Below are positions 1 to 64,000 of a DNA stretch of 64,000 bases, piece after piece (within the stretch, counting starts at the first letter, position 1; the number at the start of each line of letters is the position of its first letter). A program made the translations under genes and the position numbers. The notes beneath the pieces are model-generated. The model saw only the letters and a program-made list of their open reading frames with translations, did not search any database and had not been told where the DNA came from. The stretch comes from Clostridia bacterium (GTDB taxonomy: Bacteria; Bacillota; Peptococcia; DRI-13; UBA5745), in the NCBI GenBank assembly GCA_018436095.1, contig JAHDMJ010000024.1, forward strand, positions 1-64,000, written 5' to 3'.

Positions 1-21
1 TAGGGTAAGATTAACTTGGGG

Positions 22-103
22 CATGTCTCTTCATCCTCCGGTTTCTTGTTGGTGTGGTAACTACATGATAACCGAACGGAGAGACATGTTCTCTCTTTTT
101 TTT
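22..103 (+). terminator. Long imperfect hairpin followed by a T-run
   Basis: ATGTCTC (from 23) pairs with GAGACAT (to about 87), and CGGTT with AACCG pairs further in. A run of eight T follows at about 96-103. This fits an intrinsic terminator for a plus-strand gene lying left of the window. That gene is not visible, so the assignment rests on structure only. Confidence 0.5.
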
Positions 104-254
104 GTCTTTTTTAATTTACACCATTATACGGACATAACCAAAGTGCAGGTTTAAAGCGTCCGAAATATCACCTTTGTAGTCTGGCCACCCTCTTTTTTCC
201 TATATTTAGTGTTGCTTTCGGGTCAAAAACACCATTGCAAAAGAGCAACACACC

Positions 255-360
255 TTAAACTTAAAATTTTGCGTAAAAACGACCCGGATAGCAGTAACAA
301 ACTTGAAATTTTGCTCAGTTAGCCATGCCAAATAGCGACAAACCTGCAATTTTGCTCATA
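255..360 (+). repeat. Three direct copies of the 41-bp intergenic repeat unit
   Basis: Copies begin at 255 (degenerate), 297 and 338, spaced 42 and 41 bp. The core resembles ACAAACCTGCAATTTTG and is followed by a tail like CAGTTAGCC. The same unit recurs at 16120-16325 and 26749-27055, and in altered form at 41818-42040. The rest of 104-586 shows no convincing gene. Confidence 0.7.
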
Positions 361-586
361 ATGCCTTGAGCCGACACAGGTATTTGCAGAACAGACGGCG
401 ACTCCGCTCTGTCTCCCTTCCAGTTAATGGGCTTTCTGACCCCAAACCTGGCCAGCCTTACTTACCACTCCTTTGGGTCTATTACTTGGGCGAAAAAGGG
501 CCGCCATCCTTGGTTTTATTATGCTTCAAACCAATTGCGGCAACCCTTTAGCTTTACTTTATAAAAGGATAATCCTCTTTTCCGGC

Positions 587-772
587 TTAGAACTTTATTG
601 TAGCAGAAATACCGGCTTTATATACGTTTTCCTTGGGATTTTCTTTAAAAACGATCTGTACCGAATCCGGCTGTACGCCGACGATTTCCACTACATCCTC
701 TGTAATCTTCTTCGCCAAAGCGTCCTGGATATCTTTCGATCTGGGAAACCACTCCACATAAATTCTTGGCAT
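587..772 (-). CDS. 4-oxalocrotonate tautomerase family protein
   Basis: A 61-residue protein starting MPRIYVEW. The proline directly after the initiator Met is the catalytic N-terminal base of the 4-OT superfamily, and the length matches the usual 60-70 residue monomer. I chose the ATG at 772 because AAGGAGG sits just upstream and because it exposes Pro after Met removal; an upstream in-frame ATG at 853 would bury it. Family members catalyse keto-enol tautomerisation of small oxo-acids as oligomers in the cytoplasm. The substrate cannot be told from sequence. It stands alone, transcribed toward the repeat region at the window start. Confidence 0.85.
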   Translation of the reverse strand: MPRIYVEWFPRSKDIQDALAKKITEDVVEIVGVQPDSVQIVFKENPKENVYKAGISATIKF

Positions 773-981
773 ACTGTCCAGCCTCCTTTTGTGTGCTTCG
801 CTTATATTACAGCGATTCATTCCTATTATATATGTATAATAAATTTTAAGCAATCATCAGATTATCCTTTAGCAGTGCTAATCCCGCCGCATAGAAAGGC
901 GAGGCTAATTGCAGTGGGGCCTGCAACCGGAGAAGCATTCCGAATTATTAGCTATCCTTCTTCAATATTTGCAGGCATTTG

Positions 982-1169
982 CCCAGCAGGCGTAGTCCAG
1001 CATTCTTTACTCAGCGGACTTTACCCGGCAGGCGTAGTCCAGCATTCTTTACTCAGCGGACTTTGCCCGGCAGGCGTAGTCCAGCATTCTTTACTCAGCG
1101 GACTTTACCCGGCATGCGTAGTCCAGCATTCTTTACTCAGCGGACTTTACCCAGCAGGCGTAGTCCAGT
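982..1169. repeat. 42-bp tandem repeat (minisatellite), about 4.5 units
   Basis: The string CGTAGTCCAG recurs at 991, 1033, 1075, 1117 and 1159, exactly 42 bp apart, with few substitutions between units. Each unit contains GTCC and GGAC arms that could pair. The period is a multiple of three, so open frames run through it on both strands, but no ribosome binding site or recognisable protein supports coding. It lies just downstream of the 3' end of the antiporter operon. Confidence 0.9.
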
Positions 1170-1221
1170 AAGCGGCACACCCGGATTGGCTTGGCCGCCT
1201 CAATTAGCCTGGCTGCCCGAT

Positions 1222-3492
1222 TTACCAGCGGGTCAACAAAAAGATCATGGCTGCCAGAAGGCCGATGCCAAAAAGCAGCAAGCTATAGGATAAACTGCTG
1301 TTGATGCCCCGCCAGGTGTCGTATTCCTCCTTGCGTTCTTTAGGAATGGAGCTGAAGGTAAAATCCTGATGCCGGTCCACCTTGCGGCTGACGGCCTCAT
1401 GGTAGGCGGCGGCAACTTTATCTACCGCCGAAAATAGGCGGCGGATCAACTGGTCTCCCTGAGTAATCACATCGTCGATGCCCCTTTGGGTAATGCCGTA
1501 GATCAAGCGGCCTGCCGTCAGCCCCGCCGTCAAAAACAGGGCCAGGCCGCCGCCGAAGCTCAAGGCAGCAAGGTGATGGACTTTGCCGGCCAGAATGATG
1601 CCCGCTGATATGGCTGCCGCCAGCATTACATCAAAGCCTTTTTCCGCCGCTATATAAATTCCTTTAGCCAACAAAAGGCCCAGACCGGGCAAAACCTTTG
1701 TAAACAAAGGCTGGTACAGCCCCCGATTTAAATCCAGCCATTGAGGCCAGCGGTTAAGGTAGCCCTTTTGGCCGCCCCTGCCCGTGCCTGTGCCTTCGCC
1801 CGTACCTATGCCTTTGTCCCTGCCTGTGCCTTTGTCAGCCCCGGCTGCCGGCTGCCGCCCCATCAGCACTTTGCGGACGAAGAAGCAATAGACCAGCAGG
1901 CCGATAAGAATAGAATACACAGCGCCCTGGAGATTAATCCAGGCAAAATAATGGACGGCGTGATCGGGGCTGTGTCCGTGCATAAAGCCTTGGGCCAGAT
2001 CGGCCAAGGGGTTCATGGTATGGTAAGGAAAAAGGCCCAGCACCGGCAGCACCAGCGCCGAAGCCAGCAAAGCGGCATTGCTCTTCCGCCGCAAATAATG
2101 GCGGTCGAAGGCGTCGAATTCCTCCTGGTGAACCTCGTTGGTTTCCCAAAATAAAGCGAAGTAAATCTTCAATATATAGGCGATGGTAAAGCCGCCGGTA
2201 AGCAGAAACAGCCATTCCACCCCTTGATAAAACAAGGCGCTTTGGCCCATCCCCTCCAGCAGGTGAATATATTCGACGATGCTTTCATGGAGCAGGGTTT
2301 TGCTGATATAGCCGCTGCTTAAAGGAATACCCATGATGCTCAGGGCTCCCATCAAAAAAGTAAAATGCAGAATCGGCTTGCCCCGGCCAAAGCCCCGGAT
2401 CTTGTTGAGGTTTAGTTCATGAATATTGATGTTGATGGCGCCGGCTACCAGGAAAAGGGCCAGCTTGATCAAAGAATGGTTAACCATATGCAGGAAGGTA
2501 CCTCTGACGGCCAAGGCGTTATGATGGCCCAACAGGCCCTGCATACCCGTACCTACCAGAATAAAACCGATCTGGGATACGGAAGAACAGGCCAATATCC
2601 TTTTTAAATCCATGGTGAAAAGACCCAGCACAGCCCCCAGCACCATGGTAATCGTGCCCAATACCAGGATCAAAAAGCCCCAATGGCCGTCGTGATAAAA
2701 CAAATTGGTGGTGACGGCTAAAATACCCAAAACGCCGGTTTTCGTCAGCACCCCGGAAAGCAAGGCGCTGGCCGGAGCCGGCGCTACTGGATGGGCTTCC
2801 GGCAGCCAAATATGCAAGGGAAACATGCCGGCTTTAGCGCCGAAGCCCACAAGAAGCAAAATTCCCGGCAAAAAGAGGCTCTTCTTATCCGCCATGGCGC
2901 TGCCCAGCGTAAAGAGCTCATCAAAATTCAAAGTCCCCATAAGGTTCGACAGCATCTGGATACCCAGAAGCATAATCAGCCCGCAGCCCAAAGCCACAAA
3001 AATATAGAGCTTTGCCGCCGCTATAGCCGGCGGCTTTTCGTTGTTGATTACCATGACCAAAGAGGTGAAGGACATCATCTCAAAAAAGAGAAAAGTAGTA
3101 GTCAGGTCAGCGGCCAGAAAAACGCCGATGGTAAAAGACAGGGTCAAAAGGGTGAAAAAATGATAGCGGTTTCTATTGCGGTAGTGATGAAAATACTCCC
3201 GGGAAAACACTAAGGTAGTCAACCACATAAAGGAAGTGATGACACAATAAATACCCCGGAGGCCGTCGCTTTTTAGCGCCAATCCCAAACCGCCGAAGGA
3301 CTCCCAGCGAAAAAAGACGGGCTGATTACCGGCCTTAACCACGACAAATAAAGCAAGGGCCAGCTCTAAAAAAGCAACCAGCATGGAAAAATAATCCCGG
3401 CGCCTCTTATTGCTGCGGCCCAGCCAAAAAGCCAGCAGGGAGCCGGCCAGGGGCCATAGTATTAATAAAAACAAAGACAGATTGCCTGTCAT
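1222..3492 (-). CDS. Mrp/HyfB-type proton-translocating antiporter subunit (NuoL-like, long)
   Basis: A 756-residue polytopic membrane protein of the proton-conducting NuoL/M/N and MrpA/D family. The signature GFGAKAGMFPLHIWLPEAH followed by APAPASALLSG is present at about residues 230-265, and it carries the lysines used for proton transfer in this family. The C-terminal third has a Gly/Thr-rich linker and extra membrane segments, as in HyfB-like or MrpA-like long subunits. The start at 3492 follows a GAGGAGG site; an upstream in-frame codon at 3588 lacks one. It is the last gene of the antiporter operon, separated from the previous gene by about 270 bp, a larger gap than elsewhere in the operon. 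Confidence 0.85.
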   Translation of the reverse strand: MTGNLSLFLLILWPLAGSLLAFWLGRSNKRRRDYFSMLVAFLELALALFVVVKAGNQPVFFRWESFGGLGLALKSDGLRGIYCVITSFMWLTTLVFSREYFHHYRNRNRYHFFTLLTLSFTIGVFLAADLTTTFLFFEMMSFTSLVMVINNEKPPAIAAAKLYIFVALGCGLIMLLGIQMLSNLMGTLNFDELFTLGSAMADKKSLFLPGILLLVGFGAKAGMFPLHIWLPEAHPVAPAPASALLSGVLTKTGVLGILAVTTNLFYHDGHWGFLILVLGTITMVLGAVLGLFTMDLKRILACSSVSQIGFILVGTGMQGLLGHHNALAVRGTFLHMVNHSLIKLALFLVAGAININIHELNLNKIRGFGRGKPILHFTFLMGALSIMGIPLSSGYISKTLLHESIVEYIHLLEGMGQSALFYQGVEWLFLLTGGFTIAYILKIYFALFWETNEVHQEEFDAFDRHYLRRKSNAALLASALVLPVLGLFPYHTMNPLADLAQGFMHGHSPDHAVHYFAWINLQGAVYSILIGLLVYCFFVRKVLMGRQPAAGADKGTGRDKGIGTGEGTGTGRGGQKGYLNRWPQWLDLNRGLYQPLFTKVLPGLGLLLAKGIYIAAEKGFDVMLAAAISAGIILAGKVHHLAALSFGGGLALFLTAGLTAGRLIYGITQRGIDDVITQGDQLIRRLFSAVDKVAAAYHEAVSRKVDRHQDFTFSSIPKERKEEYDTWRGINSSLSYSLLLFGIGLLAAMIFLLTRW

Positions 3493-3759
3493 GCCATCCT
3501 CCTCATAAATGTCTAAGCTCCATAGCCTTGTTACAGCACAAGAGCATGAGTAAATATTTTGCAAACAAGTAGGGAAGGTATTAGTCAAAGGCCAAATCAG
3601 CTACGCTCACCCTGCGCCGCCAAAATAGCAATGAAATATTATTTTAATGGATATTTTAACGGCTACGAATGTTCGCTATAGCTGACATGGCCTTTTTCAA
3701 AACGCCTTCCTCCTGGCCTTTTACCGCTTGTTTACTCATGCGCTTATCTTGCGCCTGGC
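3493..3759. other. Intergenic gap inside the antiporter operon
   Basis: No gene is seen. It holds AAGAGCATGAGTAAA near 3543, a 15-mer also found in the hairpin leader at 24280-24339. It may hold a separate promoter for the last antiporter gene, but I could not assign one. Confidence 0.4.
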
Positions 3760-5241
3760 CTATCTCAAGCCTTGACTGACCAAAGTAATCCATTCCAACA
3801 AAGGCCGGCTGGCCACGCCTATCAGGATGGTCATGAAAGCCAGCACCTTTAAAGGAATAGCCATGCTGGCCCCCGGATCTTTAGGAATAAGCTCACCTTC
3901 CAAAAAGCTTTCCGGCGTTTTAGGGAAATAGGCTGCCCTGATTATGTCAAACAAATAGGCCGCCGTCAGCAGCATGGACAGGATAAAAACCGCAATTCCG
4001 CCCAAAGCCAAGGCGCCGCCGCCCTGGGCCAAGGCTGTCAGCAACTGCAGTTTTGCCACAAAGCCGGCAGTGGGCGGTAAGCCCATCAAGGACAAAGCCC
4101 CTATGGTAAAGGCGGCAAAAGTCACGGGCATATAGCGGCCTAAACCCTCCAGCTCCCGGACGTCGTAATGGTGAGCCATAATATTGACAGCGCCGCAGCA
4201 ATAAAAGAGCAATATCTTGATGAAGCCGTGGGCAACCATATAAATCATGGCCGCCGCCATGCCCTCCGGCGTCATCAGCGTAACGCCAAAAAGTATATAG
4301 GAAAGCTGGCTGACAGTGGAATAGGCCAGCCGCCGCTTAAAATGACTGGTATACCAGGCCCGGGCGGAACCGTACAAAATGGTGACCAGGGTTAAGGCCA
4401 TTACCGCCTGCTGAGCCCAGGTTCCCCAAAGCAATTCCGTACCAAAAATATAGTAAGTCAGCCGCATGGTGGCAAAAGCCCCGGCCTTAACCACCGCCAC
4501 CGCATGGAGCAAAGCCGTTACGGTAGTCGGAGCCACCGTAGCCGATGGCAGCCAGCCGTGGAAGGGAAACATTGCGGCTTTAACGCTTAAACCGATAAAG
4601 CCTAACGTAAAGACCTGCAGCAGCAACCCGCCGTGATCAGCCATGATATCGGCGGCAAATACGCCCCCCAGATGAAAATCCAAGGTTTCGCCGAAGCTGG
4701 CAATAAATACGAGACAAATAAATACTGCGGTTGCGCCGCCAATGGAGTAGGCAATATATTTTCGGCCGGCGGCAAAGGCCTGCTGGTTCATCGAGTGGAT
4801 TACCAAGGGCAGGGTCACCAGGGTCAGCATTTCGTAAAACAAATACATGGTCAGAAAATTGGCGGCATAAGAAATGGCCAGGGTGACGCCATAAGTAACC
4901 GTATAAAAAGCGTAAAACCTTTTCTCATTGCCTTCATGCTCCATATATTCAAAGGCATAAACCGTAGCCAAAGGCCAAAGAATGGCTACCATAGAGCTGA
5001 AAAGCCGCCCCAGCCCATCCACTTTGAAAGCAATGGCCATCTTGGAGCCAAAGCCCACGAAGGTTATGCCTTCATCAGGCCCCCAAAAATTGACGGCAAA
5101 AGCAAAAAACGAAGTAATCAGCACAATATAGAAAACGTAAATATTACGCTTTCGTTCATCATCAAAATTGATAAAAGCCATACTGCCGCCGCAAATAATC
5201 GGGATCAAAATAGGCAGGATCAGCATCAAATTGGAATTCAA
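3760..5241 (-). CDS. Mrp antiporter MrpD-type subunit (NuoM/N-like)
   Basis: A 493-residue polytopic membrane protein of the proton-translocating complex I/Mrp family. The core GLSVKAAMFPFHGWLPSA and following VVKAG are the conserved lysine-bearing half-channel motifs. Length is normal for MrpD/NuoM. It lies 5 bp downstream of the preceding antiporter-like gene in the same operon, implying co-translation. Which cation it exchanges cannot be read from sequence; Mrp complexes usually exchange Na+ for H+. It is one of four paralogous subunits in this operon. Confidence 0.85.
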   Translation of the reverse strand: MNSNLMLILPILIPIICGGSMAFINFDDERKRNIYVFYIVLITSFFAFAVNFWGPDEGITFVGFGSKMAIAFKVDGLGRLFSSMVAILWPLATVYAFEYMEHEGNEKRFYAFYTVTYGVTLAISYAANFLTMYLFYEMLTLVTLPLVIHSMNQQAFAAGRKYIAYSIGGATAVFICLVFIASFGETLDFHLGGVFAADIMADHGGLLLQVFTLGFIGLSVKAAMFPFHGWLPSATVAPTTVTALLHAVAVVKAGAFATMRLTYYIFGTELLWGTWAQQAVMALTLVTILYGSARAWYTSHFKRRLAYSTVSQLSYILFGVTLMTPEGMAAAMIYMVAHGFIKILLFYCCGAVNIMAHHYDVRELEGLGRYMPVTFAAFTIGALSLMGLPPTAGFVAKLQLLTALAQGGGALALGGIAVFILSMLLTAAYLFDIIRAAYFPKTPESFLEGELIPKDPGASMAIPLKVLAFMTILIGVASRPLLEWITLVSQGLR

Positions 5242-5246
5242 AGGCG

Positions 5247-6731
5247 CTACACCCCCATCACGCCGCCGGCCATGGCCGAGATAAAGGCCACCAGGCGGGA
5301 AGGCAAGCCGGCCTGAAAAAGAGCAAAGGCGGCGAAAACGATTAAAGGTCCTTTCATCTGCCAGCCAGGATCCAGATTGGTCAAATTGGCATAGTCATAA
5401 TCGGCGCCGGGAAAAAAGGCGTCGATGATAATGGGCAGCAGATAGCCGGCAGTAAGGAAAGCGCTGATCAGCAGCACTACCGGCCCCAGCCAGGAAAAAA
5501 TACCGATATCCGCTTTAAGGGCTCCTTCTATCAGGTGCCACTTGCTGAGAAAACCGCCCAAAGGGGGAATGCCGATAAGAGAAAGAGCGGACAGGGTAAA
5601 ACACCACATAACCACCGGCATTTTTTTGCCGATGCCTTTTAATTCTTCCACATGATGAAAATGGGTCTGATGTATGATGGCGCCTACGCAAAGGAAAAGG
5701 ACCAGTTTGGCAAAGGCATGGGATACCATCTGCAATAAAGCGCCGGTAAAACCCGTAGGCTCAAAAACAGCCAGGCCAAACAAGATATAGGAAAGCTGGC
5801 TGACGCTGGAATAGGCCAGCCGCTTCTTCAGCAACGGCTCCCGAAAGGCCAGCATTGATCCTAAAAACACCGTCAGCAAAGTAATGGCCAGCCATAAATT
5901 ATGCAGCCAGGTGCCTTGGAGATGAGCCGGGCCCACCATGTAATAAATCACCCGAATAATCCCCAGTACACCGGCCTTGGTGATCAAAGCCGACAGCACG
6001 GCGCTGATGGGAGCCGGCGCCGCCGGATGGGCAATAGGCAGCCAGGCCTGCAAAGGAAACATACCGGCCTTACAGCCGAAGCCGAACAAAATCAGCAGCA
6101 CGGCAATGGTAAGATAGGATTTCTTTTCTAAAGCCGCCGGGTCCAGAATGCCGCCGGAGCTGAATAGCGCAATATCCCCCAAACCGTTTAATAAGGCTAT
6201 GCCGATCAACACCAGGGTAGCTCCAAATATGGAGTAAATCAAAAAAGTGATGGCGGCTTTCATGGGTTCTTCCGTCATGTCATGGCAAATCAAAGGGAAA
6301 GCCAAAAAGGTCATTAATTCGTAAAATAAATAGAAGGTAATAATATTGCCGGCCAGTCCCAGGCCCATTAAAGACCCTAAAACCGCAAGCAAAAAAGCAT
6401 AATAACGGCTCTCAAAACGGTTATGAGCGATATAGCTGTGGGAATACAAAGTAACCCCCAGCCAAAGGAAGGAAGCCAAAAGCAAATACAGTACCGATAA
6501 TCCGTCCACCCGCAGCAGGATAGGCATATTTTCGGTTATCTTAAAAAGAATCAGTGACTGCCCCTGCAGATGCCGTGCTAAATAATAGGCTATCAGAAGA
6601 TTGCAGAGGGTGACGCCCATGGTATAAAACAGCTTGCGATTCTTGTCCTCTAGCTTTAAAAAAGGCAGCAGCAACGCTGACCCGAAGGGCAGCAAAGGGG
6701 ATAAAGCCAGTATCATTGTGTCGTTGATCAA
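5247..6731 (-). CDS. Mrp antiporter MrpA/D-type subunit (NuoL/M-like)
   Basis: A 494-residue multi-spanning protein with the family motif GFGCKAGMFPLQAWLPIAH and APAPISAVLS at about residues 215-250, followed by the LITKAG lysine motif. It lacks the long C-terminal extension of full MrpA; functions usually fused there are carried by separate small genes upstream. It sits between two other antiporter-like subunits with short spacers. Family membership is clear, but the exact one-to-one match to a named Mrp subunit is not. Confidence 0.85.
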   Translation of the reverse strand: MINDTMILALSPLLPFGSALLLPFLKLEDKNRKLFYTMGVTLCNLLIAYYLARHLQGQSLILFKITENMPILLRVDGLSVLYLLLASFLWLGVTLYSHSYIAHNRFESRYYAFLLAVLGSLMGLGLAGNIITFYLFYELMTFLAFPLICHDMTEEPMKAAITFLIYSIFGATLVLIGIALLNGLGDIALFSSGGILDPAALEKKSYLTIAVLLILFGFGCKAGMFPLQAWLPIAHPAAPAPISAVLSALITKAGVLGIIRVIYYMVGPAHLQGTWLHNLWLAITLLTVFLGSMLAFREPLLKKRLAYSSVSQLSYILFGLAVFEPTGFTGALLQMVSHAFAKLVLFLCVGAIIHQTHFHHVEELKGIGKKMPVVMWCFTLSALSLIGIPPLGGFLSKWHLIEGALKADIGIFSWLGPVVLLISAFLTAGYLLPIIIDAFFPGADYDYANLTNLDPGWQMKGPLIVFAAFALFQAGLPSRLVAFISAMAGGVMGV

Positions 6732-6764
6732 TCAGCACCTCCTATAACGTTTTCTACTGAGGCG

Positions 6765-8258
6765 TTATAGCATCAATAGCCCTTGCTCCAAAGCCTTGAT
6801 CACCGGCTCGTAGAACATACCTAATATAAAATTCAACAGGATAAAAGCAACCATGGCTTTTTTGTAGTTGCGGGAATTGGCGGACTTCCTGTGACGATAG
6901 GGGGAATTCTCGTCGTTGCCGAGATAAAGGGTCACCAGTACCGGCAGATAGTACATAGCGTTCAGCACAGTGCTGAGGGCCAGCACAATCAAGGTAGCCA
7001 GCATTTTGTCGGGGTTTTGAAAAGAGCCCTGAACAAAGTAAAACTTCGAGACAAAACCGGAAAACATGGGTATGCCGATCATCGACAATGCGCCAACGGT
7101 AAAAGCTATACCGGCTAAAATATTGCGGCGGCCGGCTCCTTGCATATTGAAAATATTTTTGCTGTGGCCGGATACATCCATCAAACCGTCGGCAGCCAAA
7201 AAAAGCAAAGGCTTTGTAATAGCGTGGGCCAGAATATGAAAGCAGGCCGCCACCATGCCGATGGCGGTGCTGAGACCGATGCCCATAAAAATATATCCCA
7301 CTTGAGCCACCGAAGAATAGGCCAGCATGCGTTTCAAATTTTTCTCCCTGACCGCAAAAATACTGCCCATAATCATGCCTAAAAGGCCAAAGACGAAGAG
7401 CAGGTCCGCCACCCTTAAATCATGGGCAAAAGACAGGCCGAAGACCCGGTAGAAAATCTTCAATAAAAGGATGATATAGCCCTTCAGGACCACACCGGAC
7501 AAAATAGCGCTGGAAGCCGCCGTGGCCGAGCCATGTGCGGCAGGCAGCCAGGTATGGAAAGGAAAAAGGGCGCTTTTAATGGCCAGGCCGATGGCCAGAA
7601 AAAGCATAATCACCATACAGGGCATAGCATAATCGCCGGAAGCGGCCAGCTCGGTCATACTGCCCAGCAAGTCGTTCATCAGCAGATGGCCGGTGATGGC
7701 ATAAAGCAAAGAAATGGCAATAAGAATCAGGCCGGAACCCAGAAGGCTCATGATCAGATAGCGGATGGTGGCGGTGACGGTTTCTCCCGTATCCTTGGCC
7801 GCCACAATGCCGCAGGCAGCCAGGGTATTGATTTCTACGAAAACATAAGCCGTAAAAATATCATTGGTATATACTAAGGCCAGCAAAGAACAAGTCAGCA
7901 AGCTGCAAAGCAAATAATACAGCCCCTGCCGGGCAGGGGCAATATCCGCCACTACCCGCTCCCGGCCTGCCACCAGCGATAGAATCATCACCACCGTAAA
8001 CGTAAGAGCCATTAACGCTTCAAAGAGGCCGGCCTGGAGCTCATTGCCCCAGGGAGCAGGAAAATGGCCCATGGAAAAGGTGAAGCTGGTTCCCGTCTGC
8101 CAAAGATAAGCAAATAACAGGGCGGATAAAAGAGCCACTGCCGTCAGCGTCCCCAGGCAAATCCTGGCCGCCTTGTCCTTGCCGGTCAACAGGGAAATCA
8201 CGCCGGCCAATATGGTCATCATGATGCTGATAAAAGGGATATTATGGGCAAAAGCCAA
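6765..8258 (-). CDS. mrpD: Mrp antiporter subunit D
   Basis: A 497-residue membrane protein with the conserved GLAIKSALFPFHTWLPAAH segment and downstream SAILSGVVLKGY, typical of MrpD and NuoN. The stop of mrpC and the start of this gene abut at 8258/8259. Directly following mrpC is the usual place of mrpD, which supports the symbol. The product would form a proton/cation channel module in the cytoplasmic membrane. Confidence 0.85.
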   Translation of the reverse strand: MAFAHNIPFISIMMTILAGVISLLTGKDKAARICLGTLTAVALLSALLFAYLWQTGTSFTFSMGHFPAPWGNELQAGLFEALMALTFTVVMILSLVAGRERVVADIAPARQGLYYLLCSLLTCSLLALVYTNDIFTAYVFVEINTLAACGIVAAKDTGETVTATIRYLIMSLLGSGLILIAISLLYAITGHLLMNDLLGSMTELAASGDYAMPCMVIMLFLAIGLAIKSALFPFHTWLPAAHGSATAASSAILSGVVLKGYIILLLKIFYRVFGLSFAHDLRVADLLFVFGLLGMIMGSIFAVREKNLKRMLAYSSVAQVGYIFMGIGLSTAIGMVAACFHILAHAITKPLLFLAADGLMDVSGHSKNIFNMQGAGRRNILAGIAFTVGALSMIGIPMFSGFVSKFYFVQGSFQNPDKMLATLIVLALSTVLNAMYYLPVLVTLYLGNDENSPYRHRKSANSRNYKKAMVAFILLNFILGMFYEPVIKALEQGLLML

Positions 8259-8636
8259 TCAGTCGTGCTCCCCTCGGGTCAAATATAAAATCTCATCCAA
8301 ATGGAGAGTTCCGTATCTTTCATACAAGCGCAGCACCAAAGCCAGAGCAAAAGCCGTGACGCTGACGGATACCACAATGCCCGTAAGAACCAGGGCGCTG
8401 GGTACCGGATTAATATAAAGGGAAGGATCGTTGGCCCCTTCCACCAATATAGGCGCCATTCTGCCGGCAATGTAGCCTTTGGCCGCCAAAAACAAAAAGA
8501 TTGCCGTGTCCATGATATTGAAGCCGATGATCTTCTTCATTAGATTTTGATGAAAAAGCAGAGTGCTGAATCCTATGGAAAACAGAATCACCGCCGCTAT
8601 TTCCACATAATTCGTAAACAAATGGAATTCCATCAT
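8259..8636 (-). CDS. mrpC: Mrp antiporter subunit C (NuoK-like)
   Basis: A 125-residue protein with three predicted membrane helices, homologous to NuoK. It shows the conserved LFHQNLMKKIIGFNIMDTA stretch and a second half reading NPVPSALVLTGIVVSVSVTA, where Mrp C proteins have the ALVLTAIVI motif. The start overlaps the stop of the mrpB-type gene (8633-8636), so translation is coupled. Length and place between B and D are typical. Confidence 0.9.
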   Translation of the reverse strand: MMEFHLFTNYVEIAAVILFSIGFSTLLFHQNLMKKIIGFNIMDTAIFLFLAAKGYIAGRMAPILVEGANDPSLYINPVPSALVLTGIVVSVSVTAFALALVLRLYERYGTLHLDEILYLTRGEHD

Positions 8637-9412
8637 AAGCCCCCCCGGTTAAACAGGCAGAAGGCGCCGTAGACTACGCAGGCCACCACTATGCCTACCG
8701 TGATATTGAGGGGCAGGATTAGTCCGCCGCTGAATATGCTGCCGGGAAAACCCAAAGGGATGACGGAAGGCAGGTGGTTGCCGCCAGTAAAAAAAGAATA
8801 TCCCTTGACTACGCTATAAAATAAAAGGGCAGCCGTGATGAAGCGGAGAAAATTTTTCTCATTGATAAAGCCCCGGGCTTTTTCCAAACCGTAAGCTATG
8901 TTATACAAAACGAGGGTAGCCCCCAATATAGCGCCGCCGGCAAAGCCGCCGCCGGCGGACAAATGGCCGTTGACGATGATGTATATACTGAATACCAGCA
9001 AACAAGGGATAAGCATACCGGCAACCGAGCGAAAGATTTGATCTTTTTCCGGTTCAAATTTACTGCGCTCCCGGTAGCGGCGGTTGAATACGCCGGCCTC
9101 GTCCTTAAGCAGCATCAGCACTGCAACAAGAGCGGTAAAGAGCACCAGGGTCTCTCCCAGAGTATCAAAGGCCCGGTAATCAAGAATTACTGCCGCCACA
9201 ATATTGACGGCTCCCGTCTCTTCCAGGCCCTTTTCGATGTAGCGGCCAATCACTTCATTTTCTGCGGGATTGCCTGCTTTGCCGAAGGCCGGCAGATTAA
9301 ATACGGTTAACAACAATACGGCGGTCATGGCCAGGCTGACCAAAAAAGCGGTTACCATGTACATTTTGCGGAAGCGCCGTAAAAGCCTGATTTCCACAGG
9401 ATTTAACTCCAT
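8633..9412 (-). CDS. MbhE-MrpB fusion subunit of Mrp antiporter
   Basis: A 259-residue membrane protein built from two modules. The N-terminal about 110 residues match the MbhE-like piece (AFDTLGETLVLFTALVAVL), which in MrpA forms the extreme C-terminus. The C-terminal about 140 residues are MrpB (SVAGMLIPCLLVFSIY and GHLSAGGGFAGGAILG). The start at 9412 overlaps the stop of the previous gene; a longer in-frame start at 9634 would only read antisense-like sequence and is rejected. The fusion suggests the two pieces lie together in the complex, as they do structurally in Mrp. Confidence 0.85.
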   Translation of the reverse strand: MELNPVEIRLLRRFRKMYMVTAFLVSLAMTAVLLLTVFNLPAFGKAGNPAENEVIGRYIEKGLEETGAVNIVAAVILDYRAFDTLGETLVLFTALVAVLMLLKDEAGVFNRRYRERSKFEPEKDQIFRSVAGMLIPCLLVFSIYIIVNGHLSAGGGFAGGAILGATLVLYNIAYGLEKARGFINEKNFLRFITAALLFYSVVKGYSFFTGGNHLPSVIPLGFPGSIFSGGLILPLNITVGIVVACVVYGAFCLFNRGGL

Positions 9413-9675
9413 TATTTGCCCTTGCCCCCCTTCTTGCCTGTTTGCATGGCATTGATCCGTTTTAAAGCCAGGAAGAACAAGATGCTGGTAATCCCTGCGC
9501 CTACGGCGGCCTCGGTAACGGCCAGGTCCGGCGCTTGCAAAAATACCCAGACCACGGACATGACCAGCGAATAGCTCATAAAAATAATGATGGCCTGCCA
9601 AAGCTGGCGGGTCAAGGCTACAGCCACAGCGCAAACGATAAGAAAAATTAAAAGGAGCCCTTCAAAAATGATCAT
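9412..9675 (-). CDS. DUF4040 / MbhD-type small antiporter subunit
   Basis: An 87-residue protein with three membrane segments and the diagnostic APDLAVTEAAVGAGITSILFF region, equal to the MbhD/DUF4040 part of the MrpA C-terminus. I use the ATG at 9675, which overlaps the mrpG stop as ATGA and follows GGAGGGG; the start at 9717 lies within mrpG and adds only charged residues. Having this as a free gene shows that the MrpA subunit is split in this organism. Confidence 0.85.
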   Translation of the reverse strand: MIIFEGLLLIFLIVCAVAVALTRQLWQAIIIFMSYSLVMSVVWVFLQAPDLAVTEAAVGAGITSILFFLALKRINAMQTGKKGGKGK

Positions 9676-10010
9676 TGGCCGGCCCCTCCTTCCTTGCGGT
9701 CGCGGATAACCTCGCATTCATGCTCCAGCTCGGCAGCAGTCTGGAACTCCACCCTGGTGACCAGATGACTGGCTACCGGGTTGGTAAACCAGAGGAAGAT
9801 AATGATGAGTATCAGCTTAAAAGCAGCAAAGCTGAAGCCCTCCAGCACAGCTAAGCCCGACAAAAACAGCATAGCCCCTAAAGTATCGCATTTGGCGGCT
9901 ACATGGATTCTATTCAATACGTAGCGAAAGCGAAAAATACCCAAGGTGGCCACGGCCAATACAAAGAGGCCGGCCCCCATCAATAAGGCAGCCAATACCG
10001 TTCTGATCAT
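9672..10010 (-). CDS. mrpG: Mrp antiporter subunit G
   Basis: A 112-residue membrane protein with three hydrophobic segments and the MrpG pattern GIFRFRYVLNRIHVAAKCDTLG early, followed by a conserved FLWFTNPVASHLV segment. It overlaps mrpF upstream and the DUF4040 gene downstream by 4 bp each. Needed for assembly of the Mrp complex in characterised bacteria; it has no known separate activity. Confidence 0.9.
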   Translation of the reverse strand: MIRTVLAALLMGAGLFVLAVATLGIFRFRYVLNRIHVAAKCDTLGAMLFLSGLAVLEGFSFAAFKLILIIIFLWFTNPVASHLVTRVEFQTAAELEHECEVIRDRKEGGAGQ

Positions 10011-10384
10011 AAAGTCCCTCCGCTGCCGGAGCCATTGAGGCTGCCGGTTTCCTCGCCCCTATCCGCCACCAGGGAAGCGCCAGGGTCTGGGGCAGACTTT
10101 TTGCGGTTGTAAGCCGTCATATAGGTTTTTGAAAGCACCACCACCGCCAAAAAGCTAATCAAAGCATAAATCAGGCAGACATCCAGCAAATAAGGCTCCT
10201 TCAAAAACAGGGACAGGGCGGCAATCAGCAAAATCGTTTTTGTCCCGATCATATTGACGGCCACTACCCGGTCGGTAAATTTAGGCCCCAAAATACCCCG
10301 CAGCAAACAAAAGCCCAGGGTAATACTTAAAAAAATCAAAGAAAACAACAGAAGATGCCGGCTGGCGGCAGATAAAAGGCCCAT
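10007..10384 (-). CDS. mrpF: Mrp antiporter subunit F
   Basis: A 125-residue membrane protein with the MrpF signature GPKFTDRVVAVNMIGTKT and DVCLIYALISFLAVVVLS. It has a longer hydrophilic Gly/Ser-rich tail than most MrpF proteins (usually about 90 residues). It overlaps mrpE by one base and mrpG by 4 bases. The order E-F-G is canonical. Confidence 0.9.
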   Translation of the reverse strand: MGLLSAASRHLLLFSLIFLSITLGFCLLRGILGPKFTDRVVAVNMIGTKTILLIAALSLFLKEPYLLDVCLIYALISFLAVVVLSKTYMTAYNRKKSAPDPGASLVADRGEETGSLNGSGSGGTL

Positions 10385-10854
10385 CAGTCTTCATCCTCCA
10401 ATTCTCTGGCTAATTTCACAAATATAGAATTCTCCGCACTTTTAGCCATTTCCGCCGTCAGCCCGTGAACGCTGTATCCCTTGTCCGTCATGATTCCGGT
10501 AATAGTGCCCGGGGTCAGCGTAATGGAATTGGCCAAAAGCACCCGGGTGAAGGTTGATTTCACCGGCGGCTGAAAATGAATGATGCAGGGGCTGATCTCT
10601 ATTTTGGGGGATAAGACCAACCTGATTACCTGTATATTGGCCAGAATCATCTCCCAAATCAGCACCAGCATATACCGGATCAATTTGACCGCTCTTTTCA
10701 GCATGATTCTGTCTTTTTGCCAGTAATAGCCCATATGTTTGCGGCAAAAAAGACAAACCAAAAAAGCGACCACTATACCGCTGACGACTACGTCACTGGT
10801 CACCCTGCCATTTAACAATATCCATAATAAAAACAAAATCAGGGGCATAGACAC
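10384..10854 (-). CDS. mrpE: Mrp antiporter subunit E
   Basis: A 156-residue protein with an N-terminal hydrophobic hairpin and the MrpE motifs RYMLVLIWEMILANIQV, LLANSITLTPGT and YSVHGL. It is the first gene of the minus-strand antiporter operon, so transcription starts just above 10854. No Ni-Fe hydrogenase or NADH dehydrogenase catalytic subunits follow, so the module looks like a stand-alone Mrp antiporter rather than an Mbh hydrogenase. Confidence 0.9.
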   Translation of the reverse strand: MSMPLILFLLWILLNGRVTSDVVVSGIVVAFLVCLFCRKHMGYYWQKDRIMLKRAVKLIRYMLVLIWEMILANIQVIRLVLSPKIEISPCIIHFQPPVKSTFTRVLLANSITLTPGTITGIMTDKGYSVHGLTAEMAKSAENSIFVKLARELEDED

Positions 10855-10886
10855 CTCGGTTCCCTATTTGATGGCAACTATTTTAC

Positions 10887-10916
10887 ATTCTACAAGAAAC
10901 AAATAAAATCCTGCAA
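10887..10916 (-). promoter_or_regulatory. Possible sigma-A promoter of the antiporter operon
   Basis: On the minus strand TTGCAG (10916-10911) and TAGAAT (10892-10887) are separated by 18 bp, ahead of mrpE. Match to consensus is moderate and there is no expression evidence. Confidence 0.35.
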
Positions 10917-10942
10917 GGCTTTTTATTTTTTTGTCCGATTTT

Positions 10943-11578
10943 TCACATGATTGCCGGGATCTTAGTGTCTGTCAACAATTTTCTGCGCAGCCGATAGTCC
11001 GGCATCACCTTGTCCATCACTTCGTGGAAGCTTTGAGAGTGGTTGGGCACTACAAAATGAGCCAATTCATGGACAACAACGTACTCCAGGCAGGCTAAAG
11101 GAACCTGGGCCAGCATAGCGTTTAAGGTAATGATTCCTTTTTTATGATGGCAGCTGCCCCAGCGGCTTTTCATCAGCCGTACCCTGATCTGGGGCATCGG
11201 CACCTGCCAGGACTGGAAGCAAGGCAGCCAGCGGCGGCAAACTTCTTCAAAAAGCGGCAGACATGCCTGGGCCCGGGCTTTTCTTTCCTTGGCCGTAAGC
11301 CCGTTCCAAGCCTCCCCGGGGTCAGGGTTATCCTTTTGGCTTTCCGCTTGCTGTTTTTGTTTCAGCCAGACCCGGGCCAGCCAGGCGGCTTTTTCCCGGA
11401 CGAAGGCGTCGGCTCTGGCTGCCGGCAGCCGCAAGGGCAGTGATACGCTGACTTCCCCCTGGCGGTTAACCCGCAGATTGATGCTTTTGACCGCCTTCCA
11501 GCTAAGGGTGTATTCCACAGGACCTGTAGGCAATTCCAGCCGCCGCTGCTCCTGTTTGATCTTTTTTTGACCGGTCAT
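10943..11578 (-). CDS. YgjP/SprT-like zinc metalloprotease (DUF45, M48-like)
   Basis: A 211-residue cytoplasmic protein with the metallopeptidase signature HELAH at about residue 168 and a downstream glutamate in SFHEVM. Upstream it has the conserved RMKSRWGSC-like block (LMKSRWGSCHHKKG) that defines the YgjP/DUF45 family. Members are predicted zinc hydrolases and often lie near restriction systems, but none is present here. Substrate unknown. Monocistronic and convergent with nothing nearby. Confidence 0.85.
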   Translation of the reverse strand: MTGQKKIKQEQRRLELPTGPVEYTLSWKAVKSINLRVNRQGEVSVSLPLRLPAARADAFVREKAAWLARVWLKQKQQAESQKDNPDPGEAWNGLTAKERKARAQACLPLFEEVCRRWLPCFQSWQVPMPQIRVRLMKSRWGSCHHKKGIITLNAMLAQVPLACLEYVVVHELAHFVVPNHSQSFHEVMDKVMPDYRLRRKLLTDTKIPAIM

Positions 11579-11641
11579 TTCCTGCTCCCATCGTCTTTCT
11601 ATTGTTCACCTAATGTTCATTATATATTTACTCCGCTTTCA

Positions 11642-11671
11642 TTGACAAATAATATTATAGCTTATATTATT
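11642..11671 (+). promoter_or_regulatory. Promoter with overlapping palindromic operator for the marR-ftsH operon
   Basis: TTGACA (11642-11647), 17 bp, then TATTAT (11665-11670). A perfect 8-bp dyad AATAATAT / ATATTATT occupies 11648-11655 and 11664-11671, covering the spacer and -10. This is the expected position for autorepression by the MarR-type protein encoded just downstream (inference). Confidence 0.7.
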
Positions 11672-11747
11672 TATATTATATAATGAATATTGCGGATAAT
11701 TGTTTTGCAGATACTTGTTTTTAGAATGGATACGGAGGTGCTTTTTG

Positions 11748-12221
11748 GTGAATATTGCAGAGTATCAAGGAACCTTACTGCATTTGCTGGGTCAGATCAA
11801 TCAGAATATGGCTGGTATTTTTCCTTGCTTCTACTCGATTTATGATTTAACCCCTGCCCAGGCCAAACCCTTGGCCATCTTGCGGCAGGAAGGAGATATG
11901 ACGCTGGGCGATTTAAGCCGTCATCTGATGATGGCCGGCGGCAATCTTTCACCTTTATGCAAAAAGCTGGAGAGCCTGGGCTATCTGACCAGAAACCGCT
12001 GCCGGGAGGATGAGCGCAGCGTTGTCATCACATTAACGGAAAAAGGCAACTCCCTTTTAATTAAGATTGAAGAAGACATGTCTGCCCTTTGCCAGGCCGC
12101 CTTCACTCAGCAGACTGAGGAAGACTTAGCTTCCATTATTACCGGGCTAACGAAGCTCAACGCTTTGCTTACGGGCCTTAAAGATAATTTAAATAAAGGA
12201 GCGCAACACAATGAAACATGA
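11748..12221 (+). CDS. MarR-family transcriptional regulator
   Basis: A 157-residue protein with a winged helix: LTPAQAKPLAIL, recognition region NLSPLCKKLESLGYLTR and wing DERSVVITLTEKG. I start it at GTG 11748, 7 bp after GGAGGTG; an earlier ATG at 11700 lies in the leader without a site. It overlaps ftsH by 11 bp, so the two are co-expressed. Likely binds the dyad over its own promoter, sensing an unknown ligand. Coupling a MarR protein to a membrane protease suggests stress- or compound-induced proteolysis (inference). Confidence 0.85.
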   Translation: MNIAEYQGTLLHLLGQINQNMAGIFPCFYSIYDLTPAQAKPLAILRQEGDMTLGDLSRHLMMAGGNLSPLCKKLESLGYLTRNRCREDERSVVITLTEKGNSLLIKIEEDMSALCQAAFTQQTEEDLASIITGLTKLNALLTGLKDNLNKGAQHNET

Positions 12222-14037
12222 GAAACCTTCTAAGCCTCTGCTGTATTATTACGGCATTGCCATGCTGATCTGGCTTTTGCTTAATCTCTTTGTTTTCCCC
12301 CTGTTTAACAAGCCGGCGGTGGAAAATGTAGCTTATACCACTTTTGTCAATATGCTGTACCAAAAACAGGTGTCGGAAGTGGAAGTCACCTCTACGCAAA
12401 TCGCCTTTCGTTCCAATATTGAGCAAGACGGCAAGACTTACGTCACCGTGCCCATGAACGATCCCGGCCTGGTGGACCGGCTGGTGGCCTCCGGCGCCGA
12501 ATCCAAACAAATCCTGCCGAAGCAGATGTCCCCTTTGGTGAGCTGGGTGCTGACCCTGGCCATTTTTATTGTTATGGGCCAAGTCCTTTCCCGTTATATG
12601 ATGAAGAAAATGGGAGGCGGCACCGGTAATTTTATGTCTTTCGGCAAGAGCAACGCCAGAGTCTATGTGCCTGCTCAAACCGGCAAAACCTTTGCCGATG
12701 TGGCAGGGCAGGATGAAGCCAAAGAGGCTCTGCAGGAAATCGTGGATTTTCTCCACGAGCCTGGCAAATACACAAAAATCGGGGCTACCTTGCCCAAGGG
12801 CGCTTTGCTGGTAGGACCTCCCGGTACCGGTAAAACCCTGTTGGCTCAGGCCGCAGCCGGCGAGGCTAACGTACCCTTCTTCTCCATTTCCGGCTCGGAA
12901 TTTGTGGAAATGTTTGTCGGTATGGGCGCCGCCAAGGTAAGGGATCTTTTCAAGCAAGCCAATGAAAAAGCCCCTTGTATTGTATTTATCGACGAAATCG
13001 ACACCATCGGCAAGCGCCGGGATAATATGTCCGGCCTCGGCGGCAACGACGAAAGAGAACAGACCCTGAACCAGCTGCTGACGGAAATGGACGGTTTCGA
13101 CGGCAAAAAAGGCGTGGTCATTCTGGCGGCCACCAACCGGCCGGATTCCCTGGATAAAGCTTTGCTGCGGCCCGGCCGTTTTGACCGGCGGGTACCGGTG
13201 GAACTGCCGGATCTGGCCGGCCGGGAAGCGATTCTTCACGTCCATGCCAAAAAAATCAATCTGGCTCCCAACGTGAATTTTAACGCTATCGCCCGGGCCA
13301 CTGCCGGCGCTTCCGGCGCCGACCTGGCCAACATGATCAACGAAGCGGCTCTGCGGGCGGTGCGCCTGCACCGGGACCAGGTGGAGCAATCCGACCTGGA
13401 AGAAGCCGTAGAAACGGTATTGGCCGGCTATCAGCGCAAAAACGCTGTGGTGTCGCCTAAAGAGAAGCAGATCGTAGCTTACCACGAAATCGGCCATGCC
13501 CTGGTAGCCGCCAAGCAAAAGGATTCGGCGCCGGTGACTAAGATCACCATCATCCCCCGGACCTCCGGGGCCCTGGGCTATACCATGCAGGTGGCGGAGG
13601 AAGAAAGCCGCCTGATGAGCAAGGAAGAAGCCTTCAATCGGATCGCCACCCTTACCGGCGGCCGGGCGGCGGAAGAGCTGATTTTCGGCTCCGTCACCTC
13701 CGGCGCCTCCAATGACATTGAACAGGCCACCAAGCTGGCCCGGGCCATGGTAACCCGTTTCGGCATGAGCGATACCTTTGATATGATGGCTCTGGAAACC
13801 GTCACCAACCAATATTTGGGCGGCGATACGGCCTTAGCCTGTTCGGAGACCACCGCTTCCCAGGTAGACCAGGAGGTTCTGTCCATCATCAAAAAAGCCC
13901 ACGCCAAAGCCTTAGGTATTCTGAAGGACCATGCTGCCAAGCTTAACGAACTGGCCCAATACCTTTTGGATAAAGAAACCTTGACTGGCGAAGAGTTTAT
14001 GGCTATATTAAATGAAAAGGAGGAGGATAAGGAATGA
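12211..14037 (+). CDS. ftsH: ATP-dependent zinc metalloprotease FtsH
   Basis: A 608-residue AAA+ membrane protease. Two membrane helices (about 10-33 and 108-128) flank a small extracytoplasmic domain. Walker A GPPGTGKT lies near 202, Walker B IVFIDEID near 257, and the second region of homology [20 protein letters not shown] follows. The zinc site HEIGH is near 424. Start ATG has AAAGGAG upstream. It degrades unassembled or damaged membrane proteins. Being under a MarR regulator and away from the usual tilS-hpt context suggests a second, inducible FtsH, though a paralogue cannot be checked here. Confidence 0.93.
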
Positions 14038-14519
14038 GCGATATTAGGGCCAGCCAACCTATCCCCATGAGGGTGTCTAAGCTGATGGCGGAGATGCACT
14101 ATTTCATGGCCAAGGAAATGATTGAGCGTTTGGGGGAGAAAGAAGGCACTGAGGCAGTATTGTCTGCCATCAATAAAATGGCGGCTTCCCGGGTGGAAGC
14201 CATGCATAAAGACGCCGAGGAGCAGGGTATTGAGCCTTGGGGCAAAGCTAATTATATGAAGATTAAGGATTTTGCCACTCCCGACTGGCAGCGGGATGAA
14301 AAAGGGGTTGTTACTTACTGCCCTATGCAGGAAACCTGGGCTCAATACGGTGAGGAAGGCATGAAGATCGGCGCTTTATATTGCGCCATTGATTACCCTC
14401 TGTATGAAGGCTTCGGCATGAAGCTGGAGCGGCCGGAGTGCCTTACCACCCCGGGGCAGCACCGCTGCGTTTTCAATTACACCATGATGGATAAGGAAGA
14501 AGCAAAAAAAGAAAAATAA
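14034..14519 (+). CDS. L-2-amino-thiazoline-4-carboxylate hydrolase-family protein
   Basis: A 161-residue cytoplasmic protein resembling the ATC hydrolase family (PF14196), with conserved aromatic and Cys/His-containing stretches near the end (GALYCAIDYPLYEGFGMKL and QHRCVFNY). The true activity of most members is unknown, so the name is only a family label. ATG overlaps the ftsH stop (ATGA), giving translational coupling in the marR-ftsH operon. It may act on a small molecule that induces this operon (inference). Confidence 0.65.
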   Translation: MSDIRASQPIPMRVSKLMAEMHYFMAKEMIERLGEKEGTEAVLSAINKMAASRVEAMHKDAEEQGIEPWGKANYMKIKDFATPDWQRDEKGVVTYCPMQETWAQYGEEGMKIGALYCAIDYPLYEGFGMKLERPECLTTPGQHRCVFNYTMMDKEEAKKEK

Positions 14520-14568
14520 GACGCTTTACGATCAGCGTTAAATGAAGGAGTTTCGGAAGAAATCAGGA

Positions 14569-14844
14569 TTAGCTGGCCTGATTCTCCGAGGCTCCTTCTT
14601 CTTTAATTGCCATCAGCATTTTTGCTACCTGATCCGGGCAGGAGGTATTCTTCCTGCCGCAAGTCACCCCCGCAAGCAAATCGATGATCTCATCTATATG
14701 CCGGCCCTTGACCAGCTGGCTTATGCCAATAGAGTTGCCGGCACAGCCCCCTTCAATAAAAAGCCTTTTGATTATACCTGTATCGTCAATTTCCGCTTGA
14801 AATTGCCGGCTGCAAACCCCCCGGGGTCTATAATTATATTCCAT
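14569..14844 (-). CDS. TSCPD domain protein (TIGR03905-like)
   Basis: A 91-residue protein with the eponymous TSCPDQVAKML motif near the C-terminus and YNYRPRGVCSRQFQAEI near the N-terminus. Related to the C-terminal domain of adenosylcobalamin-type ribonucleotide reductases, where Cys residues bind zinc. Stand-alone members are common in anaerobic Firmicutes and have no assigned function. The overlapping plus-strand frame has no family features. Confidence 0.75.
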   Translation of the reverse strand: MEYNYRPRGVCSRQFQAEIDDTGIIKRLFIEGGCAGNSIGISQLVKGRHIDEIIDLLAGVTCGRKNTSCPDQVAKMLMAIKEEGASENQAS

Positions 14845-15016
14845 TATTCTTAGCCTCTTTCTTTGAAATTACAAGTGCTATTTTAACCCATAGACAAGTC
14901 TAAGTCCATGTATGCAAGGAAGTATACAAAAAAGCAGGAAAAAAGTCTTTTCTTTGCCCTGTTAAAGGGGTATTATAGGAGTAATATTCTTGTTAGGAAT
15001 TAGGAGGCATCAGGTA

Positions 15017-16081
15017 ATGGATATCCGTGTTATTGAAAATATCAATCCTAAGGCTAAGCCCGATGAAAACAATCTGGGCTTTGGTGAATATTTCACAGAC
15101 CATATGTTTATTATGGATTATGCTACAGGCAAAGGCTGGCATGACGCACGCATCGTGCCTTACGGCCCTGTCAGCATGGACCCCTCCGCTATGGTATTGC
15201 ACTATGCCGTGGAGATTTTTGAAGGCATGAAGGCTTATACCTGCGCCGACGGCAAGGTTCGGATGTTCCGGCCCTATGCCAATGCCCAGAGAATGAACCG
15301 GTCGGGCCAACGTTTTTGTATGCCCGTTATACCCGAAGAGGATTTTGTGGAAGCCATCTGCCGCTTGATCAAGCAGGATCAATCCTGGGTTCCCCAGGCA
15401 GAGGGCACCTCATTATATATCCGCCCTTTTATGTATTCCGATCAGTCCAATGTAGGCGTGAGGATGCCCGATTACTTTAAGTTTATGGTAATTCTGTCAC
15501 CCGTTGGCGCTTATTATAAAGAAGGATTAAACCCCGTCAGCATTTATGTGGAAGACGAATATGTGCGGGCGGCCAAAGGCGGCACCGGTTACGCCAAATG
15601 CGGCGGCAATTACGCCGCTTCCCTGATCGCCCAAAAGAAAGCCAAGGATCTGGGTTATACCCAGGTGCTGTGGCTGGACGGCGCCCAGCGGAAGTATATT
15701 GAAGAAGTGGGCACGATGAACGTCATGTTCAAAATCAAAGGGGAAATCGTAGCCCCCGAGTTGGGGGACAGCGTTTTACCCGGCATCACCCGGGACAGCG
15801 CTATACAGCTTTTACAGTCCTGGGGCTACAAAGTAACAGAGCGCAAAATCGCCATTGAAGAGCTTTTAGCCGCCGCCCAATCCGGCGATCTGGAGGAGGC
15901 CTTCGGTACCGGCACCGCCGCCGTCATCTCGCCTATCGGCTTGTTTAATATTCACGGCGAGAAACTTCAGGTCGGAGACGGCAAAATCGGCCCGGTGGCC
16001 CAAAAGCTTTACGATACCCTCACCGGTATCCAATGGGGCAAGCTGTCCGATCCCTTCGGCTGGACTTATGAGATCAAATAA
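15017..16081 (+). CDS. ilvE: Branched-chain amino acid aminotransferase
   Basis: A 354-residue PLP-dependent fold IV transaminase of the larger type II group. The N-terminal region has the FGEYFTDHMFIMDY pattern, and the PLP lysine is in GGTGYAKCGGNYAAS with EEVGTMNVMF downstream. The start at 15017 follows AGGAGG; an earlier in-frame codon at 14990 is ignored. Interconverts leucine, isoleucine and valine with their 2-oxo acids using 2-oxoglutarate. Monogenic, ending at the palindromic repeat locus that may serve as its terminator. Confidence 0.92.
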   Translation: MDIRVIENINPKAKPDENNLGFGEYFTDHMFIMDYATGKGWHDARIVPYGPVSMDPSAMVLHYAVEIFEGMKAYTCADGKVRMFRPYANAQRMNRSGQRFCMPVIPEEDFVEAICRLIKQDQSWVPQAEGTSLYIRPFMYSDQSNVGVRMPDYFKFMVILSPVGAYYKEGLNPVSIYVEDEYVRAAKGGTGYAKCGGNYAASLIAQKKAKDLGYTQVLWLDGAQRKYIEEVGTMNVMFKIKGEIVAPELGDSVLPGITRDSAIQLLQSWGYKVTERKIAIEELLAAAQSGDLEEAFGTGTAAVISPIGLFNIHGEKLQVGDGKIGPVAQKLYDTLTGIQWGKLSDPFGWTYEIK

Positions 16082-16119
16082 GCCTTTTTAACCCCAGTAC
16101 CCCCGCCGGCTAGGAAAAC

Positions 16120-16325
16120 GTGCAAAATTGCAGGTTTGTCGTAGTTCGTTTGGGCAAACGGTGCAAAATTGCAGGTTTGTAACCCCTAAAATTCAGTTCC
16201 GTAACAAAGTTGGCCCGAAAAAGGGGTAAAAACCCTATTTTCGGGCCAAATCATATATTATAAACTTGCAATTTTGCTCAAAACCTCCTAAACATGTAAA
16301 CAAACCTGCAATTTTGAGCATCGCC
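16120..16325. repeat. Mirror-arranged copies of the 41-bp repeat unit (two reverse, two forward)
   Basis: Two reverse copies end at 16139 and 16180 (41 bp apart); two forward copies start near 16260 and 16300. Core forward reading is ACAAACCTGCAATTTTG. The arms flank a strong hairpin. It fills the space between convergent genes, so the whole region reads as an inverted repeat with diverged spacers. Confidence 0.8.
16210..16249. terminator. Bidirectional terminator-like hairpin between convergent genes
   Basis: TTGGCCCGAAAA (16210-16221) pairs perfectly with TTTTCGGGCCAA (16238-16249), with an inner AGGG/CCCT extension. The symmetric A/T flanks inside the stem could act in both directions for ilvE and the opposite-strand exporter gene. 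Confidence 0.6.
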
Positions 16326-16344
16326 ATCATGTGATCACTGCAGA

Positions 16345-16836
16345 TCAAAGAAAAACCTGCAGCATGCCGGCCACTCCATAAGCCGCCGCCGTCATGATCA
16401 CGCCGGCCATGAGTACGCCGATGGCAATAGCCGGGAAAGCTTCCCGCAGCCGCATGTTTAGCAAAGCAGCCACGCCGCCGCCGGTCCAGGCCCCCGTGCC
16501 GGGCAAGGGAAGGCCCACAAAGATGGCCAGGGCCCAAAAGGAAACCTTCTCAAATTTTAAGCTATGCTTGATTAATCTGGATTCGTACCAATGAATAAAG
16601 CCGGAAAACAGCGGAAACCTTTTTAGCATGTATAGTATCCGCTTGATAAATAGTATGATAAACGGTATAGGCAGCAAATTCCCCAGCACACTGATGATAA
16701 ATACTTTGTACCAAGGCATATTAAGAGCCGCTCCCAGAATCACCGCTCCCCGCAGCTCAATCAACGGGATCATGGAAACGATGAACAAAGCCGTTTCCTG
16801 CCCTGCAAAAGATAGCCACTCATAAATCGCCTGCAA
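16345..16836 (-). CDS. Small multidrug export family membrane protein (COG2426)
   Basis: A 163-residue integral membrane protein with about four hydrophobic segments, matching PF06695 (Sm_multidrug_ex): SMIPLIELRGAVILGAA near the N-terminus and the conserved FVGLPLPGTGAWTGGGVAALL. Despite the Pfam name the transported substrate is not established. ATG is preceded by GGAGGAGG. It stands alone, divergent from feoAB. Confidence 0.8.
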   Translation of the reverse strand: MQAIYEWLSFAGQETALFIVSMIPLIELRGAVILGAALNMPWYKVFIISVLGNLLPIPFIILFIKRILYMLKRFPLFSGFIHWYESRLIKHSLKFEKVSFWALAIFVGLPLPGTGAWTGGGVAALLNMRLREAFPAIAIGVLMAGVIMTAAAYGVAGMLQVFL

Positions 16837-16963
16837 TAATATCCTCCTCCTTTACTCGCAAATCCCGCTTTCCCATTATACACGATGAGTCAATAAAGAT
16901 ATACCTAAAATCCCCAAGCACCTCCATACAATTTTATTACAATTTCATGGACAAACTTTTCTC

Positions 16964-16991
16964 TTGCACTTTTTTTAATAATGGATAAAAT
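16964..16991 (+). promoter_or_regulatory. Probable promoter of feoAB
   Basis: TTGCAC (16964-16969), 16 bp, TAAAAT (16986-16991), about 45 bp before feoA. No clear Fur or IdeR box was recognised. Confidence 0.45.
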
Positions 16992-17035
16992 GAATTTGCA
17001 CCATTAAAACTATGGCTGATTAACGGAGGAAAATC

Positions 17036-17266
17036 ATGACTTTAGATCAACTGGCTATCGGGCAAAGCGCCATCATTACCGCTATTGCCGGCCAGGGCGT
17101 TTTGCGCCGGCGTTTGCTGGATATGGGGCTGACGCCCAAAACAAAAGTAACCCTGCGAAAAGCTGCTCCCTTAGGCGATCCCCTGGAATTGTTTCTGCGA
17201 GGTTATTCCCTTACGCTGCGCAAAGCGGAAGCGGCCAATATCACTGTGGAGGTGGTTGCTTCATGA
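17036..17266 (+). CDS. feoA: Ferrous iron transport protein A
   Basis: A 76-residue SH3-like protein with the FeoA features GVLRRRLLDMGLTPKTKVTLRKAAPLGDP and a final LRKAEAANITVE strand. It precedes feoB and overlaps it by ATGA (17263-17266). FeoA is thought to modulate the FeoB transporter at the cytoplasmic face. ATG follows GGAGG. Confidence 0.92.
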   Translation: MTLDQLAIGQSAIITAIAGQGVLRRRLLDMGLTPKTKVTLRKAAPLGDPLELFLRGYSLTLRKAEAANITVEVVAS

Positions 17267-19455
17267 TCTTTGCATTAATCGGCAACCAAAACAGCGGCAA
17301 AACCACTCTGTTTAATCAGCTCACCGGAGCCAACCAGCATGTGGGCAATTTCCCCGGCGTCACTGTAGAAAAAAAAGAGGGTAAGATCCGCAAACAAAAA
17401 GATGTATTCCTCATTGATCTGCCGGGCATTTACTCCCTTTCTCCCTATACAGCCGAAGAAGTGGTTACCCGGGATTTTCTGCTCAACGATAAGCCTGACG
17501 GTATTATCAATATTGTGGACGCCACCAATATCGAACGCAACCTTTATTTGACCTTGCAGCTTATGGAATTAAATATTCCCATCATTTTGGCGCTCAATAT
17601 GATGGACGAACTGGAAAAAGGCGGCGGCTCAATCAATGTCAAAAAAATGGAGGAAGTGCTGGGTCTGCCGGTAGTGCCCATTGTCGCCAGCAAAAACCAA
17701 GGCGTAGACGAACTGGTATCCCGGGCGGTAAAAACCGTAGAAGCCGGCAATCTCAAGCCTTATCGGGATTTCTGCAAAGGCCCCTTGCACAAATGCATCC
17801 ACTCCATCAGCCATTTGCTGGAGTTTAAAGCTAAAGCCAAAAATATTCCCAGCCGCTTTGCCGCCACCAAACTGGTGGAAGGCGACCAGCCCATGCGCCA
17901 ACTCCTGGATCTGCCGGAACAGGATCTTCATATTATGGAGCATATTGTGGAGGAGATGGAAAAAGAACTGGGCACCGACCGGGAAGCCGCTTTGGCAGAT
18001 ATGCGTTATGATTTTATTGAGAACCTGGTAAGCCAGGCCGTCAATAAGCCTTTCAGCAGCCCGGAAAGAGTTCGGTCCGATCGTATCGACAGCCTGCTGA
18101 CCCACAAGTATTTGGCCATTCCTGTTTTTCTGGGGATCATGCTGGCTACTTTCTGGCTGACCTTCAACGTGGCGGGGGCCTGGCTCAGCGACTTGATGAT
18201 GGCCGGTATCGATAGCATCACTGCTGCCTTCGACGGCTGGCTCACGGAGGCTCAAGTAGCCGGCTGGATGCATTCTTTGCTGATCGACGGCGTTTTTGCC
18301 GGCGTAGGCAGCGTCCTGTCCTTCCTGCCCAATATTATGGTGTTGTTTCTCTTCCTCTCCCTTTTGGAAGACAGCGGCTACATGGCCAGGGTGGCCTTCG
18401 TTATGGACAAGCTGCTGCGCAAAATCGGTTTATCCGGCCGTTCCTTTGTTCCCATGCTCATCGGCTTCGGCTGTTCCGTGCCGGCTATTATGTCTACCAG
18501 GACCCTGGCCAGCGAGCGGGACCGGAAAATGACCATTATCCTGACTCCTTTTATCTCCTGCAGCGCCAAAATGCCGGTTTATGCCGTCTTTACTGCCGCT
18601 TTCTTTATGGATCACCGGCCCTTGATCCTTCTATCCCTTTATGTGCTGGGCATTTTGGTAGCCGTCGTCATGGGCCTGATTATGAGCCATACGATATTTA
18701 GCGGCAATCCCGTGCCTTTTGTGATGGAGCTGCCGGTATACCGGATGCCCTATGCTAAATCCGTTGTGCTCCATATGTGGGAAAAGGCCAAAGACTTTAT
18801 TACCAGGGCCTTTACAGTGATTTTCCTGGCCACGATCATTATCTGGTTTTTATCAAATTTTGATATCCGTTTTAACCTGGTTGCGGACAATGACCTGAGC
18901 CTGCTGGCGGATCTGGGCCGTCTGGCTTCCCCTGTCTTTGAGCCTTTGGGCTTCGGGGACTGGCGGGCTTCCACCGCTTTGGTCACCGGCCTTATGGCGA
19001 AAGAAACCATGATCAGTACTTTAGCCATCCTCACCGGCGCCAGCGAAAGCAATATCACCCAAAGCCTGACCCAGATGTTTACGCCGGCCTCGGCTTACGC
19101 CTTCCTCTGCTTCTCCCTGCTCTATATGCCTTGTGTGGCTGCCATGGCCGCCACCCGCCGGGAAATGGGTTCTATGGCCGTCACTGTCGGCGTCATGGCC
19201 TTTCAAACCGCCACTGCCTGGGTGGTAGCCTTCATCGTCTACCGCTTGATCGGGCTCTTTGGCCCGGCAACCGGTGTCATGAATCCGGTGGACTGGCTTT
19301 TGGCAGCAGGCTTGCTGCTTATTGTGCTTACCGTACTGGCCTATATGCGGCGGCAGAAGAAAAAGCCCTCCTGCTCAGGGGGCTGCGCCGGCTGTGCTTA
19401 TGCCGCCAATTGCAGCGCCGAAAAGAAAAAGAGCGATTCCGGCCGGTTGAAATAA
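17263..19455 (+). CDS. feoB: Ferrous iron transporter FeoB
   Basis: A 730-residue Fe2+ permease. The N-terminal G domain has G1 GNQNSGKTT (residues 7-15), DLPGIYSL and the NMMD G4 motif. The C-terminal membrane domain contains two Gate-like cores (GFGCSVPAIMSTR and PFISCSAKMPVY). The tail carries a Cys-rich CSGGCAGCAYAANC stretch found in many clostridial FeoB proteins. Imports ferrous iron, consistent with an anaerobe with heavy Fe-S demand. A terminator follows closely. Confidence 0.95.
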   Translation: MIFALIGNQNSGKTTLFNQLTGANQHVGNFPGVTVEKKEGKIRKQKDVFLIDLPGIYSLSPYTAEEVVTRDFLLNDKPDGIINIVDATNIERNLYLTLQLMELNIPIILALNMMDELEKGGGSINVKKMEEVLGLPVVPIVASKNQGVDELVSRAVKTVEAGNLKPYRDFCKGPLHKCIHSISHLLEFKAKAKNIPSRFAATKLVEGDQPMRQLLDLPEQDLHIMEHIVEEMEKELGTDREAALADMRYDFIENLVSQAVNKPFSSPERVRSDRIDSLLTHKYLAIPVFLGIMLATFWLTFNVAGAWLSDLMMAGIDSITAAFDGWLTEAQVAGWMHSLLIDGVFAGVGSVLSFLPNIMVLFLFLSLLEDSGYMARVAFVMDKLLRKIGLSGRSFVPMLIGFGCSVPAIMSTRTLASERDRKMTIILTPFISCSAKMPVYAVFTAAFFMDHRPLILLSLYVLGILVAVVMGLIMSHTIFSGNPVPFVMELPVYRMPYAKSVVLHMWEKAKDFITRAFTVIFLATIIIWFLSNFDIRFNLVADNDLSLLADLGRLASPVFEPLGFGDWRASTALVTGLMAKETMISTLAILTGASESNITQSLTQMFTPASAYAFLCFSLLYMPCVAAMAATRREMGSMAVTVGVMAFQTATAWVVAFIVYRLIGLFGPATGVMNPVDWLLAAGLLLIVLTVLAYMRRQKKKPSCSGGCAGCAYAANCSAEKKKSDSGRLK

Positions 19456-19471
19456 GGCTTCTTTAACCGAA

Positions 19472-19507
19472 AAGGACTGTCTCTTTAGTTTGAGACAGTC
19501 CTTTTTT
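19472..19507 (+). terminator. Rho-independent terminator of feoAB
   Basis: AAGGACTGTCTC (19472-19483) and GAGACAGTCCTT (19492-19503) form a perfect 12-bp stem with an 8-nt loop. T-run 19502-19507. Confidence 0.92.
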
Positions 19508-19544
19508 ATGTCCGTCAAGGGATTTCTTGCGGCTGCGGCGGAGC

Positions 19545-19800
19545 GCTACGGCCTGCCGAACGGACCCCGGCTGCTAGCCAAGCAGGCTCCCCGGCCTGCC
19601 AAACGGGCCCCGGCTGCAGGCCAAACAGGCTCCCAGGCCTGCCAAACGAGCCCCGGCTGCCGGCCAAACAGGCTCCCCGGCCTGCCAAACAGGCCCCCGG
19701 CTGCCGGCCAAACAGGCTCCCCGGCCTCCAAACAGGCCCCCGGCTGCCGGCCAAACAGGCTCCCCGGCCTCCAAACAGGCCCCCGGCTGCCGGCTGCCTC
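19545..19800. repeat. GC-rich tandem repeat, about 43-bp period
   Basis: Units built on CCGGCTGCCGGCCAAACAGG and CTCCCCGGCCTCCAAACAGG alternate about six times. Later units are nearly identical and earlier ones are degenerate. Open frames appear in all directions with Pro/Ala or Gly/Ala low complexity, so I do not annotate genes. It lies between the feoB terminator and the 3' end of the PC4-like gene. Confidence 0.85.
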
Positions 19801-19807
19801 CCGTCGG

Positions 19808-20200
19808 TCAGCCTGCCTTTTTGCTCTCTTCGAAAGCAGCAGCGGCTTTGCTCTCTTCGGCTGCCGATTTATCGGCCCCTTTATACTCAGCCCCTTTTTC
19901 CGCCAGGGCAGCTTCCTCTATATCCTGCCTGACCTCCCCGGCAACGGAGTCTGCTTCCCTTTCTTCTTCCTCCGGATCCGGCAGCTCAATCTCCATCAGA
20001 GCCTCCTGAAGAACCCGCATCTCCTTTAACGACATGGTAATGCCCCGGCTGGCCTTCTGATCCCCCGGCGACCATTCCCGCAGATCATACCTGGGTCCCC
20101 GGTTATTCCAATTAATCAGCCGCAGCTCCTTGGTCCAGCCCCGGGGAGACTCCGATAAAACTCCCAGTTTATCCAACACTTCATAAGTAATATTCGTCAT
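19808..20200 (-). CDS. YdbC/PC4-like single-stranded DNA-binding protein
   Basis: A 130-residue protein. The N-terminal about 75 residues match the PC4/p15 fold of the bacterial YdbC group (GWTKELRLINWNN, PRYDLREWSPG, RGITMSLKEM), which binds single-stranded nucleic acid as a dimer. The C-terminal about 55 residues are an acidic, Ala/Glu/Lys-rich tail not present in short YdbC proteins, likely disordered. It ends next to the GC-rich minisatellite, which may have helped extend the tail. AAAGGAGG lies upstream of the ATG. Confidence 0.8.
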   Translation of the reverse strand: MTNITYEVLDKLGVLSESPRGWTKELRLINWNNRGPRYDLREWSPGDQKASRGITMSLKEMRVLQEALMEIELPDPEEEEREADSVAGEVRQDIEEAALAEKGAEYKGADKSAAEESKAAAAFEESKKAG

Positions 20201-20316
20201 GCCGACCCTTTCCCTCCTTTAATACCCATCCTTAATTAATGTTAAATAGGCGGCCGCTCTACTCTTTAGCTTATTATAATATGGATAATTTTGGAAGTCA
20301 AGGGTCATATTGTAAA

Positions 20317-21390
20317 TTATTGGCAGTTATTTTCCTCTGTTGGAATCAGCGGTCGAATATCCACGTTAAAATTGTCTCCGGCTCGAATTAAGTCGTCAAA
20401 GAGCCCTGCAGGCAACAAAATACCTTGTTCCTTGTTTTGCTCCATCCGCCGCCAGCTTTGCTCTCCCGGCAAAAAGATATTTTCTGCACCTTTAGCCTTG
20501 GGGCTGGCTTTAATTGACCGGATATATTCGTCTACATCCTTCTTGAATTCCGCCGGATCCCGGTAGGCACTGATATCGATTGCCATATAAAGCTGGCCTG
20601 AATTTTGAGGCTTATCCGGATAGCCCATCATACTAAACACATTGACCCCGGCGCCGGCCCCGCCCAATAAGCCGGCCAGCATATCGATGACAACGGCCTG
20701 TCCATATCCTTTATAACCGCCGGCGGAAAGCAGAACGCCTTTCATTGCCTCAGCCGGGTCATCCGTAGGCACCCCTTCCCTGTCCAGGGCCCAATCCTTG
20801 GGAATTTTCTCCCCTTTGGTCAAAGCCAGAGACACCTTTCCCTGAGCTACTTGGCTGAGAGCCATGTCCAATAAAATAGGATATTCCTCCCCGGCCGGCA
20901 CATAGACGGCAAAAGGATTATTGCCTACCATAGCTTTACGGCCTCCCCAGGGCGCCATCAGCGGCGGGGTATTGGTGACGGCAATGCCGATCATGTCCTT
21001 TTGGCCGGCCAGCCAGGCGTAATAAGCCCCGGCTCCAAAATGATGGCCGTTGACCACGGATACCGTGCCAATGCCGCAAGCCGCCGCCTTCTCAATGGCT
21101 AACTCCATAGCCCGCAGGCCGCTGATCTGGCCTAAGCCGTTGTCGCCATCGATCAGAGCTGTGGCTTTTCTTTCTTTCAGCACCTTTATGTCCGGCCGGG
21201 CCTTCACCGCTCCGGTATGGAGGCGGTTGAGATACAAATGAAGCCGCATGACTCCGTGAGTATTGACGCCCCGCAGGTCAGCCTGGATCAGATTGTCCGC
21301 CACCTGCCGGCAATGTTCTTCCGTCAGCCCGGCGCCTTTTAATAAAATAACCATGATATCGTATAGCTGTTTCACTTTTATTCTTATCAA
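20317..21390 (-). CDS. Ldh family (malate/L-lactate/ureidoglycolate-type) NAD(P)-dependent dehydrogenase
   Basis: A 357-residue member of the Ldh2/MDH2 family. Visible signatures are NTHGVMRLHLY near residue 40, VVNGHHFGAGAYY near 115 and APWGGRKAMVGNNPFA near 145, with GGYKGYGQAVVIDML later. The family reduces 2-oxo acids or oxidises hydroxy acids; the substrate cannot be fixed. The start codon appears to be TTG at 21390, behind AGGGAGG. Monocistronic on the minus strand. Confidence 0.85.
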   Translation of the reverse strand: MIRIKVKQLYDIMVILLKGAGLTEEHCRQVADNLIQADLRGVNTHGVMRLHLYLNRLHTGAVKARPDIKVLKERKATALIDGDNGLGQISGLRAMELAIEKAAACGIGTVSVVNGHHFGAGAYYAWLAGQKDMIGIAVTNTPPLMAPWGGRKAMVGNNPFAVYVPAGEEYPILLDMALSQVAQGKVSLALTKGEKIPKDWALDREGVPTDDPAEAMKGVLLSAGGYKGYGQAVVIDMLAGLLGGAGAGVNVFSMMGYPDKPQNSGQLYMAIDISAYRDPAEFKKDVDEYIRSIKASPKAKGAENIFLPGEQSWRRMEQNKEQGILLPAGLFDDLIRAGDNFNVDIRPLIPTEENNCQ

Positions 21391-21852
21391 TGCCTACGCC
21401 TCCCTTTACGTGCTATTTTAACACGGCCCTGTGATTTTCGGCAAAACTTGTTTCATGCCGCCGTCTCAGACCGTCAGCCCAGATCAAGGAGGCCATAAAG
21501 CTCCCCCCATTGACGATTGTTCAAACACTAATTGTCAAGATACAACTCTGCAATGGAATAGAGAGCCGCTTTACCGCTAAGCTTTACTCTGCCGCCCTCC
21601 ATTTGGCAATAAAGGGTGCCTCCCCGCTCCGATGCCTGATAGGCTTCTTTTGGCGCAGCACCGATAGCCTGAACTATTTGCTCCGTCACGGTAACAGGCT
21701 TTAGATCAGGGCCGCAAAAGAATAAGGTATAGGAAATAAATAAAAAGGCAGGCCTTCCTCATATGTTATAATGGCACTGATTCCCTTTGCCCGCTGCCGC
21801 CGGCAAAGGGCAATTGCCTAAATAACCGGCAAAGCCGACAAGGAGGGAAAAA
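21391..21852. other. Intergenic region with a gene remnant and a possible promoter
   Basis: About 460 bp without an intact gene. It contains a PhzF-like C-terminal remnant on the minus strand (21528 to about 21720) and TATAAT at 21767-21772, a possible -10 for the downstream plus-strand hydrolase gene. No good -35 was found. Confidence 0.5.
21528..21720 (-). pseudogene. PhzF-family protein remnant (C-terminal part, internally deleted)
   Basis: Reading the minus strand to the TAG at 21530-21528 gives an open stretch with no Met or start. It ends with AYQASERGGTLYC, then RVKLSGKAALYS and ELYLDN. The pattern YQAS-RGG followed by R-V-LSGKA is the conserved C-terminus of PhzF/diaminopimelate epimerase-like isomerases. 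The preceding PVTVTEQIVQAIGAAP resembles the mid-protein helix of that family, so an internal deletion seems to join the two. A TGA closes the frame upstream. Call is from motif recall. Confidence 0.55.
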
Positions 21853-22644
21853 ATGAAGCCTGTCATTGGTGTAATTCCCAGCCTGCAACTGCTGGACGCA
21901 AGGTATTCTTATACGATGAGGCCAAATAATGCGGAAGCTATTTCGGATCAGGGCGGTCTGCCCCTGATGCTGCCTTACGCAGAGGACAGCGGGGCTTTGC
22001 AGCAGATGCTCTCCCTGGTGGACGGTATTTATTTTACCGGCGGCTGCGATATCCTACCTGCCTATTTTGGTGAGGAACCCATCAAAACCTTAGGGGGACT
22101 TTGTCCGCCCAGAGACGCCTTCGAGATTGCCCTTTACCGCTTGGCCGCGGCGGCGGATATGCCAATGTTCGGCGTTTGCCGGGGTATGCAGATCATGAAC
22201 GTGGCGGCCGGCGGCAGCATCTACCAAGACCTATACTCCCAAGTGCCGGAGGCCGGCAGCCATTCTCAGAAGGATTTGTCGGGCCAATATGCCTTTCACA
22301 CCATCCGCCTTGCTGCCGGCAGCAGAATGGCTGAAATATTAGGCGCAGATACGGTGCCGGTCAATTCTTTCCACCATGAGTCCGTCAAAGAAGCAGCGCC
22401 TGGCTATGTGGTATCGGCGGTGGCACCGGACGGCATTATTGAAGGGATGGAGAGCCGAAGCCTTACTTATTCTCTGGCGGTGCAGTGGCATCCGGAATAT
22501 ATGTATACTGCGTCGCCTCTGTTCGGCAAGCTTTATCGTTCTTTTGTGGAGGCGGCGGCGTCATACCGGGAAAAGAAAAGGACAAAAGCTCTTCCAGGCT
22601 TTTTTTGCCTTAATCAGCCTGCAGAAACAAGTCTGCCAGAATAA
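21853..22644 (+). CDS. Gamma-glutamyl-gamma-aminobutyrate hydrolase family protein (peptidase C26)
   Basis: A 263-residue class I glutamine amidotransferase-like hydrolase. The nucleophile elbow GVCRGMQIMN gives the catalytic Cys near residue 115; VQWHPE near 215 gives the His and Glu. The N-terminal YFTGGCDILP block is typical of PuuD-type enzymes, which cleave gamma-glutamyl amides. No putrescine pathway neighbours, so the substrate stays open. The start has AAGGAGGG upstream. Convergent with gdhA, sharing a terminator region. Confidence 0.85.
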   Translation: MKPVIGVIPSLQLLDARYSYTMRPNNAEAISDQGGLPLMLPYAEDSGALQQMLSLVDGIYFTGGCDILPAYFGEEPIKTLGGLCPPRDAFEIALYRLAAAADMPMFGVCRGMQIMNVAAGGSIYQDLYSQVPEAGSHSQKDLSGQYAFHTIRLAAGSRMAEILGADTVPVNSFHHESVKEAAPGYVVSAVAPDGIIEGMESRSLTYSLAVQWHPEYMYTASPLFGKLYRSFVEAAASYREKKRTKALPGFFCLNQPAETSLPE

Positions 22645-22674
22645 AGGATTTTTCGGTTAATATGCCCATCGTAC

Positions 22675-22707
22675 AAAAAAAATCCGGCTGAAACGCATTT
22701 CAGCCGG
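22675..22707 (-). terminator. Intrinsic terminator of gdhA
   Basis: CCGGCTGAAA (22684-22693) and TTTCAGCCGG (22698-22707) form a perfect 10-bp stem with a 4-nt loop. Read on the minus strand it is followed by a T-run (A-run 22675-22682 on plus). Confidence 0.9.
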
Positions 22708-22732
22708 AAAGCAACAAAGAGGTGACTAAACT

Positions 22733-24085
22733 TTAGCAGCAGCCCTGAGCCATCATGGCCTCGGCGATTTTCAGGAAGCTGGCGATATTGGCGCCGGCTA
22801 CGAAATTGCCTTCCAGACCAAACTCTTTGGCGGCAGAGGATACATTCTCATAAATATCCTTCATGATCTTCTGAAGTTTGGCATCGATCTCCTCCTCCGT
22901 CAAAGGCAGGCGGGTGGAATTTTGGCTCATTTCCATCCAGGATACGGCTACGCCGCCGGCATTGGCCGCCTTGGAGGGTGCGTATAAAATCCCGGACTCT
23001 ATAAAGTAGTAAGCAGCTTCCGCAGTGGAAGACATATTGGAACCTTCCGCCACGCATTTGCAGCCGTTTTTCACCAGAAGCTGGGCTGCTTTGATATCAA
23101 TCTCATTTTGGGTAGCGCAAGGCAGGGCAATATCGCAAGGAACGCTCCAAATGTTGCAGCAGCCCTCGGTATAGACGGAACCGGGAACTGCCTGGGCGTA
23201 TTCGGAAAGCCGGCAGCGCTTTACTTCTTTGAGGGTTTTGATGATTTCAATATCCAGGCCCTTCTCATCGTAGATGTAGCCGCAGGAGTCGCTCATGGCC
23301 ACTACCTTGGCACCCATCTCCTGGGCTTTCTCACAGGCATAAATGGCTACGTTGCCGGAGCCGGAGACCACCACGGTTTTGCCGGCAAAGCCGTCACCTT
23401 TAGCGGCCAGGGCATTAGCCGTAAAATAGCATAAGCCGTAACCGGTGGCGGACTTGCGGCCTAAAGAACCGCCGTAGGGAATACCCTTGCCGCTCATAGT
23501 GCCGTTAAACTCGTTGGTAATCCGTTTGTGCTGGCCAAAAAGGTAGCCGATTTCCCTGGCGCCTACGCCGATATCGCCGGCAGGGCCATCGGTGAACTGG
23601 CCCACATGGCGGTACAGCTCCGTCATAAAGCTTTGGCAAAACCGCATAACTTCATTATCGGATTTACCCTTGGGATCAAAGTCGGAACCGCCTTTGCCGC
23701 CGCCCATAGGCATGGTGGTCAGACAGTTCTTAAAGCATTGCTCAAAGCCCAGGAATTTAATAATCGAGGCATTAACGGAAGGATGAAAACGCAGACCGCC
23801 TTTGTAAGGTCCGATAGCGCTGTTATATTGTACACGGAAGCCCCGGTTCACCCGCATATTGCCGGCGTCATCCATCCAGGGCACCCGGAAGATGATCAGC
23901 CGTTCCGGCTCCACCAGGCGGCGGATAACGTCAGCCTTCACAATATCCGGCCGTTTTTCTACCACCGGCTCCAGAGATTCCAGGACCTCAAAGACGGCCT
24001 GCTGAAATTCCGGTTCATGGGGATCCCGCTCCATAACTTCATCAAAGATCTTCTTCAAATATTCATTTTTTAACACGCCGCTCAT
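22733..24085 (-). CDS. gdhA: NADP-type glutamate dehydrogenase
   Basis: A 450-residue hexameric glutamate dehydrogenase. Conserved segments include GPYKGGLRFHPSV, PMGGGKGGSDFDPKGKS with the catalytic lysine, GDIGVGAREIGYLFGQ and the Rossmann GSGNVAIYACEKA. Size and motifs fit the 450-residue anabolic GdhA group. Interconverts 2-oxoglutarate plus ammonia and glutamate; could reassimilate ammonia released from nicotinate by enamidase (inference). Monocistronic. Confidence 0.95.
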   Translation of the reverse strand: MSGVLKNEYLKKIFDEVMERDPHEPEFQQAVFEVLESLEPVVEKRPDIVKADVIRRLVEPERLIIFRVPWMDDAGNMRVNRGFRVQYNSAIGPYKGGLRFHPSVNASIIKFLGFEQCFKNCLTTMPMGGGKGGSDFDPKGKSDNEVMRFCQSFMTELYRHVGQFTDGPAGDIGVGAREIGYLFGQHKRITNEFNGTMSGKGIPYGGSLGRKSATGYGLCYFTANALAAKGDGFAGKTVVVSGSGNVAIYACEKAQEMGAKVVAMSDSCGYIYDEKGLDIEIIKTLKEVKRCRLSEYAQAVPGSVYTEGCCNIWSVPCDIALPCATQNEIDIKAAQLLVKNGCKCVAEGSNMSSTAEAAYYFIESGILYAPSKAANAGGVAVSWMEMSQNSTRLPLTEEEIDAKLQKIMKDIYENVSSAAKEFGLEGNFVAGANIASFLKIAEAMMAQGCC

Positions 24086-24182
24086 GATAAATCCTCCCGA
24101 CTAATTAAGAATACTGATATTATTTATGACAATGTTTATTATAACAATGGTTTTTTCCTGATAAAAGGCCTTTGGCGTATAC

Positions 24183-24214
24183 ATCTGCGTATACATCTGC
24201 GTATACAAAAACCG
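24183..24214 (+). repeat. Short 12-bp tandem repeat (about 3 copies)
   Basis: TATACATCTGCG is repeated about three times upstream of the radical SAM gene pair. No function assigned. Confidence 0.6.
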
Positions 24215-24232
24215 GCGCCAAGGCGGGATGAA

Positions 24233-24261
24233 TTGTGAAGCAGGGGGAAATGGCGTATAAT
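24233..24261 (+). promoter_or_regulatory. Probable promoter of the radical SAM gene pair
   Basis: TTGTGA (24233-24238), 17-bp spacer, perfect TATAAT (24256-24261). A long leader of about 110 bp follows before the first start codon. Confidence 0.6.
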
Positions 24262-24279
24262 TGAGTATGGGCGGAGAAT

Positions 24280-24339
24280 AAGAGCATGAGTAAACAATCG
24301 AAAAGCTTGCTTATTTGCGCAATGCTTGTTCATGCTCTT
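24280..24339 (+). promoter_or_regulatory. Leader hairpin of the radical SAM operon
   Basis: AAGAGCATGA (24280-24289) and TCATGCTCTT (24330-24339) pair perfectly, and the stem extends inward with G-U pairs. Lying between promoter and gene, it could be an attenuator or protein-binding site. No T-run follows, so it is not a plain terminator. Confidence 0.55.
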
Positions 24340-24379
24340 GTCGTAAGCTTGGATCAAAAATTTTGCTAAGGAGAACGCT

Positions 24380-25282
24380 TTGAAAATATCTTCCTTTCTG
24401 TATTTTTCAAGTTATGGACTGAAAAGCCTTTTGCTAAAGAAGAAAAGCCCTATTCTCGGCACAATCATTCTTACCGACAAATGCAATCTATCCTGCAGGC
24501 ATTGTTCGGTAAACAATATTACGGCTGTAATGCATCCCTATGCCCAGGTAAAGGCCGAGATGAAGGAGCTCTACTCCATGGGGGTGCGGATCCTGTTTTT
24601 CTGCGGCGGCGAGACTTTTATGTGGCAAGACGGAGCAAGGAATTTGCGCGACCTGGTTATTGAAGCAAAGCAGATGGGATTCTTGATTGTAAACACGGTT
24701 ACCAACGGCACGTTTCCCATTGATCTTCCGGAAGCGGATTTGATATTGCTCAGCCTGGATGGCGACAGGGCAAGGCATAACGAAATCCGCGGCGATACCT
24801 ACGATCTGATTATGCAGAACATTAAGAATGCCACAGCCGGCAATATCTGCTTTTATATGGCAATCAACAAAATTAATCAAACCGCTATCGAGGATGTAGG
24901 CAGGGCGGCCCGGCGGCTGAAAAATGTGCGGGCTGTGTCCTTCAATTTCCACACTCCCTATCCCGGCACCGCAGAGTTGGCCCTGACCAAAGAAGAAAAA
25001 AAGAATTGCTGCCAGGTCATTACAAAGATGATGGATGGCGGAGTACCCGTTTTCAATTTAAAAAGCGCATTTCCCTATCTTATCGAAAACCGTTTTCCAA
25101 CGCCCTGCCGCCAGTGTGTCGTTATGGAAAACGGGAAGCTCAGCGTCTGCGGGCGCTGCATCGAAATCGAAGGCTTGTGTGAAAAATGCGGCTACTTTTT
25201 TGTTGCCGAGTACACCCTGCTGTTTGGCGGAAATGTTAAGATTATTGCCGAGATGCTGCAAACGTATCTCCGATATATATAA
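24380..25282 (+). CDS. Radical SAM protein
   Basis: A 300-residue protein with the radical SAM CxxxCxxC at C35, C39 and C42 (CNLSCRHCS), the GGE-like motif FFCGGETFMW and a DLILLSLDGD strand. The C-terminal part holds a further cluster of about eight cysteines (CRQC, CGRC, CEKCGYFF), suggesting auxiliary Fe-S cluster(s) or metal sites as in SPASM-like enzymes. The start is TTG at 24380 behind AAGGAG. Substrate unknown; it is followed 9 bp later by a HemN-like radical SAM gene, so the two likely act in one pathway. Confidence 0.8.
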   Translation: MKISSFLYFSSYGLKSLLLKKKSPILGTIILTDKCNLSCRHCSVNNITAVMHPYAQVKAEMKELYSMGVRILFFCGGETFMWQDGARNLRDLVIEAKQMGFLIVNTVTNGTFPIDLPEADLILLSLDGDRARHNEIRGDTYDLIMQNIKNATAGNICFYMAINKINQTAIEDVGRAARRLKNVRAVSFNFHTPYPGTAELALTKEEKKNCCQVITKMMDGGVPVFNLKSAFPYLIENRFPTPCRQCVVMENGKLSVCGRCIEIEGLCEKCGYFFVAEYTLLFGGNVKIIAEMLQTYLRYI

Positions 25283-25291
25283 GGGGGAGGC

Positions 25292-26545
25292 ATGAGCCTT
25301 TTAACAACGCTGACTCGCAATTGGTTGACCAGATCCCTGGAGCCCTTTGCCTTTAAGAATGAATATGATAATCATTTGGAATTTGAACGGGAGGATAAAC
25401 TGGGACTGTATGTCCATATCCCCTTTTGCAGGCAGCTCTGCAGCTTCTGCCCCTATTGCAAGCAACTATATGATGAGGCTGTCTGCAATGAATATCTTGA
25501 CCATTTGATTCGGGAAATCCATCTGGTTGGCTCCCGGCTGACCCAAAAAAAACAAGCCACCAGCTTGTATTTTGGCGGAGGTACGCCGGCCCTTGCCGCT
25601 GCCAGAATAGGCGAAATCATCTCGGCACTGCAGCAATATTTTATCATTACCGAGGGCATTGGCGTGGAGCTCCATCCCGATAATGTGAATGAAGAAACCC
25701 TGAATATTTTACGCTCTGCCGGCGTCAGCAAAATCAGCATTGGCGTTCAGTCCTTCAGTGACAAGTTCCTTGACCTTCTCGGCAGAAAAGACTTCGAAAT
25801 GAAGCAGCTTGAGGCGGCGCTGCAAAAGGCGCCTTTTGATACGGTATCCATGGATTTTATTTTTGCGCTGCCCAACCAAACCTTTGAGGATGTGAAATCC
25901 GATATTGAAACGGCCTTTGCCATAGGGGCAAACCACGTTGCCATATATCCTTTTATTGACTTTACCTTTACCGGCTCAAATGTCAAAGCAATGGCAAAAC
26001 GGGAAAAACGCAAGCTGTTGGATGATATCACCTTGTATTGCCGCTCTAAGGGATATAGCCGGGATTCTATCTGGACATTTTCCAATGTGCCCGAAGCAAA
26101 GTATTCTTCCATGACCCGGGAGAACTTTCTGGGCTTTGGCTGCTCAGCGACAACCTTGCTGCGCAATCAATTTAAAATCAATACCTTTTCCGCAGCAGAA
26201 TATCAAAGGCGGATTGCCGGAAACAACTTGCCGACTTCGTTGACCCTCCGCTTTACCAAACGCCAGCGCATGATCTACTATCTTTTTTGGACCGCCTACA
26301 GCACGCAAGTTGACGCCGAAGCCTTCGAAAGGTTTTTTGGCGAGAAGCTGGAAAGCTGCTACGGTTTTGAGCTGTGGATGGCAAAGAGGCTTGGCTTCAT
26401 CACCGAAGAAAAGGGTGTATTCCGCATGACCTTGAAAGGCGCCTTTTATTACCATTACTATGAAAACTTTTACACCCTTTCCTATATTGACAAAATGTGG
26501 AGCGTTATGCGGACCCATGCCTTTCCGGAGGAAATCAGGCTCTAA
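25292..26545 (+). CDS. HemN/HemW-like radical SAM protein
   Basis: A 417-residue protein with the HemN-type motif HIPFCRQLCSFCPYC (C46, C50, C53), SLYFGGGTPALA, ELHPDNVNEETL and ISIGVQSFSDKFLDLLGR. The C-terminal domain is helical, as in coproporphyrinogen dehydrogenase-like proteins. HemN-family members include HemN, the heme chaperone HemW and methylases such as ChuW, so the reaction is open. No heme genes are nearby. ATG follows GGGGGAGG. Confidence 0.8.
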   Translation: MSLLTTLTRNWLTRSLEPFAFKNEYDNHLEFEREDKLGLYVHIPFCRQLCSFCPYCKQLYDEAVCNEYLDHLIREIHLVGSRLTQKKQATSLYFGGGTPALAAARIGEIISALQQYFIITEGIGVELHPDNVNEETLNILRSAGVSKISIGVQSFSDKFLDLLGRKDFEMKQLEAALQKAPFDTVSMDFIFALPNQTFEDVKSDIETAFAIGANHVAIYPFIDFTFTGSNVKAMAKREKRKLLDDITLYCRSKGYSRDSIWTFSNVPEAKYSSMTRENFLGFGCSATTLLRNQFKINTFSAAEYQRRIAGNNLPTSLTLRFTKRQRMIYYLFWTAYSTQVDAEAFERFFGEKLESCYGFELWMAKRLGFITEEKGVFRMTLKGAFYYHYYENFYTLSYIDKMWSVMRTHAFPEEIRL

Positions 26546-26599
26546 GCGGCATGACGGCAGGAGCGGGGAGTAGGCGGTAGGAACGGCAGGAGCAACACA

Positions 26600-26690
26600 G
26601 CCGTAGGCAGCAAGGCCGTAGGCAGCAAGGCCGTAGGCAGCAAGGCCGTAGCAAGGCCGTAGGCAGCAAGGCCGTAGGCAGCACAGCGGC
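26600..26690. repeat. 15-bp tandem repeat
   Basis: GCCGTAGGCAGCAAG is repeated from 26600 about six times, one copy being shortened. Directly downstream of the HemN-like gene stop codon region. Confidence 0.85.
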
Positions 26691-26748
26691 AGTAGCAGTG
26701 ACGCAGAAGCGGCAGAGCTGTAGGTTCTGGCCTTTGGCTGCGGCTCAT

Positions 26749-27055
26749 GTGCAAAATTGCAAGTTTGTACCTGTCCGCACCCCCATTTGTGCAAAATTGC
26801 AAGTTTGTATCCCTCATTCATGCAGGTTTTTATTTAAAGTTTCATGTTTATGGTATAAATATAATTTTCCCCTCATAATTTTAAATTTAAGGCTTATTTT
26901 GGGTGGACAAACCTGCAATTTTGAACAGATAGCCTTACCTAACAGCAACAAACCTGCAATTTTGAACAGTTAGCCTTGCCTAACAACGACAAACCTGCAA
27001 TTCTGAACAGATAGCCTAACCCAGCAGCGACAAACCTGCAATTTAGGGAGCAATT
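26749..27055. repeat. Mirror-arranged 41-bp repeat arrays (two reverse, four forward)
   Basis: Reverse cores end at 26768 and 26808. Forward cores ACAAACCTGCAATTTTG start at 26907, 26948, 26989 and 27030, each exactly 41 bp apart. Tails read AACAGTTAGCC or AACAGATAGCC, then a variable segment with GTTAG/CTAAC complementarity. An A/T-rich centre of about 100 bp separates the arms. Confidence 0.9.
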
Positions 27056-27086
27056 AGCTCCAATGTTCTGTCTTGCCCCATCACCT

Positions 27087-27126
27087 AAAAAAACGGATGA
27101 TCAGAAATCTCTGACCATCCGTTTTT
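27087..27126. terminator. Bidirectional intrinsic terminator
   Basis: ACGGATGATCAGA (27093-27105) pairs with TCTGACCATCCGT (27110-27122), one mismatch, 4-nt loop. An A-run lies on the left and a T-run on the right, so it can work for the minus-strand CAP gene and for plus-strand transcripts. Confidence 0.9.
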
Positions 27127-27156
27127 GTGATTGTATTCAAAGCCCCAGCCGGCCGG

Positions 27157-28872
27157 TCAATCCAAAGTAATAAACTCCTGGACAAAATAGAAACCGTATT
27201 TGCTGGCTTTTTTGTAGTATGCGCCTACACCCAGATATTGATTGTCCTCCAGCATACCCTGGCGGTGGGAGGCGGAATCTACCCAGCCCTTCAGCACCTG
27301 AATGGCGTCGGCAAAGCCGCCGGCCAGATTTTCCGATACTTTGCGGACATTGAGTCCCGCAGCTTCCATACGTTTCAGAGGATCCAAGCCCTCAGGATTC
27401 AAATGGCTCAGGTAGTTGCGCTCAGCCATATCCTTGGCATGAGCCAGGGCTACTCTGGCGGCATAATTATTGTAACCAACCTCTTTTTTGCCGTTAGCGA
27501 CACGGAAGGCATTGGTAATGTCCACACACTCCTGCTCGTAGGTACGCAGCAGCCGGTCCGGATTCTTTGCAAAAATCGCCAACTGCTCCGCCGGGCTGGG
27601 AAACTCTGTCATACAAAACACGGCGTATAAGGAATCCTTATTATGAGGATCAAACCACAGCTCCATAGTGTCACTATTAAATTGGGCGGCATCCGCATCT
27701 TTTTTGGCCGAGCCGTAACCTAGATTATTTTTCAAGCCAAAGGTCTGGCAATTGGTGAAGAACGCCCTCACCCGCTGATCCTTCATGCCTACCATCACAA
27801 ATTCTTTGTAATCCCGGTTGTAAACATGCCACTGCAAGCCATAAGCCGATTCATCAATGCGGTTGGGGCGGCCCAGGCTCTCGGTTAGCTGGCTCTCAGT
27901 CTGGCCCAGCCAAACCAGCTTGCCGTTGATGGTTATTTCATTGTCGGTCAGGTCGCCCTTGGAAACGGGGGTGCTGCGCAGATGGATAGCCTCACCTTCC
28001 GCCGTCTTAGTCCATTCCACCTGAAAGCCGAAAGCCTCAGCCCCATAGCGGATAGGAACATAGACCCGGTTGATGGTTTGGTCAATATAAAGGGCTGCAT
28101 CCTTCATAATATTTGCCCTGCCGTTGATGGAGTAGACAGAAGAATTTAAGGCGTAAATCACCTCAACCCTGCCTCTGGCAGCGCTGACGGTGCCATTGCT
28201 TTGCTGCCAGGTCACTTTGGCTCCCAAGGCTTCCAGATAGGAACGCAAAGGGTAGTAAGTGCGGCCGTTTTTGTTTTGGATGGGATCGGTGAGAAATATC
28301 TCCTGATCATCCAAATACAGCTTGATTGCGGGCTGGCCGCTAAGCTGGCTGCCGGTAGTTTGGTTGCCGGTGATTTGACTGCCGGTAGTTTGACTGCCGG
28401 TAGTTTGGCTGCCGGTAGTTTGATTGCCGGTAGTTTGGCTGCCGGCGGCAGCGGGTTCTGCCTCTTTCTGCATATCCTGACCGCCGGTTTGGTTTGGGGC
28501 TCCTATACTTTCGGCACGGAGGCCATTGGCGGCGGCAGCCCTATCTTGCACTTCGCCGCCGGAGGTCCCTGCTCCGCCGGAGACCGCAGCCCCGCCGACG
28601 ACCGCAGCCCCGGCGCCGGCCCCGTCTTTGGCAGCCGTATCCGCGGCAGCACCGCCCTCGGCCATATTCCGGGCAGGATCATCAGCAGTAACTATGCTTC
28701 CTGCGCCCTTCAATTCCGCCCCATTGCCTGCTGCGGCATTCAGCTCTGCTGCCGCCAACGGTGAGGGGAGGCTCAGCAAAGCCAGGCAAAGACTGCCCAA
28801 AACAAGTCTCTGTATACGCCTGTAGGTCGCTTTAGTTCCAGCTTCCCCCTTAATTGCTGCCTTGATGTTCAA
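27157..28872 (-). CDS. Secreted CAP-domain protein with copper amine oxidase-like N-terminal domain
   Basis: A 571-residue exported protein. A signal peptide (about residues 20-43, ending LAAAE) is followed by an Ala/Gly-rich linker and a Thr/Gly/Ser/Gln repeat (TGNQTTGSQ units, about 145-170). Next is a Cu_amine_oxidN-like module (YYPLRSYLEALGAKVTW; YVPIRYGAEAFGFQVEW), then a CAP-associated region (TESQLTESLGRP). The C-terminal CAP/SCP domain has ITNAFRVANG, ALAHAKDMAERNYLSH and SENLAGG. Probably cell-wall associated; activity unknown. The start overlaps the upstream gene by 23 bp. Confidence 0.88.
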   Translation of the reverse strand: MNIKAAIKGEAGTKATYRRIQRLVLGSLCLALLSLPSPLAAAELNAAAGNGAELKGAGSIVTADDPARNMAEGGAAADTAAKDGAGAGAAVVGGAAVSGGAGTSGGEVQDRAAAANGLRAESIGAPNQTGGQDMQKEAEPAAAGSQTTGNQTTGSQTTGSQTTGSQITGNQTTGSQLSGQPAIKLYLDDQEIFLTDPIQNKNGRTYYPLRSYLEALGAKVTWQQSNGTVSAARGRVEVIYALNSSVYSINGRANIMKDAALYIDQTINRVYVPIRYGAEAFGFQVEWTKTAEGEAIHLRSTPVSKGDLTDNEITINGKLVWLGQTESQLTESLGRPNRIDESAYGLQWHVYNRDYKEFVMVGMKDQRVRAFFTNCQTFGLKNNLGYGSAKKDADAAQFNSDTMELWFDPHNKDSLYAVFCMTEFPSPAEQLAIFAKNPDRLLRTYEQECVDITNAFRVANGKKEVGYNNYAARVALAHAKDMAERNYLSHLNPEGLDPLKRMEAAGLNVRKVSENLAGGFADAIQVLKGWVDSASHRQGMLEDNQYLGVGAYYKKASKYGFYFVQEFITLD

Positions 28873-29284
28873 CCTGACTTTCCTCCTGTATCCGGCTTAC
28901 CAGCTTGTCTAAATGCTCCGCCGCCTTTTCAATGACGACCTGGCATTTCTTTTCCGGCGTGCGGTAGTCGTTTTTGAGAGCATCGCAATATATGCTGCCC
29001 ATTTCTGCCTGAAAACCTTCCAACAATTCCTTTGTCATGGGTTTTAACTCCTGGGACTGATGGGCTACGGTATCAATCAGCAAATGGCTCAGGGCCATAA
29101 CGGCGCCGCAAAGAGCCCCGCAAGTGCTTTCGATAGCTAAACCGCCGCCAAAACCGCCGGCCAGCTTCATCCCTTCTTCACTGAGATTTAAGCCGTAGGC
29201 CTCATTAGCGCCCCGGATAATTTTTTCCGCACAATTATAATCCTCCGCTTGCCCAAAGCCATCGGCGATCAATTGTTTAAGCAT
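28850..29284 (-). CDS. C_GCAxxG_C_C family protein
   Basis: A 144-residue protein with the conserved cysteine pattern of the TIGR01909 family: NCAEKIIRGANEAYG early, GGFGGGLAIESTCGALCGAVMALS centrally, and later single cysteines (SIYCDAL, KKCQVVI). Members are thought to bind a metal or Fe-S cluster and are frequent in anaerobes; function unknown. Overlaps the CAP gene at its 3' end. Confidence 0.8.
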   Translation of the reverse strand: MLKQLIADGFGQAEDYNCAEKIIRGANEAYGLNLSEEGMKLAGGFGGGLAIESTCGALCGAVMALSHLLIDTVAHQSQELKPMTKELLEGFQAEMGSIYCDALKNDYRTPEKKCQVVIEKAAEHLDKLVSRIQEESQVEHQGSN

Positions 29285-29382
29285 CTCTAACCCCTCACTT
29301 TGCTTTGCCTCTGTTTGCCAATTACATTAAACATCGTTTTGTTTCGTCATTCATGCACTTTCTTTGAACTTTTTCGATAAGA

Positions 29383-30798
29383 TTAATTAGCGTAAAAAGA
29401 TTCTAACCCTTGGCCAGAAGTGCTAAAAAACTGTCCGTATCCTTCAACACCTAAATCTTGCTTTTCATTTTTTAATAGTTCTTCTAATGTGTAAATCATA
29501 TCCTTCTTCAATTCATCATCGAGTATTATCCATTCTCCGTTAACTTCTACAATCAGCTCTCCTGAGCTATTAAAATAAACATTCTCACACATAATTGGAA
29601 GCCCCGGCGCATTTAATGCCGATTTAACAGTGTTCAGAAACTCTTTTCTTTGATTTTCTATATCCGCCGGCTCCCCATCCCCCTGGCTGATCTCGGGAGC
29701 ATCCTGGGAAAATAACGCCATGGGGTCATAGCCTTCCACATAGGTGATCTCAGCCTTATCCACTATCTCTGAATAATATTCGTCAAAATATTTATCCTTG
29801 GCATCCTGCAGCAGCCTGGCAGCCAGGTCTCCTTTTACCTCGTCGAAGGATTTCGTACGGGCAGGGGAAATATCGTCAAGAATAATGATATGGTATCCAA
29901 ATTGAGATTCCACAGGCTCCTGGGTAATGTCTCCCGTCTTCTGTAATGCATAAGAAGCCTCGGTAAAGGGAGCCACCAGTGAACTGCCGCCGTCCATAAC
30001 CCCGGCCGAATTGAAGGGCCCGATGACGCCGCCGCCAGCCGCGGAACCCTTATCATCACTTTTTTCCGTCACTAAAGCGGCAAAATCGGCGCCTTCGTTG
30101 AGGCTTTTGATAATGGCCTCCGCTTCCTGCTTAGCCGCGGCTTTGGCCTCTTCTTCCTGAGCCTCAATCAAAATATGACGTACCGTCCTGGTCTCGTCAA
30201 TTTTGAACTCGCCGGGATAAGCGTTGTAGTATTCCTCCGGGCTCTGCTCCGGCTCCGTAATTCCTTCCGTCTTAGCCTCATAGAGATTTTGAATAATCAT
30301 CTGGTTCTTGATATAGCGGCGAATGGTCTCATCGGTGAAGCCCATCATAGTCTGGATGGCTTTGAATCCCTCTTCATCCGTCTGATATAAGGTAACCAAC
30401 TCTTTGATGTAGTCTTCAACTTCTTTATCGGCTACCTCAATATTTTCTTTTTGGGCTTCCTGCATCAGGGCAACCTGCTCGGCGTAACTGCCCAGATAAC
30501 TCAGCTTATAGCTATCCAAAAAGCTGGTAACCTGGGCATCCAGCTCTGTGGACATATCCAGCCCCAGGCTCAGAGACATGGTTTCCAAATACCATTCCAT
30601 ATACACGTCTTCATAAATATCTTCGCCGTTTACCGTAGCAATGACTTTATGCTCACCGGTACTGACGCCGCCGATGGCGGCCGGCACCTGGCCCTGAGGC
30701 TCCTGGGAACCGGCGGCGCCGCTGCCGCAAGCCGTTAGTAAGCTAAAGGCCATAGCTGCAATACAAAGTACTGAAACAATCCTCTTGCTATTTTTCAT
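29383..30798 (-). CDS. PrsA/SurA-like peptidyl-prolyl isomerase lipoprotein
   Basis: A 471-residue exported foldase. The signal peptide ends in the lipobox LLTAC (Cys about residue 24). A SurA-N-like helical region precedes a parvulin (PpiC) domain beginning TVRHILIEAQEEEA and containing GADFAALV, GGGVIGPF and QFGYHIIILDDI. A C-terminal extension of about 120 residues follows and is unusual for PrsA. Likely assists folding of secreted proteins at the outer face of the membrane. Its position after mfd is a common Firmicutes arrangement. Confidence 0.88.
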   Translation of the reverse strand: MKNSKRIVSVLCIAAMAFSLLTACGSGAAGSQEPQGQVPAAIGGVSTGEHKVIATVNGEDIYEDVYMEWYLETMSLSLGLDMSTELDAQVTSFLDSYKLSYLGSYAEQVALMQEAQKENIEVADKEVEDYIKELVTLYQTDEEGFKAIQTMMGFTDETIRRYIKNQMIIQNLYEAKTEGITEPEQSPEEYYNAYPGEFKIDETRTVRHILIEAQEEEAKAAAKQEAEAIIKSLNEGADFAALVTEKSDDKGSAAGGGVIGPFNSAGVMDGGSSLVAPFTEASYALQKTGDITQEPVESQFGYHIIILDDISPARTKSFDEVKGDLAARLLQDAKDKYFDEYYSEIVDKAEITYVEGYDPMALFSQDAPEISQGDGEPADIENQRKEFLNTVKSALNAPGLPIMCENVYFNSSGELIVEVNGEWIILDDELKKDMIYTLEELLKNEKQDLGVEGYGQFFSTSGQGLESFYAN

Positions 30799-30880
30799 TT
30801 AATTTCTCCTCATATCCTCTATTAATCTCTTGGGCTTCAACCGCACAGCTTGCCCAATAAGATACATTATAACGCATCCT

Positions 30881-30907
30881 AAGCAAGTTTTGAAGGAAAA
30901 CTTGCTT
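30881..30907. terminator. Perfect 11-bp hairpin between mfd and prsA-like gene
   Basis: AAGCAAGTTTT (30881-30891) pairs with AAAACTTGCTT (30897-30907), loop GAAGG. On the minus strand no T-run follows directly, so it may be an mRNA processing or partial termination site downstream of mfd. Confidence 0.45.
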
Positions 30908-30963
30908 CAAAAAATTTCAAGTATAGAAATTTATGGGAGCTGCACCAGGTTCGGATGCAGAGT

Positions 30964-33900
30964 TCAGGACTTTTTTACAAGGGCCAGCAGCGCCTGTACT
31001 ACTTTCGTTAAAAAGCCGATAACATTCTGCTCTTCCAGTTTAGCCAATTGAATAATAATTTCCAGCTTATCCGTGGCATTGAACGAAATGCGGCGGTTAA
31101 AGCTTTTCACCAGCTCCATCAGCTCCGGTCCCTTCAGGCCATGATCCTGGGCCATCATGATTTTAATCTGCTTTGGCTCCTGGATAACGCCGGCAATTTT
31201 AGCCTCCTTGGCCACGGCTTTAATGAAACCGATAGCCAGCAGGTTCTCCAAAGGATCCGGCAAATCGCCGAAACGGTCCACCATTTCTTCCCGCAGCTCG
31301 TCAATATCTTCATTGTTTCTGGCGTTATTGATTCGCTGGTAAAAGTCAATTTTGGCGCTTTCGTCTTCCATATATTCCATGGGAATATAGGCTTTGACCT
31401 GAAGATCGATAGCCACGGTTTCCAGTTCCTCCTCGGGACTTTCCGGCAGGGCATGGCCCAGCAGCTTCTCCCGGCGCTTCTTTTTCATGGCGTCTTCCAG
31501 CATCCGGCAATACAGGTCAAAACCTACGGCGGCGATTTGGCCGTGCTGTTCCGCTCCCAAAAGATTGCCGGCTCCCCGGATCTCCAGATCCCGCATGGCT
31601 ATTTTGTAGCCTGCTCCCAGCTCCGTAAACTCCCGGATAGCCGACATCCTCTTTTCGGCCACCTCGGAAATGGTTTTGTCTTTCGTGTAAGTAAGATAGG
31701 CGTAGGCCACCCGGTTGGAACGGCCCACCCGGCCTCTGATCTGGTAAAGCTGGGCCAGGCCCAGGCGGTCCGCATTGTTGATGATCACCGTATTGGCATT
31801 GCTGATATCCAAGCCCGATTCAATAATGGTGGTGCAGACCAGGACATCGATATCCCCTTCCATGAAATCAAACATGATCCCTTCCAGGGCTGCTTCCGTC
31901 ATCCGGCCATGGGCCGAAGCCACCCTGGCCTCCGGCACAATGGCGGCAATGCCTTCCCGGACCCTGTCGATATCTTCAATCCGGTTATGCACATAATAAA
32001 CCTGGCCGCCCCGGCCCAGTTCCCGGCGGATAGCCTCCCGGATCAAAGGCGCCGAATATTCTACCACATAGGTCTGCACAGGGTAACGGTCCTCCGGCGC
32101 CGTCTCAATAACGCTCAAATCCCGCAGGCCCGACATCGCCATATGAAGAGTCCGGGGAATGGGCGTGGCCGTCAGGGTCAGCACATCCACCGATTGCTTG
32201 AGTTTTTTTATTTTTTCTTTGTGGCCCACACCAAAACGCTGTTCTTCATCGACAATCAAGAGTCCCAGATTTTTAAACTCTACATCCTGGGACAAAATCC
32301 GGTGGGTGCCGATCAAAATATCCACCCGGCCCTGAGACAGCCGCTTCAGGGTATCTTTCTGCTCGGCTGGGCGGCGGAATCTATTGAGCACCGCTACCTC
32401 CAGAGCAAAGCCTTCAAAGCGCTCCCGGAAGGTATTATAATGCTGCTGGGCCAAAACCGTGGTGGGTACCAATACGGCCACCTGCCAGCCGGAAGCGGCG
32501 GCCTTAAAGGCAGCCCGCATGGCTACCTCGGTTTTGCCGTAGCCTACGTCGCCGCAGAGCAGCCGGTCCATGGGCCGGGGCCTTTCCATATCCTGCTTTA
32601 CCTCTTCGATGGAGCGCAGCTGATCCTGGGTTTCCTCAAAGGGGAAAGCCTCCTCAAACTCCTGCTGCCAAGGGGTGTCTTCACCAAAGGCTGTACCCGG
32701 CAAGGCTTCCCGGGCAGCATAAAGCTCCAGCAGCTCTTCGGCCATATCATCTACAGCCTTCCTGGCCTTGGCTTTCGTACGGACCCATTCGCTGCCGCCC
32801 AGCTTCGATAATTTGGGCCGGTTGCCTTCCTGCCCCGTATACTTTTGCAGCAGCTCCGCCTGATCCGTAGGCACATAAAGGCGGTCGGAACCGCTGTAAC
32901 TGATGACCAGGTAATCCCGCTGGGCCTGATCTACCGTAATATTCTCAATGCCTTCATAACGGCCGATGCCGTAATTGATATGAACAATATAATCACCGGG
33001 TTTTAAATCTTCCAGGAAAAGCTGTTTTTTGCCTTCCCGAAACATTTTTTTCGTCGCTTTCTTCTTGGGCTGAAAAAACAGCTCATGCTCCGAGACTACT
33101 GCCAGCTTGAGACCGGGCAGGTCGAAGCCGCCGGATATCTTACCGGGCAAAATGAAGATGCCCCCGCCTGCGGGGGTAAAGCTGCCGTCGCTCCAGCTGC
33201 TTTCCAAACCCAGGCTGCGCAGGCTTTCCTGCAGCCTTTGGCCCCGCTCTTTGCTGCCCACCAGAATCATCATGCAGTATTGCTGCCGCCGCCATTCCGT
33301 CAGCTCATCGGCCAAAAGCTGAACTTTCTTTAAAAATAAAGAAACGCTCTTTGCCGTCAGACCCAGGGTATTGATATCCTCAAACCAGCTGGGCCGCTTC
33401 GGCAGCAAAGCCAAAAACAGCAGTCCCTTGCTGCCGGTTTGCCGCACCAGATCATCCAGGGACAGGTAAGTCCGCATTTGCCCGGGACAGATACGGCCTT
33501 TTTCCAGCAGGTCAAGGCAGGTCTCGCTATATTCTTTTTCCCAAAGCTGACTGGCCTCTTTTTGACGGGAGGGCTCAGCCATCACCGGCAGCAGGGGCCG
33601 GCCAAAATAATCGCTGATCAGGCAGGGTGCAACGCCGGCATAAGGCAGCAACTGCTCATGGCCGGGAAAAAAGCAGCCTTCTCTCAGCAATTCCACCAGC
33701 TGTTCCGCCCTGCTGCCCTCCTGGACTCCCTCTTTGTCTTCTTCACCGCCGCTTTCTGCAGCCGTTTTCTTCTTGCGCCTTTTAGCCGGGAGTTTTCCCT
33801 CTCCCTGCAGCCCTGCAATAATGCTGGCTTTTTGCTCCGCTGAAAAAATACATTCGCTGGCGGGGGCAAGAAGAATATCCTGGACTTTATCGGTAGAGCG

Positions 33901-34548
33901 CTGGGATTCCGGAGCGAAGCTGCGAATGGAATCCAGCTCTTCATCAAAAAATTCCAAGCGCCAGGGTTTTAAAGCGGTGGGGCAAAATACGTCCAATATG
34001 CCGCCCCGGAGAGCAATCTGGCCCTTTTCCTCAACCCTTTCCACCCGTTCATAGCCCCGCTCCACCAGCCAGGCCACCAATTCCATAACCTCCAGGGTTT
34101 GCCCTACTTGCAAAACCCGGAAATGAGACCGCAGCTGCTCCTTGGGCAGCATAGTCTTGCGCAGAGCCTCCACCGTAGTTACCACAGCCACCGGCCCCTG
34201 GGCATACAAAAGAGCCTGAATTACCTCCAGGCGTTTCCAGCGGGTCTCTTTGCTTTGGGCCAGCACCTCAAAAGGGATGATGTCCAAGGCCGGAAAATAA
34301 AGAACCTGATAGTCCGGCAGCCAAAAGCTGAAATCATCAATGATTTCCCTGGCCTTTTGGGTATTTTCCGCCATAAACAGGATGTCCTTGCCCTGGTTTT
34401 CGGCTATGGCCGCCGTCAAAAACCCCCTTTGGCTGCCGGATAAGCCATGAATCAAATTATGGCTTTTTTCGCCGGCCTGCTGAATCACAAAACTATATTC
34501 GGATTGTTTCTTTAAAAAGGCTTGCAGCAGCGATATCCCCGTGTCCAA
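30964..34548 (-). CDS. mfd: Transcription-repair coupling factor
   Basis: A 1194-residue SF2 translocase. Domains in order: UvrB-homology region (about 1-350), RNA polymerase-interacting CarD-like domain (KPGDYIVHINYGIGRYEGI, about 510-570), RecG-type helicase core (GDVGYGKTEVAMRAAF Walker A, DEEQRFGV box II, TATPIPRTLHMA) and a C-terminal TRCF domain. It removes RNA polymerase stalled at lesions and recruits UvrA. The likely start codon is TTG at 34548 with GGTGG just upstream. It lies in the ispE-glmU-prs-pth-mfd run usual in Firmicutes. Confidence 0.96.
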   Translation of the reverse strand: MDTGISLLQAFLKKQSEYSFVIQQAGEKSHNLIHGLSGSQRGFLTAAIAENQGKDILFMAENTQKAREIIDDFSFWLPDYQVLYFPALDIIPFEVLAQSKETRWKRLEVIQALLYAQGPVAVVTTVEALRKTMLPKEQLRSHFRVLQVGQTLEVMELVAWLVERGYERVERVEEKGQIALRGGILDVFCPTALKPWRLEFFDEELDSIRSFAPESQRSTDKVQDILLAPASECIFSAEQKASIIAGLQGEGKLPAKRRKKKTAAESGGEEDKEGVQEGSRAEQLVELLREGCFFPGHEQLLPYAGVAPCLISDYFGRPLLPVMAEPSRQKEASQLWEKEYSETCLDLLEKGRICPGQMRTYLSLDDLVRQTGSKGLLFLALLPKRPSWFEDINTLGLTAKSVSLFLKKVQLLADELTEWRRQQYCMMILVGSKERGQRLQESLRSLGLESSWSDGSFTPAGGGIFILPGKISGGFDLPGLKLAVVSEHELFFQPKKKATKKMFREGKKQLFLEDLKPGDYIVHINYGIGRYEGIENITVDQAQRDYLVISYSGSDRLYVPTDQAELLQKYTGQEGNRPKLSKLGGSEWVRTKAKARKAVDDMAEELLELYAAREALPGTAFGEDTPWQQEFEEAFPFEETQDQLRSIEEVKQDMERPRPMDRLLCGDVGYGKTEVAMRAAFKAAASGWQVAVLVPTTVLAQQHYNTFRERFEGFALEVAVLNRFRRPAEQKDTLKRLSQGRVDILIGTHRILSQDVEFKNLGLLIVDEEQRFGVGHKEKIKKLKQSVDVLTLTATPIPRTLHMAMSGLRDLSVIETAPEDRYPVQTYVVEYSAPLIREAIRRELGRGGQVYYVHNRIEDIDRVREGIAAIVPEARVASAHGRMTEAALEGIMFDFMEGDIDVLVCTTIIESGLDISNANTVIINNADRLGLAQLYQIRGRVGRSNRVAYAYLTYTKDKTISEVAEKRMSAIREFTELGAGYKIAMRDLEIRGAGNLLGAEQHGQIAAVGFDLYCRMLEDAMKKKRREKLLGHALPESPEEELETVAIDLQVKAYIPMEYMEDESAKIDFYQRINNARNNEDIDELREEMVDRFGDLPDPLENLLAIGFIKAVAKEAKIAGVIQEPKQIKIMMAQDHGLKGPELMELVKSFNRRISFNATDKLEIIIQLAKLEEQNVIGFLTKVVQALLALVKKS

Positions 34549-34600
34549 GTTCCACCTATCCTTTATTCATTTTTCGGTGGAACTCGTTCCACCTGGTCCT

Positions 34601-35200
34601 TTATTCATTATTTTCTGCCGGCGGCAGGGGCCGCAGGTCAGTAGAGTTAAACTTATTCATGGCCGGCACGCAGCCTTCCGTCAGCCAATAGCGAAGTCCT
34701 TCGGCCCCTTTATCAAGCACCTTGTCCAGCAGCCCTTTTTCCTCTATGGAAAAAGCCTGCAAAACATAAGCCTCCGTCGTCATAAAATCCGGCGGCCGGT
34801 CTACGCCGATTTTTAACCGGTCGTATTTATCGGTGCCCAGACGCTGGGTAATGGACTTTAGGCCCCGGTGGCCGCCGGTGCCGCCGCCGCTTTTGAACCG
34901 CAGTTTACCTAAAGGCAGATCCAGATCATCATGAATAACGATGAGGTCCTCGATGCCGTCCTTATAAAAGTTCACCAATTCCCAAAGGGAATCGCCGCTG
35001 AGATTCATAAAGGTCTGAGGCTTCACCAGCAATAAGCGTTCGCCTGCCGCATTGGCCGTGCGCACCAAAGCCTGGCCCTGTTTTTTTTCGCAGGCCCCAT
35101 CCCAAAGTTCCGCCAGCCGGTCCACCATCATAAAGCCTACATTATGCCTGGTATGGGCATAAGTAAGTCCGGGATTTCCCAATCCCACAATCAGTTTCAA
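34601..35200 (-). CDS. pth: Peptidyl-tRNA hydrolase
   Basis: A 199-residue protein starting KLIVGLGNPGLTYAHTRHNVGF with the catalytic His in RHNVG. Other marks are KPQTFMNLSGDS, IHDDLDLPLGKLR and GGGTGGHRGLKSI. The start is most likely TTG at 35200, preceded at normal distance by GGGGAGG; the ATG at 35227 would add nine residues without a site. Recycles peptidyl-tRNAs. Sits between prs and mfd. Confidence 0.95.
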   Translation of the reverse strand: MKLIVGLGNPGLTYAHTRHNVGFMMVDRLAELWDGACEKKQGQALVRTANAAGERLLLVKPQTFMNLSGDSLWELVNFYKDGIEDLIVIHDDLDLPLGKLRFKSGGGTGGHRGLKSITQRLGTDKYDRLKIGVDRPPDFMTTEAYVLQAFSIEEKGLLDKVLDKGAEGLRYWLTEGCVPAMNKFNSTDLRPLPPAENNE

Positions 35201-35254
35201 CGAATTTACCTCCCCAAAAATACGCAATAAAAAACAAGATGCGAAAAAGGCTAA

Positions 35255-36202
35255 TTATACGAATAATTTGCTTACGGAAATGTCCTCATGAATCCGGATA
35301 ATGGCTTCGCCGATCAGCGGAGCAATGGATATGGTTTTGATTTTCTCGATCTGCTTGTCCTGCGCCAAAGGTATGGTGTTGGTTACCACTACTTCCGTCA
35401 ATACGGAGTCCTGGAGCCGCTGGATGGCCGGGCCCGACAGCACGGGATGGGTACAGCAGGCAAAGACTTCTTTGGCGCCAAAATCCATAAGGGTTTTGGC
35501 CCCCAGAGCAATAGTGCCGCCGGTATCGATGATATCGTCGATCATGATGGCTCTCTTGTCCTTGACGTCGCCGATAATATGCATGATTTCCGCCACATTG
35601 GGCTTAGGCCGCCGCTTGTCGATAATGGCCAGGGGCACATGGAGGCTTTCCGCCAAGGTCCGGGAACGGGCTACACCGCCGATATCCGGCGATACCACCA
35701 CCACATCCTTCAGGTCCATGCGGTTCTTGAAATAATCCGACAGCAAGGGAGCGGCATGGAGATGGTCTACAGGAATATCAAAAAAGCCCTGAATCTGGCC
35801 GGCATGAAGATCTACGGACAACACCCGCCGGGCCCCGGCCTGGGTGATCAGATTGGCGATCAGCTTTGCCGTAATGGGATCCCTGGCCTTGCTCTTCCTA
35901 TCCTGCCTGGCATAGCCGTAATAGGGCAGCACCGCAGTAATTCTTTTGGCGGAAGCCCGGCGCAGGGCGTCGATCATGATCAGCAGCTCCATTAGATTAT
36001 CATTAACCGGCGTGCAGGTAGGCTGGATAATGTAGCAATCGGACCCCCGGACGCTTTCGCCGATGCTGAGGCAAATCTCGCCGTCGCTAAATGAACTGAC
36101 AGAAGCGTGGCTCAGCTCCATTCCTAAATATTCGCTGATCTCCGAGGCAAGCCGGGGATTAGCATTGCCGGTAAAAATTTTGATATTCTTATATCTGACC
36201 AT
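35255..36202 (-). CDS. prs: Ribose-phosphate pyrophosphokinase
   Basis: A 315-residue PRPP synthetase of class I. It shows the ATP/metal-binding [13 protein letters not shown] loop, [13 protein letters not shown] with metal-binding residues, [13 protein letters not shown] and the PRPP-binding loop DDIIDTGGT. Produces PRPP for nucleotide, His, Trp and NAD synthesis. Ribosome site GAAGGAGAG precedes the ATG. Follows glmU at 50 bp. Confidence 0.96.
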
Positions 36203-36253
36203 TCTATCCCACTCTCCTTCTCTGTTTTCCTATTTCTTTTTGTTTTGTATCCA

Positions 36254-37642
36254 TTATTTTTTTGAGGGCCGGTTTTTCCAGTCCAAAATATTGGTTTGTC
36301 TGCCCCTGGCCACACCCAGGGAATTGGCCGGCACATCCTCGGTGATGGTGGAACCGGCGGCAGTATAGGCTCCCGGGCCCACATTCACCGGCGCTACCAA
36401 ATTGGTATTGCTGCCGATAAAGGCTCCGTCGCCGATAACCGTAGGAAACTTGTTGACTCCGTCATAGTTGCAGGTGATGGTGCCCGCTCCCACATTGACC
36501 TTTTTGCCGATGGTGCAGTCACCCATATAGCTGAGATGAGGGACTTTGGCGTCGGTATCGGCTTTGACTTTTTTCATTTCCACAAAGCCGCCGGCCTTCA
36601 CCTTATCGGCCAGCACACAGCCGGGGCGCAAGTAAGTGTAAGGCCCGATCTGGCAGCCTTCGCCGGTTTCACAACCCTCCATGGTGGACTGGTTTACCTT
36701 GGTGCCTTTGCCGATGGAGCAGTCGGTAATCCTGCTGCGGGGCCCGATAACACAGGCTTCGCCGATAACCGTCCTGCCAAAAAGCTGGCAGCCCGTTTCC
36801 AGCACCGTATCCCGGCCGATCTCCACCAGGGGTCCCACAATGGTGGCGCCGGGCTCTTCCACCGTGACGCCGGCCAGCATATGACCTTCCAATATACGGT
36901 GGCGCAGCCGGTCCTGAGCCTTAGCCAACTGCAGGCGGTCATTGATACCCCAGATCTCTTCAGGCTGGTCCACCTGGCAGGAGGTCACCAGTTGCCCCTG
37001 GGCCGCCAGATAAGCAATAACATCGGTAAGATAATATTCGCCCTGGGCATTGGCGGGGGTGAGCTGCTCTAAGGCTTTGCCCAGCCAGACTAAATCAAAG
37101 CAGTAAGCGCCGGCGTTGACCTCCCGGATCTGCCGCTGATTTTCATCAGCGTCTTTTTCTTCCACAATGGCGGTGACCCGGTTTCCTTCTTTAATGATCC
37201 GGCCATAACCTCTGGAATCCTCCAATACTGCCGTCAGCACCGTGGCCTGGGCTCCCTCCCGGCGGCGGCGCAGCCGCAGCTCCGCCAAAGTCTCCCCGGT
37301 AAGCAAGGGCGTATCGCCGCAAACCACCAGGCAATCGCCGCCGCCCCAGGCAAGAAGCTGGGGCAGCGCCATCAAAAGAGCATGGCCCGTACCTAGCTGT
37401 TCTTTTTGGTAGACGGGCTCCGCCCGGTTTTGCAATACCTGCTCCACCTGCTGGCCGCCATGGCCCAGCACCGCCAGAATATGGCCGGCGCCGGCCTGCT
37501 CCAAGGCTCTGACAACGTAAGTAATCATAGGCTCGCCCAGGAGCGGATGAAGCACCTTGGGCAGATCGGATTTCATTCTGGTACCCTTGCCTGCCGCCAG
37601 GATCACGGCTACCGTTCCATTATTATCAGTATTCGCCATCAT
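36254..37642 (-). CDS. glmU: Bifunctional UDP-N-acetylglucosamine pyrophosphorylase / glucosamine-1-phosphate N-acetyltransferase
   Basis: A 462-residue protein. The N-terminal nucleotidyltransferase has LAAGKGTRMKSDLPKVLHP and GDTPLLT. The C-terminal left-handed beta-helix has hexapeptide repeats and the acetyl-CoA site region HLSYMGDCTIGKKVNVGAG. I choose ATG 37642 behind GAAGGAAGGG, not the codon at 37675. The start overlaps the ispE stop by 17 bp. Makes UDP-GlcNAc for peptidoglycan. Confidence 0.95.
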   Translation of the reverse strand: MMANTDNNGTVAVILAAGKGTRMKSDLPKVLHPLLGEPMITYVVRALEQAGAGHILAVLGHGGQQVEQVLQNRAEPVYQKEQLGTGHALLMALPQLLAWGGGDCLVVCGDTPLLTGETLAELRLRRRREGAQATVLTAVLEDSRGYGRIIKEGNRVTAIVEEKDADENQRQIREVNAGAYCFDLVWLGKALEQLTPANAQGEYYLTDVIAYLAAQGQLVTSCQVDQPEEIWGINDRLQLAKAQDRLRHRILEGHMLAGVTVEEPGATIVGPLVEIGRDTVLETGCQLFGRTVIGEACVIGPRSRITDCSIGKGTKVNQSTMEGCETGEGCQIGPYTYLRPGCVLADKVKAGGFVEMKKVKADTDAKVPHLSYMGDCTIGKKVNVGAGTITCNYDGVNKFPTVIGDGAFIGSNTNLVAPVNVGPGAYTAAGSTITEDVPANSLGVARGRQTNILDWKNRPSKK

Positions 37643-38717
37643 GTTGATCCCTTCCTTCATCATCTTCCATTTCATCCTGCAATGTCATGTTTCTTTCTAT
37701 TATTCTTTCGGTCATATCTGAATCCGTTGTGGTCCGGGCCAAAAAAATCCCGGCTGCCTCATCCGGCGGTAAGCCGGAAAAAACTGTGCCCAGCCTTTCG
37801 GCCAACCGGCGGGCAGGTTCCTCGCTGTCGAAAAAAACCGCCAGAGTTGGGCCGCTGCCGCAAAGCAGAATTTTGCCGGCTGCCGCTGCGGCAGATTCTT
37901 CCGCCAGCTCTTTGGCCAGCCTTTCCTTATATTTCCTTAACTCCTTGCCCAGAGAAAAAGCCGGCTCTTCTAAATCGTTAAACATATTATCCCGGATCAG
38001 CTCGAAGTCGTTTTCTTCCAAACCCTTTAACAGCAGGGATAGCTGAGGTTTGGCTGCTCCCGGACCGCCGGGCGGCTCAGTCCCTGCCCCAGCCCTTGCT
38101 GCTGCCTCCATCCCGAAGGCCTCCGGCTTTGCCGCAGCCCTTGGCCCCCGGTCCCAGGCTTCATAGACTTCCTTAGTGGCAAGCCCAAAGGGGGGCTTCA
38201 ATAGCACAACCCACAAGACCGGTCCCGGCGGCAGCTGCAAAAGCTCTTCGCCCCGGCCCCTGCCTAAGGCAGCCAAGGGCTCCAGGCAAAAGGCTACATC
38301 GGCCCCCAGCCGGCCGGCAAAATCCCCTAACTCTTCTGCCGATAATTCCAAATCATACAGGCGGTTCATGCCCAACAAAACCGCTGCGGCATCGGCGCTG
38401 CCGCCGGCAAGGCCCGCCGCCGCCGGAATCTTTTTGCGTATCTTAATGGCCACCCCCGGGATTTTACAGGGAAAAGCCCGGCAAAGCAGCTCCGCTGCCT
38501 GCCAGGCCAGGTTTCGCCTGTCCTCCGGTACACCCCACAACAAAGGAGCCTCACATATCAAATGTATGCCATGCCCGTTTCTTCTCAGAACCACTAAATC
38601 ATGCAAAGAAATACCCCGGAATAAGGTTTCCAACTGGTGGTAGCCATCCCGGCGTTTTTCCCCGATCTCCAGGGTCATATTTACTTTGGCAAAGGCCCTT
38701 ACCGTGACGCTTCTCAT
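37626..38717 (-). CDS. ispE: 4-diphosphocytidyl-2-C-methyl-D-erythritol kinase
   Basis: A 363-residue GHMP kinase with AFAKVNMTLEIGEKRRDGYH at the N-terminus, the ATP loop PAAAGLAGGSADAAA near residue 95 and LLCGSGPTLAVFF near the C-terminus. It is longer than the usual about 290 residues because of an Ala/Gly/Pro-rich insertion around 200-230 and a longer tail after the last conserved block. Catalyses the ATP-dependent step of the MEP isoprenoid pathway. Overlaps glmU. Confidence 0.92.
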   Translation of the reverse strand: MRSVTVRAFAKVNMTLEIGEKRRDGYHQLETLFRGISLHDLVVLRRNGHGIHLICEAPLLWGVPEDRRNLAWQAAELLCRAFPCKIPGVAIKIRKKIPAAAGLAGGSADAAAVLLGMNRLYDLELSAEELGDFAGRLGADVAFCLEPLAALGRGRGEELLQLPPGPVLWVVLLKPPFGLATKEVYEAWDRGPRAAAKPEAFGMEAAARAGAGTEPPGGPGAAKPQLSLLLKGLEENDFELIRDNMFNDLEEPAFSLGKELRKYKERLAKELAEESAAAAAGKILLCGSGPTLAVFFDSEEPARRLAERLGTVFSGLPPDEAAGIFLARTTTDSDMTERIIERNMTLQDEMEDDEGRDQHDGEY

Positions 38718-38760
38718 CGGCGCTTCCTTTTTTAGGGGTTAAAATAGGGTTGGCTCCCTT

Positions 38761-38907
38761 TTACAGCGGCTGGAAATCCGGGCAATGGCAAACCATGCTG
38801 ATACCAGCCTCGTAAGCCTGGCCCTCTTTTTTGCGTTGACCGCTGCAACAGCCATTTTGATAAAACTTACAATTAACCGTCCTGCATTCCATAAACCCGT
38901 CGGGCAT
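38761..38907 (-). CDS. Small cysteine-rich protein (48 aa)
   Basis: A 48-residue peptide starting MPDGFMECRTVNCKFY and containing NGCCSG and MVCHCPDF, six cysteines in all, suggesting a metal-binding or Fe-S knuckle, perhaps like DUF1540-type proteins. An excellent site (GGGAGGGGAG) sits before the ATG at 38907, which is why I prefer it to the longer frame from 39039. Between ispE and typA on the same strand. Function unknown. Confidence 0.6.
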   Translation of the reverse strand: MPDGFMECRTVNCKFYQNGCCSGQRKKEGQAYEAGISMVCHCPDFQPL

Positions 38908-39043
38908 AATGACTCCCCTCCCGTATATTTGCTTCCCCGGCTGGATTCTGTCCGGGCCCCCGGCCCGGGCAGAATCATCTAAGCTTAGGATAGCCAAAAA
39001 ACGGCAGGAACATACTAGTACTCTGTAACCACTAAGCACTAGA

Positions 39044-40870
39044 TTACTCCGATTGGCGGCGGCTTTTCTCGTATTTCTCCCGTTCGCCCTTGTGCAAAAC
39101 TAATTTGCGCAGACGAATGGATTTCGGCGTTACTTCTACCAACTCATCATCACCGATGTATTCGATGGACTGCTCCAGGCTCAGGGTCCTGGGCACCTTG
39201 AGTTTTACCGTCTCATCCTTTGTGGAAGAGCGCATATTGGAGGCCTGCTTTTCTTTGCAGACATTAACCACCAGATCCTGATCCCGGCTGTTTTCCCCCA
39301 CGATCATACCTTCGTATACTTCGGCGCCGGGACTGATAAATAATATTCCCCGGCTTTCTATGTTGATCAAGCCGTAAGTGCGGGCCGTCCCCGTCTCCCA
39401 GGCCACCAAAGCCCCGTTTTTGCGGCGGTTGATTTCGCCTTTGCAAGGTTTATAATCGTCGTAGGTATGGTTCAATATACCGTAGCCTTTGGTATCCGTG
39501 AGAAATTCCGTCCGAAAACCCACAAGGCCCCGGGCAGGAACGGAATATTCCAATCTGGTCCAGCCCCCCCGGGTCTCCATGCTAAGCAGCTCGCCTTTGC
39601 GGCTGCCCATTTTCTCCATCACCGTACCTACGGCCTCTTCCGGCACATCCGCTACCATATATTCAAAGGGCTCGCATTTGACGCCGTCGATTTCTTTATA
39701 GATGACCTGGGGCATCGATACCTGAAACTCCATGCCCTCCCGGCGCATATTTTCAATGAGAATAGACAAATGCAGCTCGCCCCGGCCGCTGACCTTAAAT
39801 ATCTCCGGCCGGTCCGTCTCCTCTACCCTTAATGAAACGTCGGTTTCCGTCTCCCGCATCAGCCGGGCCGCCAGTTTCCTGGCCGTGATCGGCTCACCCT
39901 CTCTGCCGGCAAAAGGAGAGTTGTTTACCAAAAAGCTCATCTGCAAGGTAGGTTCATCGATTTTTAACAGGGGTAAAGCTTCTACGGCGCCGGGTTCGCC
40001 TATGGTTTCACCTACGTTGATCTTACCCAGACCCGCCACGGCGGCAATATCGCCGGCATCCACTTCCTCTGTCTCAATGCGCTCCAGGCCCCGGAAGCCA
40101 AAAAGCTTGGTGATTCTGGCCTGCTCCTTCGTGCCGTCCCGCTTGGCGATTTCCACCATAGCGCCGGCCTTCAGCGTACCCCGGCTGACCCGGCCGATGG
40201 CAATTCGCCCCAGATAATCGTTGTAATCTAAAAGCATGGCCTGAAACTGCAGACCGCCTTCCTCTACCTTCGGCGCCGGCACACAATGAATAATGCTCTC
40301 ATAAATCGGCACCATATCTTTGCCGGCTTCCGTATAGCGGGTGCTGGCCCAGCCGCCGATGGCCGAAGCATAGACCACGGGGAAATCCAGGTCCTCGTCG
40401 TCTTCCACACCTAAATCGATAAGCAGGTCCAGCACCTCGTCCACTACTTCCGCCGGCCGGGCGTTTTCCCTGTCCATCTTATTAACTACCACGATGGGCT
40501 TTAGGCCTTGTTCGATGGCTTTGCGCAACACAAATCTGGTCTGGGGCATACAGCCTTCAAAGGCGTCCACTACCAGCAGCACGCCGTCCACCATTTTCAT
40601 GATCCGCTCCACTTCACCGCCAAAATCGGCATGGCCCGGTGTATCCACAATATTGATTACGTAATCCCCATATTGTATGGCCGTATTTTTGGCCAGGATA
40701 GTGATGCCTCGTTCTCTTTCCAAATCATTGGAATCCATGATTCGCTCCGCCACAGCGCCGTGGGATTTTAATCCGCCCGCCTGGGCCAAAAGCTTATCCA
40801 CCAAGGTGGTTTTACCGTGATCCACGTGGGCAATGATCGCCACATTGCGGATCTTATTACTGCCTGACAT
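39044..40870 (-). CDS. typA: Ribosome-associated GTPase TypA/BipA
   Basis: A 608-residue translational GTPase. G1 is [15 protein letters not shown] at residues 15-29, with [12 protein letters not shown] (switch I), [14 protein letters not shown] (G3) and NKMDR (G4). Beta-barrel, EF-G-like and BipA-specific C-terminal domains follow. It binds the ribosome and helps 50S assembly under stress. Length matches the family. The mocA-like gene lies 32 bp upstream on the same strand. Confidence 0.95.
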
Positions 40871-40902
40871 ATATCGCTCCTTATATTCAGTTTTGTACCT
40901 TC

Positions 40903-41547
40903 CTATTTTAAGGGTTCCCGGCTCAGATTACAATAAAAAAGTTTGATCTTTTCCCAATCCTCAAGAGTATCCAAATCCCAGCCCTGCCAGGCGGCTCCTG
41001 CCGGCAGATAATGAATCCGTTCCTTTTGCTCAAAGGCAGCCCTCATGCCGCCCTCCTCACCCTGCAATTCTTTGAGCTGACCGGCCATATCCATGGGAAA
41101 AATTGCCGGCGAGCCGGGCTTGCCATCATAGGCGGGGAATACAATCTTATCGGGCTGCTCCTGAAAAGCCGCTTTTAGAGCTGCCAACAGCTCCTTAGTC
41201 AGCAGGGCTTGATCACCGGTGAAAAAAATCATGCCGTCCAAGGGAGGGCTTTCGCCGCTGTCCACCATGGCTTCCAAAGCGGCCACACCCAGCCGGATGG
41301 AGCTGCTTTTGCCTTCCAAAGCCTGGGCGTTGGCCACCGTTGTAAAACCCCGCCGGGCGGCCAGTTCCAAAACCTCCTCATACTGGGATACCACCGCTAC
41401 GGCAGTATAGTTCATTTCTTTTATCCTGTCCAGCACTATATCGATTACTCTGGTCTTTTCATCCAGGGGCAGCAGCAGCTTGTTGGTTCCCAAACGCCGG
41501 GAAAAGCCGGAAGCCATAACCACGGCTCCGATATTTTTTTCTTTCAT
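40903..41547 (-). CDS. Molybdenum cofactor cytidylyltransferase-like protein (MocA/MobA-like NTP transferase)
   Basis: A 214-residue nucleotidyltransferase with the signature VMASGFSRRLGTNKLLLPL, a variant of LAAGxSxRMGxxK, and later FFTGDQALLT (metal-binding Asp) and YDGKPGSPAIFP. It resembles MocA, which makes molybdopterin cytosine dinucleotide for xanthine dehydrogenase-family hydroxylases. That fits the nicotinate dehydrogenase about 10 kb away, although the gene lies outside that operon and on the other strand. Related MobA-like proteins with other substrates cannot be excluded. Confidence 0.75.
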   Translation of the reverse strand: MKEKNIGAVVMASGFSRRLGTNKLLLPLDEKTRVIDIVLDRIKEMNYTAVAVVSQYEEVLELAARRGFTTVANAQALEGKSSSIRLGVAALEAMVDSGESPPLDGMIFFTGDQALLTKELLAALKAAFQEQPDKIVFPAYDGKPGSPAIFPMDMAGQLKELQGEEGGMRAAFEQKERIHYLPAGAAWQGWDLDTLEDWEKIKLFYCNLSREPLK

Positions 41548-41684
41548 TAATATATGCTCCTTTAAATCCAGAATGGCAGGGCAATAAGCCGGTATTGGAC
41601 TGAATGGGAACCGGCGGCGGCGGCAGGGTAGTAGGCTGCCATTGGCCAGCAGCGACCGGCATAGGCTAGCGGCCGCACGGTAGT

Positions 41685-41729
41685 GGCGGGGCTAGCAGAG
41701 GCGGGGCTAGCAGAGGCGGGGCTAGCAGA
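41685..41729. repeat. 15-bp tandem repeat, three copies
   Basis: GGCGGGGCTAGCAGA occurs at 41685, 41700 and 41715 without mismatch. It ends just before the first transposon-like element. Confidence 0.9.
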
Positions 41730-41758
41730 GGCTAACTGCTCAAAATTGCAGGTTTGCC

Positions 41759-42076
41759 ACTACCACTGAAAAAGTCGCAGCCCGTATAGTGACTAAAATC
41801 GGATTCACTGTTCCAACTGCACAAAAATCGAGGTTGTGTGACGGCCAGCAGGGGATTTTACCGGTTTTTCGTTTCCAGATGCACAAAAATCGAAGTTGTG
41901 TGACGGATTATAGGGCAGTTTTTCGTAATCTAAGCCAATTTAACGGAAATAGTGCAACACAACTTCGATTTTTGTGCAGTTAGCCTCTGCTTTTAGCCTA
42001 AATTTGATGTCCGCTGCGACACAACTTCGATTTTTGTGCACCTCGCCCGATTTCCCGCCTATTTTTCAGTGCCCTC
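41759..42076. mobile_element. MITE-like palindromic element A
   Basis: Bounded by direct repeats GGTTTGCC at 41751-41758 and 42077-42084. Ends are inverted (CACTGAAAAA within the left end and TTTTTCAGTG at the right). Inside, a core GCACAAAAATCGAAGTTGTGT occurs twice in reverse (ending 41839 and 41901) and twice forward (starting 41957 and 42019), 62 bp apart in each arm. No transposase is encoded. Autonomous partner not in the window. Confidence 0.65.
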
Positions 42077-42084
42077 GGTTTGCC

Positions 42085-42519
42085 GCTGGCTACTGAAAAA
42101 TAGGCAAAATTGCATGTTTAAAGGAGGGTACTGAAAAAGTCGCCTCAGTCTCAGCGGATGTACAAAATTTGAAGTATTCTGTGGTTCACTCTGTTAAAAT
42201 AGGCGTTTTAATTTGCCCAAGACACTAAATGCAGGAAAAAGGCGGTGCTCGGTGCGGTAAAACTTGAAATTCCGGGCAGTTAGCTGAGGCAAATACACAT
42301 AATATCTCGTTTTTTGTACACACGGCTGGATGGGAAGTGACTTTTTCAGTACCCTCAGTTTAAAGTGTCAGGCTACCACTTTCCGCCAGTATACAACTAA
42401 TTCGCCACTGTATTTAGTATTCAACTCGATAAATTGACACTGCCCTAAAAAGGCCGCACACTTTAACCTTGCAATTCTGGATAAACAGTCAGGGCATGGC
42501 CGACTTTTTCAGCACCTTC
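42085..42519. mobile_element. MITE-like element C, interrupted by element B
   Basis: Left end CTACTGAAAAATAGG (from about 42090), right end CCGACTTTTTCAGCACCTTC (to 42519). Flanked by GGTTTGCC at 42077-42084 and 42520-42527, shared on the left with element A. It carries a reverse core GCAAAATTGCATGTTTA and a forward core with TTGCAATTCTGG. Ends are imperfect, so confidence is moderate. Confidence 0.5.
42124..42356. mobile_element. MITE-like element B with 18-bp perfect terminal inverted repeats
   Basis: GAGGGTACTGAAAAAGTC (42124-42141) is exactly inverted at 42339-42356. The 8-bp direct repeat GTTTAAAG flanks it at 42116-42123 and 42358-42365 (one extra A on the right), as expected of a target-site duplication. 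The 233-bp element is too short for a transposase. It contains one reverse and one forward core followed by GCAGTTAGC. Confidence 0.8.
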
Positions 42520-42639
42520 GGTTTGCCAGCCAGCAGCACCCTTCTGTCCCTAATTTTTCCGCTGCGGCCTGACAAATTGATTAATTGATTTGATTCCTGT
42601 TATCCATTACAATAGAGGTAAGGCAAAAGGAGGTATGCC

Positions 42640-43353
42640 ATGCATCTTTTTCTCTACGGCCCCAGCGGTGCCGGCAAAACCACTCTGATCAATACCGCTC
42701 TCCGGCAAGCCAATATAGCGCCGGCCGGCTTTTCCACGAAAAAGCTGCCTTTGCCTCAATCTTCTCCGCTGGTTCAGGCTCCGCTGATCCAGACCCCGCT
42801 GCAATCCCCTTCGCTTTCGCAGCCACCCTACGTCCACTTCAAGCAAGCCACTCACCAGGTTCTGCTGGTTCCGCCGGATATCGGCCAAGCAGCCAAGGAT
42901 ACCGGTACTATTAGCCCCAACGCCGACACCCCTGCCTCATGGGACAGCCCCGGCTCGCTTGGCGGCAGTCCCGCCGCCTCTGTTAGCGGCCGCTCCATCC
43001 CATCTATTAGCCCCCACCCCGGCAATCTCGTGGGCCTCTGCGGCCCAGCCGGTATAATAGCGGCTTATCCCCGGGTTTTCGACACCGCCGGCGCCGCCTT
43101 ACTGGAGAACATCCCGGCCGGGAGCCTGGTGCTGATGGACGAGCTGGGCTTTTTAGAAAAAGAGGCTTTCCTTTTTCAAAACCGGGTATTGGAGGTACTG
43201 GACGGCCCCTATCGGGTGTTAGGCGTAATCAAGGAAAGATCCGATCCTTTCCTTGACCGGATAAAGAGACACCCTCTGGTGCAATGCCTGGCGGTAGAGG
43301 CGGCAAGCCGTCGGCAGGCAGCGGCTCAGCTCCGGCTCTTTCTCGGACAATAA
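42640..43353 (+). CDS. NTPase of THEP1/DUF265-like family
   Basis: A 237-residue P-loop NTPase: Walker A GPSGAGKTTL at residues 7-16, then a Pro/Ser-rich low-complexity insertion (about 35-135). Next come RVFDTAGAALLENI, a Walker B-like LVLMDELGFLEKEAFLF and VLGVIKERSDPFLDRI, as in nucleoside-triphosphatase THEP1. Related NTPases accompany selenium-dependent molybdenum hydroxylase gene sets in clostridia; with the mocA-like gene nearby this could be a maturation factor (inference). Its last 125 bp overlap the opposite-strand membrane protein gene. Confidence 0.7.
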   Translation: MHLFLYGPSGAGKTTLINTALRQANIAPAGFSTKKLPLPQSSPLVQAPLIQTPLQSPSLSQPPYVHFKQATHQVLLVPPDIGQAAKDTGTISPNADTPASWDSPGSLGGSPAASVSGRSIPSISPHPGNLVGLCGPAGIIAAYPRVFDTAGAALLENIPAGSLVLMDELGFLEKEAFLFQNRVLEVLDGPYRVLGVIKERSDPFLDRIKRHPLVQCLAVEAASRRQAAAQLRLFLGQ

Positions 43354-44044
43354 ACCCTGCCGCTTTCCCTTTGTCCCCTGCGCCCACTTTCTTGGCCAAG
43401 TCTGTCTTTACCTTGCGAAAAGAGGTAAGGATATCCTCATGATCAACGGTTTTCGGATCAAACCGGAACATGCTGAACGTCAATTGCAAAATAGAACTGA
43501 TACCAAAAACTGCTATAATTGTGCCCAGACCTACTTTTGCCCCCAAAAGCCAGCCCACCAGAAGAGCCGTAGTCTCGATGAGGCCCCGCACCGCTCCGAT
43601 GGGCACCCGGGAAAGGCGCTTGTCCAAAGCCACCATCAGCGAATCCCGGGGACCACAGCTCAAACCCGCACTTATATAATAGTAAGTTCCCAGACAGATA
43701 GCCACCTGCCCCAGCAGCAGCACAAAAATCCCCAGAATATAATTTGTGCATGGGGGCAGCGGATTCAGCCGGATCATCAGATCCACATATACGCCCATCA
43801 AAATGGAATCCATCAATGTGCCCATGCCGATTTTCTCCTTGAGGGCCACATCCACCAGAATCACCAGCAAAGCAGTAATAATAGAAACATTGCCATAGGT
43901 CAGGCCTGTGACGGAGGCCACCCCGATATTGAAGGCTCCCCAGGGCGCCAAGCCCACATTGGCTTGAATACTAAGATAAGAGCCTATAGCGCATAAAAAC
44001 AGGCCGAAAGCTACTCTGGCCGTTCTTTTTAGAAAATCGGTCAT
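43229..44044 (-). CDS. YczE/YitT-like integral membrane protein
   Basis: A 271-residue protein with five or six membrane helices: GLFLCAIGSYLSIQANVGLAPWGAF, then DSILMGVYVDL, GLSCGPRDSLMVALDKR and GTIIAVFGISSILQL, matching YczE-like family proteins of unknown function. Start ATG 44044 follows AAAGGGAG; the longer frame from 44140 runs through short direct repeats and is rejected. The C-terminal about 60 residues are hydrophilic, low in family signal and encoded antisense to the NTPase gene, suggesting loss of an earlier stop codon. Confidence 0.7.
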   Translation of the reverse strand: MTDFLKRTARVAFGLFLCAIGSYLSIQANVGLAPWGAFNIGVASVTGLTYGNVSIITALLVILVDVALKEKIGMGTLMDSILMGVYVDLMIRLNPLPPCTNYILGIFVLLLGQVAICLGTYYYISAGLSCGPRDSLMVALDKRLSRVPIGAVRGLIETTALLVGWLLGAKVGLGTIIAVFGISSILQLTFSMFRFDPKTVDHEDILTSFRKVKTDLAKKVGAGDKGKAAGFIVRERAGAEPLPADGLPPLPPGIAPEGVSLSGQGKDRIFP

Positions 44045-44172
44045 ACCACATCTCCCTTTTTGAATGCCGGCCTTTGGATCCCAGCTTCTTGGATGCGACC
44101 TTTGGATTCCAGCTTCTTGGATTCCGGCTCTATTGTTCATTCTACATCAATAACCGCTATAATCAACCCTTA

Positions 44173-44206
44173 ATCCCGATTCCTGATAAAAAACCGCTAT
44201 CGGGAT
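44173..44206 (+). promoter_or_regulatory. Inverted repeat in the leader of the sigma-54 activator gene
   Basis: ATCCCGAT (44173-44180) and ATCGGGAT (44199-44206) are exact inverted repeats ending 17 bp before the start codon, with CTATAATC upstream as possible -10. Could be an operator or an RNA hairpin. Confidence 0.45.
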
Positions 44207-44222
44207 AAGAAAGGAAACGCCT

Positions 44223-45794
44223 ATGGAAGCTGCCCAATTTGAAGATGCCTTAAAATCCATCGCCCAAATTTGCGAAGGCTATTCCACCATCACCGACACT
44301 GCCGGCATCCGGATCAGGACTTACGATTCCTCCGGCACGGAATTGACGGAAATGCGGGGCATGGTTTACGACCTGGCCCGGGAAGCCGGTGAAAGCGGCC
44401 AGATCAAGATCGGTTTCTCTCAAATCGCCAATGACGCCCAAACCTGGGCCATCCCCTTCGGCGACTACGTGATTGCCGCCAGCAACACCGCCAAAACCGC
44501 CAGGGATCAAGCCTTGGTCAAATCTTTGGACCAGGCCCTGCCCTTTATTGCCCGCCTCGTAGGCGGCGAAGCCGTTATCTTCGATAAAAACGGCTTACGG
44601 CTCAATACGGTAGACGCCGGCGGCAAGGTTATTGAAAGGCAAATCGGCAAAGTCAGCAAGCTGGCCCGCAAGGCCATGGAGGAGCAGACCCCCACCTTCG
44701 GCGAATCCACCTCCGTTCACGGGGCTATGGCTATCCGTATACCTATTACTAAAGAATACGGTCTGGGCTTCAATAACGAGCTCACCGTCCACCACGAAAA
44801 AAAATTGTTTGAGGAAGTTAAAAAGTTTCAGACCGCCCGCTACAATTTAAAGGATATTGTAGGCGAAAGCGAAAAAATCACTTATGCCAAACACTTGTGC
44901 CTTACGGCCTCCCGGGCCTCCTCCATTTTGCTTAATGGAGAAACGGGCACCGGCAAAGAGCTCTTTGCCCAGGCCATCCATAACGAAAGCGACCGGCGGG
45001 ATAAGCCCTTCGTCGCCATCAACTGCGGCGCCATACCGGCCAGCATCATTGAAAGCTATTTATTCGGCTATTCCGGCGGCGCTTTTACCGGCGCCAAAAA
45101 AGAAGGCAGCAGCGGCGCTTTCGAGCAGGCCAATACGGGCACGATTTTCCTAGACGAAATCAGTGAAATGCCGCCGGACCTGCAGACAAAGCTGCTGAGG
45201 GTCATTCAGGAAAAAGAGGTAATGCGCATCGGGGAGTTCACGCCGATTAAGCTGGACGTCCGCATTATCTCCTCCACCCATAGCGACCTGCTTCAGGCCG
45301 TCAAAGAAGGCCGTTTCCGGGAAGACCTCTACTACCGCATCAACGTTATCGAGATCCGCATCCCCCCTTTGCGGGAGCGCAAGGAGGATATTCCCCTGCT
45401 GGTTAAAACTTTTATTGCGGAATTTAACCGGCTGTTGGGAAAATTTGTCTTTTCTGCCGAAGACAGATTTTACGACATTTTAATGAGCCACCACTGGCCC
45501 GGCAATGTGCGGGAGTTGAAAAGCTGCGTGGAACGGGCAATGAATATGACCAGCGTCAACGAAAGCCAGTTGCTGAGCTCAAGCCTGCCTCCTTATTTGC
45601 TGAACTTGAGCCAGGGCCACAGCGGCCCAACGGGTAAATCTTTCAATTTAAAGGACCAGATCCAGCATGCGGAGATTGTCGCCATCAAAAACGCCCTGCA
45701 CCACGCCGGCGGCATCAAAAAAGAAGCCGCCGACCTGTTGGGCATCAGCACCATCACTCTCTGGCGAAAAATCAAAGAATTTGGTATTGAATAA
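44223..45794 (+). CDS. Sigma-54-dependent transcriptional activator, probable regulator of nicotinate catabolism
   Basis: A 523-residue bacterial enhancer-binding protein. Residues 1-200 seem to hold two related sensor units (TDTAGIRIRTYDSSG and FDKNGLRLNTVDAGG each begin a copy) of no family I can name. The AAA+ domain has Walker A GETGTGKE near 238, GAFTGA near 286 for sigma-54 contact, and Walker B GTIFLDEIS. A Fis-type HTH ends the protein (KKEAADLLGISTITLWRKI). Lying directly upstream of a perfect sigma-54 promoter and dyad sites, it most likely activates the nicotinate operon, perhaps with nicotinate or a product as ligand (inference). Confidence 0.9.
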   Translation: MEAAQFEDALKSIAQICEGYSTITDTAGIRIRTYDSSGTELTEMRGMVYDLAREAGESGQIKIGFSQIANDAQTWAIPFGDYVIAASNTAKTARDQALVKSLDQALPFIARLVGGEAVIFDKNGLRLNTVDAGGKVIERQIGKVSKLARKAMEEQTPTFGESTSVHGAMAIRIPITKEYGLGFNNELTVHHEKKLFEEVKKFQTARYNLKDIVGESEKITYAKHLCLTASRASSILLNGETGTGKELFAQAIHNESDRRDKPFVAINCGAIPASIIESYLFGYSGGAFTGAKKEGSSGAFEQANTGTIFLDEISEMPPDLQTKLLRVIQEKEVMRIGEFTPIKLDVRIISSTHSDLLQAVKEGRFREDLYYRINVIEIRIPPLRERKEDIPLLVKTFIAEFNRLLGKFVFSAEDRFYDILMSHHWPGNVRELKSCVERAMNMTSVNESQLLSSSLPPYLLNLSQGHSGPTGKSFNLKDQIQHAEIVAIKNALHHAGGIKKEAADLLGISTITLWRKIKEFGIE

Positions 45795-45856
45795 ATGAAA
45801 AAATAGAATAATCGGAAGCCCCGCCCCTTATGCCTCAGCAATATCGGCGTCTGTGC

Positions 45857-45945
45857 ATTTCAACTTTGAAATCATCATTTCATTTTTGAAGCATCAAAAA
45901 CCCCTCACAGACCGCCATATTTTTGAGGCATTACATTTTTGAAAT
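45857..45945 (+). promoter_or_regulatory. Upstream activator dyads for the sigma-54 regulator
   Basis: ATTTCAACTTTGAAAT (45857-45872) is a perfect 7-bp dyad with 2-bp spacer. Similar 16-mers lie at 45877-45892 (ATTTCATTTTTGAAGC) and 45930-45945 (ATTACATTTTTGAAAT), and a weak one near 45914. They sit about 130-240 bp ahead of the -24/-12 element, the usual enhancer range. Confidence 0.7.
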
Positions 45946-46077
45946 GTTTCGTCCTTTTTTCCGTTTTTATCCGACAAATTTTTCCCCTTTCTGCTTTTTG
46001 GCCTAATCATTAAAAACCTTAACAAATGTAAAGGTTTTTTGTATACTCTATTCTATTTTTCATCCTTGTCGAATTTT

Positions 46078-46093
46078 TGGCATACTTCTTGCT
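46078..46093 (+). promoter_or_regulatory. Sigma-54 (-24/-12) promoter of the nicotinate operon
   Basis: TGGCATACTTCTTGCT matches consensus TGGCAY-N5-TTGCW exactly, with GG (46079-46080) and GC (46091-46092) separated by 10 bp. It lies 75 bp before the enamidase start. Confidence 0.9.
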
Positions 46094-46167
46094 ATGTTAA
46101 ATAGTAATAGAAGGTCATAGGGGGACCGGACCAACCACTTTTCTATATAGAGAGAGGAGAATGTATC

Positions 46168-47328
46168 ATGAGCAAGCTAATCATTACCAACATCGGTACT
46201 ATTGTCAGCGGGGATTGTGCCAACCCAATCCTGAAAGGTGATACTATAGTCGTGGAGGACAACCTTATCGTTGCCATCGGCGGCAAAGAGCTGGCCGAAA
46301 AGGCTGAAGGCGCCAAAGTCATTGACGCCGGCGGCGCTACCGTAACACCCGGACTTTTTGATTCTCACGTTCACACCACTATCGGAGATTTTGCCCAGCG
46401 CCAGTCCACCCTTAATTATATTGACAGTGCTTTACACGGCGGCGTTACCACTATGATTTCCGCCGGCGAGGCTCATATGCCCGGCCGTCCTAAAGATCCG
46501 GCCGGTACGAAAGCCCTGGCTATTTTAGCCCACAAATCTTATGAGAATGCCAGACCTTCCGGCGTTAAAGTTCACGGCGGCGGCCTGATCCTGGAAAAAG
46601 GCCTTGTGGAAAAAGACTTTGCCGAGCTGAAAGAGCAAGGCGTATGGATTGTAGGCGAAATCGGCCTGGGTTCCGTCAAATCTCCTGCCGAAGCAGCTCC
46701 GATGGTAGAGTGGGCCCATAAATACGGCTTCAAAGTGCAAATGCATACCGGCGGCACTTCCATTCCCGGCAGCTCCACCGTCACTGCCGCTGATGTTATC
46801 GCCACGAAGCCCGATGTGGTTTCTCATATTAATGGCGGACCTACCGCTATCTCCCTGCAGGAAGTGGACCGTATCATGGACGAGACGGAATTTGCTCTGG
46901 AAATCGTTCAGTGCGGCAATCCCAAGGTAGCCGATTACGTAGCCCGCCGGGCCCAGGAAAAAGGCATGCTTGGCCGGATCATCTTCGGCAACGACGCTCC
47001 TTCCGGCACCGGCCTGATTCCCTTGGGCATCCTGCGCAATATGTGCCAGATCGCTTCCGTATCCGGCATCGCTCCCGAGCAGACCCTTTGCATGGCCACC
47101 GGCAATACCGCCAAGGTCTACGGTCTGAACACCGGCGTTATTGCTGCCGGTAAAGAGGCCGACCTGGTAATTATGGATGCTCCTCTGGGCTCCGTAGCCG
47201 AGGACGCTCTGGGCGCCATTGCCGCCGGCGACATCCCCGGCGTCAGCATCGTCATTATCGACGGCGTAGTGAAGGTCAACAAGAGCCGCAATACGCCTCC
47301 CGCCACTCGCCAGGCCAAAGTTATGTAA
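46168..47328 (+). CDS. ena: Enamidase (1,4,5,6-tetrahydro-6-oxonicotinate hydrolase)
   Basis: A 386-residue amidohydrolase-superfamily enzyme. The metal-binding HxH is H67/H69 in LFDSHVHTTIG; further ligands lie in VQMHTGGTS (about 191) and FGNDAPSGTG (about 275). In E. barkeri the bifunctional Fe/Zn enamidase opens the reduced ring to (S)-2-formylglutarate and ammonia. Here it is the first gene behind the sigma-54 promoter and precedes 6-hydroxynicotinate reductase, which fixes the assignment beyond family level. ATG follows AGAGGAG. Confidence 0.9.
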   Translation: MSKLIITNIGTIVSGDCANPILKGDTIVVEDNLIVAIGGKELAEKAEGAKVIDAGGATVTPGLFDSHVHTTIGDFAQRQSTLNYIDSALHGGVTTMISAGEAHMPGRPKDPAGTKALAILAHKSYENARPSGVKVHGGGLILEKGLVEKDFAELKEQGVWIVGEIGLGSVKSPAEAAPMVEWAHKYGFKVQMHTGGTSIPGSSTVTAADVIATKPDVVSHINGGPTAISLQEVDRIMDETEFALEIVQCGNPKVADYVARRAQEKGMLGRIIFGNDAPSGTGLIPLGILRNMCQIASVSGIAPEQTLCMATGNTAKVYGLNTGVIAAGKEADLVIMDAPLGSVAEDALGAIAAGDIPGVSIVIIDGVVKVNKSRNTPPATRQAKVM

Positions 47329-47375
47329 TATTTAGGGTTAAAGGGTTAAGATGGGTTAAGAAAGGATGGAATCTT

Positions 47376-48872
47376 GTGATCATCGTTAACGAAAATTGTA
47401 AAAGCTGCGGCATTTGCGTAAAAAACTGTCCCGTAGAAGCTTTGTATTTAGAAGGAAAAAAGCTGCACATTAAAGACTCCTGCGTACAATGCGGCATCTG
47501 TGTCCGGGTTTGTCCTTTTAAAGCTTTGGAGAAAACCGACGAATTGCCGGCTGCCGCTGTAATATGCAGCAACTGCCCCATTCAGTGCCGGGTTCCTGAA
47601 GGCGCCACCGGTGCTTGCAAACGCTACGCCAACAGAAACGGCAAGCTGGAAAGAACTTTGGAGCATGTTTTGGAGCCCAAGGATTTAGTTTTCCCCGAGG
47701 AAAATATCCGCCGGCCCATCATTACCGCCGTCGGCGGCGGCGCCAACTACCCCTGCTCCCTGCCTGCTCCCCATATCGTCAAGGAAAGCAGAGAGGGCGT
47801 GGATGTGGTTACCGTTGTCACAGAAGCACCTTTGAGCTACAGCGGCCTGATTGTGAAGCTGGATACCAACAGCTATATCGGCGAAGAGGGCGCCAAGGTC
47901 TACCGTGACGGCAAAGTTGTGGGTATGGTCAATACGGAAGAATACGGCTCCAAAATGATCGCCATCGGCGGCGCTAACCGGCTCACCGGTGACGGCGGCT
48001 TCATGACGGCCCGCACCATCGTGGAACTGGCCAACGGCCAGGAAGTGGAAGTTTCCGTAGACAAGAAATACAAAGTCCGCATGCAGGCCGGCAAAGCCCC
48101 CATCATCAACGGCGTTCAGGAAAAGAAAATGCGCCTGGGCTGCGGCAGCGCTACCGTAGGCCTCTTTGCCTATCTCATGAAAGAATGCGTGGACGAATGC
48201 CTGGTTATCGACCATCATGTCATCGGCTTATGCACCGAGCATCTGGCCGGCGCCGCCATCGGCCTTTCCTGGAGCGGCGTGGTGCCCAATGCCACCAAGA
48301 GCTCCCGGGGCCGCTACTTTGGCGAACACGGCGACGGCATCGGCGGCACTACGCTGATGAGCTGCCGGGATGCCATCAAGAGCGTGGATATGTCCATTGC
48401 CAAACCGGGCATGACGATTCTGGTGGTCAATACCACCGGTGAGATTCATGAGCTCTTTGAGCTGCAGGCCGGCGGCGAAGTCAAGGCCATTCCCATGACG
48501 GAAAAAGCCCTGCGGGTGCCGAAAGCCATCAATGAAGCCTGTGAAGAATCCCGCTGTTCCGTGATGTACACCGGCGGTACCGGCGGCAGCGCCCGGGGCG
48601 GCGTCTGCAAGAAGCCTCTGGCTCTTTCCAAAGCCGTCCACGCCGGCAAAGCCGTACTGACCATCGGCGGCGCTCCCACCTTTATTCTTCCCGGCGGCGG
48701 CATCAACTTCATCATCGATACCGAGCAAGTGGTAGCCAACGGCTTTAGCTGGGTCCCCACTCCCGCTACGGTGGCGCCGGTGGAGTATACCATGAAGCTA
48801 TCGGACTACGAGGCTATTGGCGGCCATATGGATCAGGTCAAGGATGTTAAAACCTTAAAAGGTGATGCCTAG
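47376..48872 (+). CDS. hnr: 6-hydroxynicotinate reductase
   Basis: A 498-residue iron-sulfur flavoprotein that reduces 6-hydroxynicotinate to 1,4,5,6-tetrahydro-6-oxonicotinate. Two 4Fe-4S ferredoxin motifs: C8-C11-C14-C18 and C36-C39-C42-C46. Four more cysteines (C64, C67, C71, C81) could hold the 2Fe-2S cluster known for the E. barkeri enzyme. That enzyme carries covalent flavin; here VPTPATVAP near 465 is the only flavinylation-like Thr motif I noticed, and it is weak. Start codon is GTG with AAAGGATGG. The large Gly-rich remainder is related to uncharacterised ferredoxin-fused proteins. Confidence 0.9.
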   Translation: MIIVNENCKSCGICVKNCPVEALYLEGKKLHIKDSCVQCGICVRVCPFKALEKTDELPAAAVICSNCPIQCRVPEGATGACKRYANRNGKLERTLEHVLEPKDLVFPEENIRRPIITAVGGGANYPCSLPAPHIVKESREGVDVVTVVTEAPLSYSGLIVKLDTNSYIGEEGAKVYRDGKVVGMVNTEEYGSKMIAIGGANRLTGDGGFMTARTIVELANGQEVEVSVDKKYKVRMQAGKAPIINGVQEKKMRLGCGSATVGLFAYLMKECVDECLVIDHHVIGLCTEHLAGAAIGLSWSGVVPNATKSSRGRYFGEHGDGIGGTTLMSCRDAIKSVDMSIAKPGMTILVVNTTGEIHELFELQAGGEVKAIPMTEKALRVPKAINEACEESRCSVMYTGGTGGSARGGVCKKPLALSKAVHAGKAVLTIGGAPTFILPGGGINFIIDTEQVVANGFSWVPTPATVAPVEYTMKLSDYEAIGGHMDQVKDVKTLKGDA

Positions 48873-48973
48873 GCCCAGCGCTTTGTGACTCCTAAAGTTG
48901 TCACAGAGCACTAAAGTCCTTAGCCGCTGCCCCGCTTGTCTTTAATGATTACTACAGGTTTGCGGAGGCTTCT

Positions 48974-49891
48974 ATGCAGTATCAAATTAGAGATCATGAC
49001 CGGCTTGCCTCCGCCCCGGACTCCGTTCCTTACCGGGTGCTGGAGGACGGCAAGGTTTACGTAGACTACGGGCCCGTTTCCATGGTGATCATGGCCGATA
49101 AAGACGGCCGTCCCTTGACGGACCTTTGCTGCCAGGCTTTTGCCGTAATAGAGGAAGCCCTGAAAGAGCTCACCTCTTCTCTGGATTTATTGCGCCTGTA
49201 TCCCGGCCAAATCCCCTTGCGGATTCTGGCGGGACTGCCGGCCCAAATGCTGGAGGCTGTTTTAGCAGTGGAAGAGCCCACTTTGACTCCTATGGCTACC
49301 GTTGCCGGGGCTCTGGCGGATTTAGTAGCCGATTGGCTATTTGCCCGGGGAGCCCAGCGGGTTTCCGTCAACAACGGCGGCGACGTAGCGCTGCGGCTGG
49401 CCCCCGGACAAAAGCTGAATCTGGGCATTATGTCAAGCCTTGCTGCCGGCCAGGTGGACCTGGTGGTTCCCATCAAAGCTGAGGACGGAATCGGCGGCGT
49501 AGCCACCAGCGGTTTGGGAGGCAGGAGCTTCACCCGGGGCATCGCCCAGGGCGTCAGCGTTTTTTCTTCCCGCTGCATCTTAGCCGACGCTTTGGCTACT
49601 CACCTGGCCAATACCACCTACGTGCCTTCTCCCCGGGTTCTGACGACGAAAGCCGGTGTTTTCGACCCCCAAAGCGATATCCGGGATCTGGATGTAGTGG
49701 CGGCAGTAGACCGGCTGACCCGCCGGGAAGTACGGCAGGCTTTGGCCCAAGTCGAGCAGGAAGCCCTCCGGCAAAAGCATAAAGGCAACTTACTGGCTAT
49801 GACCGCCAGAGTTCAGGATCAGATGATCCAGATCAATATGCCCGGCTCCCAAGTTGAACAAAACCCCGGCCAAGCCGGTCAAGCCGATTAA
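48974..49891 (+). CDS. UPF0280 family protein (ApbE-like fold)
   Basis: A 305-residue protein of the UPF0280 group, distantly related to ApbE flavin transferases. It contains TPMATVAGALADLVADWL and RVSVNNGGDVALRL, then GGVATSGLGGRSFTRGIAQ and CILADALATHLANTT, the last matching the ApbE region that binds the flavin nucleotide. It directly follows hnr, whose E. barkeri counterpart has covalently bound flavin, so a flavinylation role is attractive (inference). The C-terminal 50 residues are polar and variable. GGAGG precedes the ATG. Confidence 0.75.
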   Translation: MQYQIRDHDRLASAPDSVPYRVLEDGKVYVDYGPVSMVIMADKDGRPLTDLCCQAFAVIEEALKELTSSLDLLRLYPGQIPLRILAGLPAQMLEAVLAVEEPTLTPMATVAGALADLVADWLFARGAQRVSVNNGGDVALRLAPGQKLNLGIMSSLAAGQVDLVVPIKAEDGIGGVATSGLGGRSFTRGIAQGVSVFSSRCILADALATHLANTTYVPSPRVLTTKAGVFDPQSDIRDLDVVAAVDRLTRREVRQALAQVEQEALRQKHKGNLLAMTARVQDQMIQINMPGSQVEQNPGQAGQAD

Positions 49892-49973
49892 GTCGATTAA
49901 GTCTCAGCCTTTTTCCGCTTTACAAACAATATACATCACAAATCAAATACATTATATAAAGGAGAGATTGCTT

Positions 49974-50555
49974 ATGTTAGAACCCAAAATCAGAAAAGTC
50001 GTTACTTCTGTGGAAGAAATCCGTTACGAAGGTTTCTCCGCCCTGGAAAAACCAATTCGCCGGGTTTCCGTAGCCGCCGTTATTAAGAATCCTTATGCCG
50101 GCAAATATCAGGAAGATTTGTCCGAGCTCAGTGAAGTCGGCGAATGGCTGGGCGATTACCTTTCCAAGGAAGCTGCCAAGATTCTGGGCGAAGGCAATAT
50201 CCATAGCTACGGCAAAGGCGCCATCGCCGGTCTGGACGGCGAATTAGAGCATTGCGCCGCCATTCTTCATCCCAAGCTGGGCAAACCTATGCGCGACGCC
50301 ATCGGCGGCGGCAAAGCCATCATTCCCTCCGCCAAAAAAGCCGGCGCTGCCGGTACGGCTTTGGATGTGCCTCTGCACTACAAAGACGCCGCTTTTGTCC
50401 GCACCCACTATGATGCCATGGAGGTCAGAATTGCCGACGCTCCCAAATGCGACGAAATCGTAGTGGCCCTGGCCTTCACCGACGGCGGCCGTCCCCATCC
50501 GAGAATCGGCGGCCTGCAGATCAGTGAGATCAAAGGCGAAGACGGCTTGCGCTAA
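49974..50555 (+). CDS. PF06684 (amino acid synthesis / DUF1185) family protein
   Basis: A 193-residue cytoplasmic protein with the family marks RVSVAAVIKNPYAGKYQEDL near residue 25 and GDYL, SYGKGAIAGLDGELEH, KPMRDAIGGGKAIIPS and FTDGGRPHPRIGG. Members occur next to amidohydrolases and ring-cleavage enzymes, but no reaction is established. I start at ATG 49974 behind GGAGAG; an upstream in-frame start lies in the preceding gene. Within the nicotinate cluster it may handle an unstable enamine or aldehyde intermediate (speculation). Confidence 0.75.
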   Translation: MLEPKIRKVVTSVEEIRYEGFSALEKPIRRVSVAAVIKNPYAGKYQEDLSELSEVGEWLGDYLSKEAAKILGEGNIHSYGKGAIAGLDGELEHCAAILHPKLGKPMRDAIGGGKAIIPSAKKAGAAGTALDVPLHYKDAAFVRTHYDAMEVRIADAPKCDEIVVALAFTDGGRPHPRIGGLQISEIKGEDGLR

Positions 50556-50667
50556 GCCGCCGCTTTGCAAACTCCCTGTACTGCTGTTGTGATTGAGGTT
50601 TATGGGGGACGCCTGGTCGCCCCCCTTCCTTAGTCTACTTATACCATAAGAAAGAGGATTGATACTC

Positions 50668-51558
50668 ATGAAAATCGGTTTTATCGGCGCAGGCGCCATG
50701 GGCAAACCTATGGCAAAGAATCTTTTGGCCGCTGGCTATGAGGTCTATGTTTACGATTTAGTGGAAGCAAACGTCAAAGAGCTGGAAGGCTTCGGCGCCA
50801 AAGCCTGTGCCGATAGCGGGGAGTTGTCCGGCAAGGCTGATCTGATCATTACTTCCTTGCCCAACGCCAAAATCGTTGAAACGGTCATGACCGGCAAAGG
50901 CGGCGTTATGGAAAACTGCAAGCCCGGCGCCATCATCATGGACATGAGCAGCGTAGCTCCCGCCACCACTAAGGCTATGGCCAAGGCCGGCGAGAAATAT
51001 GGCGTTAAGTACATGGACGCTCCCGTCAGCGGCGGCGTATCCGGCGCAACAGCCGGTACCCTTACCATTATGGTGGGCTGTGACGAAGAAACTTATGAAA
51101 AGGTTTCTCCCATTCTCAAGGTACTAGGCAAAAACATTTACCACGTTGGGGAAGCCGGCGCCGGCGACGCCATTAAAATCGTCAACAACTTGCTCTTGGG
51201 CACCAGCATGGCCGCCCTGGCCGAGGCTCTCGTTTTGGGCGCTAAACTGGGTCTTAAAGCGGAAACCATGAAAGAAGTAATCAGCGTCAGCTCCGGCCGT
51301 TCCTATGCCCTGGAGGCTAAGTTTGACAAATTCATCATGGCCGATGCTTTTGATACGGGCTTTGCCGTGGATCTGCAATACAAAGATCTGGGCCTGGCTC
51401 TTGACGCCGCCAAAGACGTGGCCGCCCCTCTGCCTTTGACCGCCGCTGCGGCTCAGGTTTTTGAGATGGCCCGGGCCAAAGGCCTCAACCGCCAGGATAT
51501 TTCCGCCGTCATCAAGGTTTGGGAAGACTTAGCCGGCGTCAAGGTCAAAGATTGTTAA
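50668..51558 (+). CDS. hgd: 2-(hydroxymethyl)glutarate dehydrogenase
   Basis: A 296-residue beta-hydroxyacid dehydrogenase. The dinucleotide site is GFIGAGAMGKPMAKNLL (residues 4-20), the substrate loop MDAPVSGGVSGATAGTL (about 118-134), and the catalytic lysine lies in AIKIVNNLLLG. In nicotinate fermentation this 3-hydroxyisobutyrate-type enzyme reduces (S)-2-formylglutarate with NADH to (S)-2-(hydroxymethyl)glutarate. Start chosen at ATG 50668 after AGAGG rather than the TTG at 50659. Confidence 0.92.
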   Translation: MKIGFIGAGAMGKPMAKNLLAAGYEVYVYDLVEANVKELEGFGAKACADSGELSGKADLIITSLPNAKIVETVMTGKGGVMENCKPGAIIMDMSSVAPATTKAMAKAGEKYGVKYMDAPVSGGVSGATAGTLTIMVGCDEETYEKVSPILKVLGKNIYHVGEAGAGDAIKIVNNLLLGTSMAALAEALVLGAKLGLKAETMKEVISVSSGRSYALEAKFDKFIMADAFDTGFAVDLQYKDLGLALDAAKDVAAPLPLTAAAAQVFEMARAKGLNRQDISAVIKVWEDLAGVKVKDC

Positions 51559-51639
51559 GGACGCCAATTACACCAGGGCTCACCAGTATTACCGGTCATA
51601 TTCCTATTATGTTAAAAGACGAGGGGGGTTCGTTCTTTT

Positions 51640-52521
51640 ATGAAAGCATTTAATTTTTACACGCCAAAGACGCTGACAGAGGCTTTGGATCTGCTGAACC
51701 AATATAAAGGCAGAGCCACGGTTATCGCCGGCGGCACAGACGTGGTCATCGAGCTGACGGAACGTCAGCGGGACACCGACTGTGTGATCAACATCAACAA
51801 GCTCAATGAACTCCGTTATTGTAAAGTGGAAGACGGCAAAGTGAAAATCGGCGCCTTAACCACCTTTACCGAACTGGAAAACGATCCTTATATCAGAGAG
51901 AATGTCAAAGGCCTTCATTCCTGCGCCGTTCATGTAGGCTCGCCCCAGATTCGCAATTTGGGCACCATCGGCGGCAATGTAGTCAATTGCTCCGTGGCCG
52001 GCGACAGCCCCACCACCTTCATGGCCCTGGATGCCACCGTCGTGCTGCAAAGCAAGGCCGGCAAACGGGAAATGAAGCTGACGGACTTCTACGCCAACTG
52101 CAAAAAAACCCAGATTGCCGACGACGAGTTAATGACGGAAATCTATTTCGATGCGCCTGCCAAAGGAATTGCCACGGCCACTATGAAGCTGGGCAAGAGA
52201 AAAGCCTTGGTCATCGTCGTTGTAGGTTTGGCCGTCCTCGTTGAAAAAGACGATGCCGGCAATATCAGCCGGGCTCAGGTAGTCATAGGCGGCGTATCGC
52301 CTAAGCCTGCCCGTTTGCCCAAGGTTGAAGAGTATTTGGTAGGCAAACCTGTCAGCAAAGCCACCTTTGCACCCTGTGCCGATATGCTGTCGGATGCCGT
52401 CAGGGAGATGATCCCTACCAGAGCTTCCATGCCTTACAAGAAAGAAGGGGTCAAAGGCGTTTCCGACAAGACCTTTGGCCGGATTCTGGCGGATTTTGGT
52501 CTGCAGGAAGGTGGTCGTTAA
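51640..52521 (+). CDS. ndhF: Nicotinate dehydrogenase FAD subunit
   Basis: A 293-residue member of the FAD-binding (CoxM-type) subunits of molybdenum hydroxylases. FAD motifs are ATVIAGGTDVVIE (about 27-39) and RNLGTIGGNVVNCSVAGDSP (about 106-125). It transfers electrons from the FeS subunit to NADP in the E. barkeri enzyme. ndhS starts one base after its stop, and the molybdopterin gene follows, giving the usual M-S-L set. ATG behind a strong GAGGGGGG. Confidence 0.92.
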   Translation: MKAFNFYTPKTLTEALDLLNQYKGRATVIAGGTDVVIELTERQRDTDCVININKLNELRYCKVEDGKVKIGALTTFTELENDPYIRENVKGLHSCAVHVGSPQIRNLGTIGGNVVNCSVAGDSPTTFMALDATVVLQSKAGKREMKLTDFYANCKKTQIADDELMTEIYFDAPAKGIATATMKLGKRKALVIVVVGLAVLVEKDDAGNISRAQVVIGGVSPKPARLPKVEEYLVGKPVSKATFAPCADMLSDAVREMIPTRASMPYKKEGVKGVSDKTFGRILADFGLQEGGR

Positions 52522-52522
52522 T

Positions 52523-52987
52523 ATGGATAAAATAAAAATCAGCTTTATATTAAATGATAAGCCCGTAACGGTAGAAACCAACCCCAACAAACGGGTAGTG
52601 GATCTTTTGCGGGAAGATTGCGAATGCACCAGCGTTAAAGAAGGCTGCAGCGAAGGGGAATGCGGCGCTTGCACCGTTTTGGTAAACGGCACTCCCGTTA
52701 CAAGCTGCCTGATGCTGGCCGGCCAGATTGAAGGGGACAGCATCCTGACTCTCGAGGGATTGATGAAAGACGGCGAGCTGGACAAACTGCAGACTTCCTT
52801 CGTGGAAGCCGGCGCTGTTCAATGCGGTTACTGTACGCCGGGCATGGTTTTATCGGCTAAAGCCCTGCTGATGAAGAATCCTCATCCCACCCATGAAGAA
52901 ATCCGGCGGGCGCTGTCCGGCAACCTCTGCCGCTGCACCGGCTACACCAAAATCTTTAAGGCCGTTGATATGGCCGCTGGAAATTAA
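52523..52987 (+). CDS. ndhS: Nicotinate dehydrogenase iron-sulfur subunit
   Basis: A 154-residue protein with two 2Fe-2S clusters. The N-terminal plant-type ferredoxin cluster is C42, C47, C50 and C62 ([17 protein letters not shown]). The C-terminal helical cluster uses QCGYCTPGM and GNLCRCTGY. Start ATG 52523 has AGGAAGG upstream; the longer frame from 52475 lies inside ndhF. It carries electrons from the molybdenum centre to FAD. Confidence 0.94.
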
Positions 52988-53007
52988 GGAAGGAAGGAGC
53001 GATCAAT

Positions 53008-55251
53008 ATGGCATTACGTGATCTGGCAATCCTGGGCAAAGCCAATGTAAAAAAGGACGCCTACAATAAAATTACCGGCAAGGCTTTATTTGCCGCCGAT
53101 TTGAAGTTCGACCATATGCTGTACGGCGGTGTTTTCCGCAGCACAGTACCCCATGCCACCATCAAACGCTTCGATGCTTCCAAAGCTCTGGCCCTGCCTG
53201 GTGTGGCTTGTGTACTGACCTCCAAGGATATCCCCGGCGGCAACCGCATCGGTATCATTATGAAGGATGAGCCGGTACTGGTGGACGACAAGATCCGCCG
53301 GGTAGGCGACGCCATCGCTATCGTAGCCGCCGAAACACCGGAACTGGTGGAAGAAGCCTTGGAGCTAATGGAAGTGGAATACGACCTTCTGGAGCCTATC
53401 CTCTCCTATGAGGACGCTATGAAAGAGGGCGCCATCAAAGTCCACGGCGACAGCAACCTCCATGCCCGCAAGCATCTGGAATCCGGCGATGTGGATGCAG
53501 CTTTTGCCCAATGTGACGTTATCATCGAAGGCACTTACACCACCAACATGCTGTCCCATATGTTTATCGAGCCCGATGCCGGTGTTGCCCGTATCGAAGA
53601 CGGCATTCTCACCGTCTATGCTTCCACCCAAAACGCTCATTTTGACCGGGGCGAGGTGGCCAGAACCATGGGCCTGCCCAACAACAAGGTTCGGGTAATG
53701 CAGGTAACCACCGGCGGCGGCTTCGGCGGCAAGCTGGACATTTCCGTCCAGTGCCACCTGGCTCTCTTGACCAACGCCACCGGCCGCCCCGTGAAGATGG
53801 TCCGCAGCCGCAAAGAATCCACCGACGTTTCCGCCAAACGCCACCCCATGGTGATGAAAGCCAAAACCGGCGCCACCAAAGACGGCAAGGTTTTAGCAGT
53901 GGAAGTCTTCATGACCGGCGATACCGGCGCTTACGCCTCATACGGCCCGGCGGTTATCACCAGAGCCGTGGTCCACGCCATGGGGCCTTACGATGTGCCC
54001 AATGTGCGGATAGATGCAGATTTTGTTTACACCAACAACCCCATGTGCGGCGCTTTCCGCGGCTTTGGCGTACCTCAGGTTTCCGTCTGTCATGAAGGTC
54101 AGATGAACGCCCTGGCTAAGGCTCTTAATATGGATCCCATCGACCTGCGGATTATCAATGCCCAAAGACCCGGCACGGTGCTGGCCACCGGCCAGGTGCT
54201 GGATGAGGCTGTGGGCTTTATCGATACCCTGCTGGAAGCCAAGAAAAAGGCGGCAGAGGTGTTGGATCCCTGCAAAGAAAACCAAGGCATCGGCGTAGGC
54301 TGCATGTGGTACGGCGTCGGCAACACCGGCCTGCCCAATCCTGCCGGCGCTTTCGTCGAGGTATTGGCTGATGCCTCCGTCAACCTGATGGTAGGCTGCG
54401 CCGATATCGGCCAGGGCTCCTCCACGGTTATGGCCGCCATTGCCGCCGAAGAACTGGGTCTTTCTTATGACGACATTCATGTTGTTGCCGCCGACACTAT
54501 GGTAACACCGGAAGGCGGCGCCTCTTCAGCCAGCCGCCAGACCTTTATCTCCGGCAACGCCACCAGAAATGCCTGCAAGCAGGCTAAGGATACCTTAGCC
54601 GAGACTGCTTCCAATTTCCTGAATGTGCCCAAAGAAGACCTGATCTTCCGTGACCGGATGATCTACAGCGCCAAGGATCCCGCCATCAAAATGACTTATC
54701 CCGAGCTGATGGCCGAGATGAAAAAATGGGGCAAGCTGGCGGTGGGCGCCGGCGCTTACAACCCCAAGACCACCTATCTCGATGCCAAAACCATGGCCGG
54801 TATTCCCTACGAGATCTATTCTTACGGCACCACCATCGCTCAAGTGTCAGTGGACACCAGCACCGGCGAAGTGGACGTGCAGAAACTGATTTCTGCCCAT
54901 GACGTAGGCCAGGCCGTAGACCGGGAAATGGTGGAAGGCCAAATCGAAGGCGGCATGGTTATGGCTCAAGGCTTTGCCGTTTTTGAAAAAATTGAGTTTG
55001 AAAAGGGTAAAATCAAAAACCCGATTTTCTCAAAATATCTGATTCCTACCGCTATGGATTCACCTGAAATTTATCCTATTATCGTTGAGTGTCCTGGAGA
55101 GGCCGGTCCCTTCGGCGCCAAAGGCGTCGGTGAGCCTGCTTTGATACCGGGTATTCCCGCCATTACCAATGCTGTGGAAAACGCTTTATGTCAGAGATTT
55201 TTCGAGCTTCCCCTAATGCCTACGGAAGTGATGAAAAAGATCCGCAGCTAA
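53008..55251 (+). CDS. Nicotinate dehydrogenase molybdopterin subunit (NdhL-NdhM in one chain)
   Basis: A 747-residue xanthine dehydrogenase-family large subunit. It shows [15 protein letters not shown] (about residue 235) and [11 protein letters not shown] (about 350), plus [16 protein letters not shown] (about 505) and the catalytic glutamate in [10 protein letters not shown] (about 710). In E. barkeri the same region is split into ndhL and ndhM, and the enzyme has labile selenium. Here one open frame spans both with no stop. Hydroxylates nicotinate at C6. Confidence 0.9.
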
Positions 55252-55296
55252 TACGATTAGGCCTTTTGGAATCCGTATCGTATTGCCTATGGCTTA

Positions 55297-55489
55297 GCCG
55301 GCTCAAGGTTCGGTGCAATGCTCAAAGCAAAGGACCTTGGGCCGGCGGAATCCGGTGATAGAGCAATCAGGAAAACCCTAAAGAAGGGGGTGTTACAGAG
55401 CTCTGCGTACGTTGAAAACAAAAGTGTCCTACGGACTCAATCTGCTATCCGAAAAGAACTTGGGGCGCAGATGTCCGGCAATGTACGCA
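55297..55489 (+). ncRNA. Candidate structured RNA leader upstream of the EIIC-like permease gene
   Basis: Stem 1: GCCGGCTCAAGGTTC (55297-55311) with 55332-55346, 15 pairs including two G-U. Stem 2: GTGATA (55355-55360) with TGTTAC (55391-55396), enclosing a CCCT/AGGGG hairpin. Stem 3: TGCGTACGTTG (55404-55414) with CAATGTACGCA (55479-55489), enclosing GTCC/GGAC and ATCTGC/GCAGAT hairpins. The region lies in the 320-bp gap after the dehydrogenase gene. It matches no riboswitch class I know. A short frame at 55318-55536 has no protein features. Confidence 0.55.
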
Positions 55490-55572
55490 GGGGCAATAGA
55501 TGGTTTTTGCAGTTTGACCACGGTATCTTTTCATAAGATATTATCGATCGATCACTGAGAGGGGGATCATCT

Positions 55573-56658
55573 ATGTCAGAACCTAAATCCTTTTCCGCTT
55601 TTATGAAAAAGCAAGGTATTGAAATTACCTGGAACAGAATCGGTATCGGCGCCCTCGGCGCTATGGCTCAAGGTCTTTTTGCATCTTTATTAATTGGTAC
55701 CATTATCAATACCCTCGGTACTCAATTAGGCATTCCTTTCCTTAACCAAATCGGCGGCTTTGCCACGGCCGGCACCGGTGCGGCCATGGCCGTATCCATC
55801 GGCTTCGCTTTAAAAGCCCCGCCCTTTGTCCTTTACTCCTTGGTAGCCGTAGGTCAGGCGGCCAACTCCTTAGGCGGCGCCGGCGGTCCTTTAGCCGTAT
55901 TCTTTATCGCTCTTATTGCCGTTTTTGCCGGCAAACTGGTTTCCAAAACTACGCCTATCGACTTGATTGCCACACCCTTTGTGACCATTGTCGTGGGTGT
56001 TACCGCCGCCGTCATTTTGGCGCCTCCCATCGGCAAAGTCGCTTCTTCCATCGGTTATGCCATTATGTGGGCCACCGACATGCAGCCCTTCCTGATGGGT
56101 ATCCTGGTCTCCGCCATCATGGGTATTACTCTTACCTTACCCATCAGCTCTGCTGCCATCTGCGCAGCTTTAGGCCTGGTGGGTCTGGCCGGCGGCGCTG
56201 CCGTAGCCGGCTGCTGCGCCCACATGGTAGGTTTTGGTGTGGCCTCCTACAGGGAAAACAAGATTGGCGGCCTGATGGCTCAGGGCCTCGGTACTTCCAT
56301 GCTGCAAGTACCCAATCTGATGAGCAAGCCTGTTCTCTGGCTGCCGGCGGTGGTTGCCTCCATCGTCAACGGCCCTGTTGCTACAATGATTTTCAAATTG
56401 AAGCAAAACGGTCCTCCCATCGCCTCCGGCATGGGCACCTCCGGTATGGTAGGCCCCATCGGCGTCATCACCGGCTGGTTTACGCCTTCTGAAGCTGCCG
56501 CCAATCTCGGCGAAGTGGCCACCGGCGCTACCGCTTTTGACTGGCTGGGCCTTCTGCTCATCGCCATCGTCATTCCCGCCGCAGTGGCCTGGCTAACCTC
56601 AGAGCTTATGCGCAAACAAGGCATGATCAAGTCTGGCGATTACAAAATCGAATGCTAA
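55573..56658 (+). CDS. PTS EIIC-like (PF13303 type) permease, candidate nicotinate transporter
   Basis: A 361-residue protein with about nine or ten hydrophobic segments, resembling the PTS_EIIC_2 family: QLGIPFLNQIGGFATAGTGAAMAV near 50, TLPISSAAICAALGL near 175 and a late GTSGMVGPIGVITGW. It has no EIIA, EIIB or HPr domain and none is nearby, so it probably works without phosphorylation. Lying inside the nicotinate operon, which has no other permease in this window, it is a candidate for nicotinate uptake (inference). Preceded by a structured leader and followed by a terminator-like hairpin. Confidence 0.75.
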   Translation: MSEPKSFSAFMKKQGIEITWNRIGIGALGAMAQGLFASLLIGTIINTLGTQLGIPFLNQIGGFATAGTGAAMAVSIGFALKAPPFVLYSLVAVGQAANSLGGAGGPLAVFFIALIAVFAGKLVSKTTPIDLIATPFVTIVVGVTAAVILAPPIGKVASSIGYAIMWATDMQPFLMGILVSAIMGITLTLPISSAAICAALGLVGLAGGAAVAGCCAHMVGFGVASYRENKIGGLMAQGLGTSMLQVPNLMSKPVLWLPAVVASIVNGPVATMIFKLKQNGPPIASGMGTSGMVGPIGVITGWFTPSEAAANLGEVATGATAFDWLGLLLIAIVIPAAVAWLTSELMRKQGMIKSGDYKIEC

Positions 56659-56708
56659 ACATGCCAAAGTAAGGTTTTACTACACTGTTTTTGTTAACGT
56701 ATGCCAGA

Positions 56709-56738
56709 GAAGCCCGGTTCCTGCCGGAGCCGGGCTTC
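56709..56738 (+). terminator. Hairpin after the EIIC-like gene
   Basis: GAAGCCCGG (56709-56717) pairs with CCGGGCTTC (56730-56738), followed by TTCTTTACC. The T-run is weak, so partial termination is likely and transcription may continue into dmdA. Confidence 0.6.
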
Positions 56739-56799
56739 TTCTTTACCGGAACAATTTACGAAAAACTATTAAATTTGATTTGCAGGAAGGTGTTTAACA

Positions 56800-57996
56800 A
56801 TGAATTTGATCGAAAGCCATTTGGCCAAAGCCGCCGGTTTAGACAAGGTAAGTGCCGGAATGGACGTCAGTTGTAAGGTTGGCTATGTGGCCGCCCATGA
56901 TGTGACTGCCCCTATCGCCATAAAGCAATTTCGGGAAATTGGCGTTGACAAAGTATTCGATCCGAAGCGGGTTCTTTTGATTGTCGATCACATCTATCCT
57001 GCAGCCAGTGAGAAAGCCCGGGACAGCGTTTGGATTATGGACGATTTTGCCCGGGAATTTGGCATTCCCATCTATAAAAAAGGTGAAGGCGTCATCCACC
57101 AGATCATGTATGAAAAACACCGGGCCGAACCGGGAGAACTGGTGGTTATCGCCGATTCCCACACCTGCACCTGCGGCGGCTACGGCGCCATCGGCATTGG
57201 CGTAGGCTCCACGGAAGCTGCCGCCGCCATGGCTACAGGCCGTTTGGATCTTGAGGTGCCGGCAGTGGTGCAGGTTTATCTTACCGGAAAATTGAAAGAA
57301 AACGTATTCGGCAAAGACTTCATTCTTTATTTGGGTGAAATCTTTGGCACCGACTACTTAACGGATAAAGGCCTGCTGATCACCGGCCCCGGCATTGAAT
57401 GCTTTTCTGTGGCGGAGCGCATGACGGTCTGCAACATGGGCACGGAGCTGGGCAGCATGATCACCTTATTTGGTACGGAAGAAAAGGAAATGGAAGTGGA
57501 AGAGATCCGGGAAATCGATCTGTCCACCCTTAACCCCAAAATTGCTAAGCCCTTCTCCCCTGCCAACGTCTGTGATGTGGCGGAGGTGGCCGGTCTGCCC
57601 ATTACCCAGGTTGTGGTAGGAAGCTGCACCAACGGCCGCATCAATGATATGGAGCAGGTGGCTTTAGCCCTCAAGGGCCGTCAGGTTCATCCGGGCGTTA
57701 ATATGCTGGTAGTGCCCTCCTCCAAAAACGTCTTAAATACTATGGAGGAAAAGGGTTGGTGCAAGATCATCCGGGAGGCCAACGCCACAGTGCTCAATCC
57801 CGGCTGCGGCCCCTGCTTCGGCGCCCACGAAGGCCTGATCAGCAACCGGGACGTGGTGGTATCCACCACCAACCGCAATTTCCCCGGCCGTATGGGAGCC
57901 AACAAAGGCCAGATCTACCTGGCTTCGCCGGCTACGGCTGCCGCCAGTGCCATTGCCGGCAAGATCACGGTACCCGGTACAGAGGCCAGCCTGTAG
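56800..57996 (+). CDS. dmdA: 2,3-dimethylmalate dehydratase large subunit (aconitase family)
   Basis: A 398-residue large subunit of the isopropylmalate/homoaconitate dehydratase family. Cluster ligands are the Cys in VVGSCTNGRINDMEQ (about 274) and two in LNPGCGPCFGAHEG (about 335). The N-terminal HTCTCGGYGAIGIGVG block is typical. It hydrates dimethylmaleate to (2R,3S)-2,3-dimethylmalate in nicotinate fermentation. The small-subunit gene follows at 35 bp. Family alone would allow LeuC, but the context with mgm, mii and dml decides. Confidence 0.9.
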   Translation: MNLIESHLAKAAGLDKVSAGMDVSCKVGYVAAHDVTAPIAIKQFREIGVDKVFDPKRVLLIVDHIYPAASEKARDSVWIMDDFAREFGIPIYKKGEGVIHQIMYEKHRAEPGELVVIADSHTCTCGGYGAIGIGVGSTEAAAAMATGRLDLEVPAVVQVYLTGKLKENVFGKDFILYLGEIFGTDYLTDKGLLITGPGIECFSVAERMTVCNMGTELGSMITLFGTEEKEMEVEEIREIDLSTLNPKIAKPFSPANVCDVAEVAGLPITQVVVGSCTNGRINDMEQVALALKGRQVHPGVNMLVVPSSKNVLNTMEEKGWCKIIREANATVLNPGCGPCFGAHEGLISNRDVVVSTTNRNFPGRMGANKGQIYLASPATAAASAIAGKITVPGTEASL

Positions 57997-58031
57997 AATT
58001 GTGAATGAAATCAATTGGGAGGGATGCGCAA

Positions 58032-58523
58032 ATGGAAGTATTAAAAGGACGGGTTTTTGTCCTGGGTGACGATGTGGATACGGATCAGATTCTGCCTGGC
58101 TACGCCATGGCCGAGCCCTTTGAGCAATTAGGCAAGTATGCTATGGCAGGAGCTCCCGGCCTGGATTTTCTCAATCGGGTGCAGCCGGGGGACATTATCG
58201 TAGCGGGACGTAATTTTGGCTGCGGCTCTTCCCGGGAACAGGCCCCTATCGCCTTGAAGATGGCCGGCCTAGGCCTGGTGGTAGCCGCCGGCTTTGCCCG
58301 GATCTTTCGCCGCAACGCCATCAACATCGGCTTGCCCGTTTATGTAGCTGATATTGCCGGTGTTTTGAAAGACGGAGACATTATTGAGGTCGATATGGTC
58401 AAGGGCGTGATTCGTTATCCCGAAGGCCAGGTCGCAGCCAAACCTCTGTCGGACAACGTGTTGAAAACCCTGGACTACGGCGGTTTAATTCCCCGGGTAC
58501 GGGCAGAATTAGGAATTTCATAA
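58032..58523 (+). CDS. dmdB: 2,3-dimethylmalate dehydratase small subunit
   Basis: A 163-residue LeuD-like swivel-domain protein with [15 protein letters not shown] and [15 protein letters not shown], the substrate-binding loops of the family, and [13 protein letters not shown]. The start at 58032 is 8 bp after GGGAGGG; the earlier ATG at 58005 is not used here. Pairs with dmdA to form the active hydratase. Confidence 0.92.
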
Positions 58524-58537
58524 AAAGGAGACGTATC

Positions 58538-60382
58538 ATGCAAGAAAAGACAAAACGTATTATCAAAGAAGATATTGAAGCCGTCCGGGCTTATGCCGAC
58601 ACTTTCGGCGTGGAGATGCCGGATCTGGACGAAAAAGGCGAAGTTGTGGGCCTGCCGGCGCCCTATCCCCGGGAGGTAGCGGGGGTAGTCCGCAGCGGTT
58701 ACCGTATTTACGAGCTGGCCCAGCTGGCGGAAAAAAGAGGCTGGCCTGTGCAGAATCCCATTTTGGGCCGCAATACCGGTGAAGAAACATACAAAGAATC
58801 CAAGAACATGTATGAGTACGCCGAAAAATTCGACGAGACCCTCTTCCACTTCGTCCATTCCGAAGCCACCCGCCATATTGATCCTTTGAAAGGCCGGGAA
58901 CTCATCGAGCAGTCCCGGGGCAAAGGCGGCATCACTCCCAAAGGAGAGCGGGACTACGTGCAAATGGGTGGCGGCGCCAAGCATCCGGTGCGGATTAACG
59001 CTACCGGGGACACCCCCCACCTTTCCATTATCAATGCTTTAATTGCCGGCTTTGACGGCACCGACATCGGTCCGGTGATCCACGTCCATTTCGGCGGCCG
59101 GGGCATCCATGATTACAAAACGAAGGTAGTTAACGGCTACAAAGCCCTTCAGGTCTGCGCCGACAACAATATCTTCGTACAGCTTGACTCCCACAAGCAT
59201 TTGAATAACATCGGCGGCACCGACGGTATGGCTCTGGCTATGTGCTTGATGGCCGAGGGCCTGGCCATTCACGCCGGCCTGCCGGCTGAGTTGTCCGCTA
59301 TCCAGATGAATATCGCCGGCATCAACATCTATGCGGATCTGGCCGTTATGCAGGCATTTAAAGAAAATATGTGGAGCAAATCCCTGATCGTGGTACCGGA
59401 AACCTTCCAGAATCCGCCTCCCAACCTGATCGCCGAGTCTGCTCATTTTGCCCGTATGGCCATCAATGCCAAGCTGGGCGGCGCCCACTTCTACCGGCCT
59501 AAGGCTGCCGAATCCGTGGGTATTCCCACCGGAGATTCCATGGGCCAGTCCATCTGGGCCACCCGCAACGTCTTTGACGGTACTTATACCCAGCCCATCG
59601 AATCTCCCATTATCGACGCCAGGAAAAAAGAAATCCTCAGCGAGGCCATGGCTGTGCTGGAAGGCGCTTTGGGCGTAAAGAACCTGACTCCCGACCAGAT
59701 TACCCCGGAATTCTGGATGCAGTGGAGCGATGAGGAGCTTATCGACAAGGCTGTGGAAGCCGGCAAAAGCGGTATCTTCGACTGCCAGCGGGCCGGCGGC
59801 TGGGATCTGAAGCGTCACGTCAAGGTTCACCGGGATCATGACGGCATCACCCGCTACATCAAAGGCTTCACTCCCCTGGGCATCGATCCGGAGCGGGTAG
59901 CGGTTTCCATCGATAATATCACCGTGCCGGCGGAAGTCAAAGCCAACAGGCCGGAAACCATCGTTTTGGGCACCGTAGGCGCCGACGCCCACGTCCAGGG
60001 CATCAACCAGGTACGGGAAGCTTACCAGAAGGCAGGCTTCAATATCATTTACCTGCGGGGCATGAACCTGCCGGAAACCGTAGCGGAAGTAGCCGCCGAA
60101 GCCAATGCCGACATCATCGGCATCAACAACCTGCTGGGCATGGCTCAAACCCTCTTTCCCCGGGTAGGCCAGCGTCTGGAAGAGCTGGGCCGGCGGGATA
60201 AGACCCTGATCATCGCCGGCGGCCGTATCGCCGAAAAAGAAGAAGAACACGCCATGTACGAAGAAAAAATTGCCAAAGAGGGCATCGGTTTCTTAGGCGT
60301 AGACGCCTTCTATGGCCCCGGCACCGATACGGATAAGATCATTGCTGAAACAGAAGCCCTATTAAAGGCAAGAAATAAATAA
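58538..60382 (+). CDS. mgm: 2-methyleneglutarate mutase (adenosylcobalamin-dependent)
   Basis: A 614-residue carbon-skeleton mutase converting 2-methyleneglutarate to (R)-3-methylitaconate; as I recall, the E. barkeri enzyme is about the same length. The C-terminal B12-binding domain has the base-off motif [10 protein letters not shown] (DxHxxG near 482), then GMNLPETV and [15 protein letters not shown]. The N-terminal TIM-barrel part includes [15 protein letters not shown] and [20 protein letters not shown] behind AAAGGAG. It needs cobalamin supply and a reactivase; the latter gene follows two genes later. Confidence 0.95.
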
Positions 60383-60395
60383 GGAGTTGATACAC

Positions 60396-61547
60396 ATGCA
60401 GTCTGATGTTTTTCGTGTTCCAACCGTCATCATGCGGGGCGGCACCAGTAAAGCCGTGTTCCTGAAAGAAAATGACCTGCCCTCCGACAAAGCTATCCGG
60501 GACAAAATTATCCTGGCCATCTTCGGCAGCCCCGACGTCCGTCAAATCGACGGTTTAGCCGGCGCCGACCCCCTGACCAGCAAGCTGGCCATCATCGGCC
60601 CCCCCAGCCGTCCCGACGCCGATGTGGACTACACCTTCGGCCAGGTCAGCATCAACGACACCGTCATCGACTACAGCGGCAACTGCGGCAATATTTCCTC
60701 CGCCGTAGGCCCCTTTGCTATTGATGAATCCATTGTCCGGGCTGTGGAGCCTGTAACCACTGTCCGCATTCACAACACCAATACCGGCAAGATCCTGGTT
60801 GCGGAAGTTCAGGTCAAAGACGGCAAAGCCGTAGTTAAAGGCGATTGCAAAATCGACGGCGTTCCCGGCACCGCCGCTCCTATCCTGATGAATTTTGCCG
60901 CCACCGCCGGTTCTTCCACCGGCAAGCTGCTGCCCACCGGCAACGTGGTAGACGTGGTGGAAACCAGCAAAGGCCCCATCGAAGTGTCCATGGTGGACCT
61001 GTCTAACCCCTGCCTCTTTGTGCGGGCGAAAGACGTAGGCATGAAGGGTACGGAAAATCCCACAGAAATCAACGGCAACAAAGAGCTGCTGGCTTATTTG
61101 GAAGAGATCCGGGCCAAGTGCACCGTCATTATCGGCAAGGCCAAAACCGAGGAAGAAGCCACTAAGCTCTCCCCCGCTTTCCCCATGATCGCCTTTGTTA
61201 CCGAAGCCGCCGATTATGTGGATTTCACCACCGGCAACACCATCAAGAAAAGCGATGTGGACTTCGTTTCCCGCATGATGTTTATGCAGGTGCTGCATAA
61301 GACTTATCCCGGCACCGGCACGGCTTGCACCGGCGCTGCCGCCAAGATCCCCGGCACCATCGTCAACCAGGTCATTCCTCATATCGACAGCATCGAGACG
61401 GTGCGCATCGGCCATCCTGCCGGCGTCATCCCCGTAGGGGCTGCTGTCAAAGACGGCGAAGTGGTGAAAGCCAGCATCGAACGGACGGCCCGCCGCCTGA
61501 TGGAAGGCTATGCTTTTGTGGAAACCGATAAGATTTACGGAGCTTAA
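60396..61547 (+). CDS. mii: 3-methylitaconate delta-isomerase
   Basis: A 383-residue PrpF-family isomerase (diaminopimelate epimerase-like fold, two similar halves). Marks are PTVIMRGGTSKAVFL at the N-terminus, YSGNCGNISSAVGPFAI near 92 with its Cys, and the second-half GTGTACTGAAAKIPGT. Converts 3-methylitaconate to 2,3-dimethylmaleate without cofactor. Start ATG 60396 follows AAGGAG at 9 bp, preferred over TTG 60387. Confidence 0.93.
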   Translation: MQSDVFRVPTVIMRGGTSKAVFLKENDLPSDKAIRDKIILAIFGSPDVRQIDGLAGADPLTSKLAIIGPPSRPDADVDYTFGQVSINDTVIDYSGNCGNISSAVGPFAIDESIVRAVEPVTTVRIHNTNTGKILVAEVQVKDGKAVVKGDCKIDGVPGTAAPILMNFAATAGSSTGKLLPTGNVVDVVETSKGPIEVSMVDLSNPCLFVRAKDVGMKGTENPTEINGNKELLAYLEEIRAKCTVIIGKAKTEEEATKLSPAFPMIAFVTEAADYVDFTTGNTIKKSDVDFVSRMMFMQVLHKTYPGTGTACTGAAAKIPGTIVNQVIPHIDSIETVRIGHPAGVIPVGAAVKDGEVVKASIERTARRLMEGYAFVETDKIYGA

Positions 61548-61551
61548 GGCC

Positions 61552-63027
61552 GTGAGTACGCTTAATTCCGCCCACAGCCTTGAACCGGCAAAGGCAAAGG
61601 AAGCCAATCTTCTCGTTTATGATGTGGGCAGCACCTACACCAAGGCTACGGCTTTTCGCCTGGAAGAGCCGGCAAACCTGATTTTTCTGGGCCGGGGCCA
61701 GTCTCCCACCACCTTGGAAGATGTGCTGCTGGGGGTGGAAAATGCCCGGCAGGCCATAGCCGGCCAAGGCGTCAGCTTCAGTAACGATTTACGCCATTAC
61801 GCCACCTGCAGTGCCGCCGGCGGCCTTAGAATGGTAGCCCTGGGCTATATGCCCCGGGTTACCGCCAAAGCTGCCAAGGAAGTATCCATGACCGCCGGGG
61901 CCCGGGTAATGGAGGTTATCTCCTACGATGAGCCCGTGGAATACCGGGAGGAAGTGCTGCAGGAAATCCGGCCGGATATTATTTTGCTGGCCGGCGGCAC
62001 CGACGGCGGCGACCGGGAATCCGTTCTGGAAAATGCCGAGATCATCGTCCGGGTCAAAAGCAAAGCCATGGTGGTGGTGGCCTGCAATAAAGACGCCCAG
62101 GCTGAAGTAGCCGCCCGCTTTGATGAAGCAGGTATTCCTTACGTCAGGGTGCCCAACATCATGCCCACCATCCATGAGCTGAACATCAAGCCGGCCCGGG
62201 AAGCCATTCACGCTCAGTTTATTAAGCAGATTACGAAGGCCAAAGGCTTAGACCGGCTGCAAGCCATACTGGCGGACAAAACGGTAATGCCTACGCCGGG
62301 AGCCGTGCTCCTAGCCAGTGAATTGCTGGCCAAGGGCACCTATGAGCAAGAAGGCATCGGCGGCCTGATTCTTGTGGACATTGGCGGCGCTACTACGGAT
62401 ATCCATTCCGCTCTGCCGGAACTGGAAAACCTGAAGCTGGAAGAACGGGGCCTGGTGATCAACAACGAAAAGCAGTTTTCCTACCGGACGGTGGAAGGCA
62501 ATCTGGGCCTTCGGGTCAGCGCCACCGGCATTCCGGAGGCGGTAGGTCCTCTGGCTATAATCCGGGATATGGGCCCTCAGGAGCCGCCGGTAACGCCGGA
62601 AGAAGTTCTCGACTATACCGGCAAAATGGAAAAAGAGCCGGCCACCATACCGGACAGCCCCCGGGAATGGGCTATGGACAAGGCCTTGGCCATGGCCGCC
62701 ATCGCCGTAGCCCTCCGCCGCCATGCCGGCCATCTTTCCAAAGAGGCCGATCCTGTTTTAGGCATGGTAGCCGGTACCCCCGTGGGCCGGGATCTTCGGG
62801 CAGTCAGACACGTTTTAGCTGTGGGCGGAATTTTCTATTACACAAAAGCCGGGGAAAGGCAGGAAATCCTGGCCAAAGCTTTTGGTGATCCGGGGATTTC
62901 CCTATTGCCCGCCAATCCCGATTTTTATTTTGATCACGACTATCTTTTATACGCCATGGGCGTTTTATCCCGCCATTTCCCCGACCCGGTGCTTTCCTAT
63001 TTGAAAAACCATTTAAGAGAGGATTGA
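61552..63027 (+). CDS. MutL/GlmL-like protein, probable reactivase of the B12 mutase
   Basis: A 491-residue ASKHA-fold protein of the MutL (GlmL) family found with glutamate mutase. ATP-binding elements are LLVYDVGSTYTKATAF near residue 20 and LILVDIGGATTDIHS near 275, with LLAGGTDGGDRESVLENA between. I place the start at GTG 61552, GGAG upstream, 4 bp past the mii stop; the longer frame from 61510 overlaps mii. No glutamate mutase subunits are present, so it likely serves 2-methyleneglutarate mutase (inference). Confidence 0.85.
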   Translation: MSTLNSAHSLEPAKAKEANLLVYDVGSTYTKATAFRLEEPANLIFLGRGQSPTTLEDVLLGVENARQAIAGQGVSFSNDLRHYATCSAAGGLRMVALGYMPRVTAKAAKEVSMTAGARVMEVISYDEPVEYREEVLQEIRPDIILLAGGTDGGDRESVLENAEIIVRVKSKAMVVVACNKDAQAEVAARFDEAGIPYVRVPNIMPTIHELNIKPAREAIHAQFIKQITKAKGLDRLQAILADKTVMPTPGAVLLASELLAKGTYEQEGIGGLILVDIGGATTDIHSALPELENLKLEERGLVINNEKQFSYRTVEGNLGLRVSATGIPEAVGPLAIIRDMGPQEPPVTPEEVLDYTGKMEKEPATIPDSPREWAMDKALAMAAIAVALRRHAGHLSKEADPVLGMVAGTPVGRDLRAVRHVLAVGGIFYYTKAGERQEILAKAFGDPGISLLPANPDFYFDHDYLLYAMGVLSRHFPDPVLSYLKNHLRED

Positions 63028-63036
63028 TTCTGGAAC

Positions 63037-63906
63037 ATGAACAGCAGAAAACAATTAAAGCAATTATTCCAATCCGGCAAGCTTATTGTCGCCCCAGGCG
63101 CCCATGACGCGCTGACTGCCAAGATTGTCGGCAAAGTAGGCTTTGACGCCGTTTACATGACAGGCTACGGCCAATCCGCCAGCCACTTGGGCGAGCCCGA
63201 CGCAGGTCTGATGACTATGTCGGAAATGGTTATGCGGGCCAACACTTTTGTGGAGGCTGCCGGCGTACCCGTTATCGCCGACGCCGACACCGGTTTTGGC
63301 AATGCTATCAATGTGATCCGCACCATTCGGGAATACGAAAAGGCCGGCGTAGCCGTCATCCAGTTGGAAGACCAGGTTATGCCCAAAAAGTGCGGCCACA
63401 TGACAGGCCGCCAGGTAATCTCCAAGGATGAGATGGTGGGCAAAATCAAAGCCGCCGTGGACGCCAGAATCGATCCTGATTTCATGATCATGGCCCGTAC
63501 CGACGCCCGGACCGTCCATGGCATTGAAGAAGCCTTAGAGCGGGGCGTTGCTTACCAGGAAGCCGGCGCCGACATTATTTTCATCGAGTCTCCCGAGTCC
63601 GAAGAAGAAATGAAGAAAATCAACGAAGCTATTTCCGTTTACACCCTGGCCAACATGGTGGAAGGGGGCCGTACTCCCCTGGTCCCCAACGACAAACTGG
63701 CAGCTATGGGCTACAATCTGGTCATCTACCCCACCGCCTCCACTTATGTCACCACTAAAGCCATGCTGGATCTGATGGAAGGCTTAAAGAAAGACGGCAC
63801 CACCGCCACCATGATCGACAAAATGATTCCCTTCCCCCAATTCAATGATCTCATCGGTCTGCCCAGAATTCGGGAAATTGAAGCCAAATACGCCAACAGA
63901 GGCTAA
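63037..63906 (+). CDS. dml: 2,3-dimethylmalate lyase
   Basis: A 289-residue member of the isocitrate lyase/PEP mutase superfamily. Metal and substrate residues lie in VIADADTGFGNAINV (about 85) and the catalytic loop VMPKKCGHMTGR (about 113-124), with APGAHDALTAKIV at the N-terminus. Cleaves (2R,3S)-2,3-dimethylmalate to propionate and pyruvate, the last step of nicotinate fermentation. Methylisocitrate lyase is the main alternative, but the gene neighbours settle the call. Confidence 0.92.
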   Translation: MNSRKQLKQLFQSGKLIVAPGAHDALTAKIVGKVGFDAVYMTGYGQSASHLGEPDAGLMTMSEMVMRANTFVEAAGVPVIADADTGFGNAINVIRTIREYEKAGVAVIQLEDQVMPKKCGHMTGRQVISKDEMVGKIKAAVDARIDPDFMIMARTDARTVHGIEEALERGVAYQEAGADIIFIESPESEEEMKKINEAISVYTLANMVEGGRTPLVPNDKLAAMGYNLVIYPTASTYVTTKAMLDLMEGLKKDGTTATMIDKMIPFPQFNDLIGLPRIREIEAKYANRG

Positions 63907-63956
63907 GGCTGCCACATCAAAAATGAGTATGCAAGGGTTTGGAAAGGAATGATCAC

Positions 63957-64000
63957 ATGGGTTTAAGAGAAGCTATTAAGGAAAAAATGCCCTTAACCAT
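63957..64000 (+). CDS. Start of a further ORF, cut by the window edge
   Basis: ATG 63957 follows GGAAAGGA at 8 bp and opens a frame reading MGLREAIKEKMPLT before the window ends. Too short to identify. From its position it probably belongs to the same operon; the missing 2-(hydroxymethyl)glutarate dehydratase would be one candidate, without sequence support. Confidence 0.5.
   Translation, partial: MGLREAIKEKMPLT

Follow-up and report, generated by a model that had tools for sequence, protein, structure and literature searches.

A PF13303 membrane protein with a predicted EIIC fold in a nicotinate-fermentation cluster: a candidate nicotinate transporter

The window (the whole 64,000-nucleotide stretch analysed here) carries a full set of genes for anaerobic nicotinate fermentation, all on the plus strand, between positions 44223 and 63906. 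The set flanks a gene for a membrane protein, at 55573–56658, which resembles the EIIC component of sugar phosphotransferase systems (PTS). The cluster begins with a sigma-54-dependent regulator of the PrdR/PrpR type (Reg, 44223–45794; Pfam Sigma54_activat, AAA lid and HTH_8), which is syntenic in relatives. It is followed by homologues of enamidase (Ena, an amidohydrolase, 46168–47328) and of 6-hydroxynicotinate reductase (Hnr, full length, 47376–48872), by genes for an ApbE-like protein, a PF06684 protein and a 2-(hydroxymethyl)glutarate dehydrogenase-like protein (Hgd; together 48974–51558), and by the FAD, 2Fe-2S and fused Mo subunits of nicotinate dehydrogenase (NdhF, NdhS and NdhLM, 51640–55251, recognised by Pfam). 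Downstream of the EIIC gene lie the two subunits of 2,3-dimethylmalate dehydratase (DmdA and DmdB, aconitase family, 56800–58523), 2-methyleneglutarate mutase with its B12-binding domain (Mgm, 58538–60382) and, at 60387–63906, methylitaconate isomerase (Mii, PrpF), a MutL-like reactivator and a dimethylmalate lyase-like protein (Dml). A candidate sigma-54 promoter, TGGCATACTTCTTGCT, matches the pattern with one mismatch at 46078–46093, 75 bp before Ena. The pattern has three matches in the window for 2.9 expected, which is the chance level, so TGGCATACTTCTTGCT is backed by its position only.

The cluster was identified through its homology to that of Eubacterium barkeri VPI 5359 (L097), an organism known for nicotinate fermentation. 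The flanking genes are 47–77% identical to their counterparts there (77% for Ena and Mgm, 67% for Hnr, 47–67% for the Ndh subunits). The E. barkeri cluster contains the same genes, including an EIIC gene whose product is 59% identical to that of the window, but the order differs: in E. barkeri the EIIC gene lies between ndhM and ena. The Mo subunit of nicotinate dehydrogenase (53008–55251) is a single ORF of 747 amino acids in the window, in two other genomes (G023 and G016) and in several gut isolates; E. barkeri and most others have two separate ORFs instead.

The genome that contains the window (G000) also has a paralogous set on another contig (C17, about 127.7–135.8 kb; L057:2709–10789), which is found in G023 as well (contig C22, L056). 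It comprises proteins similar to Reg (46%), to the PF06684 protein (53%), to Ena (two copies, 43% and 34%) and to Hnr (39%), together with an NCS1-like protein (26% identical to the NCS1 permease described below). This set may represent a pathway for another heterocycle.

The ORF at 55573–56658 is genuine: it encodes 361 amino acids and has a purine-rich ribosome-binding site upstream. The first-pass annotation had placed it in mid-operon. It does lie inside the same-strand cluster, but a gap of 321 bp precedes it and a strong hairpin followed by TTCTTT (56708–56743; minimum free energy −29.4 kcal/mol, centroid −28, z = −5.1) separates it from DmdA. This hairpin is probably a terminator or an attenuator which splits the cluster. 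Because of the gap and the hairpin, the EIIC gene may close the first transcription unit.

The protein matches the Pfam family PF13303 (PTS_EIIC_2) over the whole domain: residues 27–358 align with positions 3–326 of the 327 of the profile, with E = 1.8e-82 and a score of 277.5 bits (the curated cut-off is 28.9). It is the only PF13303 protein encoded in the 3.7-Mb genome. An AlphaFold2 model built from 91 family sequences has a mean pLDDT of 93.1 and a pTM of 0.88. Foldseek by itself gave only a weak first match, to PtsG. In a second structural comparison of the model, the best eight matches are all PTS EIIC proteins, with Z scores from 8.9 to 14.7, and the next, unrelated row scores 6.6. The matches include MalT (14.7), the glucose IIC proteins of V. 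cholerae (14.3) and E. coli (PtsG, 14.1), ChbC (10.9) and MtlA (8.9). The model thus assigns the protein to the glucose superfamily of PTS EIIC folds, in agreement with its first description as EIIC-like. With MalT, PtsG and ChbC, 290–306 residues can be aligned (Z 10.9–14.7), but the identity is only 11–14%. Neither a profile-profile alignment of the family with canonical PTS_EIIC (PF02378) nor a search of the sequences of solved structures produced a significant match. The homology to canonical EIICs therefore rests on structure. The fold and the Pfam family of the protein are already known; a predicted EIIC fold does not imply a role in a sugar PTS.

The name of PF13303 implies sugar phosphotransfer, whereas the window protein has neither partner domains nor partner genes. 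As the first-pass annotation noted, the EIIC is an orphan: no EIIA, EIIB or HPr gene is present within the nicotinate cluster. An ordinary sugar permease whose EIIA and EIIB are encoded elsewhere would have the same fold, and the genome does have a PTS, on contig C37 (EI, an EIIA-like protein, HPr, a GatC-like EIIC and an EIIB-like protein). However, this Gat-type system is self-contained and possesses its own EIIC, and the neighbours of the niacin-linked relatives described below include no recognisable EIIA or EIIB. In canonical EIICs, the glutamate of the GITE motif binds the sugar. A GITE-type motif occurs in none of the 91 members of the PF13303 family, compared to 9 of 20 canonical PF02378 sequences searched with the same pattern, a proportion which shows that the pattern itself is imperfect. 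All this makes a sugar permease highly improbable.

The EIIC gene recurs in nicotinate clusters of other genomes. The association with nicotinate genes that the first-pass annotation had proposed to look for was found, with Hnr as the marker gene. In the class set, 7 of 46 genomes have an Hnr orthologue (at least 57% identity) and all seven have the EIIC, on the Hnr contig in six cases; in the fragmented genome G019, the EIIC gene immediately follows those for nicotinate dehydrogenase. An Hnr profile run against 84,980 species gave 76 loci, 15 of which have the EIIC inside the cluster, including those of E. barkeri, E. aggregans, Anaerotruncus colihominis DSM 17241, Pseudoflavonifractor gallinarum, Dethiosulfatibacter aminovorans and Tepidanaerobacter. 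Together with the genome of the window, G019 and five loci from a phylum scan (L193, L195, L196, L215 and L221), this makes 22 genomes with an EIIC relative within a nicotinate cluster; wrong-strand ORF calls were put right in three GC-rich loci (L090, L096 and L146). Among 398 sampled Bacillota genomes, 75 have EIIC relatives: 8 of the 15 Hnr-positive genomes and 67 of the 383 others (Fisher p = 0.0023, phylogeny ignored). All eight copies of the Hnr-positive genomes are in or beside the nicotinate cluster.

The gene is found in at least seven arrangements: NdhLM-EIIC-DmdA, NdhM-EIIC-Ena, EIIC-Ena-Hnr divergent from a LysR-type gene, NdhM-EIIC at the end of the cluster, NdhM-EIIC-Hnr, EIIC-NdhF and Dml-EIIC. 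Its commonest neighbour is the Mo subunit of nicotinate dehydrogenase. In a quick IQ-TREE phylogeny of the family, membership in nicotinate clusters requires about nine gains or losses, and the NAD-linked proteins are interleaved with the catabolic ones. Three genomes of the same genus that lack Hnr keep an EIIC 78–80% identical to that of the window in unrelated neighbourhoods, which fits vitamin uptake, without proving it. A contig binned as Treponema sp. (JAITRD010000290.1, L085) carries nicotinate cluster genes 59–88% identical to those of the window, as a result of either gene transfer or misbinning.

Outside the catabolic clusters, the EIIC relatives are linked to genes of NAD metabolism. 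In three genomes (L207, L211 and L214) the EIIC gene is the last of a niaR-nadA-nadB-nadC-EIIC string; NCBIfam confirms nadA, nadB and nadC in L214 and nadC in the other two. In another genome (L208), pncB, which encodes nicotinate phosphoribosyltransferase (E = 2.8e-219), comes next downstream of the EIIC gene, after a gap of 18 bp. The regulator gene niaR precedes the EIIC gene in L189 and is divergent from it in L038 (HTH_11 and 3H domains). The intergenic region of L038 contains ATATGTCTTGACA, which is identical to the published core of the B. halodurans NiaR operator (PMC7713382). In L207 and L211, the stretch from niaR to nadA holds TGTAAAGACA, which also occurs in the pneumococcal pnuC operator (PMC5343564). 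Counts of the loose TGT-N4-ACA pattern were uninformative and the stricter NiaR operator pattern TGTCNNGACA was used in its place: 4 of the 91 EIIC genes have an exact match in the 200 bp upstream of them, compared to 6 of 924 other ORFs (p = 0.008), and the shared L038 site accounts for one of these six. The combination of a NiaR gene and an upstream TGT-N4-ACA is found in L038 and L189, not in the window. No 3H/NiaR gene, no NadA and no PF04095 nicotinate phosphoribosyltransferase were detected in the genome of the window (98.5% complete), so the NiaR evidence comes from relatives.

The idea that the EIIC tracks the loss of nadA was not clearly supported in the class set (5/25 with EIIC against 7/21 without). 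In four related genomes (L206, L209, L213 and L217), the EIIC gene lies a few genes downstream of selA- and selB-like genes, and in L206 TGTCTTGACA is found upstream of the selA-like gene.

The first-pass annotation reported no known nicotinate carrier in the window, and this holds. An NCS1-family permease (PF02133), however, ends the same gene string just 1.7 kb past the end of the window (contig C2, 65610–66926; L286:3111–4427). It is also present at the end of the cluster in G023 (94% identity) and G018 (81%), and a relative (57%) is near the cluster in Tepidanaerobacter relatives (L192/L193). It is the strongest rival carrier in the lineage of the window: the NCS1 permease would import nicotinate and the EIIC would carry something else, for example an intermediate of the pathway or a product that is exported. 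On the other hand, the sequences retrieved for the other EIIC-bearing clusters, which have limited flanks, showed no NCS1 gene (among them E. barkeri, L095/L097; the gut isolates; L107/L112, L290 and L291), and its involvement cannot account for EIIC genes next to niaR, pncB and nadABC. We consider this alternative unlikely.

It is less probable still that the EIIC moves a metabolite of the pathway (6-hydroxynicotinate, 2-methyleneglutarate or fermentation acids) rather than nicotinate. The location in the cluster cannot by itself choose between a substrate and a product, but the commonest partner of the EIIC is the first enzyme of the pathway, and the only logical substrate that the relatives in NAD-salvage and NiaR contexts share is nicotinate or nicotinamide.

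Nicotinate clusters which lack the EIIC contain other transporters: MFS proteins (L155, L117 and twice in L113), sodium:solute symporters of the SSF family (L105, L114 and L093), a TRAP system in Desulfobacterota (L119; L129 has a similar trio) and a BMP-type ABC permease (L088). In 18 of 20 genomes with such a cluster, no EIIC is found anywhere. The pattern suits the non-orthologous replacement of one transport function, with putative substrates for the replacing proteins. In E. barkeri and E. aggregans, a similar ORF of 510 amino acids is found upstream of Hnr besides the EIIC; since the two coexist, the symporter in these genomes is not necessarily a replacement. The fact that bona fide transporters occupy the place of the EIIC in other clusters, like its full transport fold, argues against the view that the EIIC is a membrane sensor or regulator instead of a carrier. 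This view draws on PfoR-type proteins, presumably read as regulators in older work, and on the naming of some family members, and it has very little probability. A link of PfoR-type proteins to serine dehydratase was absent from the recurrent neighbours of the EIIC and was not found in a literature search.

The reading that we favour, with a probability of roughly three in four, is that the gene encodes an EIIC-fold membrane transporter which imports nicotinate without phosphorylating it. The recurrence in 22 nicotinate clusters and the linkage elsewhere, in several lineages, to niaR, nadABC, pncB and NiaR operators give strong support to the candidate nicotinate transporter of the first-pass annotation. 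Nicotinate would bind in the mobile domain of the protein, perhaps close to its conserved segments TLPISSAA and GLGTSMLQ, and an elevator movement would carry it across the membrane, as in sugar EIICs. Phosphate transfer is not expected, because EIIA and EIIB are absent and the glutamate motif GITE is missing. Either the gradient would drive uptake or an ion would be cotransported, and once in the cell nicotinate would be consumed by nicotinate dehydrogenase and Hnr, which are encoded nearby. The NiaR-controlled relatives would serve NAD salvage, and proteins of this kind would have been taken into catabolic clusters on several occasions.

The first-pass annotation further suggested that such proteins transport carboxylates rather than sugars. 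This finds support for a part of PF13303, but the survey of neighbourhoods and the tree showed deep and large clades (such as L234–L243) with no NAD or nicotinate neighbour, so that the claim is too broad for the whole family. It seems somewhat more probable than the contrary that a large subset of PF13303 consists of EIIC-fold niacin transporters that carry an aromatic carboxylate and are devoid of phosphotransfer, which serve NAD salvage under NiaR, have repeatedly been recruited into nicotinate fermentation and fill part of the gap in vitamin B3 transporters of anaerobic Bacillota.

NiaP, NiaX and NiaY are niacin transporters already named in earlier work (PMC6593275, PMC5343564). The EIIC proteins share with them the proposed substrate and the NiaR-linked genomic context. 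NiaP belongs to the MFS and NiaX is a component of the ECF type, and the window protein differs from both in belonging to the unrelated family PF13303. NiaY, or the protein labelled "predicted nicotinate-regulated transporter BH3254" in SEED, may belong to PF13303, in which case the earlier prediction may already cover the EIIC family. The context of one relative (L226) would agree with this: its gene has a near-NiaR site at −41 and lies between genes resembling Bacillus ytoP and ytpP.

In a survey of gut bacteria, only about 25% of the genomes dependent on niacin from outside had a recognised transporter for it (PMC6593275). If the EIIC relatives carry niacin, many of the missing transporters would be explained, a large family that at present bears a sugar PTS label would need a new name, and the EIIC fold could serve as a plain carrier of a pyridine carboxylate. 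As Anaerotruncus colihominis (L108) and Pseudoflavonifractor gallinarum (L090) carry the cluster with the EIIC gene, this gene could also be used to trace the degradation of vitamin B3 by gut bacteria.
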